From NCBI GenBank assembly GCA_038049695.1, contig CP142453.1, forward strand, positions 14,512,001 to 14,576,000: a DNA stretch of 64,000 nucleotides. The letters run 5' to 3'. Numbering within the stretch: position 1 is the first letter of the stretch; the number at the start of each line of letters is the position of its first letter. Below, one piece after another: positions 1 to 64,000 of this stretch. This DNA is from Cinnamomum chago. Taxonomy: Eukaryota > Streptophyta > Magnoliopsida > Laurales > Lauraceae. Both the position numbers and the translations under genes were made by a program. A model generated the notes under the pieces. The model was not told the origin of the DNA, ran no database searches, and saw only the letters and a list, made by a program, of their open reading frames with translations.

Positions 1-540
1 TGGGTCCAAGAACAGGCACATGAACACTTGCTATATGGTTCCGAGGGTCCCAAAATGAACTCAATATCTTTACATCCCTATACGAAACCCATCCGCCTGG
101 ACCCATTCCAAATTTTATCTAGGTCCACTGGATCAAGTTAACAATGAGTCCAAATGTTGGACCCTTACCCAAACTTTCAATTGGGATCCTAATTTGTCTA
201 ATCGGGTTTCAAGGGACCCCGAACTTTGTAAATACCATAATAAAGAAACAGCAGTACATGACATGTTGCCATTTAGTTTAGGTAACATGTACAGATTCAA
301 GTGGAACTCAGACTTCTTATTATGGGGTTAACCAAGACCCAACTCAAAGTAAAAAAGGTAAACATGGACCCTGAATTATTGGGTTGAGTTTGGAGATTAG
401 ATTACAATAAATCAGGTTGAGTTGGATTTTAATCCACTTGGAGGTTTAAGTGACAAGTAAAGACCCAACCCAGAAGTAAACAAGGGCTGACCTGATTCCT
501 GAATTGCTGGGTCAGATTGGGTTGGGTTGGTGAGTTGGGT
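1..540. repeat. Intergenic, degenerate repeat rich in GGGTTGRGTTGG / GACCCAACCC words
   Basis: No coding exon is visible. The stretch repeats short words such as GACCCAACC, GGGTTGAGTTGG and TGGGTTGGGTTGG on both strands. Word-rich remnants of this kind are common in plant transposon debris. No element ends could be found, so the family is not assigned. Confidence 0.35.
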
Positions 541-1449
541 CATCATTTGCCTCTCCTTTGATGGACACTCGCTTAACCTGTTTGCTCTTGATCCATCTCT
601 AAGTCAACACTGACCCATTACATCCATCAGATATATATACCCTTGAGTGCAGGCCTTTAGATTTTGATCTATTGGGATCCATCCATCAAGCATGAATGAT
701 GAATGCATGGCCCACTTGATTTAATTAATAGCCTCGAAAGTTCGATTATCTTCTAAATATTCAATTTCTTGAGAATATTCATGGGTGAAGGTCAGATGAG
801 TTGGGTTTCAAAAATTTGGCATGACTTTTAAATTTTTGGGTGTTTTCTAGGTTTATTGATTGAAAACATCGGGAGAAATGAATTAAAGAAACTCAAGACA
901 CCTCAGTGGCAGGGTGTCTCATCTCACGTGAAATCCATCGGCCCGCACATTGTCTCACACTCTGTGTACCACTCAGCATCTAGCAAAAAATTCAAACGAA
1001 AAAAAGAAGAAAAAGAAATTAAAGAATACATTGACAATGATAAAAAATATATATATATTCAATTTTTATAAACTGTAGAGTTTTTATGAAAATATAAGTA
1101 AATACCATAATATCATCAACATTGCAATATTCTCGTGTTCGTGTCATTCTTTTCTCTCTTTTTTTTTTTCATAATATCATTGCAATATTAACATTTCGGA
1201 ACACTAATGTGCCATTAAAGGATCATTTGATTTTTTTTAAGTTTATTCATCCTTTTCGGTAGCTTTCAATCATACAACTCTCTCTTTCGATCGGTTTTTA
1301 ATTAAGGATTGATTGAGCCATGCATAACTCCTCGCCGCCTCTTGCAAAAAAGCTTGATTAGGACATTGGCCTTGAAGATTAGGTTGTCCATGAACATGCC
1401 ATCTACTTGTTGCCATCAAGAATTTTAGCTGCGGTCCTTTGGACCATTT

Positions 1450-2065
1450 AGCTTATCGCATCGCTTAATCTATGACTAGCACAACAACCTGTATTCAGTA
1501 CGAGTATGTTCACTAATAATTGAAAAATATATTTACTATTTTATTAAGAAAAAACTCGGATTATCAAAGATCAGTTATGAAATACTCGTGGCAATGATTT
1601 GGTGATTATGATAGGAATAGAAATAAAGTTCTTACAAAGAAGCGAAAAGTGAGAAGAAGAGGTGGTTACATGAAGTGGAGGAAATGTGTGTTTGCATGTT
1701 GGACGTGGAGAGTGGTTATATATTAAAAGTGGTGAGTTGTAACTCCCAATCAAAATCATAAGTCATAGTCTAAATTACCTCAACAACCCTTCAACTGAAT
1801 ATAGTATAACTAGCATAATAATCTGTGCTCAACATAGGTATGACCAGCATTTATGCGTTATGAAAAATAGCCATAAATCATAGAGAGAAAATAAATGAAT
1901 AAAATGTTACCATGATGGGACAAGAAGGAATGAGAAGAGCAGAAAAAGAAACAGAATGATGGAGTTTTGGATAGAAAGGGAGATGTAGAAGTTTCAAAAG
2001 TGGAAAAGTGAGAACAAAGTGGTGGTTTCAAAGGTAGTTTGTATGAGACAATTGTAGTGAAAACT
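1450..2065. repeat. Two diverged direct copies of a roughly 330-bp segment
   Basis: Two adjacent blocks share ordered similarity. The first has CTATGACTAGCACAACAACC near 1470 and GTGAGAAGAAGAGGTGGTTA near 1650. The second has GTATAACTAGCATAATAATC near 1803 and GTGAGAACAAAGTGGTGGTT near 2008. The copies are clearly diverged, so this looks like an old tandem duplication. No coding potential is evident. The boundaries are approximate. Confidence 0.4.
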
Positions 2066-2311
2066 GAAAAGATTCAAAATCGTAATTGACGGTCAAAATT
2101 CAATCCAAAAACATTTTAGCTTGATATATTATAATTGATTGAGCCATATATATCTCATCTCATCCTACTAAGTAGTCAAATGGGTTATGAGATATGGAAA
2201 TGGATGTGTCCATTTGATGATTTTTAGCTTTCTTCCATTTTGCTTTTGTGTATGGGGGTATTTGGTTTGTGATTAGTTGAGCCATACATATTTCACCACC
2301 TCCTATAGAAG

Positions 2312-2393
2312 CTAGAATCGGATTATAAATTGGGTTTTTGTTGGCTTCTGTTCTAGAATAGGATTATAAATTGGGTTCTTGTTGGTTTGTGTT
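2312..2393. repeat. 41-bp tandem duplication
   Basis: Two direct copies with a 41-bp period start at 2312 and 2353. Both contain GGATTATAAATTGGGTT, and they differ by only a few substitutions. Confidence 0.75.
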
Positions 2394-2796
2394 CTTCCAT
2401 AGGTTTCACCAATTTTAGCTTTCATGCGTTCAGCCTTTTTAGCATTGATGTTGGATTAGTGACTGGTTTAGCCATGCATGATGCATATCTCTTTCCCTCT
2501 TCGCCCCCTACTAAAGCTATTGAAAAATATGTTGGTTATCAATCGCTCATAAATGGATGTGAAAATAACAGCAGTGTAATGTAGGTCAGGGTGAAAACTA
2601 GGCTAGATCCATTCAAAATCTCTGGTCTATTGGCCCGCTTTAATTTCAACCTAGGTAGGGATAGCAACACAAAGGATTAAATGGTAACTTACCTCATCCT
2701 TCTTCTCTCATTAGCTCTATTAACTTTTTTTAAGACTCAGGTGGGGGCACAAATCCATAAATTTTAACATGATTTAGGTTTGGAATTGTTTGTGAT

Positions 2797-2895
2797 TATT
2801 ATCATCATCAAAGTCTTGTCCCAAATATGCTGGGTTTGCTGTACGAACTTTGTTTTGCCGTTTTAGTATATCTTAGGGTAAATTTTTAGATGGGC
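2797..2895 (+). repeat. Dispersed repeat with a CCTTGTCCCAAc-type core, copy A
   Basis: The core reads CATCATCAAAGTCTTGTCCC, then a short inverted repeat (CCCAAATATGCTGGG), then a CTGTACGAA-type stretch. The same order of words occurs at 13987-14092 (- strand), 25378-25492 and 56015-56102. The repeat resembles a widespread angiosperm motif that I associate with the conserved 3' part of some SINEs. That family assignment is from memory and uncertain. No tRNA-like head was found upstream. Confidence 0.55.
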
Positions 2896-3549
2896 TGCAC
2901 TTTTCATATCAATCCATTTTAATATTTTCATTCATGTTATTGCAGTCTATCTCAGGGTAATTTCTTGGATGGGCTATAAACATGCATAGGTTTTTAGAAT
3001 CATGTTGCCACTGAGTGAACAAAGTTTTTTGCCGGCTAAGAACCTATTTGACACAATCCTCCTCTTTTATCCGGACCTAGCACCGATAATTACTACAAGC
3101 TAGTGGAGTTCCCACCCCGTTTAAAATTATTGTACATCTTTTGAGGGACTATCATGCATATATAACTGGTGCAATGAATCCATCACTTCTATGCATCCCT
3201 GCAATAAGTCTTTTTAGTGTCTAAGTTTGGGGTGGGGTGGCCATTCTTGACTAGCAATGGTGATTGAGGGATCGATTTGACCAATATCTTTAAGGTTGAC
3301 TTAGGGTTAATGTTTTAAATACGATTAACAACTTGGTCGGTTCATGTTAACCTTGTGCTTGCTATTTGACCTGTAACTTGTCAGCCAACCAAATCCGACC
3401 AACTTGTAATTCATTGGCCAACCCAAATTGAACCCAATGTTGTAATTAGGGTCTGGTTGATTCCTTCAAATTCCGAGTTGAGTTAGGGTCCCCATTTCCA
3501 ATCTGATTATTAAATAAGTTAGGTTTGATTTAAGCTGTTAAGTAGACCC

Positions 3550-3641
3550 TATATATATATATATATATATTCCCTGCTAAGGACAACGTTGCAGTAAAGA
3601 TGCACTGAAGAAAAAAAACACACACATATATATATATATAT
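3550..3641. repeat. Two AT/AC microsatellites
   Basis: An (AT)n run occupies about 3550-3570, and an A-rich, (AC)n, (AT)n compound run occupies about 3611-3641. The rest of 2900-4380 is AT-rich intergenic sequence in which I see no gene. A 13-G homopolymer lies at 4301-4313. Confidence 0.8.
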
Positions 3642-4719
3642 CCTTCAATCTTCCAGCACCCATATGGCATGCTGTGGTGAAGTTCTATTCTAAGCCATCA
3701 ACCGTTGCAATTAAAGAATCAATGAAAAAGAAAGGAAGATTGAAGGAGAAAGAACAAGGTTCCACTTCCAAATGGGGGTAGCATATTCCAGATCTTGTGC
3801 AGTATACACTTAATTGGATGGAGAATGTGTCCAGTCTGAGCATGTCTTGACAATGACATTGACCTGAAAACTTAAATTCACTGTTTCAATTTAGTAAAAG
3901 TCAGAACCACAAACCTTATGACTTTAATGAGCACTGAGTACAGGTGGGAAGGATTGCCAATCAAGGTTTTTTTTTCTTTATATCTATATGAGTTACGAAC
4001 AAGAAAAGTGAAATTGTGGGCATTGTTTTTATTCTAGGCCATTCGGTTGGTGTATTCCAACTATAACTCACTTGAGCCAAGAATAAAAATGAAAAAAAAA
4101 GAAAAAAACTGTTGTGTCAATCATCTTGTGTGTTGAATTTAAAAGTGGCCTCCTAACGCGTCAATTCTTACCCGACTGTTCAAAATTCGAACCTAGTTCT
4201 CTCTCCCGATGTCTAGTTCTCTCACCAGAGTGCCGTGATCCTAGCCCTTTAAACTAGTCCCGTCCCAACCCAATTCAACCCTCCCCCTTTTTTTTCTTTT
4301 GGGGGGGGGGGGGACAAAAAACTTCATAGACTTATGAACAATTAGGCTGAAAGGGAGGGACTATAGCACAAATCTTATATTCTCCACCTGAAATTGGTCA
4401 ATTTTGACCGACACAGAGATCTAATCTCGACCGCTATCACTGTCAACGTGGCCAAGTCCCACAAGTCACACCACATCCATGACGTATACGCTCCAAATAC
4501 GATTCACATACCACGTATACATACACAAGTACAAGTACAAGTACAAATACCAATACAAATACAAGAGGCGGATACTCCCTCTCCCTGGGCTTCTGTCCTT
4601 TTCTCCATCCCTCGCTCCTTCCAAACAGCGAGAGCGAGAAATGATGAAAAGGTCAGACTCACCGTAGAAACCCAAGCTCCTTTTCCTCGGTTTTACAATT
4701 CCCCATCTCATCCAAACAG

Positions 4720-4834
4720 AGACAGAGACAGAGACAGAGACAGAGACAGAGAGAAATCCTTCTTCCTACTTTCCCTATAAATATCAAAAACCCCTCTCTT
4801 GCTTCTCCTATTACATTGAAATCTCTATATAAAA
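4720..4834 (+). promoter_or_regulatory. Probable core promoter of the RING-finger gene (two TATA-like boxes, GAGACA repeat)
   Basis: Two TATA-like sequences face the gene: TATAAATA at 4776-4783 and TATATAAAA at 4826-4834. They lie about 330 and 280 bases before the start codon. A (GAGACA)n/CT-rich stretch at about 4720-4755 precedes them, and pyrimidine-rich leader sequence follows, which is typical of plant promoters. Another short repeat, (CAAGTA)n, lies at about 4525-4565. The transcription start is inferred to fall between about 4810 and 4865; it cannot be fixed from sequence alone. Confidence 0.5.
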
Positions 4835-5104
4835 CGAGGAAAACCTCAACACTGTTTCTCCATAGCGATTAGGGTTTGAATCGAAACGGTGGATTATACA
4901 TTTGTTCTTGTTCCTGTCGAGAATTCGGGAATCCTCTTTCCCTTCCATGTCCCCATCTTTTGGAGGATCCTGAAGGGGTCGGTTTTTTAGGGTTTCGTTG
5001 GTTTTTAAAGAAGGATCTGTGGGTTTTTGTTGCTTGCTTTGTAAGATTGTGTTGTTTGCGTGGTGGGTTTTGAGGGGTTTTTGAGGGGGTTAGGGTTTGG
5101 TGGA

Positions 5105-5769
5105 ATGGAGACGTCTGGAGGGAATCCGGACCCGTACAGGAGTTCTTCGATCGGTGGTGGTTCAAGGAGGCACGGATTGCAGTTTTCGTCGAATTTCTTC
5201 CAGTCGCCGCTCTCTGCGATCTTGGAGTATTCGGGGATTCTTCGCGCGCGGCCGAGTCATCAAGAAAACGAGGGTTTGATCGACGGGAGGATTGGTGGGG
5301 TTGCTCATGAGCATGCGCTGAGCCGGGGGGAGAATTCTTCGGTTAGCAGCAGCGGTGGCGGGGAGGTCTCTATAAGGATAATTGGAGCTGCGGAGCAAGA
5401 GCATATCCGGTCGGGGTTGGCGATGGGTCAGGTTAGGGAGGTGGATTCAGGTGAGAGTGGTGTTTCTGAGAGCCAGATTGGGGGGCCTGTGGCGCATGGT
5501 TCTGACCGGTATGCGGTTGGGGGGAGCAATGGGGCAATTGGGGAGGGGTCTGCATCATCGTCGTCGCTGCCGCCTTCATCTGCATCAGAAGAGAATTCTC
5601 CGAGCGGGAATTCAGATGGGGAGGCGGGGAATGGCGGGGGTAATAACAGGGATTCCTCATACCAGAGATATGATATTCAGCAGGTGGCGAGGTGGGTTGA
5701 GCAGGTTCTTCCATTCTCTGCGCTTCTGCTTGTCGTATTCATTCGGCAGCACTTGCAAGGTATTCAAAA

Positions 5770-5800
<31 letters not shown>

Positions 5801-8800
5801 CAGTACGTGTGTTTTTGTAGTTTTTTCATTTTGCATGATCTTTGTTGCTGTTATTACTTCAGAAATACCTCCACAAGGAATGAAGAAATGAACTCTATTT
5901 GGTTGAATACTTGTAAAAATAACACTACATGTCTGAAATTCTTGCATAAGAAATGAAAAAAATGAAGTCTCTTTGGTTAAATACTTGTAACAATAACACT
6001 ACATGCATCTATTGATGAGTAATCTATCCATTCCTTATAGACCCATGTCTATACCATGAAATTTGAGAACAATAATATCCACATTACAGTTACTATACAT
6101 TTTCTTTTTTCCCCCTTACCTAACCAACTTGTGTGTGTAGAAGAATTGGACAGGCTTTGATATTTAGGGCTTTTGAGTTAAGATTTAGGGAGTTATTGAT
6201 TCTTTTCATTCAGGGGATCTGATTGATATCTTGTTCCTCTTCCTGCTTAGCTTTCTGTATCTTAGGCACTTCCATAATTCCATTGTCACTCTTTTCTGAG
6301 TGAAGTGGTGTTCACATTTATTATAGCCTGTTGAAGTTGAAGCACCCATACAAGCATTTTAAGTGATACCATTTATCACCATGATGTGATTCTTTTGAAT
6401 GTGAACTTCTTCCTTTTTATTTATTTATTTATTTTTATGTTCCTTTCAAAGTAGTGATGTGTCAGCTTTTTAGAAGGGCCAACAGGTTTCCTCATAATCT
6501 GAATTCCAGCCAATATGTGATATGTGATACCATTTATCACCATGATGAGATTGTTTTGCATGCAAACATTCTTTTCCTTTTTTTTTTTCCTTTCAAAATA
6601 GTGATGTTTCACCTTTTTGCAAGGGCTAACAGGTTTCTTTGTCACGATCTGGATTGCTGCGGTTATGTTTAAATCGAATGATATTTTACGGAAGCAGACG
6701 GCTCTAAAGGTGGAGTTTCTCTGATTCATTTACCAGTAATTTTATTTTATTTTTTGACTTGTACTTGCCTGTTCATTTATCCTTATTCCGAGCTATGTAA
6801 TTGCCTTTATCTAGTTGCAGATTCATCCAAAAAAGGTGCATGATAGATGCAGAATGCTTCACAGTTTATGCCCTTTTTATTTTTCCTGACCAATGAAAGT
6901 TAGAAACTTAAAGCACTACTGCTTGGTTTTCTTGGTCTGTGTTTCCATATTCCAAAATGCCATTAGAAATTGGAGGCAAACCTTTTTAAAGGAAAGGACA
7001 ACTTTCCTAGAAATGTTATGGGTAGGATCTTTGGGATAACATTTTCTGATTTGTACGAGTTCTTAAGTCATTAAACAATTACCATTGATTAAAACAAAAC
7101 ATGAGTACCATGCCTTTTTTTCACCCTAAATAAAGCAACAACAAAGAAAAACAACAAAATGGTAGTGCTTTAGAAGTTGTCGAAGTAGGAGCAAGAATGC
7201 AAGATCCCCATTGGTGTGTTATTGTTCAGTTGACTTATTTTTGTATTTCTTTACTCAATACTTTCTAGTACCTGCAATTTATCCTAAATGACCAGAATCA
7301 CAGTTATGATGCTTGAAATCGAAATCATATTGCAAATTGTTCGAGAGGTTGAATCAAAATTTTCTTTTGTAAAAAATAATAGTTATTCACGATTCATCTA
7401 TTATGCATACATAGCAACATTTATGCAGATATATTTACTATGATACAATCATACGAGGGTCATCATTGACATGTATCAATATTTATTTTAAATGATAAGA
7501 TATCAACATTATTAGGAAAGATAAATGAGTTGTAGTTTCCTTTGTATTCTTTAAATAAAAAAATAAAAAAATCCAAAGAATAAATGTTACATGGTTAGGA
7601 TGGGTCTTTTGAAGTTAAATAAGTGGTTCATGAAAAAAGAAACCCGAAAGAATAAAAGAATAGTAAGATGCAACCTATACCTACTGTTGAGTGCTTCAGT
7701 CACTTGTCTATCCCTTTTTCGTCTCCAAAACCTCCCCAACCCCACAATCTTAGGAGTTCTGTTCATCATTAGATAACCTTTAAAAATAGAAACACTAAGA
7801 AATGAAAAAAGTAAAAAGTTAGTTATAGTAGCCATTCTGCTGTGGATATTTATGCCTAGACAAATCTCCTGAATCTTATGATTTGATGAAGAAAGTATTG
7901 ATTGTAAGATTTGCATCTAAATCTTAAAACTTAACTGTAGATGGGATTCATTGTGGTACGAATCTTTTTCTATAGAAGTCGATACAAATCGTATGATTCA
8001 AGATACGATACATATGATTTTATCAACAATGATCACATTGTTTAGGGCAAATAAGCATCATCACAAAAGCCTTACACCCTATTTGGGGGGGTTGTCTTTA
8101 GGAGTTGTTTCTTCACCAGGCCACAAACATAGCTTAGGGCTAAATTTCTCCATTAATTTACAGTTTACATGTCAGTTCTCCCTACTTTGTGCCACATCTT
8201 TATTGGTTTTTGTCTTCTCTTAGATCCTTTTACCTATAGTACTTTAATTGTCCATATAGAGGCTGCTTCACATCTCAAATAACATTTGTTGCTTTTTTTA
8301 TTCAATCTATTGTAGCTTAGCTGCCCATTAGCACTCCCATATGTAGTTATTCCAAAGCCTATCCTCTTTTGTGCCTTTACTCATCCGCCTTAGCATATGC
8401 ATCTCAACCACATCATTGACTTTGTCGTCTTGCCATTTCTTTGTCGCCCAACACATCTCCATGCAATAATGCATGTCTTACTGTTGACTCATATTGTACC
8501 TCTGCAATTTAAGATAGGGCTGCAACTTGGGTGGGCCAATACAGATGTTGACCTAGCCCAATACTTTCACGTATTATTTTTTTCATGTTCTTTTATTTAT
8601 TACATTTTTTAGAGGAGTTATTAAAATACTTCCTTAGGTTGTATGAGGTCGAGGGCAGAAAATGATGATTACAAGCACCAACTGCTAGACTGAATCCTTT
8701 TACCCAAAAAAAAAAAAAACCTGCTAGACCGAATCCACTATTAAGAAGATTACCAAATATTTTCATGTGAGGTAAAAAAAAGTTATTTTGGGGATTATAT

Positions 8801-11800
8801 TAATAGACCAAAATCATCCCAAATAAGAAACAATGCAAAGTTGGAACATGATTGCTCCTTGTTACATGATTTAGGTATTTTTAGGCTATTTAGATTTGAT
8901 TTTTGTTTTTGATTAATTTTTCATATATATTTATATTCAATTACTTAGTTCAATTTGAACACCTTGAGCTTATACCTATATCTTATATCTATTTGATGCT
9001 TAGTTCTATGCATCTTGAGCTAACTTATGTTAGCTGTACACCATATTATTATTTTTATTTATTATAATCGGCACTGTCCAATACATGGTAAACTTTCTAA
9101 GTAGTGTTCTTTAATCAAGAGTCATTATTTCTCTACTTCTCAATTCAATATTCAGTTTTCTATTTGCTTCATTTGTTTCTGATCCTGTAATCACTTTAAA
9201 CAGTTCCATACGTCAGTTTCCATTTGGTAAGGTTTTTATTCCTTTATTTCATGTATAAAGTGAATCAGCATCAGTTACACTTACGCGTGACATTACTTCT
9301 ATTTGTACAAATTCGAGTCAACAGAGTGAATAAGAGAGTAAACCTCAATAAAGTTAACTGTCTAGGATTGGATGCTGATCGAGGACTTGCATTATGAGAG
9401 CCCATACTCATATATTATACCTGGAAATTCATGACAGCTAATTTATATTTTTTCCATTATTTCTGGTTTCTAGCTCAGAAATTTGTTCCGATGCCTACCA
9501 ATATCTGTCAATTTTCTGGCCGATATGGCTCGGTATGTATTGGTTTGTGGTGGCCAATATGGCAATTAATATTGGTATGTTGGACCATGCTCAATAGTGT
9601 CTCTTTAAACCTCTAGCTTATCATTTGTTTGCTTTCTTGTTTGACTTACAAGATCAACCGCAAATAACATATAGACTAATCACCTTCATTCTAGATCTTT
9701 ATTGTAATATTGTTAGTAACCAAGGCAAATAAATGGCTCCTCAAAGTGAGCTGATAGTGGCTTAGTGCTTCTTAACTCTTTTTGGAATCAAGTAGTATCT
9801 CCATATGCAGCTCCCACACTTGTTTGTGTCCATTTGTACATTTCTTGCATAATATCAATATATTTCTTTAGAATATCAATATTACAAAGGATCTATTTAG
9901 ATTGCTTTTATCCTTAATGTCTGCCAAATTGATTTTCTTGGCACCTTTTTGTAAGTAAATTAAGTTATATGCTGCAATTTCTTACCATTATTTGATGAAT
10001 GTGATTATTAAATAGAGTTTTGGTTTCTTCTTTTGGTTGATGTGTGTACACCTTTTAATTCTCTTGCTAGAAATTGTTCCTTGCCCTTAATTTTTTTTTT
10101 TTATGAATCTTCTTACTTTCACACCTAGTATCTGGAAGGACTGACTACTTCGAACCAGGCAATGCATCGCGTCATATTGTGTCCACTACTTCACTTTTTA
10201 TTTGTAAAAACCCTTTTCCCTGCGATATCCATGCCATGCCCTGGCCCCTTTTTTTTTCTTAATGAGAATTATCATTAAAAAAAAAAAAAAGACGTTACTT
10301 GCTTTTTGGTTTCATATATATATATATATATATTTAGATGCTAAGTGTTGGCCTTTAATCTATTGAAGCATTTCCCTCGTAAGTTTTTTCTTCTTCTTGA
10401 AGACGGATATTCCTTTTTGTTTTTATTATAGATTTTAATATTGTATCTATGCTGGTTAGATTAAGATCTGTCGTTCTTATTTTTGTCCAGTTCATTTTAA
10501 ATTGCATGGAATGTTGTCAGAAAATTTTCTGTTCTCATTATTCATTTGGCTTACTTTGACTGTCGGCCTTTGCAGGGGGAGAGAAAAATTCCTTTTCTTG
10601 TTGGCATCACACTATTTTTCATGTTACATGTGGTTGGAGTTTACTGGTGGTATAGAAATGATGATCTTTTATACCCATTGATCATACTGCCTCCAAAAGC
10701 CATACCACCATTCTGGCATGCAGTATTCATCATCATGGTGAATGGTATTTACTTGACCCTTTCTTTTTCATTACTATGTCATTGTGTACACTTTCTTTTT
10801 CATTATTCTTTCCCTTATGTTTCCCCTCTCCTCCTCCTCCTCTCCAAACCTAGTAGATTTCTTTTCCTGTGCATTTAGTATTTAAGATCTTGATAATGAT
10901 GGGTGTCAAGCGTCATTGTAAGTTTTTTTTAGAGGCTGTTTCTGATTGAAAATGTCTCCAGAATGGAACATTGTTGGATTCCTGATGTTTCAGAATATAA
11001 ATGGTTAAAGAGTACAAAAAAAAAAAAAAAATTTAAGGCAAGAAACTTCATCCTGAATTTGTCCTCTGATGTCAAACAAGAAAAGTAACCTTTTCATTCC
11101 TCCATTTTTTCTAACTTTCACCTCTTGGTAGGAACTTTCCTATTTGTCCTTTCCTCACTTCCTCTTCTACTAGAGTCCCTTTGGAGTTCTTTTTAAAATG
11201 ATAGTTTTTGTAATGCTGAACGGAGGATCGAGATGTGGGGCAGGCAAGGATAGAGATGGAGAGATAGGGGAAACCAGGGATTACCTAAACATTGGCATCA
11301 CACCAAACTCCAATCCAGGAAGCAAAGGGAGCTCTCGCAGAGAGCTTGGGGAACAACTCAAAGGAGAAAAACTCAATTTTCATTCATTATCAGTCATTTA
11401 TGAGCGAAAGAGGCGTTACAACTTACATTAATATATAGGAAAACAAATACCCTATAACTAACGGTCAAGATTAAAACATCCTGACTTAAGACAAACCATA
11501 ATAAAACAACTCTAAATAAAATAAATAATCATAAACTGAATGGGCTGGGCCCAATGGACTTAGTCGAGATAGATGGGCCGGGCCCACATGTTGATCGACC
11601 CATGGGGACCATGGGTCTGTCCTGCATCATTTTGGTTCCATGGAGAACTTAGACAAAACATCTTTCATCATTCTCCTACTTGATCCTCGTGCAAGATTGC
11701 TAAGGGCTCTAGAGGTAATCATCAAGGATGGACCTTCTCTATCCTTTGTTTACAGTGGATGTTGCCTTTCTTGGTTGCTATTGATGTTGAAGGCTCAGGC

Positions 11801-14800
11801 AGTTGTCTTAATGCATGGTCTCAAGATGCAGAAATTAGGCCTTCCTATCCAGTCTACAACATCAGGATGCCACTCTTTTATCTTATTTGGTGCCCTGGAT
11901 GAGGCAACAATGGTTTTTAAGCAGCTTGAGATGCTTTGAAATGGTCCCTGGACCCCAGTTGAATGTTGTGAAACGCCTTATGGTGGGAGTGGTGCTAGCA
12001 AACAAATCCAAGGCATTGTGGGATCCTATTATGAAACTGGTTAGAGGGGAGACTAGCTACATAGAATATATATTACATTTCTCTTTGAGGAAGAATAGCT
12101 ATAACCATGGTTTCATTGCTGAACTTACTTTTCTATTAAATATTCTAGCACCTGTGGCAGACAGGTTGGAGAAGTTCAAGCGGGTTTCTCTACGAGAAGC
12201 GAATTTGAAGTATTGTCTCATCAAGTTAGAGGAAGTAGCAAGAATCAAATGATGATGAAGTTTGGGGGATCTGACTGAATAGAAAGAGGTTGGGATCTGC
12301 TAATCGTTGTGGAGATCTGGGGAGGAAAAATTATTAGGGTGGGTTATCATGCAGGGTGGAAACTTTGTAGTGTCCTTATTCAACAATTGTGTAGAATATT
12401 TCATCTAAAAAAGGTCCAAAGAAGTACAAATTGGAAGAGTATCAGAGTGCATCTTATGTTCTTAATGATGAGTTCATTTGCAAGGACATGGATGAGCATA
12501 GAAATGGGATATTCTGGAGGAATTTCTAGATATATGTTATTCCGTGTGTTCTGGCCTTCCATAGAGGAAATTTCATACACGGTGGAATTGTATCTTGGCT
12601 GAATCTTTATATAACATCTATTTATTTTCTAAAAATTTAAGTTACTCTTCCAGTAAGCTATTCTGGGAAAAATATGTTTTATTTCTCAATTTATCTGCTA
12701 AATTGTATTGTTTTGCATCTGATATTTGTCTCGTTCTGTACAGACATGAATGATATTGAGTCTTGGTTGAATGTTTTCTATATTGTTTTATTTTCCAGAT
12801 ACCATGGTGCGGCAGGCAGGTATGGTTGTTAAGAGTATACTTCTGATGTATTACAAGAATAGCAGAGGCCGTAATTATCGCAAACAGGTAACATATGGTG
12901 AAATGTTGATGTTTGTAACGATAATCATTTTAACTGCTTTAATATTTGCAAATTTGAACAAGAACTGCTTTACTATTTATTGGAAAGTAAGTCCCTTTCT
13001 GTATTCAGATCTCCTAATTTGAACTTTCATTCAAAAAGAAAATATTTGCCGGAAAGTCAATCCCCTCTACATCAGATCTCTCTTTATGTTGAGTAATTAT
13101 TAAGCTTCTTGTTTGTGAAGGTTTGTTTGGGCTTGTGATTCAAACATTTTAGCAACAAGTCTACCGCAGTAGCAGTATAATTGCAAACCCATCCCAAACA
13201 GCCCCCAACACACCCACACCCCCCTCTTTCCTTCTCTCCCTTCCTTTTTTTTTCAAATTCATATGAAATTTTACTCTTAGATAATGGTGATGTCTTTAAC
13301 TATGTTCATCAACTGCTAATCATTTCTTCTTCATGATTTCTTTGTTGGGTATTCTTAGGGTCAAATGCTAACTCTAGTCGAGTATCTCCTGCTGTTGTAT
13401 CGTGCATTACTACCGACACCTGTCTGGTATCGATTCTTCTTGAACAAGGAATATGGGAGCCTCTTTTCATCTCTTACCACAGGGTTATACCTGACTTTTA
13501 AGCTGACATCACTTGTTGAAAAGGTAATTTGTCCGTTGGCATTATGTTTTTTTTCCCTTCCTAATGTTTCAGTTTAGTATTAATCAGAAGGGAGAGAATA
13601 CAACAATGCTGAAATTCAGTGAAAGAGGGACAAACATAGGATTTGCGTTTTTATTATCTTGATCACTTTCCACCCTCCCTCCCTCCCTCCCACGAATCTC
13701 AAGACAGCCCTTAAATCTCTCTTTGCATTTATCAGCACAATCCAAAGGTTCACACATGAATATCATGCACTTCTGTAATTTTGATGGAATGTGCAGATCC
13801 AGTGCTTCTTTGCTGCTTTGAAGGCATTGTCTCGTAAAGATGTGCATTATGGTTCTTATGCTACACCTGAACAGGTAATATTCTTTATCAGTTCAATCTT
13901 CTTATTTTGTTTTTATCAGTTCAATCTTCTTATTTTGTTTTTATCAGTTCAATCTTCTTATTTTGTTTTCCAAGTACTGTATTTAACTTTACAGTTTTGG
14001 AAGATGTGAATGTAGATGGGAATGGAGAAATAGAATTCATGTAGCCCACTCCAATATATTTGGGACAAGGCTCTGATGAGGAGGATGTTCTGCTAAGAGT
14101 AGCTCTCACGGATTTGCGTGAACCCCCCCCCCCCCCCCCCCGCGCGCCCCTTCCAACACACCCACCCACCAACCAAAAAAAAGAAGGGAATTTGCACACT
14201 AATCTGAATAATAATCACCGTTGAAAATGTAACTTAAGAAACCGTAGAATAGTAGGTATATTTGTTGATGTTAAGTATTTTGATTGAAAAATGATAAATA
14301 ACAAAGTGAAGAGATTATTATGATAAATATTGGCTAGGCCCTGTTTGGAGCTTATTCTGTCTCACATGAAATCCTTGAGGATTTGGCCAATACCCTTGTG
14401 GAGTTGGGCTATTTTGTAAGCAAATCTGGGGCTGCATCAGAGAGCCGCCTTTAGTTCTTCCTAGTTTCAAAATTGGATGGGTCTATTCCAGCATTCTTTT
14501 GATTGTATTCCATGTTCAGTCAACACTTTGGCTGACTGTTTGGCAAGGGTTAGAGTTATAAATGAATTTATCATAGCAGAAATGTCTTGGTCTTTTGTAA
14601 AATGTGCATTTTTTTTTAATGATTTCTGTTAGAAATAATACTAATTTTTCAACTGCTAGTTAAGACACACATGATGAATTTTTCTGGATTAATTGAAAAA
14701 CATCTGAGTATAAATCTTACATGAAGAGAATGTTGATTTCAGCACTCTGATTGTCTGGACCACCACTCTTAAACTTGGACCAGCATGATGACATATGGTT

Positions 14801-16024
14801 CGGGTATTTATGGTGGTTTCTACTGTAGATCAACCATGGAAAGAATCTCACTGGCTCAGACATCTTAAACAAAAAAATTGACAATAACCTGTAACTGAAT
14901 GACTGAAAAGAATGGTTACAAGTGACTTGCAACTGTCAATGCTGAACATATTTGTTATTTAAAGGAAAAAGGAAAAAGTCAGATTTTAGGTCTGGCAAAT
15001 GCGGTAAGTAGAATGACTTCCAGGATTTATGATCAATTCATTGGTTTTGTCATTTGGGGCACGCTTATGCACATGCCACAGAAAATCGGTTCTGCAGAAA
15101 ATTTCTTCTTCCATGGGGAACACCCCCCTCTAATCTATTTTCCAAGGAATTGTGGAAAACATGGATTTTACTGTAGCGTGGAGAACCATTTCAATTATTT
15201 CCGCATTCCTCACTTATTCCACAAAAAACCGGCTACACAAATGTGCCCTTAGCAGTAGAGAAATTCGATGAATGAGGCTTCCAGCAAACATGGCTACAGC
15301 TCTCTTTGGCACCTTGTCATTTTGGGAGGAGATAATTTTCTACTTGTTTTTGGTGTTTTGTTTCTTCTGATTCAATTCCAATGTGAAAAGAATTTTCTCT
15401 ATTTCAAAATTTGCAAGAAGCCAAGGGCAGCCTACATACTATGCAAAAAAATTTGAAAGTGTGCACAGCAGTCTTGCCTACATGTCCTTGGAGTGTCCTA
15501 GGCCTCTTCCCAACAATTATTTATTTTCAGAAAATGCTCTCTCTGTTGCATAATTCTTATTTACCACATACGCATTTTTTTACTGACTACCAAATCCATT
15601 CAGGTCATTGCAGCAGGCGATCTGTGTGCCATTTGCCAGGAGAAGATGCATGCACCAATCTTGCTTCGGTGTAAACATATCTTCTGTGAGGATTGTGTAT
15701 CTGAATGGTGAGTATAAACATATATTGCTCATAACAAATCAATGCAGGTCTTTTCGTTTCCCAACTTTCTGCCTGATATTTTTCATGCCTGTTTTGTCCA
15801 AACTTGTCATTTTATTCCAGAAGTTCTATGTGGAACTTGTGGCTTCAATTTAAATTTATTTTCCTTCTTAAAATTGACTCCTTCCCTGCTAGAAAATTTT
15901 AACAATGTTTTTCTTCAGGTTTGAGAGAGAGAGGACTTGCCCACTGTGTAGAGCATTGGTGAAGCCAGCGGACCTTAGATCATTTGGTGATGGTTCAACG
16001 AGTTTGTTCTTTCAGTTATTCTAA
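5105..16024 (+). CDS. RNFT1/2-like multi-pass membrane RING-type E3 ubiquitin ligase (8 exons)
   Basis: Spliced exons are 5105-5759, 6633-6709, 10576-10744, 12799-12887, 13359-13523, 13797-13874, 15604-15707 and 15919-16024. All introns are GT-AG, all phases agree, and the product is 480 residues ending at TAA. The start is the first in-frame ATG; the upstream extension begins with GTG only. Residues 1-190 are Ser/Gly-rich and low-complexity. Hydrophobic segments lie near 201-213, 220-231, 250-269, 288-300, 310-325, 331-360 and 365-395. The C-terminal RING is C3HC4: C419, C422, C434, H436, C439, C442, C453, C456. The family comprises integral-membrane ubiquitin ligases; mammalian RNFT1 acts in ER protein quality control. 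The ligase fold and family are seen in the sequence, while the ER role in this plant is inferred. Arabidopsis At5g01960 is, from memory, the likely orthologue. Exon 2 encodes a well-conserved segment ([20 protein letters not shown]). Introns 2 and 3 are large and hold repeats. Confidence 0.93.
5769..5800. repeat. (AT)n microsatellite followed by a T tract, just inside intron 1
   Basis: About 11 AT units followed by nine or more T lie about ten bases after the exon 1 donor of the RING gene. The run is likely length-variable but lies outside the donor consensus. Confidence 0.85.
5881..6005. repeat. Diverged tandem duplication in intron 1 (period about 72 bp)
   Basis: Two direct copies share GAATACTTGTAAAAATAACA-like sequence (GGTTGAATACTTGTA near 5901 and GGTTAAATACTTGTA near 5975) and both end in AACACTACATG. 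The duplication is intronic and non-coding. Confidence 0.7.
6363..6659 (+). repeat. Tandem duplication that copied the exon 2 splice acceptor and exon start
   Basis: Copy 1 starts at 6363 and copy 2 at 6524; both begin with GTGATACCATTTATCACCAT. Both carry a T-rich tract, CCTTTCAAARTAGTGATG, a GGGCYAACAG acceptor and GTTTCYT. In copy 2 this is the real exon 2 (6633 on). In copy 1 the matching acceptor is at 6483-6484, and the downstream sequence is a decayed match to the exon start that lacks the rest of the exon and its donor. Copy 1 is therefore a partial pseudo-exon upstream of the true one. Confidence 0.7.
8682..8736. repeat. Tiny poly(A) insertion flanked by a 16-bp direct repeat
   Basis: CTGCTAGACTGAATCC (8682-8697) is repeated with one mismatch at 8721-8736. 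The intervening 23 bases are TTTTACCC followed by 14 A and a C. This is the shape of a target-primed retrotransposition product reduced almost to its tail. It lies in intron 2 of the RING gene. Confidence 0.6.
10312..10333. repeat. (TA)n microsatellite in intron 2
   Basis: A run of about 10 TA units about 240 bases before the exon 3 acceptor of the RING gene. The rest of intron 2 (6710-10575) is AT-rich. Apart from the poly(A) insertion at 8682-8736 I see no other feature in it. Confidence 0.8.
11200..11640 (-). mobile_element. Possible LTR-retrotransposon end or other retroelement remnant in intron 3
   Basis: Composition changes inside intron 3. A purine-rich block (11220-11380) leads into A-rich sequence with GGGCTGGGCCCAATGGACTT and GGGCCGGGCCCA words (11540-11590). 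This resembles plant LTRs read on the minus strand. No TG...CA ends, primer-binding site or target-site duplication could be confirmed, so the call is tentative. Confidence 0.3.
11640..12602 (+). pseudogene. Degenerate coding-like insert in intron 3 of the RING gene, family unrecognised
   Basis: Two overlapping frames (11640-11939 and 11887-12252), followed by a third (12309-12602), give stretches of ordinary protein-like composition. Examples are a basic, charged segment around 12160-12250 ([17 protein letters not shown]) and a segment ending in an FIHGGI-like string that appears only after changing frame. The stretch has several stops and apparent frameshifts, so it cannot encode one protein. 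It is most simply a decayed captured gene or transposon fragment. I do not recognise the parent family and claim no function. Confidence 0.3.
13886..13969. repeat. 28-bp minisatellite, three copies, directly after the exon 6 donor
   Basis: Copies of TATCAGTTCAATCTTCTTAT plus TTTGTTTT start at 13886, 13914 and 13942 with almost no divergence. The array starts 12 bases after the exon 6 donor of the RING gene. Confidence 0.9.
13987..14092 (-). repeat. Dispersed repeat with a CCTTGTCCCAA-type core, copy B
   Basis: Read on the - strand the order is CATCAGAGCCTTGTCCCAAA, TATATTGG, GTGGGCTACATGAATTCTAT, then TTCTCCATTCCCATCTACAT. This matches copies A, C and D. It lies in intron 6 of the RING gene, immediately before a 19-C homopolymer (14123-14141). 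Confidence 0.6.
14123..14141. repeat. 19-base C homopolymer
   Basis: An uninterrupted C run in intron 6 is followed by CGCGCGCCCC. The rest of intron 6 (14142-15603) is AT-rich, and I see no supported feature in it. Confidence 0.9.
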
Positions 16025-16856
16025 GTCAGCTGATGATGGAAACTTGCTTGAGAGCATGAAAACGTCATTGTGTCTCGACCTTCTCTCATGGGTAAATTCA
16101 TTGTATTTTTCTTCTCTCCAATTCCTTTTGGTTCATTAGAAGTTTGCCACAAGTGGGTGTGCATTTGGAGGGGGTGGCTCACATATTCATATGACTGTAA
16201 TCAAGGTGTTGGGTATATATCTCTAATGGGCCCTTAATTGGGGTTTTTCAGAAAGAAACTACAGACCGATGGGGGATTTCTCTCTCTAAATAATGCATCC
16301 ATGTGCTGCCCTTGTTGAATGTCGTATTAATGAAGATCCCTGTTTTGATTTTGTCATTGTTGCATAATATCTTTGCTTAATAGGAAAGAATGAACCTGTT
16401 TATTAAATTAAAGGGCTATTGTGCTGCTTTTGTTCTGTTTGTTAGTTGGTTTCTCCCTTGCCAATACATTAAAATTTATATAAAATCAATAAGACTTACA
16501 ACCATACATCCTGATTTAAAAAGGTAATAGAATGAAATACGTCTGTATATGGAGCATTCAAGAAACTAAAACAACAATTTTCTACAAAATAAAAAAAATA
16601 AAAAAATAAAAATAGAAACAGTATATTAGATCTGACGACCATACAAGAGACATTAGTTACCAGACATATAGTAATGCTCGGAGAGAAGAATAAGGATTAC
16701 AACTAATTAACCCTATGAGAGTGGATTATTAGTGAAACACAACCACATGCACAGAGAGAAAAAAGGAAAAAAAGAAATGTTGCCCTCCTCATTTTGCTTC
16801 TGTGTGAAGAAGGGTTTTGTCTTTTGATCTCGTTTTTATGTTCACCTTCCTTTGAT
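16025..16856 (+). other. 3' UTR and downstream flank of the RING gene
   Basis: The stretch directly follows the stop codon, is T-rich and has no exon. AATAAA-like and TTAATGAAG-like words occur near 16320-16400, but none can be singled out as the polyadenylation signal. A-rich low-complexity sequence, AAATAAAAAAATAAAAA-like, lies at about 16585-16620. Confidence 0.4.
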
Positions 16857-17078
16857 ATGGATGGTGAATATTTGTTCCCAGTAGCAATGGAGGCAATTTC
16901 AGCAGAGGATGAGTTAAAAGAGTTAATACAAGGAGAATAGGTACCGGTAAGTGGGAGTGAGACTGGTGCTACTTTTGAATCGAGACGTGCCTTTGACCAA
17001 AGGTCCCACGTAGAGGAAAATGAGTGTGATGTTTCAATTCATTTGGACCCAGATACCATTAGTGGGACAATATTAGCT
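16857..17078 (+). pseudogene. Short protein-like frame interrupted by one stop and a G tract, unrecognised
   Basis: From ATG 16857 a frame reads MDGEYLFPVAMEAISAEDEL and onward to a TAG after 27 codons. It then continues in the same frame with acidic, polar residues ending in DPDTISGTILAG, up to a 26-G homopolymer at 17079. Composition looks more coding-like than the surroundings. With an in-frame stop and no splice context it is at best a relic. I do not recognise the family. Confidence 0.25.
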
Positions 17079-17104
17079 GGGGGGGGGGGGGGGGGGGGGG
17101 GGGG
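17079..17104. repeat. 26-base G homopolymer, then T and seven more G
   Basis: This is the longest single-base G run in the window. It is able to form G-quadruplexes and is prone to sequencing error. 17112-18516 holds no gene I can support; it contains (ATTT)n at about 17930-17950 and otherwise plain AT-rich sequence. Confidence 0.9.
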
Positions 17105-18516
17105 TGGGGGGGATAGTGTTTGGATATATTTTCAGATTTATGGTTTTTAGCAGAGGATGTCTTTGAAAATAACACCACTATTTTAAGAGGGAATTGGACA
17201 TCCTCTAGGGGTTTGAATGGTTCTTCCGGCATTGGTTATAGGGGCTGAGGAGGTAAAGGAACATTCTTTGTTCTGCCATTTGGTTGGAAGACACCAGCTT
17301 CACTCACATCTTGGTACCAGGCCAGATGAATATTAAAGCTAAATGCGCCCCCAGATGGACCCAGGAAGACCATACCGATTGTATTATGTATGTATTCCTT
17401 ATATACAGTTTAAATAATAATCTGTAGTTGACTTTGGAGTACTAAAGTAAAGAATAATGTTTGATGAAAAATCCAAGGAAAAATGGGATTAAATGTTTGC
17501 TTTTCTAACTTTTGAAAGGGGTAAAACTGTCAAAAAAATATAAAATTAGTGAGTAGAGGTTGCTTTTCCTTTTCTTTTTTACTCTTTTTTTTTTCAAAGA
17601 CGAAAAGAATTTTGAATTAAATTGCTTTTGATGTGACATCTTGTCTGAAAAATGGAGGTTTTACTTGATTTTTACTGTGTTAGTAAAGTGCCAGACTAGC
17701 CCGGGATTATTTTTTTTTGAGCTCATTCATATTTGTAAATGAAGCACGTGGATAATGTTTGTTTGCTTCAAGTTATGCATGCGGTGTTTATCAGGTTTGA
17801 AAATGAGACCCATTTTCACAGCCCAATAGGTGTGAAACCATTTCCCTATCCCAAATACCCACATGCAAGTCATTTTGTACTGTGCAATTCACAATGATGA
17901 TTTTTCTACGTGGGGCCCGTCAAAAGCATTTATTTATTTATTTATTTTTTCTTCTTGTGGGCCTAGTCTGACTGAACCGATCTTCATCTTATATAGCTAA
18001 AAAACGGTTAGGATGTTAAGTAACATTGTTCATGGATTTTGAGAAATCAGTGAAAAAGTCCAAACTGTTATATCTAATTTTCGTGACTTCTGTGACCAAT
18101 AATTCTTGACACAAACCTTCATCTTCTTTATATGGATAGAAATGGCTAAGAGGTAAAATTTCTTATTTTAATTCATTGATTTTGAGAAACTTGTAAAAAA
18201 ATCACAAAAAGTCTAAATACATCTAAAACTTTTGGATGTACTCATTTACTCATGTTGAAATGGTGATTTTGACACACATGTTGAAATGTGTTTTACATGT
18301 GTATCATTTGCATATGTAAAGAGATTCACATGTCATTTACATATGCAAAAAAAAGAAAAAAAAGAGTACCCCTTATTTTTGTCATTATGTGAAGGAATCA
18401 ATCAATGGTCAATTCATCTTGGAAGTATGCTCAAAGATTTTCAATATGGTTGTGAGGACCACTAAGCATGTGGACGTCCGTTGCTAAGTATATACATGTA
18501 GGGTTTTGGAGGCTAA

Positions 18517-19094
18517 GGGGGCATTTGGAAACTCTAAAAATAAGTTCTTATTATATGTTTCAGAGTTTATTTACATATGAGAGCATGTGGTGAATCTCTA
18601 ATTGTATTTTCTATTTTTATAATTTATTTATAAATTAGAGCTTTTGCATTTTAAAAAAGTAAGCTAAGGAAGGCAAATTTTTTTTTTAATCTTTTTTAGC
18701 TACTCTTCCCCACGCACAAATTTCTTTTTCAGTGTTTTTTTTTTTTTTTTGGTGGGGGGAGAGTAAATTCTTGTGTGCCTATAAAACATCCCTTTAGCTA
18801 AAGTGGATGGAGGAGCCAATGCAAAATTTACAAGTTTTTGGACAAAAAATGGCCTCATAAAAGTTTTAAAATGATGATAATGGTGCTTTCTATATGGTAG
18901 TTTTTAAAAAGTGGGCCCCAATTACCACAATCTCTAAAAGTGAGCCTCAATTTCCTCATGAAATCAGAGTTTTTTCTTTTATTATAATTTTACCAAATAG
19001 TCTATTGTAAATTAGAACTTAAAATTAGAGCTTTTATTTTGGACCTTAAATTAATTAGCTCATATTAATTAGACTACAGTTTCCAAATGGCCCC
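18517..19094. mobile_element. MITE-like element with GGGGSCATTTGGAAACT termini
   Basis: The left end reads GGGGGCATTTGGAAACTCTA. The right end, reverse-complemented, reads GGGGCCATTTGGAAACTGTA, so the termini form an inverted repeat of about 20 bp. Both ends are followed inward by AT-rich sequence with shared TTAGAGCTTTT-type words. At 578 bp with no coding capacity it fits a non-autonomous DNA element. GGGSCATTTGG ends resemble Tourist/PIF-Harbinger MITEs. Flanks are TAA on the left and TATAA on the right, so the duplication is not clean. Confidence 0.65.
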
Positions 19095-19891
19095 TATAAT
19101 TATCCAATAAAAAAAGGAAAAATAGAAGTATAAAAAAAAAGTAGGTATTTACTGGTCTGGACTCTGGAGTAGTATTTGTTAATAAAGAAAAAAAAAATCA
19201 CCTCACGTTTTACTTGATCAGGTTGCCCAACCCTTGTCGATTGGGCAATGGGTTTGTAGTTACCTGGCGGATTCATTCTTTTGGAGGCAAAGCTCGTCAC
19301 AACTCACAACCTCTCATCCCCTACTTCTATATGCATTGGCATCATGCATGCCTGCCCAACGTATTCATGTTAAGACCCACGCCAGTTGTACTTGTACCTG
19401 TACACAAACACAATACTCTACTGTAATGATGATCCATACCTTACCTTTGGGCGGTACAAGTTTATCCATCATTTCATCTAGTTATTTTTAGTTCTCAAAT
19501 TTCAACATAAGAAAAAAATAAAAATAAAATAATAATAATAATAATTTCATTAATTCAAAATTGTTAAAAAAGAATACAACAGCCATATCAGTATCACCGA
19601 TTAGTTGTGTTTTATCTAACCTAGTCACTACTTGGTTAGGGCTGGTGGGCCTGGTCGACTTGGTTCGAGTACTTAAAAAAAGTTCCTAGTCTCCTTGTCA
19701 GGTCGGAAAATATGGTTTGTTTGGTCAAATCCAATGAGGCAGAAGAAAGCCTAGAACTAGAGAACCCTGGACCTGGAGGACATCTTCAAAGTGTCAGTCA
19801 TTTGATCTGATCACCCGTGCGACTCTCAAAACTAATAAGTAAAGGAACTACTACAGCGTGGGTCCTTGGAAGTATGATAATATTTCAAGTT

Positions 19892-20031
19892 TTTTTTTTT
19901 TTTTTTTGGCTTTTGGTGGTTCTCAATCTTTTGGGCTGGACTAATTCCTCCGGGCCCGGAGGAAAGCCCGGCAACCTCTCCTTTTGCCCCAGTATGATAG
20001 TGCAGTTTTAAACCTACAACCTTCGGGTGCA
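19892..20031 (-). mobile_element. tRNA-derived SINE, 5'-truncated
   Basis: Read on the - strand the element starts TTTGCACCCGAAGGTTGTAG, includes a degenerate B box (GGTTTAAAACTG) and a GGGCTTTCCTCCGGGCCCGG segment, and ends in a poly(A) tail (the T run at 19892-19907). AATATTTCAAGTT flanks it at 19879-19891 and 20032-20044, a perfect 13-bp target-site duplication. It is the same family as the complete SINE at 51993-52176 but lacks the first ~35 bases including the A box. Confidence 0.85.
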
Positions 20032-20399
20032 AATATTTCAAGTTAGTTTTTATCCTATTGAATGTATTCATTAAAGAATATAGATGAATGAAATGGTGGG
20101 CTGACTCATTAGCCAATGGCCAACCCATTCTGTTATCGTTCTCTTCTCTTGCCTTTGGGGTCTGGCTTTTAATTATCAATTATCATCTTCATCATGTTCC
20201 TGTTTTCCTATTATATTTTTAAAGGTGTGGGGAGTCGGACATGTATTTGTGTGGGCTTTAGTTCTGTTGTAAGGGTACCCTAATCTTTTGTTGATATGTT
20301 TAGAAAGCGTGAAGTAAAAAGAAAAACCATCAGGTAAAGAAAAGGTTGACCCAACCAAGACTTTGAACAAGATTGCAAAAAAATATGGAGATTTATTAT

Positions 20400-20830
20400 A
20401 TAAATTACAGAGACTTGGTAGGTGCTCGTAGGCCTAGGCAGATCTGGCCAAGCCTGCTTTTGGACCATGTTTGGGCCTTAGGTTTTAATGATAGGGTCAG
20501 CCCTGGATCTAAAATTTAGGCCCATTTAATATTTGGGCCAGACGCCCAAAGCCAGAAATGCGACCTGAGCAGAAGATGAAACAAAAGAAAATTTTTCATC
20601 TTTGTTAAGCCATTTTGATTTAAGTAAAATTTGATTGGCTCAGATTCTTTTAAGTTGACCACAAAGTGGTTTTTGATCAGGCTTCAGCCTGATTGACTAA
20701 ATGGGTGAACTCAGCCCTGACATTTTTTAGGGCCAGGCTCCCATGGCCTGTCTGGTGTTTGAGCTTGGTATGGGCCTACATCTCCAGAGCCACGTCAGGC
20801 CTTGGATATGTCTCAGTGCAGCCCGACATA
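20400..20830. repeat. Dispersed repeat remnant rich in GGGCCT / GCCTGGCC words
   Basis: Repeated words such as TAGGCCTAGGCAG, GGCCAGACGCCC, GGGCCAGGCTCCCATGGCCT and TGGGCCTACAT recur in a non-coding stretch between the two genes. Similar GCCCGGCCC-rich text lies at 31860-32040, 35610-35780 (and its array copies), 50890-51310 and 53720-53830. This indicates one or more dispersed families whose ends I could not define. Confidence 0.4.
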
Positions 20831-21433
20831 CATATTCCTATCTAATTTTGGCATTTTCCATTTTGGTCCGTACTTGGATGAGAATAGCTTTCTGAAGTCT
20901 TTCTCAAGCCTGATTGGGACCTCTAATAAGGTTTGATTGATTACATATATCTTCCAGCATTTCTTAGGATTGTGCAAGGAAAGGCTAAGGTGGTACCTAG
21001 TGTGTGGGAGGAAACTGGGAAGGCCAAGTAGAGTTTGTAAAAGTTCTGCAAAGAATGAAGGTAACAGGATGTGTTTCAACAGAAAAAAGAAAGATAACTT
21101 TTACTAGTAAACCATTTTCATTTTCTGCAGAAAATCCTATGTATGCACAAACCCATTCGCCCACAAACCAAGTCAACCCACAACAATCTGAGCAGTCCCA
21201 TTGGCAAAGCAGTAGACATATTGCTTCAAAAACAAATGGAAAATCACAATTTTAATAACTTGTACAAGACCAAAACAACAGGTCAAAAGACAGAAGTATG
21301 GGACACAAAATGTTGAAAAAAAAAAAAAGTGGCAAAGATGAGCAAACCGAAAAGCAAAAGCAATAAAAAAATAATGTTACATTTATGAATCAACCTTAGC
21401 AAAACAGATGAACATTCACTAGGACTGGAGTAT

Positions 21434-24400
21434 TCACCTTTGTGAACTAGAAGGGGAAACAACTTCCATACCTTGTGATTTTGTGCGAATGGAACCGGTA
21501 GGGGTATAAGTGGGAGATAGTGTGGGAGAAGCAAAAGAAGGAAGTAGTGATGGGATGGGGCCTTTAGAAGTGGGAGTGGAGTAAGTGTCTGTGCCTGGCG
21601 GAGGTGTGGGGACAGGGAGAGCGTCCACAACCGGCATCATCATTGGGATTGGACTAACTTCTTTGACCTCTTCAATTCCCTCGTCCAAGTACACAACGTC
21701 TTGCATCCTGAGCTGGTGATATTCAACAATTTCCCGAAGGAAGCGGTTCTCACGTGCATAGACGGAATTCTCATGTGCCAGTCGAGCCTTCTCTGCCAAC
21801 AGTGTCTCAAGTTGGAGGCGAATCTGGGACAGCCAGAGTTGGTGATCAAAATGTCGGTATCAGAAAGAGTTTCTTCTTAAGATGAGGAAACTTACATCTA
21901 TATTCAGTTCGGAGTGAGATTTGAGCCACAATAGAATGAAGGGGATTTACTGATACAGATTGAATAATTTAGAATACTGTACATACTGGCTTTTTACATA
22001 TATGCATGCATACTTGGGTATATAGAACCTACCCACATCCTTGACTCATGTCAGTTCCCTTAAATGGTAAACATCATTCTCAACCACCACAAGTCATCAG
22101 CCGAACAAGAATTCACATATCGATTAACATGTAACAAAATGCATGCACAGGTACATCCACACTGCCTTTTGCCAATTCCTACTGGCTTAGTCTTGGTGGA
22201 CTTTGGTCCGAAAGATGGACCTAGCTAAGGTCCCGTTAGCCAATATTTACTGACTCCTTATATATGAGCTTTTATTGAACTTGGGTTGGATTTCTGTTTG
22301 GTAGGTCATATTAAATAGTACCTCAACCCAGTTAATAATTGAGTCGGCCAATCTTTTATAGAACAATTAGAAGATTGATCATTGATCTAGAAGAATTGTC
22401 TCAGAAATCAGTTCCCAATTTCTGAGTATCCTTTAAGGACTGTGTTTGTCCAATTTACACTGAATTACTAGGGATCAAAGGGGTCAAAGAGTGAAAAAAG
22501 CCAACGACCTACAAGAGACCTTTAAAACATTATCTGACTGGAAATAATTGCAGAAACTTTCACCTTTTTTTCTGAATGGCGATTTCTAAAACTCTAACCT
22601 ATAAACATAAATGCTAAGAATTGAATGCCACCCTGTAGATCCCCGCCATTGACCCTCACTCTCCACCCCTTAGATGAATTTAGTCAAATTGACCCCAAGA
22701 GAACTTGTATGATCAGAAATTGGCCATTTAATCACCAAGTATGTTTCTGCTAGATCAAAGAACAATCCTCTAAATCATACAGTAGATTAGACTAGACTGA
22801 GTCAATTCGGAATATGCCAAAAAATATGTAATGAAGACCTACAAAACCAAAACAGGGCACCCAGCAGACACCCAAAACGTTGGATTCTTCTAATTGCCAA
22901 TTTTCCTTGGTGGCGAATTAAGAATTGTCCATCCTTTTTTTATCTGCCCAATTAATGAATGCTTGCCTCATACAATTCCTGTAACACAGGCAGTACATAC
23001 TAACAAATGTGCATGTAAGGAACAGCTATGTAATTTTAAGAAATGCAGGGTGCACTGCAGCCAATGTAGAATGTACAGTTTGCATCCCCCCCCCCCCCCC
23101 CCCACTGTTTCATACATACATGACCCATGATTGTGTCACCAAGACCATTCATATGATGGGATTCTGCTCTATGCATGAGGTACTTCCTATATTTGAAGAT
23201 CCCAACTGCTCAAGTACCACTTTTTTTTTTTAATTATTCTGTCATATGTAAGGTTTGTGCATAGATCATCTAAAGAGAACAAAACAGATAAATGAAGGAT
23301 GCCAAGCTTGAAACAGAATATATGCATGGGAAAATACAGGAATAAACCCATACCAGATCATCATCTTCTGGACTATCTCCCTTCTCATGGCTCTCCCTGA
23401 GGATCTTATTCTCCTCCTCCAGTTGAGCACATCTCTCCTTCGCAAAAGCCAGATCTGCTTTTACGGTTTTCAGCTCTCGCAGAAGAAGCTTGGCTTTGGC
23501 TGCCATTGCCATGGCAACCTGCAATGAGATCAAAATGCCAAGAATCATGCATTTCACCAATGCCAGAAAGAGACATTAAGTTCTAGATGGGAAGTGAGTC
23601 TAACATAAGTTTCTTCACAGGTAAGACACCTGAAACTCTCTTCACAATTTCTGGAAGGGACCACCTTTGAATATGGTGGCTCATTGTTTGGGAAGGGTTA
23701 CAATGGATTTACTAGGCCCAGCTACTGTCAACTTGAGCCCTAGTTGTCCATCAAAAAGGGAAGTCAAATTAAGTTTAATGCTACCCTCTTTTTTTCTCCT
23801 CCTAATAGAAGACAGTGAGTACATCCACCAAATGTGTTGGAAGGGCGCTAGTTGTCCATCATAAAGGGAAGTCAAATTAAGTTTAATGCTACCCTCTTTT
23901 TTTCCCCTCCTAATAGAAGACAGTGAGAATATCCACCAACTGTGTTCGAAGGGCGCCTAGTAACATCCATGGCAGGCCTTGTAAACCAGAACCAGCATCA
24001 TATGTGGAAATGCCATAGCATTATTATAATATGCAGTGAAAGCTTCAGATTGGATCATTCTCCCGAGTTTAGTACATCTTGCACAGGAAACAACACATCC
24101 TTTTGGGTAAGAGAAGGCTCCAACTACCGAGACCAAACCCTGGTGTCATCTTTTGTCAAGCTTGGAATTCGCATAAGCTTCTGATTTATTTTCCAGAAGC
24201 TAATGAGATAAAGCTGACTTTTGAAGAATGGTTTCATTTATTTTTTCCCCCTTTGGGGTCACTTAAGCTAGATCATACTTCACTCACCGTCTCACCCCTT
24301 TAAAAATGTATATTCTAGAATATCAGGATAGTGGTATATGTTCCACATGTCAAATTGGAAACGAGATGATACCAATAGTGGTTGAGAAAAGATATTTTCT

Positions 24401-27400
24401 TATATAACTTTCATGAAGCAAACATAAAAGAATACTAGGAAATCAGTGTTGTAAAAATACGAAACTAAATAGTCTTGTTGGTTCAGCAAGAATCTCTCTG
24501 CCCTGTCTGAAAACATAGTGTTTACATTGTTAGACACCGGTTTTCGTCACTTGCAGAGGATTGAGTTAATCTATCTACAAAGCCAACCAATATTGAACAT
24601 TGTCTACATGATCTGATGATACACATTTGGCACCTTACGTCGCGGGATGCCTTCAGTTGTGTTTCATGGTCTGTTTGCATCTGAGGCGGTTGCCTAAGAG
24701 TGGTACTTTTGGTTGTTTGATTTTGCGTATCAAGATCATTTCCTTTTCTTCTGATATGAAGCTTGCGAGTTTCTGAGATGATGTCTGCCGTCTTACTCTC
24801 CACAATTGTCAGACCCTCCTGAAATAAAGGAGAAAATAATATTATCAGCAATTGATAAAGGTAGTAATAAAGATTTCACCATTTATTTGTCAATCAGAAT
24901 TCCAGAAATACCAATCTCCTGCCACTAGTCAGACCTTGCATCAGACTTATCTGTTCCTCTTGGCATAATTACCACAAAGTGAATGATGGAGTAAAAGGAC
25001 AGGAGCAAAATGCAGCAAAGCATCTTCAAAACATACATTCAAGTATTCAACTAAATATAGCGAATGCATATCTTTACCCAAAGACACATGCATGCATGCA
25101 TGCACATGCACACACATAGAAGGTGTCAAGCAGATGCTTAAACCATACTGACTGAAGCCAGAAACCTTTGAGCCAATCATGAAGATGGTAAGAGTCCATG
25201 ACCCAACCAACCTTATAGGGAAGGGCATCTCAGGTGCATTTTGTGATATTTTACGCAGCAGAATATTCTCCAATAGTGCATCTGAAATCTTTAAAAAAAA
25301 ATTGCTTCACCCGAAAAAAAAACCTAAGTTACCAATTCAATTAATGGACTCAAAAGAGATTTACAAAAAGCATGATTTCATCATCACCATCATCATCAAA
25401 GCCTTGTCCCAACTATGTTGGGATTGGCTACACGAATTATGTTTCACCATTCCGATCTATCTTGAGCCAAATCTTCAGATAAGTTACACTTCTTCATATC
25501 TATTCTTACTACCTCCATACAACAAGTATGATTTAAGTTGTGAAAATTCTAAGGTTGTTCTCTCAGAGATGTTGTGCGATAAAATTACCTCCAAGGCATT
25601 CCCAATAGTGCCTCCAATGTAATTAAGAGAAGAAGTGATTGCCCCAAAACCTTTCTGAATTTTAGGACTTTCCCTCTTCTGGTAGCTTTCAGGCGACTTA
25701 TATGTTTGATGGAGCTGCAATTACAAGATTGAACAAAAGAAAAGAAGAGCTATTACTATACTGAATGATACATATTGCAAAGGCATAAAAATAAGACCCA
25801 TCTAACTACAGCAACTGCCTGATGGGAAAGCAACATTTAGAGAAAAAAAAAATAGAAACTACGATTTAAGACTCAATTACAGCCCAAGTCCAAGTTCAAT
25901 TGAAATTCACTTGATTACTTGACCGAGGTTTTCAACATCATAGAACCCAACATAATAGCCGCCTTTTCTATAACTTTCTTTCATTCTTTCCCGTTCTCTC
26001 CAAGTATTCCATCACACTTTTCCACTGAGCAATCTTTCAAACTAAGATCCAATCAATTGAGTTTAAAAACCTTAAGTAGAACATTTTACTATAAGCCTAT
26101 GTATGAAAATAAATTATTTGATTGGGGACAAGAAGGTGAATTCAATTAAAAACTCTCGAGCTGAATATTAGTACACCTGAGGGAAGCACGTAGCGTTTTT
26201 TTTTTTTTTTTTTTTTTTTTTTGTACTTGCTTCGTGCAGTCCTATATTCCTAACCCAATTACATTAACTTGAGAGACACAGAAATATATAAATAAAAAAA
26301 AGATACTTGTGTTAGGAGGATATTCACCCTTGTATAAAGTCAGATGCCCCTCGTCCAAGTACGAATTAGTATAACAGTTTGGTTGGCCGGATATGACCCT
26401 AAAATAAGAGGGATGATGAAAATCCATTTTCCTTTATCCTTCACCTGAGCTGTCATATCATATAGGCATATGCACAACAGGCAGGTCAGGCAACCAGAGC
26501 ACACTGGACATAGCAATAAATATTTAGAGCATCCAACCACTAGTTAAGTAGCGCCTATTCCTCGACTTATGCAATAGGTGACGTACAGTCTTATCCATCC
26601 ATGGTATTTGGAGGTCCCTCAGGTGGTCTGCTATTGCCAGTCATGGGAGGGACAGACATGCAGCAACGAAAGTCGATGGACCTGTTTACCTAACTACCTT
26701 AAGGAACTGATATGAAAAACAAAATCGGGTATGGTCCATATCGATTTTATTTTGGACAGCTTGACAATTGGATCTGGATTTGGGTCCCCAGTTATTGACC
26801 ATCATGTAATTGGTCTGGCCCGGGTCCAGTCAGATCCAGACTCAAATGTACCTGAAAGGTTGTATGGTTATAAAGACCAAAAAGAAAAACTAAAACAATT
26901 GCTGCTACCACCACTTCTACTACTTTTATAACTGCTACTGCTGCAGCTACTATGCAGTACTGCGGTTACTTCTACTCACCACTGTGGATATGGGTTCACA
27001 GTTATTAATCCATCGTGTAATCTGGTCGGGCCAGGGTCCAGTCTGGTCCATACCCAAATATACCCATATGGGTGTATGACTATATGGGTAATCAGGATTG
27101 AGCCCACCCTTCTGATGGATAAGGATAAACCATAAGACAACTGCTGCTGCCACTACTATGACTGTTACTACCACTATCACAGCTGCTATAACTACAGGCT
27201 ACAGCTACTAGTCTAGTACTATGCAGTACGGCTACTATTGCTACTCCTAGTAGTCCCTTCTGCTATGTCCTGCTACTACTCTATTCCTACCTCATTTCTG
27301 TCATACAATAATGTATGCTTTTCAAATTTTATTTTGTATGTGCAATATTCAGGTAAGACTGATCAGCTTCCAACTTATCACATGCACATATCATGTCATA

Positions 27401-30400
27401 TCACATGTAACCTGCATAGATATGTTACATGAATTATTTGAAATAGGTAAGGTACGCTGAATTGACATGTATCGGCGAGGACTGAGGACTCTTGTCTTGG
27501 ATTCCTCATAATATGACTGGGTTCTTCTAGCATGTTCTTTGCTCTTCTCAAATTCATATGCATGTTACTTGATTGTCTGTAACAAAATTTTTACTTATAA
27601 GTTATCTTTTTTTTTTTTACTAGTGTTACTTCATATGATCTTTATTTTAAGGTACATGCTTGCTTAAATTAATTTAAATACGGTTCTGAATTCACTTATC
27701 TTAGTGTTTTCTGACGCTCGTACCAGTGTTGGATTCTTATACTAGTATTAGATTCAGACAACTTAGCCACATAAGCATCCTGCGGGATTTGAAGGATCAC
27801 GGTGTCATAAAAGTTTAAAACAAGCACCAAGTTAGGTTTGCGTGTTTTTTCCAGCTGTTGGTCTAGTCCTCTTATACCGAATGTTCTGTTGCACTTTTGT
27901 CTCTCTTGATTCGGAGCATGTTTGGTAACAACCGAGGAATCCATAGATCTGATGATTCTTCACTACCACGGGAAGAAGGATTCATCGCTGGGGATTTGTA
28001 AAGTCGAGGATTTCACATTGATATTGGTGTGTATCGATGCATATAGCTGAGAAAAATAGGGTTGGGGTGCAAATCCACTTAAGTGAGGATTTTCAAATCT
28101 TATGGGAGGTGGTCGGATCTGAAAATCCTAACAAATAAATATTTCGATTCGTCCAAATCGTCGGGAATTTACAATTGCCAAACATGGATTTACCACAACA
28201 TGAGGGAAATCGAAAAATCTTTTCCCTAAAGATTTGGTTGCCAAACATGACCTCAATAATATTTTGTTGTTACCTTTCCGGGGAAAAGGAAATTACATAC
28301 AAGCACGAGTCATGGAACAATGCTTTTTGAACCAACATGAACTATTAAAGCATCTTACCTGATCAGCTCTTGATGTTTCAAGCACCTGGTGCCTGGTTTT
28401 ACCAGGTGTTTCAGATTGTTGAGCTACATTGTCATCCAAAACTGATTTAGCTTTTCTAGTGAAAGCACTCCATAATCCATATTTGGATTCGTTTAGACTT
28501 TTCATTGATGTATATTCATGTGGCTTAGATTCCTACATTCACACATCAAACTGCATCAGAAAAGAATAAATACATAAAATACCAATGATTTTTATTGTTA
28601 ATCAACACTAGGCTGTCAAGAAATAGCATAATGGAAAGAAGAAGAAAAAGCATAAGAATTTTCCACATCATTCACCATGAATTGAAATAATTGAAATAAA
28701 ATTAAGATAAACAATCTCATGAACCTGTATTTGTGTTCACGTACTTGCTGCTTCCCACCAATATATTTCAAAACTCGGTGAGCTATAAGGAACCTATTTG
28801 ATACATGTAGGAGATTTCAATATATCGAGGTCACTTGAGGCCCTTTCACTAAATTAAAGACCTTTGGGATGACAGTGCTCTCCAAGAGTGATTACATTCT
28901 CCCTATTAGGTACTATGCTCACTTAAGATCACCATAAAAAGCTCTGCCATGTGTTGGTCCTCCAAGTGTGGATCATAATTCTGGATCAACAAGAGATTGC
29001 ACCAAACCGGTAGCCAGCTATAAAGATCTTCCAAATCTATACCATATATGATGACAGATCTACACTTTGTATAGGAACTTAAATGGATGAAGGAAAAAAA
29101 AATCAAAAGAAGAAAATAACATGCAGCTGAATTGCATATGCTAAGATAGATTTGTGGAGAAACAACAAAGGATAAAGTTAAGAAAGTGTCTATGGAGAAA
29201 ATACTTTGAGCAAAAAACTAAATAGATCAGAGAAATCTATGGGTGCTTCAGCTTTATATAAAGGAATATTATCTGAGATGGTACCCACATGTGCTTAGAA
29301 GACCTAGAGGCAAGAACAGCCCTTTTATAAAAAGTGAAGTGTTGCAAATAACCAAGAACGATGCATTTGACAAAGAGGGAAGCTAATGAAGTTGAGAGTG
29401 AAGAGATTAAAAGTGACATGTAAGGGTGTGGGTGACAGATAACATAACTCAAAATAGGGATCTTTGGAGAAGTAGAACTCACAAACCCTCATATATGGGA
29501 TAATGCTTTCATGATGATGACAACGGTGATGATTCCCACTGTAACTAGAAGACCTAAGAGGCTAGAACAGCCCTTTTATAAAGAGTGAAGTGTTGCAAGT
29601 AACCAAGTGCAATATATTTGAAGAAGATGGAAGCTAACAAAGTTGAGAGTGAGGAGGTTAAAAGTGAGATGTTATGATGTGGGTGACACAAAACACAACC
29701 CAAAATACGGATCTATGGAGAAGTAGAACTCACAAACCCTCATATATGAGATAAGGCTTTCATGATGATGACAACAACGATGACTTGCACAGTAAAGAAA
29801 GTGGATTTATGACAAGGGATAAGATCCTTTACAATTTAGTTCCTTATGCTATCGTTTGAGAATTCAGCTGGGAACAAACAATTGTATAATTAGTGATGTG
29901 ACATTTTCACCTCTGCATTCGTTAAGATTATTAAGGTCTCCCAACTGCATTGGGCTCTCTGTGGAAAGGAATTCAGTGGCATCTTATTTGAGGAGTTGCA
30001 TGATTTTTGTAACATGACTCTACATACGAGCTACATCTCTTGCACCCAGAGTCATGTTGCTCACTTCTTCTATTGTGTCTTTGTGTAGATAGCTTATCCC
30101 CCTGCTTGTTTCCATCATCTCAATTAATGAAGTTTAATTCATCATCATTGAAGCTTTATCCCATCTTTTCAGCAGGGTTCCTGCGTAACACTTTTCTACT
30201 CAGCTCATGTTCTTTGGCACTTGACAGTCTACATGTCCTAACAAGTTCATTTCAAGGCTTTATTGGTTTCTTACTTCTTCCTGAAGCTTGTAACACTTCA
30301 ATTCTTTGTATTGAGGTTGATTCTAATCTTCCAGCCTTTAATTCTGTGTCATGAGTTTGTCCCCAGCTCGAGTTTGCAATGTGTCAATTCCAAGCCCAGG

Positions 30401-31515
30401 TAAATGGGGAAGGTTGAGCTAGATTGATAGTAATAAAAAATAAAAAATCTTTCCACTAGTCGATAGTTAGATAGGAAACGCGGGTACCATCTGTTCAGAT
30501 TATAAGAGTGGATTCTTCAGACCAATCTCGGCTTGATAATGCTCCGATCACGACAATGATGAAGATGATAAGTACTGAATTACAAACAATGAACTCAATT
30601 TGAAGGAGTTAAGCAATGAACTAGGTAATTATGGAGTAAACACAGATAATAGAACTTTCAATGCCACTGACTAGACTTCAGGTTACTGGAACAGAGACCA
30701 AGTACAAGGAAAATATGATGAAATCTCAGAAAATTCTCATACTTTCAAAGTCAAATGAGACGGAATCATATTCACACACTTTACACTGATTTCCCAAGAA
30801 GCAAGATCTCAAACATGGAGCTTCCTCCTCGTACATAAATCAAATCCTTTCTGTCACTTTCATACTCCACCAAATCTTATATCAAAGGTCATTTCAAGCA
30901 CAAAAGGAAGCACCTTTTTACCTGTCCATAAAATAGACATCTGATTCAAAAGCTAAAAACCAGATACAACATTCAGACATGCCAATTGCCTAACCACTTG
31001 CAATTTCAAACCTCCAATTCACCAAAGAAAAAGAAAACCTCCGACTCTCTCCGAAAAAAAAAATCTTCACTCAAACATTTACCTCGATTCCTACATCATT
31101 TCCCAATCAGTTCCAACACAGAATCAGGTCAAAGAACACACAAAAGACGCAACTTTACAACAAAAATCCAAAATCCAACTCCAGATCATCATTTCCTTCC
31201 CAAAAACCCTAATTTTACACCAACAAGCAAGAAAAAACCACCGATCTGCATGTAGAAGAAGCGCGGAAACTAGAAAAGAGGACTGACCTGCTTAGATTGA
31301 GAGTATCTCTGCCGATTGGCCGATTCTCTGTAGGCGGATTCTCCATACGCGGTGGAGAGAGAGGAATCGCGATGAGCTGAGGAAGCTCGGATCGCTTGTG
31401 CGGCAAGAGAGTTGGGAGAAGCATCGTCCGGAGGAGGAGGAGGAGGAATTGGAGCGATGGAATCGTCGAAGAAGGGCGAAGATGTAGAAGTCGCGTGCTT
31501 TCTTCGATACGCCAT
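21434..31515 (-). CDS. Conserved plant coiled-coil protein of unknown function (6 exons)
   Basis: Exons on the minus strand are 31515-31288, 28532-28359, 25714-25589, 24818-24639, 23518-23354 and 21823-21434. Every intron is GT-AG and phase 0, so each exon is a whole number of codons (76, 58, 42, 60, 55, 129 residues; total 420). The N terminus is Ser-rich with a proline run (about residues 22-29), then [19 protein letters not shown]. Residues 93-165 include [13 protein letters not shown] and [20 protein letters not shown], continuing into [20 protein letters not shown] at the next exon. Residues about 240-330 are heptad-like and charged ([24 protein letters not shown]), predicting a coiled coil. 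The tail is Pro/Ser/Thr-rich. No enzyme motif, signal peptide or membrane segment is seen. I recognise this as a conserved plant family but cannot assign a function. The start is the first ATG after a TATA box. All-phase-0 introns would allow in-frame exon skipping. Confidence 0.9.
23086..23103. repeat. 18-base C homopolymer in the last intron of the coiled-coil gene
   Basis: An uninterrupted C run between exons 5 and 6 of the minus-strand gene. The rest of that intron (21824-23353) shows no supported feature. Confidence 0.9.
23741..23960. repeat. 108-bp tandem duplication in an intron of the coiled-coil gene
   Basis: Copies begin with TAGTTGTCCATCA at 23741 and 23849. They share GGGAAGTCAAATTAAGTTTA and AATAGAAGACAGTGAG with few differences. 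Each ends in GTGTTSGAAGGGCGCCTAG-like sequence. Confidence 0.85.
25087..25117. repeat. (CATG)n / (CA)n microsatellite
   Basis: ACATGCATGCATGCATGCAC followed by CACACACAT, in the intron between exons 3 and 4 of the coiled-coil gene. Confidence 0.85.
25378..25492 (+). repeat. Dispersed repeat with a CCTTGTCCCAA-type core, copy C
   Basis: This is the best-preserved copy. It reads TCATCATCAAAGCCTTGTCC, CCAACTATGTTGGG (a short hairpin), ATTGGCTACACGAATTATG and TTCACCATTCCGATCTATCT. The copy lies inside the intron between exons 3 and 4 of the coiled-coil gene, in opposite orientation to the gene. Confidence 0.65.
26196..26222 (-). repeat. 27-base T run, possible minus-strand poly(A) tail
   Basis: A long uninterrupted T tract in intron 2 of the coiled-coil gene. 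It could be the poly(A) tail of a minus-strand retroelement. I could not identify a target-site duplication or a SINE body next to it, so only the tract is claimed. Confidence 0.5.
26765..27200. repeat. Diverged ~214-bp tandem duplication with CTACTGCTGC triplet-rich tails
   Basis: Copy 1 has TGGATTTGGGTCCCCAGTTA near 26774 and copy 2 has TGGATATGGGTTCACAGTTA near 26988. Both continue through a GGTCTGGCCCGGGTCCAG-like stretch and end in CTG/CTA triplet-rich sequence (26900-26950 and 27135-27250). It is non-coding on both strands and lies in intron 2 of the coiled-coil gene. Confidence 0.65.
27913..28254. mobile_element. MITE-like element with CATGTTTGG(T/C)AAC termini
   Basis: The left end contains GGAGCATGTTTGGTAACAAC. 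The right end, reverse-complemented, contains GAGGTCATGTTTGGCAACCA. The roughly 340 bases between have no coding capacity and contain further internal inverted words (GGATTTTCAAATC / GATCTGAAAATCC). The termini are short and the target-site duplication is unclear. Confidence 0.5.
29296..29797. repeat. 250-bp tandem duplication in intron 1 of the coiled-coil gene
   Basis: Copies begin TAGAAGACCTA at 29296 and 29546. They share AACAGCCCTTTTATAAARAG, GTGAAGTGTTGCAA, GAGAAGTAGAACTCACAAAC and CATGATGATGACAAC in order. Divergence is modest, so the duplication is fairly young. The remainder of intron 1 (28533-31287) shows no other gene or element I can support. Confidence 0.85.
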
Positions 31516-31611
31516 TTCGATCTCGAGCTTCTTCAGTTGAAGAAATCGAACGAGAGAGAGAGAGATGGCGATGATCTTAAGCGAGATCGATCGACAGAGA
31601 CAGGGCTTGCG

Positions 31612-31621
31612 CTTTTTTATA
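31612..31621 (-). promoter_or_regulatory. TATA box of the coiled-coil gene
   Basis: On the - strand TATAAAAAAG lies 97-106 bases upstream of the ATG at 31515. It is followed by a leader with a CT-rich (GAGA on the + strand, 31551-31562) stretch. Position and context fit a plant core promoter. The exact transcription start is inferred. Confidence 0.6.
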
Positions 31622-31689
31622 GAGACAGGGCGGGCGCCAGCAATGGAGTTGATTGTGCTGTGAGACGATGAGTGTGGGTCCCGCTTTTT

Positions 31690-32151
31690 TGTGATCTTGA
31701 TGGACGGATGTGATCATCCGGATTAAAGAGTGGTGGGGTATACACGATCAACCTGTCCGTTTTGGAGATGGAATGTATCCATTTCGATTTTATCAGATTT
31801 CGGACAGGAATGGTTTAAGTAGAGAGTAGAAATGACTTTCAAGGAGTAGGGGGACTTAACAAGAATTTTTAGGTGGGTTTGGTTACGACCCGTCGGGTCT
31901 GGCAAAGCCCGAAAACACAGGACTTTTAAATAAAAATTGAGCCGGTTTAGACAATTATTTAAAAGCTTGAACAAAATGAAACTGGAAGTGGGCAGAGAAT
32001 GCCGAGCCCGTTCGGCCCGGCCTGGCCCGCCCTCAATATAATTTTACTAATTTCAATCGAAGTTAAATAGTGACCATCTCTATTCTTAAATTCAATATTA
32101 TGATTATAGATTTACATAATCTATTTCTAGTGGACTATTGATTCTATTGGG
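31690..32151. repeat. Repeat-rich spacer left of the 4.55-kb array
   Basis: It holds GCCCGTTCGGCCCGGCCTGG-type words at about 31990-32030. A diverged 36-bp block at 32047-32085 (TTTCAATCGAAGTTAAATAG) reappears inside the array unit at about 32251. A 24-bp unit, TAGTGGACTATTGATTCTAT+TGGG, at 32128-32151 is repeated with one change at the first base of the array (32152-32175). The 24-bp repeat marks the array's left boundary. Confidence 0.7.
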
Positions 32152-32441
32152 TAGTGGACTGTTGATTCTATTGGGAATAGTCTTTCTTCTCTTTTCTTTT
32201 TTAAGTTTGTTCAAAGGAGAGTAATATTATTTTTATTCATACAAGTGATATTTCAATTGAAGTTAAATAGTGTCCATCTTTGTCATCAACTTCAATCAAC
32301 ACATTTATTTCACTCCCAAAACTCACTAAACTTGCACTACATAAAAGAAGAGAGGAGGCACCATAAAAGAGCAAAAAAAGAGCTCAAACAACCAAAGAAA
32401 CCTTGTAGTTGCATTCCCATGCAATCGGGCAAACTCGAGAC

Positions 32442-32493
<52 letters not shown>

Positions 32494-35400
32494 ACCGTTG
32501 TTTTCAAATGAGATCAATTGAGAAATCAGCCTCCCGATTTTGACAGTAAATGGACGTCCAAAACTGCTGGTCCGTTGATACCTGAGCCAACACAGCCTGA
32601 CCCATTTAGGATGTAAATGCTTTTGAATGTTTATTAATTGAGATCCAAAACTGCAGGACTCTTCCAAATGCCTCTCTATGTTACTTCGTAATTTGTATGG
32701 TGTACATGCAAAAAAAAAAAAAAAAAACCCCAAACCAGCGTACCACACACCCTTGCTATCATTTCATATATAACCCTCTTTCATTAGATTTCTTTATTTC
32801 AAATTAAATTTCATAACAGTTAAGTAACATTCATGCTATCATTCAATTGCTTTTCTTGTAATTGTTTATTTCGTATCTTCTTCATCTACCATGGGCATTT
32901 CCAAAGGTCAGGTGGTATTTATATATTTATTTATATACATTTCTCCGTCTTCTTACTCTTTCATTCTCCTCTTCTATTACACATCTGCATTATATAAAAC
33001 TTGTACGTGTTTTTTTTTTATATATTTTTTTAATCGATCATGCAGGTCTCTGTCATCTTGTCCAGCATCCCCATGTGAGCTATCGTCAAAGAAATGTAGT
33101 TCTAGGAATTACCTGGGAACAATCCGTCATTGATGATCAAAGTCCCAATTCAAGTGGTTGGTGAGAACTAGCTGCTGAATGATTCATTTTTTTTCATATT
33201 ATTATATCCATTCACAGGTGATGGTAATACTCATTTACAAAAAATGTTTGATGATCACAATCCTTGAATGAAGATCTTACAACTAAATTCCTATAGCCAT
33301 TTATTTTGAGGCCCCTCGTGTGATGATTTAGCTATAAAATGGAAATTGATAATATACAATGTGTGGTATTGTGTCATTTGTATTCTGGCTCTAGATCATG
33401 TCTACTTTACACGCGATATCTTGGCTCAAGAACCACCATCCATCACATAAACTTTGACCGTCAAACTGATGACCAAAGTTTTTCTTATTTCCACAGCAAG
33501 TGCTCTACAATCCCCATGAACTTTCGCCAAGTCTCACTACAAGATTTACGGGACCTTGGTTTTAGTTGTGAGGGTCAAGTTGACGTTGTATAGAATCTCA
33601 TTTTTTGTTTTGTTTCTGTACTACGTTGTTTTTCTTAACTAATCCCTTTTTATTTTGAAAATTTGATAATGATATGTAGAAATAATGTCATGGTTTTGGG
33701 CATCCTCTATTGCATTTACATTATATATACTCCATGGATTTTGGTTTTAGAATTTTGCATGTTGTGCATGTGATATAGAAATTAAGATTACTGTCGGTTT
33801 TTGTAGAAATTTGAATCAGCTACCAATTTTTCATTTAGTGTACTGTTTGTTAAATTAATTGAATTTTCTTTCATTTTTTTTATTTGGACTATTTTAAAAA
33901 GACAAGGTATGGTTCAATCTACAAATGCTTTACTATTCTAGCTTTTCTATAATTCTAATGTTATTTTGTGTGCATGAGTATTTTTTTTTTTTTTTTTAAG
34001 ATTTTTATCTGTGTATGCCCTACAATTCTCTATTAAGGATCTTTTAATGAGTTTTTGACTTTTTCTTAATAGACCGCGAGTAAAAAAATGGATGATAATG
34101 AAAATGTTGAGACATAAAATGGATTGTTCATACATTATAAACTAAGGTCTGCATTTGAATTAACAACATTATATGTTGGTACAATGACTATATTTTGTAT
34201 GATTTATATCTAATTAGATTATACTTTTGATCTGTTGATTTCTCCTAATTTATAGTACATTAGGTTAGAGACCCATTATATTTCATGGGTTTTTAGTACA
34301 ATATACTTTAAATTATATTTTTAGCAGTTCATATCGCTTTCTTATATCATACTCTAATCCTCATATGCTTGAAGTACTTCAGTAAATATAAAATGATTAC
34401 CTTTTCCTCTACTAATTAAGATATTTAAAATTTATTAACTACTGTCTACTATATCTTGTTTGGTTAGTGCAGACCCCGGCTTGTTACAAGTTAGGATTTA
34501 ACGAGTGGTATGATATGATGGATATATATAGTGTAGAGAACTATATATAGATTATACAAGCCAAAGCATTTATTAATGTTATTGTGGTTTTTTTCTTTTT
34601 CTTTTAATATGTTCTTGGATATGGATGATGGCCTTTTCTTTTCTTTTCAATCAATGATGAATGAGCTTCAGAAAGGTTGACTGCAAATAGATTTATTTTA
34701 CAATATTTTTTTAATCTACATTGCTCCTAATGCACTGGCAATTGCGAAAAAACCATTCATGTATTTATTAAGTTACAATTTTATTTCTATCTTCTTTTTT
34801 TCAAAGGAAAATGATTTTTTACTATCTTCGATTGTGTTATATCATGTGTAGACTACTGGAAGTTAGTTTTTAAGTAATATTTTAAAATAATTTTTTTTCA
34901 GAAACCAAATGAAACAACTATGAGAAATATGAGATCCACTAAATTAGATCAAGGCAAGAACTGAAAAATATATAAAAGTGTGATGGGTTGTCTCGAATGA
35001 TTCTTTGGTTTCAAAAGAATGTTGACATGAAATTAAACAAATTGAAGTGCTTTCATTTTGAAATTTATTAATTATATATTTGTTTTGCTAATATAAGCCT
35101 TGATTTTTATTGCAAATTTTGCCGTCTCAATATAATTCAAAACAATTTTTTTTTATAAATTTAGATTTTTTTTACTAATCTCTAATATTATAAATTATAT
35201 TAGCACGAGCATATTTTGCTAGTACAAATGGTTCCGACAACTCCCTCTAAGTGGGCTATGTTCACATACTAATCAAACCCCATTGTTTAAGTGTTTATTG
35301 CATATAACTAATAATGCATAAGATTCTGCTAATCACATTATCAGATATATTTCAAAGTTTTTGTCTCGTGAGATGTTGTTACGGGATATGTTCTACGTTT

Positions 35401-36707
35401 TTTTATTTATGACAATCATACTATATAGATAAAAGTTTTTGTTAGCGTGCATGCCAAGAGTGCATGTTTCTAACTCCGCCATATTGTTTGTTGCATTGCA
35501 TTGCCGGTCTCAAGCTAAAAAAAAGGAGGGTTTAAAGTTCACTTCACAACAGGTGTCCGATGACAATATATAAATAATTAGATAATGTTTAGTTTGTGTT
35601 CAAGATCGTAGGAAGCTCAGGACCTGCCTTGGCCCATCCCGGGCCTGCACATGACGAGATTTAACATAGGCCTGTTCAATTTAGGGTCGGGATTGGACAA
35701 CCGCGGCCTTACGGGCCTGTCCAATTTTCGAGACAGGATTAGACAACTCAAGTCCAAGCCCGGCCCATTGACAGACCTAATTACGAGATTTTGTGGATTT
35801 TCCAAGTGTGAAAGTTCATAGTTCTGTGATTTTTTTTTTTTTTTAAGCTTTTGGACCATGTGGGACTTTTTTGTGCAGGGTGAGGATTTCATGCTCAATG
35901 GATTTTTATTTTTTTATTCATGGAAAGAGGAATTTTGCATTCCTTCTCTTATTGAAGAAAATTGAAATTTTCACTCTCGTAAAAAATTGGATTAATTTGT
36001 TTCTTTTTCTTTTTAAGAAAAATGTGCTACACCAAGTAACAGAATAGGAGGACGTGGGGGAAGTCAAAATAAGTTTTTCTTTCCATCATAGAATCCTCTC
36101 TTTATATAAAGGCATCCCTAGAGTGCTAAAATTATTTAGTCCAGAAATGCTATTTCAAATGAATATTTTTTTAGGATGCTACTGATCTAAGAGGGGTTTA
36201 AGGAACTTCATAGGCATCAAACATACCCTAAATTGATTATAAAGGGCATGTTTGGTTTGCAGTATTTATGATGGGGAGGTTTCAAGTGCATCTATCTCTC
36301 ACCATAGGGTGAGGGACACTTCCATAATTGGGCATTTTCAAGTACAAAAGCTACATAGGGTGAGGTACACATCCTTGTCTTCATGTGCAAAAATGGGAAG
36401 TGACTCTCACCCTATGGTGAGGGATAGGGATAGATGCACTTGAAACTTTTCCATTTATGATAGGGGATTTGGTTCGCTGTATTTATGATAGGAATCCCCT
36501 TTGTGGGAATTCCTTATATGGGTGCATGTCTTGTCTCAATTGAATTTTGAATTCTCTATTTGGATTTTGGGGGGTGGGCTTGGTATAGCAACGCTGCATA
36601 CTATCTTCCATCATCCAATAACAGAATGCAACGTCAATAAGAAGGATGAGCTCAAGATCGGCATTTTTAATGCATCTCCTCAAAACATGGGTACTGAGGA
36701 TTTTTGG
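32152..36707. repeat. Tandem array, copy 1 of a 4.55-kb unit
   Basis: The 4556-bp unit starts with TAGTGGACTGTTGATTCTAT. In order it contains an (AT)23 run (32444-32489), a poly(A) run near 32711, a long AT-rich stretch without a recognisable gene, a GCCCGGCCC-rich block (35610-35780), a T run near 35829, a hairpin MITE (36279-36446) and about 130 bases of the left end of the foldback element found complete at 47897. It ends CATGGGTACTGA plus GGATTTTTGG. Copy 1 is the most diverged: it keeps 10 bases (near 33107-33117) that copies 2-4 lack. No frame above about 140 codons exists, and the longest are translated AT runs. Confidence 0.95.
36279..36446. mobile_element. Short hairpin (MITE-like) element inside each array unit
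   Basis: GTTTCAAGTGCATCTATC and CTCACCATAGGGTGAGGG on the left are mirrored on the right by CTATGGTGAGGG and GATAGATGCACTTGAAAC. The result is a long imperfect hairpin of 168 bp. A direct repeat, TTTGGTTTGCAGTATTTATG / TTTGGTTCGCTGTATTTATG, flanks it at about 36251 and 36469. Equivalent copies lie at 40834-41001, 45377-45544 and about 47600-47772; the last has an 11-base internal duplication (ACTTTTCAAGT). Confidence 0.6.
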
Positions 36708-36997
36708 TAGTGGACTGTTGATTCTATTGGGAATAGTCTTTCTTCTCTTTTCTTTTTTAAGTTTGTTCAAAGGAGAGTAATATTATTTTTATTCATACAA
36801 GTGATATTTCAATTGAAGTTAAATAGTGTCAATCTTTGTCATCAACTTCAATCAACACATCTATTTCACTCCCAAAACTCACTAAACTTGCACTACATAA
36901 AAGAAGAGAGGAGGCACCATAAAAGAGCAAAAAAAGAGCTCAAACAACCAAAGAAACCTTGTAGTTGCATTCCCATGCAATCGGGCAAACTCGAGAC

Positions 36998-37057
<60 letters not shown>

Positions 37058-40000
37058 ACCGTTGTTTTCAAATGAGATCAATTGAGAAATCAGCCTCCCG
37101 ATTTTGACAGTAAATGGACGTCCAAAACTGCTGGTCCGTTGATACCTGAGCCAACACAGCCTGACCCATTTAGGATGTAAATGCTTTTGAATGTTTATTA
37201 ATTGAGATCCAAAACTGCAGGACTCTTCCAAATGCCTCTCTATGTTACTTCGTAATTTGTATGGTGTACATGCAAAAAAAAAAAAAAAAAAACCCCAAAC
37301 CAGCGTACCACACACCCTTGCTATCATTTCATATATAACCCTCTTTCATTAGATTTCTTTATTTCAAATTAAATTTCATAACAGTTAAGTAACATTCATG
37401 CTATCATTCAATTGCTTTTCTTGTAATTGTTTATTTCGTATCTTCTTCATCTACCATGGGCATTTCCAAAGGTCAGGTGGTATTTATATATTTATTTATA
37501 TACATTTCTCCGTCTTCTTACTCTTTCATTCTCCTCTTCTATTACACATCTGCATTATATAAAACTTGTACGTGTTTTTTTTTTATATATTTTTTTAATC
37601 GATCATGCAGGTCTCTGTCATCTTGTCCAGCATCCCCATGTGAGCTATCGTCAAAGAAATGTAGTTCTAGGAACAATCCGTCATTGATGATCAAAGTCCC
37701 AATTCAAGTGGTTGGTGAGAACTAGCTGCTGAATGATTCATTTTTTTCATATTATTATATCCATTCACAGGTGATGGTAATACTCATTTACAAAAAATGT
37801 TTGATGATCACAATCCTTGAATGAAGATCTTACAAACTAAATTCCTATAGCCATTTATTTTGAGGCCCCTCGTGTGATGATTTAGCTATAAAATGGAAAT
37901 TGATAATACGCAATGTGTGGTATTGTGTCATTTGTATTCTGGTTCTAGATTATGTCTACTTCACATGCGATATCTTTGCTCAAGAACCACCATCCATCAC
38001 ATAAACTTTGACCGTCAAACTGATGACCAAAGTTTTTCTTATTTCCACAACAATTAGTGCTCTACAATCCCCATGAACTTTCGCCAAGTCTCACTACAAG
38101 ATCTACGGGACCTTGGTTTTAGTTGTGAGGGTCAAGTTGACGTTGTATAGAATCTCATTTTTGGTTTTGTTTCAGTACTACGTTGTTTTTCTTAACTAAT
38201 CCCTTTTTATTTTGAAAAATTGATAATGATATGTAGAAATAATGTCATGGTTTTGGGCACCCTCTATTACATTTACATTATATATACTCCATGGATTTTG
38301 GTTTTAGAATTTTGCATGTTGTGCGTGTGATATAGAAATTAAGATTACTGTCGGTTTTTGTAGAAATTTGAATCAGCTACCAATTTTTCATTTAGTGTAC
38401 TGTTTGTTAAATTAATTGAATTTTCTTTCATTTTTTTTTATTTGGACTATTTTAAAAAGACAAGGTATGGTTCAATCTACAAATGCTTTAATTATTCTTT
38501 TCTATAATTCTAATGTTATTTTGTGTGCATGAGTATTTTTATTTTTTTTTTAGATTTTTATCTGTGTATGCCCTACAATTCTCTATTAAGGATCTTTTAA
38601 TGAGTTTTTGACTTTTTCTTAATAGACCGCGAGTAAAAAAATGGATGATAATGAAAATGTTGAGACATAAAATGGATTGTTCATACATTATAAACTAAGG
38701 TCTGCATTTGAATTAACAACATTATATGTTGGTACAATGACTATATTTTGTATGATTTATATCTAATTAGATTATACTTTTGATCTGTTGATTTCTCCTA
38801 ATATATAGTACATTAGGTTAGAGACCCATTATATTTCATGGGTTTTTAGTACAATATACTTTAAATTATATTTTTAGCAGTTCATATCGCTTTCTTATAT
38901 CATACTCTAATCCTCATATGCTTGAAGTACTTCAGTAAATATAAAATGATTACCTTTTCCTCTACTAATTAAGATATTTAAAATTTATTAACTACTGTCT
39001 ACTATATCTTGTTTGGTTAGTGCAGACCCCGGCTTGTTACAAGTTAGGATTTAACGAGTGGTATGATACGATGGATATATATAGTGTAGAGAACTATATA
39101 TAGATTATACAAGCCAAAGCATTTATTAATGTTATTGTGGTTTTTTTCTTTTTCTTTTAATATGTTCTTGGATATGGATGATGGCCTTTTCTTTTCTTTT
39201 CAATCAATGATGAATGAGCTTCAGAAAGGTTGACTGCAAATAGATTTATTTTACAATATTTTTTTAATCTACATTGCTCCTAATGCACTGGCAATTGCGA
39301 AAAAACCATTCATGTATTTATTAAGTTACAATTTTATTTCTATCTTCTTTTTTTCAAAGGAAAATGATTTTTTACTATCTTCGATTGTGTTATATCATGT
39401 GTAGACTACTGGAAGTTAGTTTTTAAGTAATATTTTAAAATAATTTTTTTTCAGAAACCAAATGAAACAACTATGAGAAATATGAGATCCACTAAATTAG
39501 ATCAAGGCAAGAACTGAAAAATATATAAAAGTGTGATGGGTTGTCTCGAATGATTCTTTGGTTTCAAAAGAATGTTGACATGAAATTAAACAAATTGAAG
39601 TGCTTTCATTTTGAAATTTATTAATTATATATTTGTTTTGCTAATATAAGCCTTGATTTTTATTGCAAATTTTGCCGTCTCAATATAATTCAAAACAATT
39701 TTTTTTTATAAATTTAGATTTTTTTTACTAATCTCTAATATTATAAATTATATTAGCACGAGCATATTTTGCTAGTACAAATGGTTCCGACAACTCCCTC
39801 TAAGTGGGCTATGTTCACATACTAATCAAACCCCATTGTTTAAGTGTTTATTGCATATAACTAATAATGCATAAGATTCTGCTAATCACATTATCAGATA
39901 TATTTCAAAGTTTTTGTCTCGTGAGATGTTGTTACGGGATATGTTCTACGTTTTTTTATTTATGACAATCATACTATATAGATAAAAGTTTTTGTTAGCG

Positions 40001-41262
40001 TGCATGCCAAGAGTGCATGTTTCTAACTCCGCCATATTGTTTGTTGCATTGCATTGCCGGTCTCAAGCTAAAAAAAAGGAGGGTTTAAAGTTCACTTCAC
40101 AACAGGTGTCCGATGACAATATATAAATAATTAGATAATGTTTAGTTTGTGTTCAAGATCGTAGGAAGCTCAGGACCTGCCTTGGCCCATCCCGGGCCTG
40201 CACATGACGAGATTTAACATAGGCCTGTTCAATTTAGGGTCGGGATTGGACAACCGCGGCCTTACGGGCCTGTCCAATTTTCGAGACAGGATTAGACAAC
40301 TCAAGTCCAAGCCCGGCCCATTGACAGACCTAATTACGAGATTTTGTGGATTTTCCAAGTGTGAAAGTTCATAGTTCTGTGGTTTTTTTTTTTTTTTTTA
40401 AGCTTTTGGACCATGTGGGACTTTTTTGTGCAGGGTGAGGATTTCATGCTCAATGGATTTTTATTTTTTTATTCATGGAAAGAGGAATTTTGCATTCCTT
40501 CTCTTATTGAAGAAAATTGAAATTTTCACTCTCGTAAAAAATTGGATTAATTTGTTTCTTTTTCTTTTTAAGAAAAATGTGCTACACCAAGTAACAGAAT
40601 AGGAGGACGTGGGGGAAGTCAAAATAAGTTTTTCTTTCCATCATAGAATCCTCTCTTTATATAAAGGCATCCCTAGAGTGCTAAAATTATTTAGTCCAGA
40701 AATGCTATTTCAAATGAATATTTTTTTAGGATGCTACTGATCTAAGAGGGGTTTAAGGAACTTCATAGGCATCAAACATACCCTAAATTGATTATAAAGG
40801 GCATGTTTGGTTTGCAGTATTTATGATGGGGAGGTTTCAAGTGCATCTATCCCTCACCATAGGGTGAGGGACACTTCCATAATTGGGCATTTTCAAGTAC
40901 AAAAGCTACATAGGGTGAGGTACACATCCTTGTCTTCATGTGCAAAAATGGGAAGTGACTCTCACCCTATGGTGAGGGATAGGGATAGATGCACTTGAAA
41001 CTTTTCCATTTATGATAGGGGATTTGGTTCGCTGTATTTATGATAGGAATCCCCTTTGTGGGAATTCCTTATATGGGTGCATGTCTTGTCTCAATTGAAT
41101 TTTGAATTCTCTATTTGGATTTTGGGGGGTGGGCTTGGTATAGCAACGCTGCATACTATCTTCCATCATCCAATAACAGAATGCAACGTCAATAAGAAGG
41201 ATGAGCTCAAGATCGGCATTTTTAATGCATCTCCTCAAAACATGGGTACTGAGGATTTTTGG
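36708..41262. repeat. Tandem array, copy 2 of the 4.55-kb unit
   Basis: This 4555-bp copy is in direct orientation. Its (AT)27 run at 37000-37053 is the longest of the four. By eye it is identical or nearly so to copy 3 outside simple repeats. It differs from copy 1 at scattered sites, for example GTCAATC for GTCCATC near 36828 and a 10-base deletion near 37672. Confidence 0.95.
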
Positions 41263-41552
41263 TAGTGGACTGTTGATTCTATTGGGAATAGTCTTTCTTC
41301 TCTTTTCTTTTTTAAGTTTGTTCAAAGGAGAGTAATATTATTTTTATTCATACAAGTGATATTTCAATTGAAGTTAAATAGTGTCAATCTTTGTCATCAA
41401 CTTCAATCAACACATCTATTTCACTCCCAAAACTCACTAAACTTGCACTACATAAAAGAAGAGAGGAGGCACCATAAAAGAGCAAAAAAAGAGCTCAAAC
41501 AACCAAAGAAACCTTGTAGTTGCATTCCCATGCAATCGGGCAAACTCGAGAC

Positions 41553-41600
<48 letters not shown>

Positions 41601-44600
41601 ACCGTTGTTTTCAAATGAGATCAATTGAGAAATCAGCCTCCCGATTTTGACAGTAAATGGACGTCCAAAACTGCTGGTCCGTTGATACCTGAGCCAACAC
41701 AGCCTGACCCATTTAGGATGTAAATGCTTTTGAATGTTTATTAATTGAGATCCAAAACTGCAGGACTCTTCCAAATGCCTCTCTATGTTACTTCGTAATT
41801 TGTATGGTGTACATGCAAAAAAAAAAAAAAAAAAACCCCAAACCAGCGTACCACACACCCTTGCTATCATTTCATATATAACCCTCTTTCATTAGATTTC
41901 TTTATTTCAAATTAAATTTCATAACAGTTAAGTAACATTCATGCTATCATTCAATTGCTTTTCTTGTAATTGTTTATTTCGTATCTTCTTCATCTACCAT
42001 GGGCATTTCCAAAGGTCAGGTGGTATTTATATATTTATTTATATACATTTCTCCGTCTTCTTACTCTTTCATTCTCCTCTTCTATTACACATCTGCATTA
42101 TATAAAACTTGTACGTGTTTTTTTTTTATATATTTTTTTAATCGATCATGCAGGTCTCTGTCATCTTGTCCAGCATCCCCATGTGAGCTATCGTCAAAGA
42201 AATGTAGTTCTAGGAACAATCCGTCATTGATGATCAAAGTCCCAATTCAAGTGGTTGGTGAGAACTAGCTGCTGAATGATTCATTTTTTTCATATTATTA
42301 TATCCATTCACAGGTGATGGTAATACTCATTTACAAAAAATGTTTGATGATCACAATCCTTGAATGAAGATCTTACAAACTAAATTCCTATAGCCATTTA
42401 TTTTGAGGCCCCTCGTGTGATGATTTAGCTATAAAATGGAAATTGATAATACGCAATGTGTGGTATTGTGTCATTTGTATTCTGGTTCTAGATTATGTCT
42501 ACTTCACATGCGATATCTTTGCTCAAGAACCACCATCCATCACATAAACTTTGACCGTCAAACTGATGACCAAAGTTTTTCTTATTTCCACAACAATTAG
42601 TGCTCTACAATCCCCATGAACTTTCGCCAAGTCTCACTACAAGATCTACGGGACCTTGGTTTTAGTTGTGAGGGTCAAGTTGACGTTGTATAGAATCTCA
42701 TTTTTGGTTTTGTTTCAGTACTACGTTGTTTTTCTTAACTAATCCCTTTTTATTTTGAAAAATTGATAATGATATGTAGAAATAATGTCATGGTTTTGGG
42801 CACCCTCTATTACATTTACATTATATATACTCCATGGATTTTGGTTTTAGAATTTTGCATGTTGTGCGTGTGATATAGAAATTAAGATTACTGTCGGTTT
42901 TTGTAGAAATTTGAATCAGCTACCAATTTTTCATTTAGTGTACTGTTTGTTAAATTAATTGAATTTTCTTTCATTTTTTTTTATTTGGACTATTTTAAAA
43001 AGACAAGGTATGGTTCAATCTACAAATGCTTTAATTATTCTTTTCTATAATTCTAATGTTATTTTGTGTGCATGAGTATTTTTATTTTTTTTTTAGATTT
43101 TTATCTGTGTATGCCCTACAATTCTCTATTAAGGATCTTTTAATGAGTTTTTGACTTTTTCTTAATAGACCGCGAGTAAAAAAATGGATGATAATGAAAA
43201 TGTTGAGACATAAAATGGATTGTTCATACATTATAAACTAAGGTCTGCATTTGAATTAACAACATTATATGTTGGTACAATGACTATATTTTGTATGATT
43301 TATATCTAATTAGATTATACTTTTGATCTGTTGATTTCTCCTAATATATAGTACATTAGGTTAGAGACCCATTATATTTCATGGGTTTTTAGTACAATAT
43401 ACTTTAAATTATATTTTTAGCAGTTCATATCGCTTTCTTATATCATACTCTAATCCTCATATGCTTGAAGTACTTCAGTAAATATAAAATGATTACCTTT
43501 TCCTCTACTAATTAAGATATTTAAAATTTATTAACTACTGTCTACTATATCTTGTTTGGTTAGTGCAGACCCCGGCTTGTTACAAGTTAGGATTTAACGA
43601 GTGGTATGATACGATGGATATATATAGTGTAGAGAACTATATATAGATTATACAAGCCAAAGCATTTATTAATGTTATTGTGGTTTTTTTCTTTTTCTTT
43701 TAATATGTTCTTGGATATGGATGATGGCCTTTTCTTTTCTTTTCAATCAATGATGAATGAGCTTCAGAAAGGTTGACTGCAAATAGATTTATTTTACAAT
43801 ATTTTTTTAATCTACATTGCTCCTAATGCACTGGCAATTGCGAAAAAACCATTCATGTATTTATTAAGTTACAATTTTATTTCTATCTTCTTTTTTTCAA
43901 AGGAAAATGATTTTTTACTATCTTCGATTGTGTTATATCATGTGTAGACTACTGGAAGTTAGTTTTTAAGTAATATTTTAAAATAATTTTTTTTCAGAAA
44001 CCAAATGAAACAACTATGAGAAATATGAGATCCACTAAATTAGATCAAGGCAAGAACTGAAAAATATATAAAAGTGTGATGGGTTGTCTCGAATGATTCT
44101 TTGGTTTCAAAAGAATGTTGACATGAAATTAAACAAATTGAAGTGCTTTCATTTTGAAATTTATTAATTATATATTTGTTTTGCTAATATAAGCCTTGAT
44201 TTTTATTGCAAATTTTGCCGTCTCAATATAATTCAAAACAATTTTTTTTTATAAATTTAGATTTTTTTTACTAATCTCTAATATTATAAATTATATTAGC
44301 ACGAGCATATTTTGCTAGTACAAATGGTTCCGACAACTCCCTCTAAGTGGGCTATGTTCACATACTAATCAAACCCCATTGTTTAAGTGTTTATTGCATA
44401 TAACTAATAATGCATAAGATTCTGCTAATCACATTATCAGATATATTTCAAAGTTTTTGTCTCGTGAGATGTTGTTACGGGATATGTTCTACGTTTTTTT
44501 ATTTATGACAATCATACTATATAGATAAAAGTTTTTGTTAGCGTGCATGCCAAGAGTGCATGTTTCTAACTCCGCCATATTGTTTGTTGCATTGCATTGC

Positions 44601-45805
44601 CGGTCTCAAGCTAAAAAAAAGGAGGGTTTAAAGTTCACTTCACAACAGGTGTCCGATGACAATATATAAATAATTAGATAATGTTTAGTTTGTGTTCAAG
44701 ATCGTAGGAAGCTCAGGACCTGCCTTGGCCCATCCCGGGCCTGCACATGACGAGATTTAACATAGGCCTGTTCAATTTAGGGTCGGGATTGGACAACCGC
44801 GGCCTTACGGGCCTGTCCAATTTTCGAGACAGGATTAGACAACTCAAGTCCAAGCCCGGCCCATTGACAGACCTAATTACGAGATTTTGTGGATTTTCCA
44901 AGTGTGAAAGTTCATAGTTCTGTGGTTTTTTTTTTTTTTTTTAAGCTTTTGGACCATGTGGGACTTTTTTGTGCAGGGTGAGGATTTCATGCTCAATGGA
45001 TTTTTATTTTTTTATTCATGGAAAGAGGAATTTTGCATTCCTTCTCTTATTGAAGAAAATTGAAATTTTCACTCTCGTAAAAAATTGGATTAATTTGTTT
45101 CTTTTTCTTTTTAAGAAAAATGTGCTACACCAAGTAACAGAATAGGAGGACGTGGGGGAAGTCAAAATAAGTTTTTCTTTCCATCATAGAATCCTCTCTT
45201 TATATAAAGGCATCCCTAGAGTGCTAAAATTATTTAGTCCAGAAATGCTATTTCAAATGAATATTTTTTTAGGATGCTACTGATCTAAGAGGGGTTTAAG
45301 GAACTTCATAGGCATCAAACATACCCTAAATTGATTATAAAGGGCATGTTTGGTTTGCAGTATTTATGATGGGGAGGTTTCAAGTGCATCTATCCCTCAC
45401 CATAGGGTGAGGGACACTTCCATAATTGGGCATTTTCAAGTACAAAAGCTACATAGGGTGAGGTACACATCCTTGTCTTCATGTGCAAAAATGGGAAGTG
45501 ACTCTCACCCTATGGTGAGGGATAGGGATAGATGCACTTGAAACTTTTCCATTTATGATAGGGGATTTGGTTCGCTGTATTTATGATAGGAATCCCCTTT
45601 GTGGGAATTCCTTATATGGGTGCATGTCTTGTCTCAATTGAATTTTGAATTCTCTATTTGGATTTTGGGGGGTGGGCTTGGTATAGCAACGCTGCATACT
45701 ATCTTCCATCATCCAATAACAGAATGCAACGTCAATAAGAAGGATGAGCTCAAGATCGGCATTTTTAATGCATCTCCTCAAAACATGGGTACTGAGGATT
45801 TTTGG
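41263..45805. repeat. Tandem array, copy 3 of the 4.55-kb unit
   Basis: This copy is 4543 bp. The 12-base length difference from copy 2 equals the difference in its AT run ((AT)21, 41555-41596, against (AT)27). All other landmarks keep their spacing to within a base or so. Copies 2 and 3 therefore come from the most recent duplication. Confidence 0.95.
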
Positions 45806-46095
45806 TAGTGGACTGTTGATTCTATTGGGAATAGTCTTTCTTCTCTTTTCTTTTTTAAGTTTGTTCAAAGGAGAGTAATATTATTTTTATTCATACAAGT
45901 GATATTTCAATTGAAGTTAAATAGTGTCAATCTTTGTCATCAACTTCAATCAACACATCTATTTCACTCCCAAAACTCACTAAACTTGCACTACATAAAA
46001 GAAGAGAGGAGGCACCATAAAAGAGCAAAAAAAGAGCTCAAACAACCAAAGAAACCTTGTAGTTGCATTCCCATGCAATCGGGCAAACTCGAGAC

Positions 46096-46139
<44 letters not shown>

Positions 46140-48023
46140 ACCGTTGTTTTCAAATGAGATCAATTGAGAAATCAGCCTCCCGATTTTGACAGTAAATGGA
46201 CGTCCAAAACTGCTGGTCCGTTGATACCTGAGCCAACACAGCCTGACCCATTTAGGATGTAAATGCTTTTGAATGTTTATTAATTGAGATCCAAAACTGC
46301 AGGACTCTTCCAAATGCCTCTCTATGTTACTTCGTAATTTGTATGGTGTACATGCAAAAAAAAAAAAAAAAAAACCCCAAACCAGCGTACCACACACCCT
46401 TGCTATCATTTCATATATAACCCTCTTTCATTAGATTTCTTTATTTCAAATTAAATTTCATAACAGTTAAGTAACATTCATGCTATCATTCAATTGCTTT
46501 TCTTGTAATTGTTTATTTCGTATCTTCTTCATCTACCATGGGCATTTCCAAAGGTCAGGTGGTATTTATATATTTATTTATATACATTTCTCCGTCTTCT
46601 TACTCTTTCATTCTCCTCTTCTATTACACATCTGCATTATATAAAACTTGTACGTGTTTTTTTTTTATATATTTTTTTAATCGATCATGCAGGTCTCTGT
46701 CATCTTGTCCAGCATCCCCATGTGAGCTATCGTCAAAGAAATGTAGTTCTAGGAACAATCCGTCATTGATGATCAAAGTCCCAATTCAAGTGGTTGGTGA
46801 GAACTAGCTGCTGAATGATTCATTTTTTTTCATATTATTATATCCATTCACAGGTGATGGTAATACTCATTTACAAAAAATGTTTGATGATCACAATCCT
46901 TGAATGAAGATCTTACAAACTAAATTCCTATAGCCATTTATTTTGAGGCCCCTCGTGTGATGATTTAGCTATAAAATGGAAATTGATAATATACAATGTG
47001 TGGTATTGTGTCATTTGTATTCTGGGTGTAGATCATGTCTACTTTACATGAGATATCTTTGCTCAAGAACCACCATCCAAGCCCGGCCCATTGAAAGACC
47101 TAATTACGAGATTTTGTGGATTTTCCAAGTGTGAAAGTTCATAGTTCTGTGATTTTTTTTTTTTTTAAGCTTTTGGACCATATGGGACTTTTTTGTGCAG
47201 GGTGAGGATTTCATGCTCAATGGATTTTTATTTTTTTATTCATGGAAAGAGGAATTTTGCATTCCTTCTCTTATTGAAGAAAATTGAAAATTTCACTCTC
47301 GTAAAAAATTGGATTAATTTGTTTCTTTTTCTTTTTAAGAAAAATGTGCTACACCAAGTAACAGAATAGGAGGACGTGGGGGAAGTCAAAATAAGTTTTT
47401 CTTTCCATCATAGAATCCTCTCTTTATATAAAGGCATCCCTAGAGTGCTAAAATTATTTAGTCCAGAAATGCTATTTCAAATGAATATTTTTTTAGGATG
47501 CTACTGATCTAAGAGGGGTTTAAGGAACTTCATAGGCATCAAACATACCCTAAATTGATTATAAAGGGCATGTTTGGTTTGCAGTATTTATGATGGGGAG
47601 GTTTCAAGTGCATCTATCTCTCACCATAGGGTGAGGGACACTTCCATAATTGTGCATTTTCAAGTACAAAAGCTACTTTTCAAGTACATAGGGTGAGGTA
47701 CACATCCTTGTCTTCATGTGCAAAAATGGGAAGTGTCTCTCACCCTATGATGAGGGATAGATGCACTTGAAACTTTCTCATTTATGATAGGGGATTTGAT
47801 TCGCTGTATTTATGATAGGAATCCCCTTTGTGGGAATTCCTTATATGGGTGCATGTCTTGTCTCAATTGAATTTTGAATTCTCTATTTGGATTTTTGGGG
47901 GTGGGCTGGTATAGCAACGCTGCATACTATCTTCCATCATCCAATAACAGAATGCAACGTCAATAAGAAGGATGAGCTCAAGATCGGCATTTTTAATGCA
48001 TCTCCTCAAAACATGGGTACTGA
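45806..48023. repeat. Tandem array, copy 4, with a 2.3-kb internal deletion
   Basis: It begins like copies 2 and 3, with (AT)19 at 46098-46135. At 47079 it jumps from unit sequence equivalent to 42539 to that equivalent to 44853, so 2313 bases are missing. TCCA is shared at the joint. From about 46990 onward single-base variants match copy 1 rather than copies 2 and 3. At 48023 it runs into the rest of the foldback element instead of the GGATTTTTGG junction that starts another copy. Confidence 0.93.
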
Positions 48024-50225
48024 AATAAATTTGATTATTTCCAGAAACACCCTTGCTAATTCCTGAACTAAATGGTTTCCAATACTACCCTTTACCAACT
48101 CTCGACTCCTGAGATGAAAAGGTGGGTCTTATTTATCATAATTCCAAAATATATGAGGTCAAATTATAATTTTTAAAGGTGGATTCATTTTATAATTCTT
48201 AATCGTGGGAGCTATATCCATATTAAAAAAAGTGGTTTGCCTTTGAATATTTGTAAACATGAGCCACATGTAGTTCCGAAATGTGGGTCTCCATACTATC
48301 ATTTCTAAAGATGGACTTCATATATAACATAATTCAAGGGGGGTCTCATATTCTGTTTCTTAACGCTGGGTCCCATGTAATTTATAAATATCAATAATAG
48401 GCCACATCTTAACGTCTAAACTACTGATATCATCATTCTATCATATATGACAAGGAAAAAGTAATTAACTTGTGAAATAACAAAAGAAATATGCTGCACA
48501 TGCATTTTAAATGAGTAATGAAGCCATTAAATAACAAAATATATCTTATCCATTTGATAAGAGTATTAAACGGTTAAATGATGAAAAAATTATACATTTT
48601 AAGAGAGATCAAGCAATTAAACAACAAAAGAAATATGGTATGGGATCAAACTTTATTTGTGTTAATTTATGTATTCAATAGGTGCAGGGTAAGGCCTCAT
48701 GTATTTTTCATCCAAATGGTTTAAATAAAGAATGTATAGCCTATGTTGTACTCAGGCCTAGACTTGAATCAAACTAACTTATATCAATGAAAATATTGAT
48801 TGGAATACCCCAACCATAAGATTGAGCATTATTTTTTCTAAATAATAATAAAAAAGAAAAATGAAAGGAGTGAATTTTCATTTTTAATATGTGATTACGC
48901 TATGCAACGATTTCTTGCATGATGTGTGAACTAAAAAAATCTCCACTATATATGTGGAATAAGTCATTCAACTATTGATTTAAAGGATTTTATTTGATGA
49001 GCAATAAAGAAAATAAAAAATTTAATGGAAAAGGATAATAGCAGTCATCCAATCAAAAGGCGCGATCAACTAAAAAAATGACTTTTAGTAGTAGAAAAAA
49101 CTCGTTTTTAGCGGTAGTTTTTTTCCATCACTAAAAGTCACTTTTAGCAGTAGAAGTTTCTTTCCACCGCTAAAAGTGTTGTTTTTACCTCTAAATTTTC
49201 TTTTCTTTATAGCTTATCAAACAAAATCCGCTAAATCTTCTACCAAAAAAAAAAAAAAACTGCTAAATCAATAGTCAAATAACTATACCACACATATGCA
49301 ATGGAGGTGCTTTACTTCACACATCGCAAAAAAAAATGACTGTACATTGGAATCATGTGTTAAAATAAAAATTGATTCCTTTTATTTTTCTCATTTTAAT
49401 GTTATGTTAAAAAAAAATACTCATGGCTGATATTTCATTCATATAAGTAAGTTTTCCTATTAAATACATGAGCCCAAATAATGCTTGAGCCCATGCCACA
49501 TTGCTTGGTTATTGTGCTCCAATGTGTAAATCTTTTTATCATTTAATTGCTTAATATTTGTTTAAAATGGGTAACATCTTTTGCTATTTAATTTTTTAAT
49601 TATTCATTTAAAATGTGTTTCATAGTTTTTATTTAATAGGCTAATCATTTTCTTCTTATCATATATAATAGAATGGTGATTTTGAGTAAATTAAATGTTA
49701 CAATGTCTCATTATTCGTAAATTGGACCTACGTATATGAAATAGAACATGGAGTCCACATTTAAGAATTATTTCATATTTTGCATTACAAGAAAAAAGGT
49801 CCACCTTTAGAAATAATAATATGAGATGCACCTTTGGAAGTTATAACATGAAACCATCTTTAGGAATTACATATGGCCCACATTTTACAAAAATTCACAT
49901 GCAGGCCACTTTTTTTAATGTGGATATAAGAATTATAAAATGAATCCACCTTTAGAAATTATAATTTGGCCTCATATTTTTGGAATTATAATAAATGGGT
50001 CCCACCTTTTCATCTCATAAGTTGAGAGTTGGTAACCCGTAGTTTTGAAAACCATTTTGTTAAAGAATTAGCAAGGATAGTTCAGAAAATAATTAGATTT
50101 ATTTAAGTACCCATGTTTTGAAGAGAAGCATTAAAAGTGCCGTTCTTAAATTCATCCTTCCTATTGACGTTGCATTCTCTTATTGGATGGAGGAAGACGC
50201 TGCATACTAACCCCAAGCCCACCCC
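47897..50225. mobile_element. Long-inverted-repeat (foldback / MULE-like) DNA element
   Basis: The two halves are reverse complements over most of their length. The left arm begins GGGGGTGGGCTGG (47897) and the right arm, reverse-complemented, begins GGGGTGGGCTTGG (50225). Shared blocks follow in order: GAATGCAACGTCAATA, CAAAACATGGGTACT, GAGATGAAAAGGTGGG, AAAGGTGGATTCATTTTATA, TTAAAAAAAGTGG and ACTATTGATTTA. Arms of about 1.1 kb leave a central part of about 150 bases (49040-49190) with repeated CTTTTAGCGGTAG / CACTTTTAGCAGTAG words. There is no coding frame, so the element is non-autonomous. Superfamily is uncertain; long arms suggest a Mutator-like foldback. No clean target-site duplication was found. 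Confidence 0.8.
49230..49269. repeat. Tiny poly(A) insertion in the right arm of the foldback element
   Basis: GCTAAATC occurs at 49230-49237 and 49262-49269, flanking TTCTACC plus about 15 A and CT. The left arm of the same element (near 48975) has the uninterrupted equivalent site, so this is an insertion rather than a loss. Confidence 0.6.
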
Positions 50226-51880
50226 TTGAATCAGGAGAATTTTACAAAACCGACAATCCAACTACAAGCAGACCATATGTGTTGATGCAGTACGACTCGT
50301 GGGCCCACTTGGATACATATCTATTGTTGGGGTAGGATGGATGGAAAGGTCTTTTATAAACAATGGTTATGCAAAAAATCAGAGCCATCAAATGATCATA
50401 GTCCTTAATTTAACAATCTTAAGGTTTAATGGTCTTTGAATTATAAATTTTTTGGAGGTTAAATCCAACGGTGAGTAAAGGTTTTGAAGAGCATTAAAAA
50501 TGAGCATCGTGACAAATCATGGGGATAAAAGAATTGAGTTTGGATCTGATGAGGTAAAACCACACAGCGACCGTGAGTAGATCAACTATATTCTGCCACG
50601 TCAATGTGGGGCAACGTGCCCACGCAGGCAACTACCTGTGTCCAGGGCAGGGCCGCTTGACGTTGACTTGGCGGACCGTGGTTGGTCCATTCATGGTCAC
50701 CGTGCGTATACCAATTCCAAGGATCCTGATTCAAAAGAATTATAAAAAAAAAAAACTGCACCGATCAGGCTCTAGTGGGCCTCATATAGCTGGACTACAC
50801 ATGCATTATACTAGTGGGAGTAAATTTCCCTATAAATGTAAATGGAATTAAATCGCATAGACGTTTGAATAGTGATGCACTGTAAAGTGCTTGGGAGCCC
50901 GGCCCAACTTCTAAACTGTAGACCCAAGCCCGACATAGGCCCGAATCGGGCCACAAGGAGCAGGCCTAGGCCTGGCCGGCCTGAAAAGCTGAAAGCCGGA
51001 GCCCAGCCCAAGTTTGATATATAATTTAAAAAGAGGGTTTAAGTACACAGTTTCAAGTGAAGGTCTCGTCTGCCTATGTGAAAGTGCTAGTGTTTGAATC
51101 CTTGCTCTACATTGTCCCTATTACTATTTTTTCAATCAGGCCAGGACGGGTTTGGGCTTTCGACAACTGAGTCCAAGCCTGACCCATCCATTAAATAGGG
51201 TTCAAATAAAACATCTGAGCAGGGCCCAAACACTAAAACCTAAGGCACAGACCAGCCCAAAGTTGGGATGGGCCTGGGTCCGGCTTTGGCCAGCCCAGTC
51301 CACAAACCGTGCATAGGAGAATATTTTCCCATAGGGGAGACCCCCAAGGTCATTACTGCAGCGGAATCCACCTAATACATGCAAGAATGATAAGATTCAC
51401 CTACTATTGCCAATTTGTTCATAAAATCAGTGAACCACATAATACTGAAGAACATGAGATCCATTTCTATTGTTGTTAATCACAATTGGACAGCCAGATA
51501 TTGTTGAATACAATAAATTTTCTAATTTTCTAATTTACACTATGAAAATAATAAATGTTAAATTAAAAAATAGTGCATGATTTGGGACACAATTGGTACC
51601 GAAAATACTCAAACTACAAACCAATGCACCTAAGTATAAATAAGACAAAATCTGCAACTGTTTGCGCTTAAAAAACAAGTATTAACTCTAAAGCATTGTT
51701 TACCATATAAAAAAAAAAAAATCCTCTAAAGTGTTGAAATTTACAAAAAATCTGGATGGTTTAAAGCAGCATTATAATTGTGTAAGGACTGATATAAAAT
51801 ACAATAGAGGAAAGATAATGTCTAAATCTCATTTTTCTTCAATCCTTTCAGTTTTTGTACCCTTACAGATACATAACAGG
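50226..51880. other. Intergenic, no gene; GCCCGGCCC-type repeat blocks
   Basis: A GC-richer non-coding patch lies at 50570-50720; its open frame (92 codons) shows no recognisable domain. Blocks with CCCGGCCCAAC, GGCCTAGGCCTGGCCGGCCT and AGCCCAGCCCAAG words lie at about 50890-51010 and 51125-51310. They match remnants elsewhere in the window. I see no element ends. Confidence 0.45.
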
Positions 51881-51881
51881 A

Positions 51882-52200
51882 ATGCAGCCTGTACATATTG
51901 GTTTTCTTTAAAACTGAAAGAAGTTTGATACAGATGCTTGAATATGCAGCCTGTACATATTGGTTTTCTTTAAAACCGAAAGAAGTTTGATATATAAACC
52001 TCAAGGGGTAGCTCAGTTGGCCTAGGACTACAGTTTGCACCCGGAGGTTGTGGGTTCGAAACTGCTCTACCACACTGGGGCCACAGGGGGATTTTACCCG
52101 GCTTTCTCTCCTGGGCCCGTAGGGATTATTCGGGCCAAAAGGGCTAGGAACCCTACGTTATCAAAAAAAAAAAAAAAGAAGTTTGATACAGGTGCTTGAA
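51882..52200. repeat. 62-bp tandem duplication whose second copy is split by a SINE
   Basis: ATGCAGCCTGTACATATTGG starts at 51882 and again at 51944. Both copies run through a TTCTTTAAAACYGAAAGAAG-like stretch into GTTTGATA. The second copy is interrupted at 51992 by the SINE and resumes at 52177 with the duplicated target site followed by CAGGTGCTTGAA. The duplication therefore came first. Confidence 0.85.
51993..52176 (+). mobile_element. tRNA-derived SINE, full length, with poly(A) tail
   Basis: An A box (TAGCTCAGTTGGC, 52009-52021) and a B box (GGTTCGAAACT, 52053-52063) have tRNA-like spacing, forming an internal RNA polymerase III promoter. A tRNA-unrelated body follows (ACCCGGCTTTCTCTCCTGGG) and then about 15 A. 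AGAAGTTTGATA flanks it at 51981-51992 and 52177-52188, a perfect 12-bp target-site duplication. It is not a tRNA gene: no closing acceptor stem is present. A 5'-truncated relative lies at 19892-20031. Confidence 0.9.
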
Positions 52201-52969
52201 ACCATGTTTTTCTGTATTGACCCAGCTTAGGGATCTTGGGCCCTAGCACTTTTGGCGAGCGAATTAGACCTCAGGTGAAGTAAAACAATCCTCTGTTGAG
52301 AAAAGATGAATGTCCAAATTTGAACCCTGGACAACCAAGTAACAACAGAACTAAGGAAAGAGGCCGTTCTTATGCTTGAAACAATGGTGAAACTAGGTTC
52401 TGGGTGAGAGACGCGGTTTGTAAGCAATTGCGCAACCCATGGTTCTGAAAAAGATGTCTTCTTGAACTTCACTTTAGACAGGAAAAAGGATACTCAAAAT
52501 CTGAAGGCAGAGATGGGCGGTCTCACAAGCCATAATTCCACACCTCACAGTCACATTACACAACTGCAAAAAGAGCCTGCCTTTCAGCAAATTCTTATGA
52601 GGCCCCCCTAGCACCATTCTCAAATTCAAATACAGTTCAGTCACAACTCAAAAGTGCCAATTCAGACAGATGAATTTTTGGTATCTTACGAATCAAATAA
52701 AAAATCTCAAACACTTGGATGCACAAGAAAATAATATTTTATAGAATATAATCTTTCATTTTCTAAAGAAGAAAATCTTGTGCGTTTTGTAACTCAAAAA
52801 AAAAATTTGAAGAAAATATTCTTTTTTTTCACAAATCTCAATGTTTTCACATACAACTCCCCTCTGTAGAATACTTTCTACAAGATAAAAATCTTTCAAT
52901 ATGACGATTACAAAGTGATAGAGCAAAGTAAAGATTTTAGTTCACCAAATCCATCATGATGTGGTTGTT

Positions 52970-53370
52970 TACATATATGGTAAAGTAAAGTAAAAGTAAA
53001 TATCACAACACGGTAAAGGTAGGGTAAAGTAAAGGTAGGATAAGTATATAGTGAAGTAAAATGGGAAGGAATGGTAAAGTGGTTTCTTTTTTGTTACTTT
53101 ATTTTATCACATTTTATCGTAGTTTTATATAGTAAATAAAAAAGTGACTTATTTACAAGTGTAATAAAGCAAAATAAAGATTATCTCATATTATGGTAAA
53201 AGGTGAGGTAAAATAAGGTGAGATGAAGCATATGGTATAGTAAAGTGTGAGAGAGAGCTATAAAGTAGTTGTTTTTTGTGTATGCTTTACCATGATTTTA
53301 TGTGATAAAAGCAAAGTAACTTATGGTGAAAACATGACATTTGAACTTTACTTTACCACACTACTTTTTT
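52970..53370. repeat. Degenerate GGTAAAGTAAA-rich repeat
   Basis: Many short imperfect repeats of GGTAAAGTAAAG and its complement CTTTACTTTACC occur across about 400 bases, with TTTATCACATTTTATCG-like spacers. Opposite ends carry GTAAAGTAAAGTAAA and TTTACTTTACCACA, so the block could be an inverted-repeat element. Exact limits are not defined. 52201-52969 and 53371-54372 hold no gene I can support. Confidence 0.5.
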
Positions 53371-54177
53371 ATCCAGATGTGGTAAATTACATATAAATTA
53401 AAATATTTAATAAAAAGTCATCCTAATAATATAATTTACTTTAATCATAATACATTCCAAACAGTTCAATTTAAAATCTGTAATATTCTTCAAAAATTGT
53501 TAAGCACTAAAAATATTATAATATTACATTATTCTAATCTATATTATTTTATTCTTGCAACATTTAAATCTGTTAATATTTTATTCCGTAAACAGCAAAA
53601 CCGGCCCTAAATGAACGGCAACTCTACAAAATTCCCAACACTGAAATTCTCATCAGAAATTCATCCGAAAAAAGAGGCAAATTTATGAGTTGCCAAACCC
53701 TGAAAAGATGTAAAACATGGCAATGGGGTTTGCCCAGATTCAAGTTTAGGTTAGCAGGACTATTTCGAAGCTGAAAATTAGGCCCAGTAAGAGCCCAGGC
53801 TTGGAAAAAACTTGGCCCAACTCAACATACAAACACCCTAAACTCCTGGACAGGCTTTTGTGTCCCTACCATTTCTGTAGCCATAAGGAAGAGAGGTATT
53901 TTTAATCATGATCCACCTCTTTCCATGATTAATATCCATTTCCCATCAACTGCAGTTGTTGCATATCTGATTGGGGTCTGACCCATATCTTGACAGGCTG
54001 TCAAAGATGTGAGCTTCCTTTTATCCAGACCTGTCGGGTTGATACGACCCGTTGGGTTGACCCATATCTTGACACGGGCAAGCTCGTTATATACATTGAA
54101 CGATTGAAGGTTTATCGTAGGCAAGTGGTTTTATTTTATTTTCTTCAAAAGGTCTCTGGTTGATAGAAAGAATTTGA

Positions 54178-54199
54178 AATATATATATATATATATATC
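54178..54199. repeat. (AT)n microsatellite
   Basis: About 11 AT units in intergenic sequence. Confidence 0.85.
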
Positions 54200-54372
54200 A
54201 TATATTGAAACAAAAAATGCCTCAAATTAGTAGAAAAGTGATTCATTACAAATAAGGTTTATACAAAAACTCAACCCCATCAAACTATCCAATGTGTTCA
54301 TGTAAGAACCGTCAACTCTAATGATCTTTCAGCTATAGTTCTTTTTTAGACTCAATCTAAACGGTGAGTTTA

Positions 54373-55561
54373 GGATCTGTTTCTTTGTTAGAATTTCTAG
54401 AATTCATGTATAGGGCTGTTTGGGAATTTCAAATGTTAGAGTTCTAAAATGCTACTAAATTCTGTCATTTTAAAATTTTTCGTTTCATTCTCATATGAAT
54501 TATTGCCCGATAATTTCTAAATTCATGAATTCCATGAACTCTCTGCTTAGTTGTTACATGAGTTTTTCATTGAAATCACACATTTTATGCATTGTAGCAC
54601 ATTGGACCCACCTTTGTTGTTATGAATTTGGGACTAGACGGTAAGAATTACAATGTTGATCCACCTCAAGTATATAGTACATGGGCCTATTTTTTTTAGA
54701 AACTAAGGCATGGGGTCCAACTTTAAAAATCTGAACATGAACCCATCTTGACAGGAATTGCATGTGCCCAATTCTTGCAATTGTAAATATGAGACCCACT
54801 TTTTGGTAGGTAAGAGGGATTCCATATTTTGTGATTTATTATGAGATAAATAACGTTATATATGGGCATATTTGATGGGATTGGACAAATGATAGGTGGG
54901 CCATCGTAGTCATGACCAAATTTCATATGGAATCCACACATCTTCCACGGCTGCAACCGCCAATCGTGCACCCCTAAGACCCTCCACATTATAACCAAAT
55001 CACCAAAATCCTCAAAACCCAACAAAACACCACCATCAACAGGGGCAGTCCCAGAAAATGGAACTTGGGGGGGGGGGGGGGGGGGCGGCAAATGAAAATT
55101 ATTAAAATAAAATTTTAACTATTCAGAGGTCAAAATAGAAAATTATAAAAAATTTAATGGTAAAAAATAAAAATTTGAAAACTTCATGGCCCCCCGGGCC
55201 TACATGTAGGTCCGCCCCAGACCATCACAGTACTCCATTAACAGAGGACATCTCAAACCTCTCTCAAAATGTCGTCGATTCTGTACCCCGCAATTGCCTA
55301 TGTTTGTCTCTCCCCAAAACAATGAGAACGGCTTCCTTTGTTGGGTTCTAGAATTCCAACTAAGCTCCTCGAAATCCCATAATTTTGAAATGCTTTTAGA
55401 GGGGTTGCATTTTGGAATTCTACCTTTTTGGCATTTAAGAATTTCAGCTACCTTGAATACTATGAATTCCATCAAAAGAATATTGAATTTCTGACTGGAA
55501 TTCTTGAATCCGTAGCCTGAATTTTTTGTAAAAAAAAAAATGCTCGTAAAGAAACAGACCC
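54373..55561. mobile_element. Terminal-inverted-repeat DNA element (~1.2 kb), non-autonomous
   Basis: The left end is GGATCTGTTTCTTTGTTAGA. The right end, reverse-complemented, is GGGTCTGTTTCTTTACGAGC, so about 14 bp are shared. Flanks are TTA and TAA. Internal sequence is AT-rich with GAATTCATGAATTCC-like words on both sides and no coding frame. Another MITE (55040-55220) is inserted in it. The superfamily is not certain; TTA/TAA flanks would suit PIF/Harbinger. Confidence 0.6.
55040..55220. mobile_element. hAT-like MITE nested in the larger element
   Basis: The left end is CAGGGGCAGTCCCAG. The right end, reverse-complemented, is CTGGGGCGGACCTAC, similar to the CAGGGGCGGA termini common in hAT MITEs. 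ACCATCAA / ACCATCAC flank it at 55032-55039 and 55221-55228, 7 of 8 bases identical, the duplication length expected for hAT elements. A 19-G run (55067-55085) lies near its left end and CCCCCCGGGCC near its right end. Confidence 0.7.
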
Positions 55562-56014
55562 TAAATGTTCAATTGTGCATGCTAGATCATTGGGGCTGCA
55601 TTGATCAAATGTGGGCCCAATAGACCCCATGGAGCTGGACTATCATAAGTTCGGCTGTCTAGTCTACTTTACATGTTCATATTACACACATTTCAAGTAT
55701 AGAAATTGGCCCAAGAAGTCGTTAGTCACTCAAATTGGAGTGCTGAACTTCTAAATTGATCACCACGACCACCATCACCAATGTCATTGTTACTATCATA
55801 TTCCCACTAAAATGGGGGCCATATACAAAGTTTCATTTCAATCCTTCAAATGTCGGGCCCTGGGCCTGGACCCAACAATTCAAGTCAAACTTGGATTCCA
55901 TCCCAACAATTTATTTTATGAACTTCAATATGGGGTGCACTGGATGCATGCAATTCACTGGGTAGGACTAGGAAGGATTAGGTGTTGTCATGGATTGATG
56001 GATAGGCTCTAAAT

Positions 56015-56102
56015 TGATTGTCGTAAAAGCCTTATTCCAACTATGATTGAGTCGACTACACGAATTCTATTTTTTAATCCATTTTTATCTCGAGCATAGG
56101 CC
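56015..56102 (+). repeat. Dispersed repeat with a CCTTGTCCCAA-type core, copy D
   Basis: Diverged order of the same words: AAAAGCCTTATTCCAACTAT, GAGTCGACTACACGAATTCT, then a stretch ending in TTTATCTCGAGC. It matches copies A-C. Confidence 0.5.
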
Positions 56103-56827
56103 CCAGATTGGTATGACCTAATAATTATAACCATCCAAGGGCATTCAGTCAAATGATTACAATCTTCAAATCAAAGCCATGCGAGGCTCTCCACTGATCA
56201 ATAATGAGACCTACCTTTCCCTTCCTATCAAGTTGGGCCCCAAATCCCATATTTAAGTATGACTCAGCTGCTGGCCTAACCACATGTGTGTTGTGTAGTT
56301 ATGCCCCTTCCTATGTACTGCAAATAGAGTAGGACAGAACGCCAAGGGCCATTCCCTGGTGCTGAGGACAGCACAGGATTTGGAAGAGGATCTGGAGGAC
56401 AAAAACATGAGCCCCATTAGTGAAACATGGGTGCAACAACAACAACAGTGGGACAATGACAACTAATCCATTACAGGTAGCATAAAAGGTCAGGCAAGAT
56501 TTCTTAAACTGAGTTCATATCCTTGTAAACTCCAACAAAAAGAGAAATTTACCAGGCTCTTTGGTGAGACTCAGAGAGAGAGAGATCTAAACTTCTCCAA
56601 GAAAATGGCTACTTCCAATGTGATCTTGCCAACTTTCACTCTAGTATAAGTTAAAACTCTACATTAGATTAATCAATGTAAAAACTTAGATTTTATAAGA
56701 TGTTATTTATGTGTTTTTAAAGTTATCTATTTAAAAGTAGGCCCAAATTTTATTTGGGTGAAATTTAGCAAAGGTTAGTACAGGATGAGAGATTTATTTT
56801 TGAGTGGATTAAATTAGCAAAAATTCT

Positions 56828-57261
56828 AAAAAAGCAGGAAGCTCTTGGCTCATTTTCAAAAACAGTACATGAAGATTTGAATATTTCAAAAAAATTTAAA
56901 TATATTCAGCAATTGTTTCAATCAAGACTTCTCCATAAAAAAAATTTAAAATGACAAAAATACCCTTCATTTATGACAAGTTTTTATCTTTTATTAACTT
57001 TTTATCGCCAAAATCAACCATTTTCTATTTTCTGAAGTGGACCCCAGTAGGTCATTTGGATTGAACTTGATCATTTCACTCAAATGATTTATTCTATAAA
57101 AAGAATTAAAAATTGACGTAAAGGTGTTTTTGTCATTTTCAAACCTTTTTCTTGGTGAGTACTTGATTGAGGGAAATATGAAAATTTCTTATACTCTTTT
57201 GAAATACTTAAATTTTCATGTACTGTTTTTAAAGTGAGGCAAAAGTTTCCTATTTTTTTAA
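56828..57261. mobile_element. Foldback MITE with ~140-bp inverted arms
   Basis: The left arm (about 56828-56970) and the reverse complement of the right arm (about 57118-57261) share AAAAACAGTACATGAAR, ATTTCAAAAR, TCAATCAAG and AAAATGACAAAAAYACC in order. Between them is an AT-rich centre of about 150 bases. There is no coding capacity. Target-site duplication is not clear. Confidence 0.7.
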
Positions 57262-60200
57262 AACTTTCCATTAAACTATTTATAATTGACTCGCATTAGG
57301 ACCCTCACAAATTTGTTGTGAGTCCGAGCCTTAGAGGATCAGGATCAGGATCAACCTCATCAAGCACTTGTTAAATTAAAGTAAAATAAAAAGGAACAGT
57401 TAATGTGAAAGCAATGAACATCACAAGATATTACTTTTAATCACATGACCACGAACATTCAATGAGGAGGATAATTTTTTCTCATATCTAATTCACCAAA
57501 GCCCTTTAGATATAAACAGACCAATGAACCCCACCCACTTGCCACTTGCTTTCGGCATTTTTTGTATCATGGTTGAATACCATTCCATGTTCCACAGGAT
57601 CATTCCCATTTAAAAGCATGATCAAACTTAGGAAGTGGTTTTTTATTATCTCATATTTAACTAAAACAGTTTAATTTTTTCTTCTTTCTTCAATGAGAAG
57701 TCCTACGCCAAACCAAAAGGAACGGTCAAGCCTTTTTTGCGAAACAAAGAAATCTTCGTCTTAAATTTAGGGCTCATTTGTATCGCCTTGATTCTGCCAA
57801 AGATGAATGAGAAATCTTTAGAATCTAGATCCTTTTAGAGTGGAACCTCTTCCCACATTTAGTGAGATCCTTTCTTGAGAACTCAAAAAAAAAAAAACTA
57901 GAAAACCATAAATTTTATTTGCTTGCTATATAGGATAAGCTTTCCAAGTGCCCTTTGTATTCAACCATCCCTGATATTCTTGTGGAAACATGACAACAAG
58001 AGAGAGACGAGGTGAGGCCGAGAGAATAATGTGGGGAGTGAGTGAGAACACAGAGATAGGTTTGGTCAAACCATGGGAATTATTGGGTCTTTGCATCACA
58101 AGCATATATACACTTTTTCCATTTTTTTTTTTTTCCTGCAGTGCAGTCGTCCTGGTTTCCTGCATCTGGTTCCCTTTTCAGGATTACGGATGGAATATGT
58201 CTGTGAATGGCAACAACACGAATTATCTGATGAACTGTCATGGTTCCTCCAGTTGCATTTGATATGACCATTTGGACTATTATTCCTACCAATCCAGACT
58301 TCCCCACTGGGTTTTGATCATTGCCACAAATAATGTATTGGTAATATGTTGGGATAGTTTTATGTTTTGGGTTTCCTTTGTGATGCTATTGAAATCATAA
58401 TCATAGATAATAAATTGTTTTTTAGATAATTAAAAAACAAAAAATTTATAAAATAATGCTGGAAATGATTTTATCGGTTTTTTAATTTTCCCAATTTCCC
58501 ATTTTTTTCCAAATGATGCATTGATATTCTGTGATTTTCCGAATATATTAAGATATTGTTTAGTCTAACATTGTAACACCATTTGGATATTTTCAAAATG
58601 CAGAAGATATTCAAGACAGTTTTATTTGACTGATAGTATTATTTGAATCCAAAACTTCAAGGGTTGAAATAGAGAGTGCCTTGGGTCATCGCACAGGCTC
58701 TTATCCTATATTTGTAACATTGATAATTTTTATATATTTTCTAAAAAAGACCCCTCTAAAATTTCAAAAAACTCCTCCCATGGAAGATTTCCCCAGTCTG
58801 TCCTTGATTAGTACCCACTAACACATTTCTTCTTACAAGCCCCCTAACAGTTACAGGGGTTCCGGTTATGTGATATCAAATCAAATTGATGAAGACTATG
58901 TGTGGTGTGGTCATTTTTTTTTTTTACTTCTACTATTTATGTTGACATTGATCGTTGATGATCCTTATCAGTGAAATGGCTAATTTGAGGGCAGCTCAAG
59001 GCATCTTTGTCAAGGAGAAGGATTTTAGTATTTTTTTTCTAATGAAGCATCTTTAATATGGACCAAAGGAATTAATAGTCAGGAGTACGTGACTTTCACC
59101 CAGGGGACTCTCATACCTGTGGGGGAATTATGGTCCACACCACATTTAATTTGGGCCCCTGCTTCTGTGGACAGTTTGGATGAAAAAAACCTCACACCAT
59201 TCAAGTATCCTCAAGGTGAAAAAAGGGCTAATACTAAGATAGGAGTTGTGGCAGAAGTGCTTTCTATTAAAGGGATGCCTCCGATAGGATTTAATGATAA
59301 ACTTTTGAAATATCTCCTGTGAAGGTCACCTACTTAGCCCGACCCATATACTAAGAAGAGGAATTTTAAGCAGAAACTGTACTTGAAAATTGCAATTTTT
59401 GTGGGGTCCGCCTGGATGAATACCGATTGCCATTTGTGATGGGGCCCACTTGTGTTTACATGTGGGTGGACCACATTCACAAAGAGACACCCCTTATAAT
59501 TGAGAGAGTTTGATCCAACTTATTACCTTATCATTTCTCCGTTCGAATTTGAATAGATATATTATCACCCATTAGCCAAAGTACTATAGATGGACACGAG
59601 AGATATAAGTTTGTATAACTTTTCAATAATTCATCTTCCTTCCACTAGATCTACAATTTTCCGATCTTTCGTACATAGTCACAGATCTCCACATCAATGC
59701 CTGATTCAAGCTGACACTGTCCTTATCGCGTTTGTAGCAGCCAACTCTTTAGATCCGTGCTTCTGCTGCATTTATATCTTTCATTTGTATATCCGTCCTA
59801 TTAAGCTTGAAAAAACTAGGAACTACCCATAAACACTATAATATGGCCCATAAAAAAAATGTGGATCTAAATAATGCATTTATAAAAAAAAAAAAAAAAA
59901 AGAAAAGAAATCACATCATGAACACATAACATGATACATGATTTAGTGCTCAAATGGTAAACAGCGGGCAGGAGTAAACATAGGCATCATAGCATTTAGG
60001 CTCAAAAATTAATCAAGGTATTGTCTACGCAGGATCAGCTAGGCATAAGCATGCGTATGGGTGATTATGACCACTTTTATAGAATCATGAAGACCTAGTA
60101 TTTTATAGCTTGAGTAAGATGGGCCCACATTATCATTTGATCAATGTTTAAGTGTGATTCTTGGTCATGCCTATCCTGGCTTCCAACAAGACTTTAGCCA

Positions 60201-60300
60201 GCATCTACATACGGCCTTCAGTGCCCACGTGGATATATACAATTTGTTCGTGGGAGAATATTTTCATGTTTAAAAGATATCCTTCCTATTTATCAAAATT
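57262..60300. other. Intergenic, no gene supported
   Basis: AT-rich sequence with scattered short frames lacking recognisable domains. A T run precedes a GCAGTGCAG-like site near 58139, which superficially resembles a splice acceptor. The following 21-codon frame (58198-58263) has no partner exon. Poly(A)/T runs lie at about 57888, 58918 and 59885. Confidence 0.4.
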
Positions 60301-61140
60301 TGGGCTGTGAGTAAACTGAGTTCTAAACTTTACTTTGCTCAAGCTTAGGTTGGGCTCGTATTCAAGCTTGAGCTCATTTGAAGGTTTATGCCTTGAGCTT
60401 TATAGCTTTGCTCGAATGCATTTAGTTAAAATGAAGTTAAGCCTGCCTCAAAAATAATAAGAACCTAAAATGGGTGATCTCAAACTCAACTCATTTTAAA
60501 ATAAATGTCTTCTTATGATCATCCATCGAGCTCTTGAGCCTGAACTTAAGCTCAATCAAATTAAATTATTGTCAATGCTCAGATTAAGTATTCATTGGCA
60601 TGTGTAGGAAAAACAAGGTCAAATCTTTTGTTAGGAGTAACTGACCTTCAACAGTATCCATTCATATAAAGTACTTCACTTTGCTGATAGCATTTGTTTT
60701 TCGTTGATAATGTATATGTGTGTACGTTTGGTTAAGGTGAGCCACTTCACGAGCATGTTCTTTAGCTGAGTCGAGTTGATCAGCAGTGCCTTGCTTGCTA
60801 AAAGCTTAAATTGATCATTTATTGATCGTATGACTCGAGCTCGAGCTAGCTGGGGATGTAAATGAGTCACCGTTCTCTAATTATCCGGAGGTTTCGACTC
60901 GTTAAAAATCGGATTTGAGTTCTTATTTAGGCATCGCTAAGTAAATGGGTTCGGATCTGGATCTTTTTTTGGAACCGTGAGCGGGTCTAGTTCAGGTTCA
61001 GACCTATGGACCCGACACATTACTCCAATTTTCAAGAATCTCTCATTAAAATCATTTTTCCCATATTATCCTCTACCTAGACCCAGATCCAGACCCGCCC
61101 CATATATGATTTTGGTTCCGAATCCGATTCCATCTTTTCC
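60300..61140. repeat. Dispersed repeat remnants: GAGCTCGAGCT words, then GACCCGNNCC words
   Basis: 60330-60550 and 60700-60855 are rich in CAAGCTTGAGCTC, CTTGAGCC and CTCGAGCTCGAGCTAGC. 60950-61130 has GGGTTCGGATCTGGATC, GGACCCGACAC and AGACCCAGATCCAGACCCGC in partly inverted order. Two separate repeat families are likely. No ends were found and the stretch is non-coding. Confidence 0.4.
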
Positions 61141-61758
61141 TTATAGGGGCTAGTTTGACACTTTACTAATATAATAAAAGTCAAGTAAAATCTTAATTTT
61201 TCGGACAAGATGTCACATCAAAAGCATTTTAATTCAAAACTCTCTCCATCTTTAAAAAAAAAAAGTTAAAAAGCAACTACATGTATCCACTAAAATACAA
61301 AAGAACTCCACTTTCCCATACAAAAAGGCAAAAAGATTTCATAACAAACAACTAAAAATAAAATATCATCATAACCCACTTATATTTTATTTTTTCTTCA
61401 AAATCAACTTTACTTCACTTGACTATATTAATAGAGACTATATTAATAGAGTTGCTAATAACGTTCCGGATCGGGAACTAAAAATCTGGTCCCAAGACGG
61501 TGGACAATCAATTAGAGAGAAGTAATGCTTGGTGACCTAGGGTAGATAGTGAAGTACATTGCATTACGTACTTCACTAGAAGGCCCATGTAACATGTTTG
61601 TTAAGAGGCAGGAAGAGAATTCTTATTGGGAAGAATTCTAAATTTTTCAAATGCTGTCTTCCAACATATTTTTACAAATCCTCCTACTTAAATTAGCATC
61701 CAAAACATTTTATTTGTAAAACTTGAAGCCTTGGAATGGGAGGCCCAATCTCAACAGC

Positions 61759-63305
61759 TCTTTATATTATATATATTAAAGCAAATGGGGAAGAGTGTTG
61801 TGGAGGGTGCCACGTCAGCATTGAAGGACTTCTCCTTTTAAATAAATATACATAAAAAACTTAGAGTGATTGAAGGAGCCATATCATCACATTCCATTAT
61901 TTTTTTTCTCCAAAGTATCTATCTCCATAAGTATCTATCCATATATCTTCTATCTCCTAAAATCTCTCAATCAAATATCCCCTAAAATTAAAGTTAATCT
62001 TTCAAAAATAACACAAAAGACATTTCTAAGAGGGCCCACTATGTAGATCTTATGATCCAAAAATAACAATCTCTTTCACTTATATGTATTATGATCCAAA
62101 AATGACAATCTCTTTCACTTATGTGTTACCCCCACAAAAGTTTTAGAGAATTTAATAAATCTAACACATGCACCATTTTAGTGGGACCACCTCATAGAAC
62201 TTGTCAACCTGACTCAGATGTTTAATGGACTTGAGCCTTTGTTGAACTAAGACCTTCAAAGAGTTGTCATATATTTTCAATACTTTTATTATCATGTGGT
62301 TTGAGCTGGGATGATCCTATGTGCACCAAGACTCAAACCTTAGTCTGACCCCGGCCTTTAAGGGGCAGTCTCAACCCAACAATATTTTTTGAGTAGGGGG
62401 CTCGAACTTAGTATCTAGGACTTGATATACACCTGAACTTAGGCCGTTCAATCCCTATTGATAATAGAAATAGGTCAGTCCAGAAACAGACCCATTGAAA
62501 TTCCTACAACAGGCCATTAATTTAATGAAATTCTAAATTATAAAACTTATTGCACATGCTTGCAATGAGGTTAGTTTTGATGTTTCAACATTCATGTAAA
62601 ATCTAGAGCTTCAACATTGATGAAAGCAATTAAATTGCCCTCTTTATCGTTATCTTGCACCAAGTATAGATCCCATGTGAGGGACCCTTTTTCCTTGGAT
62701 CATTTATTTTATATATTAAATAAATATATGACAATGATGAAGAATAAAAGGATTCTACACTTCTCTTTCTCTCTTTAAGTGTTTGGTTGGATGTGGATTT
62801 GATTTGCATTTTCAAACAGGTGTGTTTTAATGGTAAGTAGGCTCAAAACAAGTGGGTAATTTTTTGGGCCATTGGTGTAGGACTCATCTTAGTCAAACTC
62901 ACACTCCACATGATATATCTAACAGACTAAGCCCCAGTCGGGTATTGATAGGAAAATGGATGCATTTGTTTTTTTCTTTTTCTCATTTTTTTTCTTCTTT
63001 GAATGGTATCATTTTTTTTCTTTTTGCTTCCATTCAAAGTTTTCTCTTTTTTAGTATGGACTTTCAACCCATGCATTTTTTCAATTTACAAAGATTTTAT
63101 AGGTGCGATATTACAAGATTTTCATTATTATTTTTCACGATAATTTCCTTCTTTTACCATAAAATCTCAAGATCTTTTTCCAATTTATTTTCTTCTAAAA
63201 ATTCTTAAAAATAATAATAGTGGATTCTTCTTTAAAAGTTTTAATTATTATAATAATTTACTATATCTTATTTCAGCCGGGCTAAGCACGGGAGTCTGTC
63301 GTTAG
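61759..63305 (+). mobile_element. Non-autonomous Helitron-like element
   Basis: The left end is TCTTTATATTATATATATTA followed by AAGCAAATGG and GGTGCCACGTCAGC, typical of plant Helitron 5' ends. The right end has a hairpin, CCGGGC-TAA-GCACGG (one mismatch), at about 63278-63292, then GAGTCTGTCGTTAG directly before a T. Helitrons end in CTRR and insert between A and T. Here the last four bases are TTAG, and the base before TC is C, so both termini deviate by one base. The interior (about 1.5 kb) is AT-rich without a helicase or Rep frame. Confidence 0.55.
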
Positions 63306-64000
63306 TTTAGAGATAAGATGATCAATTAAATCCCTTAATTATGCATGCATGTTGCACTGACTCAGAGAGCCGTTTCCCCAGCTTTGATGGGAGAAGGTGA
63401 TTTCTATATATTTGGACAGTGAGATCCATGGATACATAGAAAATTTCAGTAGAAAAAGGAGACATGTGAAAACCCCAGCACCAGAGATCACCAAATACAA
63501 ATAAAAGAAGAAAAACTGTCAGACAATCTTGCTTTGGTCAATAAACATAGAAGCCAGTTCTAAAATTATCATATATTTTCCATTTAATTTCATGGAAGAA
63601 AAGGCCAACTTGAACTCTGCTCTGTCTTCTTTGCCTTTTTTCTCCTCTCTTTTAAGTCTCTCTTTACCTTTAAAATCTAATCTATCATTGCTGCTCAAAA
63701 GCAAAAAAGAGAAGGCCAACTTGAACCACATAGGGACAACCTATGTGATGATAGGGACCTTCTAATTGTGTTCGAGGCTCTCAATTATTTAATGATAAAG
63801 AAAGTGTGATTTTTTATGATAGGAAAATGATAATAATCTATAATATCTAGATACTAATACGGTAGAGATATGGAATGAATATGGATTTTATTCAGAAAGT
63901 GAAATATTGTATACAATATAACATAAAACATTGCCTATTTTCAAGTATATTGGTATCATAAATGACAATATCTTCAATGATATTTTTATGATCATGTTCA
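63306..64000. other. Intergenic, no feature seen
   Basis: AT-rich sequence. The open frames on both strands at 63519-63765 are complementary to each other in low-complexity TCTCTTTT / AAAAGAGA text, with no domain. Nothing else is supported. Confidence 0.4.

Follow-up and report, generated by a model that had tools for sequence, protein, structure and literature searches.

A four-copy tandem array of nested transposon debris, probably extended by unequal exchange

We analyzed an array of four head-to-tail copies of a 4.55-kb unit in a 64,000-nucleotide stretch of Cinnamomum chago DNA (hereafter the window; positions 14512001 to 14576000 of contig CP142453.1 in an assembly of 1.061 Gb and 14 contigs). 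The array is, with high probability, nested transposon debris in a neutral and recombination-prone tandem segmental duplication. A function is unnecessary to explain it. Coordinates are positions in the window, and features are given on the plus strand unless stated otherwise.

Results

Self-comparison of the window showed head-to-tail copies whose starts (32152, 36708, 41263, and 45806) and periods (4556, 4555, and 4543) are exactly those given in the initial annotation. The leftmost copy, C1 (32152 to 36707), and the two inner copies, C2 (36708 to 41262) and C3 (41263 to 45805), are full units. The rightmost copy, C4 (45806 to 48023), has been shortened to 2218 bp by an internal deletion (2313 bp relative to C3 and 2314 bp relative to C1) that is joined at a TCCA microhomology (47076 to 47079). 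The description of the locus as 3.5 copies was right about the tandem array, but the last copy is no half: it has both unit ends. The outer ends of the array are consistent with the original locus. Element X (described below) extends to the left of C1, which therefore retains the original left end, and element Y is complete to the right of C4, which retains the original right flank. The window contains no N bases, and two stretches that adjoin it, one of 10,000 bases (about 3 kb of which overlap the start of the window) and one of 9,000, revealed neither N nor a further unit.

The unit is made up mostly of dispersed transposon sequence: part of X, a Helitron-like relic, a Mutator-type MITE, and 126 bp of Y. 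About 0.6 kb of it, in the X-to-MITE and MITE-to-Y stretches, has no element assignment. This largely transposon-derived makeup had been missed in the initial annotation.

X is a nonautonomous element that is presumably hAT-like (a superfamily label) and lies at 31894 to 32444 and 35223 to 35786, its left end in the window being approximate; the two parts are split by the Helitron-like insert. Its termini are TAGG...CCTA, and its 8-bp flanks match at seven of eight positions in L024 and L035, the two loci among the six scanned in which both ends were found. Eleven of the 12 loci examined (L024 to L035, of 20 cut out from the junction search described below) carry X. Ten of these 11 have an empty site, CCCA followed by TACAAATG, which reads CCCATACAAATG without the insert; the 11th, L034, has a left-side match only. 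The empty sites therefore delimit the insert as 32445 to 35222, between a host A and a host T, within a dispersed element.

This 2.78-kb nonautonomous insert has the 3' end CTAG, with host A before it and host T after it. The ends of Helitrons, as set out in the portion of PMC2267711 that bears on them, are TC, CTAG, a hairpin, and flanking A and T. The C1 insert opens in an AT run with no 5' TC, and the GC-rich hairpin 10 to 15 bp before its 3' end is incomplete, one arm having been lost. Therefore, we termed it a Helitron-like relic and not an intact Helitron. The three relatives whose 5' ends were read (L009, L011, and L014) all begin ATC[A/C]ATT...TATATGAAAGCCG, and L009, L010, and L011 finish with ...TTTGCTAG before a T; the 3' hairpin is kept in L009 and is missing in L010 and at the outer end of L011. 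A genome search with a 300-base unit probe found 10 places, namely, three array copies at 98 to 100% and seven dispersed relatives at 74 to 95%. Six of the seven were fetched, and none of them matches C1 or the left flank beyond about 32470 to 35225. In a search with the whole unit, for which 39 of 2597 candidates were scored, many places among the 94 listed matches join unit positions up to 295 directly to 3069 onwards. That search omits the array copies from the matches listed, and silence there proves nothing.

The 180-bp foldback at 36273 to 36452 is one that we take to be a Mutator-type MITE (again a superfamily label), and it has ATTTATGAT on both sides. There is one copy in each array copy, the others being at 40828 to 41007, 45371 to 45550, and 47595 to 47779, and all four, which are not independent, have the near-perfect foldback and the flanking ATTTATGAT. 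A third ATTTATGAT 28 bp further to the right weakens the reading of these flanks as a 9-bp target duplication. The MITE copies in C1 and C4 fold with −101.7 and −110.2 kcal/mol (z of −12.7 and −14.9, respectively). A dispersed relative on contig 6 spans just the MITE stretch at 93%, its ends lying no more than 6 bp from either border.

Y (47898 to 50225), which is complete beside C4, fits a Mutator-like element that is nonautonomous and has long terminal inverted repeats. Its arms are about 750 bp long and 71% identical, and inverted matches were seen again in all four relatives fetched, three of which align near full length in one piece and one of which (L037) aligns in two. The 9-bp flanks agree at nine of nine positions in L038, at eight of nine in L039 (assuming that the element starts at GGGGC), and at about seven of nine with a one-base offset in L037; no 9-bp flank duplication was obtained for L040 or the window copy. 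C1 to C3 contain only the first 126 bp of Y, and C4 continues into the whole element.

The junction between copies, GGTACTGA followed by the filler GGATTTTTGG and then TAGTGG, is identical at all three internal boundaries (71 bases compared). The filler is at 36698 to 36707 between C1 and C2 and again at 41253 to 41262 and 45796 to 45805. Its size is 8 to 10 bp, as the last GG of GGATTTTTGG also agrees with the left flank. The sole extra GGATTTTTGG in the window, on either strand, is at 47889 to 47898, which is 125 bp to the left of the right breakpoint. This match could be due to chance: a first-order Markov simulation put the probability of GGATTTTTGG recurring within 401 bp at about 0.006. 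On the evidence of its sequence and place, 47889 to 47898 is a possible template of the filler. C1 to C3 carry GGATTTTGG at the corresponding site, and so the template would be the C4 form.

The left breakpoint (32151/32152) is inside X, and the right breakpoint (48023/48024) is inside the left arm of Y. A 24-bp tandem doublet (32128 to 32175) lies at the left breakpoint, with the repeat unit starting at its second half; a single 24-bp unit is present in all five aligned X relatives, as read by eye with variable gap placement. When the unit was compared with the rest of the window, the only matches were to the inverted arm of Y, to 47-bp and 24-bp subrepeats of X, and to a T-rich 25-mer. Thus, no homology joining the two breakpoints was seen in this comparison, which is why an origin by exchange between similar repeats at these points was rejected.

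A 300-base junction query against the 1.06-Gb genome, with 40 of 60 candidates scored, gave 55 listed matches, among which the whole junction occurs at the three array sites only. The uniqueness of the array is based on this search together with the unit probe search, in which 10 of 10 candidates were scored. The suggestion of a nascent satellite is not supported by this result: with 40 of 60 candidates scored, there were four copies at one locus in place of long arrays with many copies or loci, and the relatives at other loci are separate transposons.

Next, we turn to divergence among the copies. C2 and C3 align with 4543 matches, 0 mismatches, and 12 gap columns, all of them in the AT run (32444 to 32489 in C1) that lies at the left border of the Helitron-like relic. 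The run has 23 units in C1, 27 in C2 (at 37000), 21 in C3 (at 41555), and 19 in C4 (at 46098), so that C3 is C2 with (AT)21 in place of (AT)27. The earlier statement that these two copies are the same outside simple repeats, with a 12-base difference in the AT run, was thus confirmed.

C1 and C2 have 26 mismatches in 4539 aligned bases (0.57% overall). In alignment columns 0 to 1213, C2 and C4 are identical over 1185 aligned bases, and C1 and C2 differ at 2 of 1191. In columns 3615 to 4573, C1 and C2 differ at 2 of 945 bases, C2 and C4 at 12 of 937, and C1 and C4 at 10 of 937; the right side of C4 is 1.1 to 1.3% diverged from the other copies. Each inner copy is a hybrid of the two end copies, with a left part like that of C4 and a right part like that of C1, a pattern that does not by itself account for the block at 33355 to 33998. 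Additionally, an 11-bp segment of C1 (33105 to 33115) is absent from C2, C3, and C4 and is kept in L009, L010, L011, and L014, the four relatives, out of six, that cover the site. Because it is present in C1 and in these four relatives, its loss is derived and is common to the left halves of C2 to C4.

The block at 33355 to 33998 (about 650 bp) holds 20 of the 26 C1/C2 substitutions, and none of 5000 permutations was equally clustered. C1 and C2 are 2.3 to 8% apart there, and C2 and C4 do not differ over the 1185 aligned bases to the left of the block. In the first 84 bp of the block, C1 and C2, C1 and C4, and C2 and C4 differ at 7, 5, and 7 sites, respectively. From these sequences, it is likely that the block goes beyond a simple two-copy history and that a third haplotype or conversion contributed. 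Ectopic conversion from a fetched relative was tried as the source and rejected, the C2 alleles matching no relative consistently in a donor test that comprised six fetched relatives, three of which cover the block partly.

The array had been called young, which holds for its last step, the separation of C2 and C3. Assuming 7e-9 substitutions per site per year, the 95% upper bound of that split is about 47,000 years; at 1.5e-9, it is 220,000. The divergence between C1 and C2, overall and in the block, and that of the right side of C4 show that the founding duplication is older.

The unit is noncoding as far as tested, in agreement with the initial annotation. The whole window contained no Rfam matches at the gathering score and no tRNAs under bacterial search settings. 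No Pfam match exceeded its curated cutoff among the frames searched, which were 9 of the 19 stop-to-stop frames of at least 50 amino acids in the unit and one spliced candidate; the only values below 1 in the unit were those of AAA_lid_1 (E of 0.0042) and ETRAMP (E of 0.069), both below their cutoffs. The longest frame in C1 has 145 amino acids, a length reached in 7 of 300 first-order Markov simulations. With the AT and poly-A/T runs removed, the longest frame has 120 amino acids, and 37 of 300 simulations reach it. A three-exon frame in C1 (32891 to 33593, 75 amino acids after a conceptual splice) was rejected, as it has no Pfam match and is broken in relatives: L009, L010, L012, and L014 carry stops or changes of frame. 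In L011, its third part is in two frames, and its second part is open, which is a weak point in its favor. An RNA gene was likewise rejected, there being no RNA matches and the strong hairpin being read as a MITE.

Discussion

We propose the following history for the duplication. A Helitron-like element would have inserted in X, beside a spacer with a MITE and then Y. A chromosome break would then have been repaired in such a way that a point in Y was connected to a point in X through a short filler, which probably had its template close by, yielding two head-to-tail copies, A and B. For this founding step, we observed one common junction, no breakpoint homology, and a second copy of the filler nearby. 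Together with the doublet at the left breakpoint, these observations point to end joining with templated filler, and the mechanism would be end joining with template switching. A and B would then have diverged, with B losing 2.3 kb via the microhomology deletion. Unequal crossing-over of B with A would have produced A, B/A, and B, the middle hybrid being like B on its left and like A on its right. A second, very recent unequal exchange would have doubled the hybrid to give C2 and C3.

For the growth of the array, what we observed is the mosaic pattern. The resemblance of C2 and C3 to C4 on the left and to C1 on the right is as unequal crossing-over predicts, and the polarized 11-bp deletion agrees with it. 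We infer crossing-over rather than conversion from this pattern, as we do the order of the steps. Copy number should vary between individuals.

An assembly expansion, in which there would be fewer true copies (e.g., C1-C2-C4) and C3 would be a graph or haplotype artifact, is unlikely. It would suit the absence of substitutions between C2 and C3 in 4543 bp, given that a dinucleotide run can be altered by sequencing error. However, the changes that distinguish C1, C2, and C4 are ordered and in part polarized, the length of the AT run is different in each of the four copies, and no N was found in the window or the two adjoining stretches. These observations support C1, C2, and C4 but not C3, and the expansion proposed in the initial annotation therefore fails for those three copies and could apply only to C2 versus C3.

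It is very improbable that the array acts as a regulatory array on a neighbor, by analogy with the upstream repeats of maize b1. The candidate neighbor is a minus-strand gene with a predicted start near 31515 (open frame at 31270 to 31713), which makes a regulatory effect possible: the array starts about 640 bp upstream of the candidate start codon, no gene was found inside it, and the MITE copies, given their z values, may be able to yield hairpin RNA. Yet the gene model is unproven, with no Pfam match at an E of 0.1, and the b1 repeat is unique maize sequence in the account available from PMC3798267, whereas the unit here consists of transposon pieces. We would give just as little credence to the related idea of a copy-number-variable regulatory cluster in which putative small RNAs from the MITE hairpins and Mutator arms would tune the left gene or silence it epigenetically in a b1-like manner, a system that would have arisen from transposon debris. 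Least probable of all is that the whole 4.55-kb unit is a mobile element (a Helitron concatemer, an LTR-type tandem, or a reinserted circle) that multiplied by a mechanism of its own. Its Helitron-like insert would suit this reading, as would the ability of Helitrons to integrate side by side according to part of PMC2267711. However, the unit ends (32152 and 36707) differ from the insert ends (32445 and 35222), both breakpoints interrupt other elements, the outer ends of the array show no direct repeat, and the whole junction was found at no other locus (40 of 60 candidates scored).

A segmental duplication extended by unequal exchange, the reading that we prefer, has a counterpart in maize P1-wr, an array that grew by unequal crossover and whose fillers, copied near the break, are as small as 8 bp (PMC2686159). 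Both consist of near-perfect head-to-tail kilobase repeats and include filler DNA and a chimeric copy, and the unequal crossover and conversion tracts of P1-wr would have parallels here. In contrast, P1-wr has eleven copies of 12-kb units with a gene inside (same portions of PMC2686159), and here there are four copies of 4.5 kb in which no gene was found. Like the maize b1 hepta-repeat in excerpts of PMC3798267, the array is a noncoding head-to-tail repeat at one locus upstream of a gene, in our case a candidate one. The b1 repeat differs, according to the same excerpts, in its 853-bp unit, its seven copies, its position about 100 kb upstream, and its proven role in paramutation, and the unit here is largely transposon derived. 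Nothing closer was found in the parts of the satellite-birth literature consulted.

The component elements also have known counterparts. The insert at 32445 to 35222 resembles plant nonautonomous Helitrons, as characterized in part of PMC2267711, in its 3' CTAG, its host A and T flanks, and its empty sites. It is unlike them in having neither a 5' TC nor a full hairpin, and it is a passenger that does not define the tandem unit. Y resembles the long-TIR Mutator-like elements of PMC3310237, as far as the relevant portion of that report describes them, in its arms of several hundred bp, and a perfect 9-bp target duplication was seen in one of its four relatives. It differs in adjoining an array in which its first 126 bp alone is repeated.

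The array would be a small, legible record of array birth within nested transposons, through one end-joining accident followed by unequal exchange. The mechanism is a textbook one, and the array is ordinary though well preserved, with no function implied. Its dispersed transposon relatives let some of the changes be polarized, and the junction and the AT-run lengths provide markers for copy-number typing.

Divergence among the array copies

Comparison of the copies of the 4.55-kb tandem array revealed an 84-bp stretch of mutual divergence, located at 33355-33438 in copy 1, 37909-37992 in copy 2 and 46992-47075 in copy 4, inside which these three copies differ pairwise by 6-8%. To its left, the same copies are only 0-0.2% apart, and to its right, the divergence between copies 1 and 2 is 2.3%.

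Two smaller tandem duplications were also seen in the window: one of 108 bp at 23739-23961 (2.1 copies, 93% matches) and one of 251 bp at 29296-29775 (1.9 copies, 87% matches), the latter near the array. When the array unit was compared with the rest of the window, it did not match the 251-bp duplication.

Dispersed relatives and the assembly

Among the matches listed in the genome search with the whole array unit, seven to the dispersed hAT-like nonautonomous element X fall close together on contig 2, in a stretch of some 0.6 Mb (19.06-19.63 Mb), and may form a local cluster. In L009, which carries the contig 8 relative of the Helitron-like insert, another Helitron-like 3' end adjoins that relative and is in better condition (about 9849-9902 of L009, minus strand); it reads GCCCGTGCTAAGCACAGGGC, then TTTTGCTAG, with T directly across the boundary.

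All six contig sizes seen in the assembly (contigs 1, 2, 3, 8, 9 and 11) are divisible by 2500 bases, which may reflect how the assembly was scaffolded or padded.
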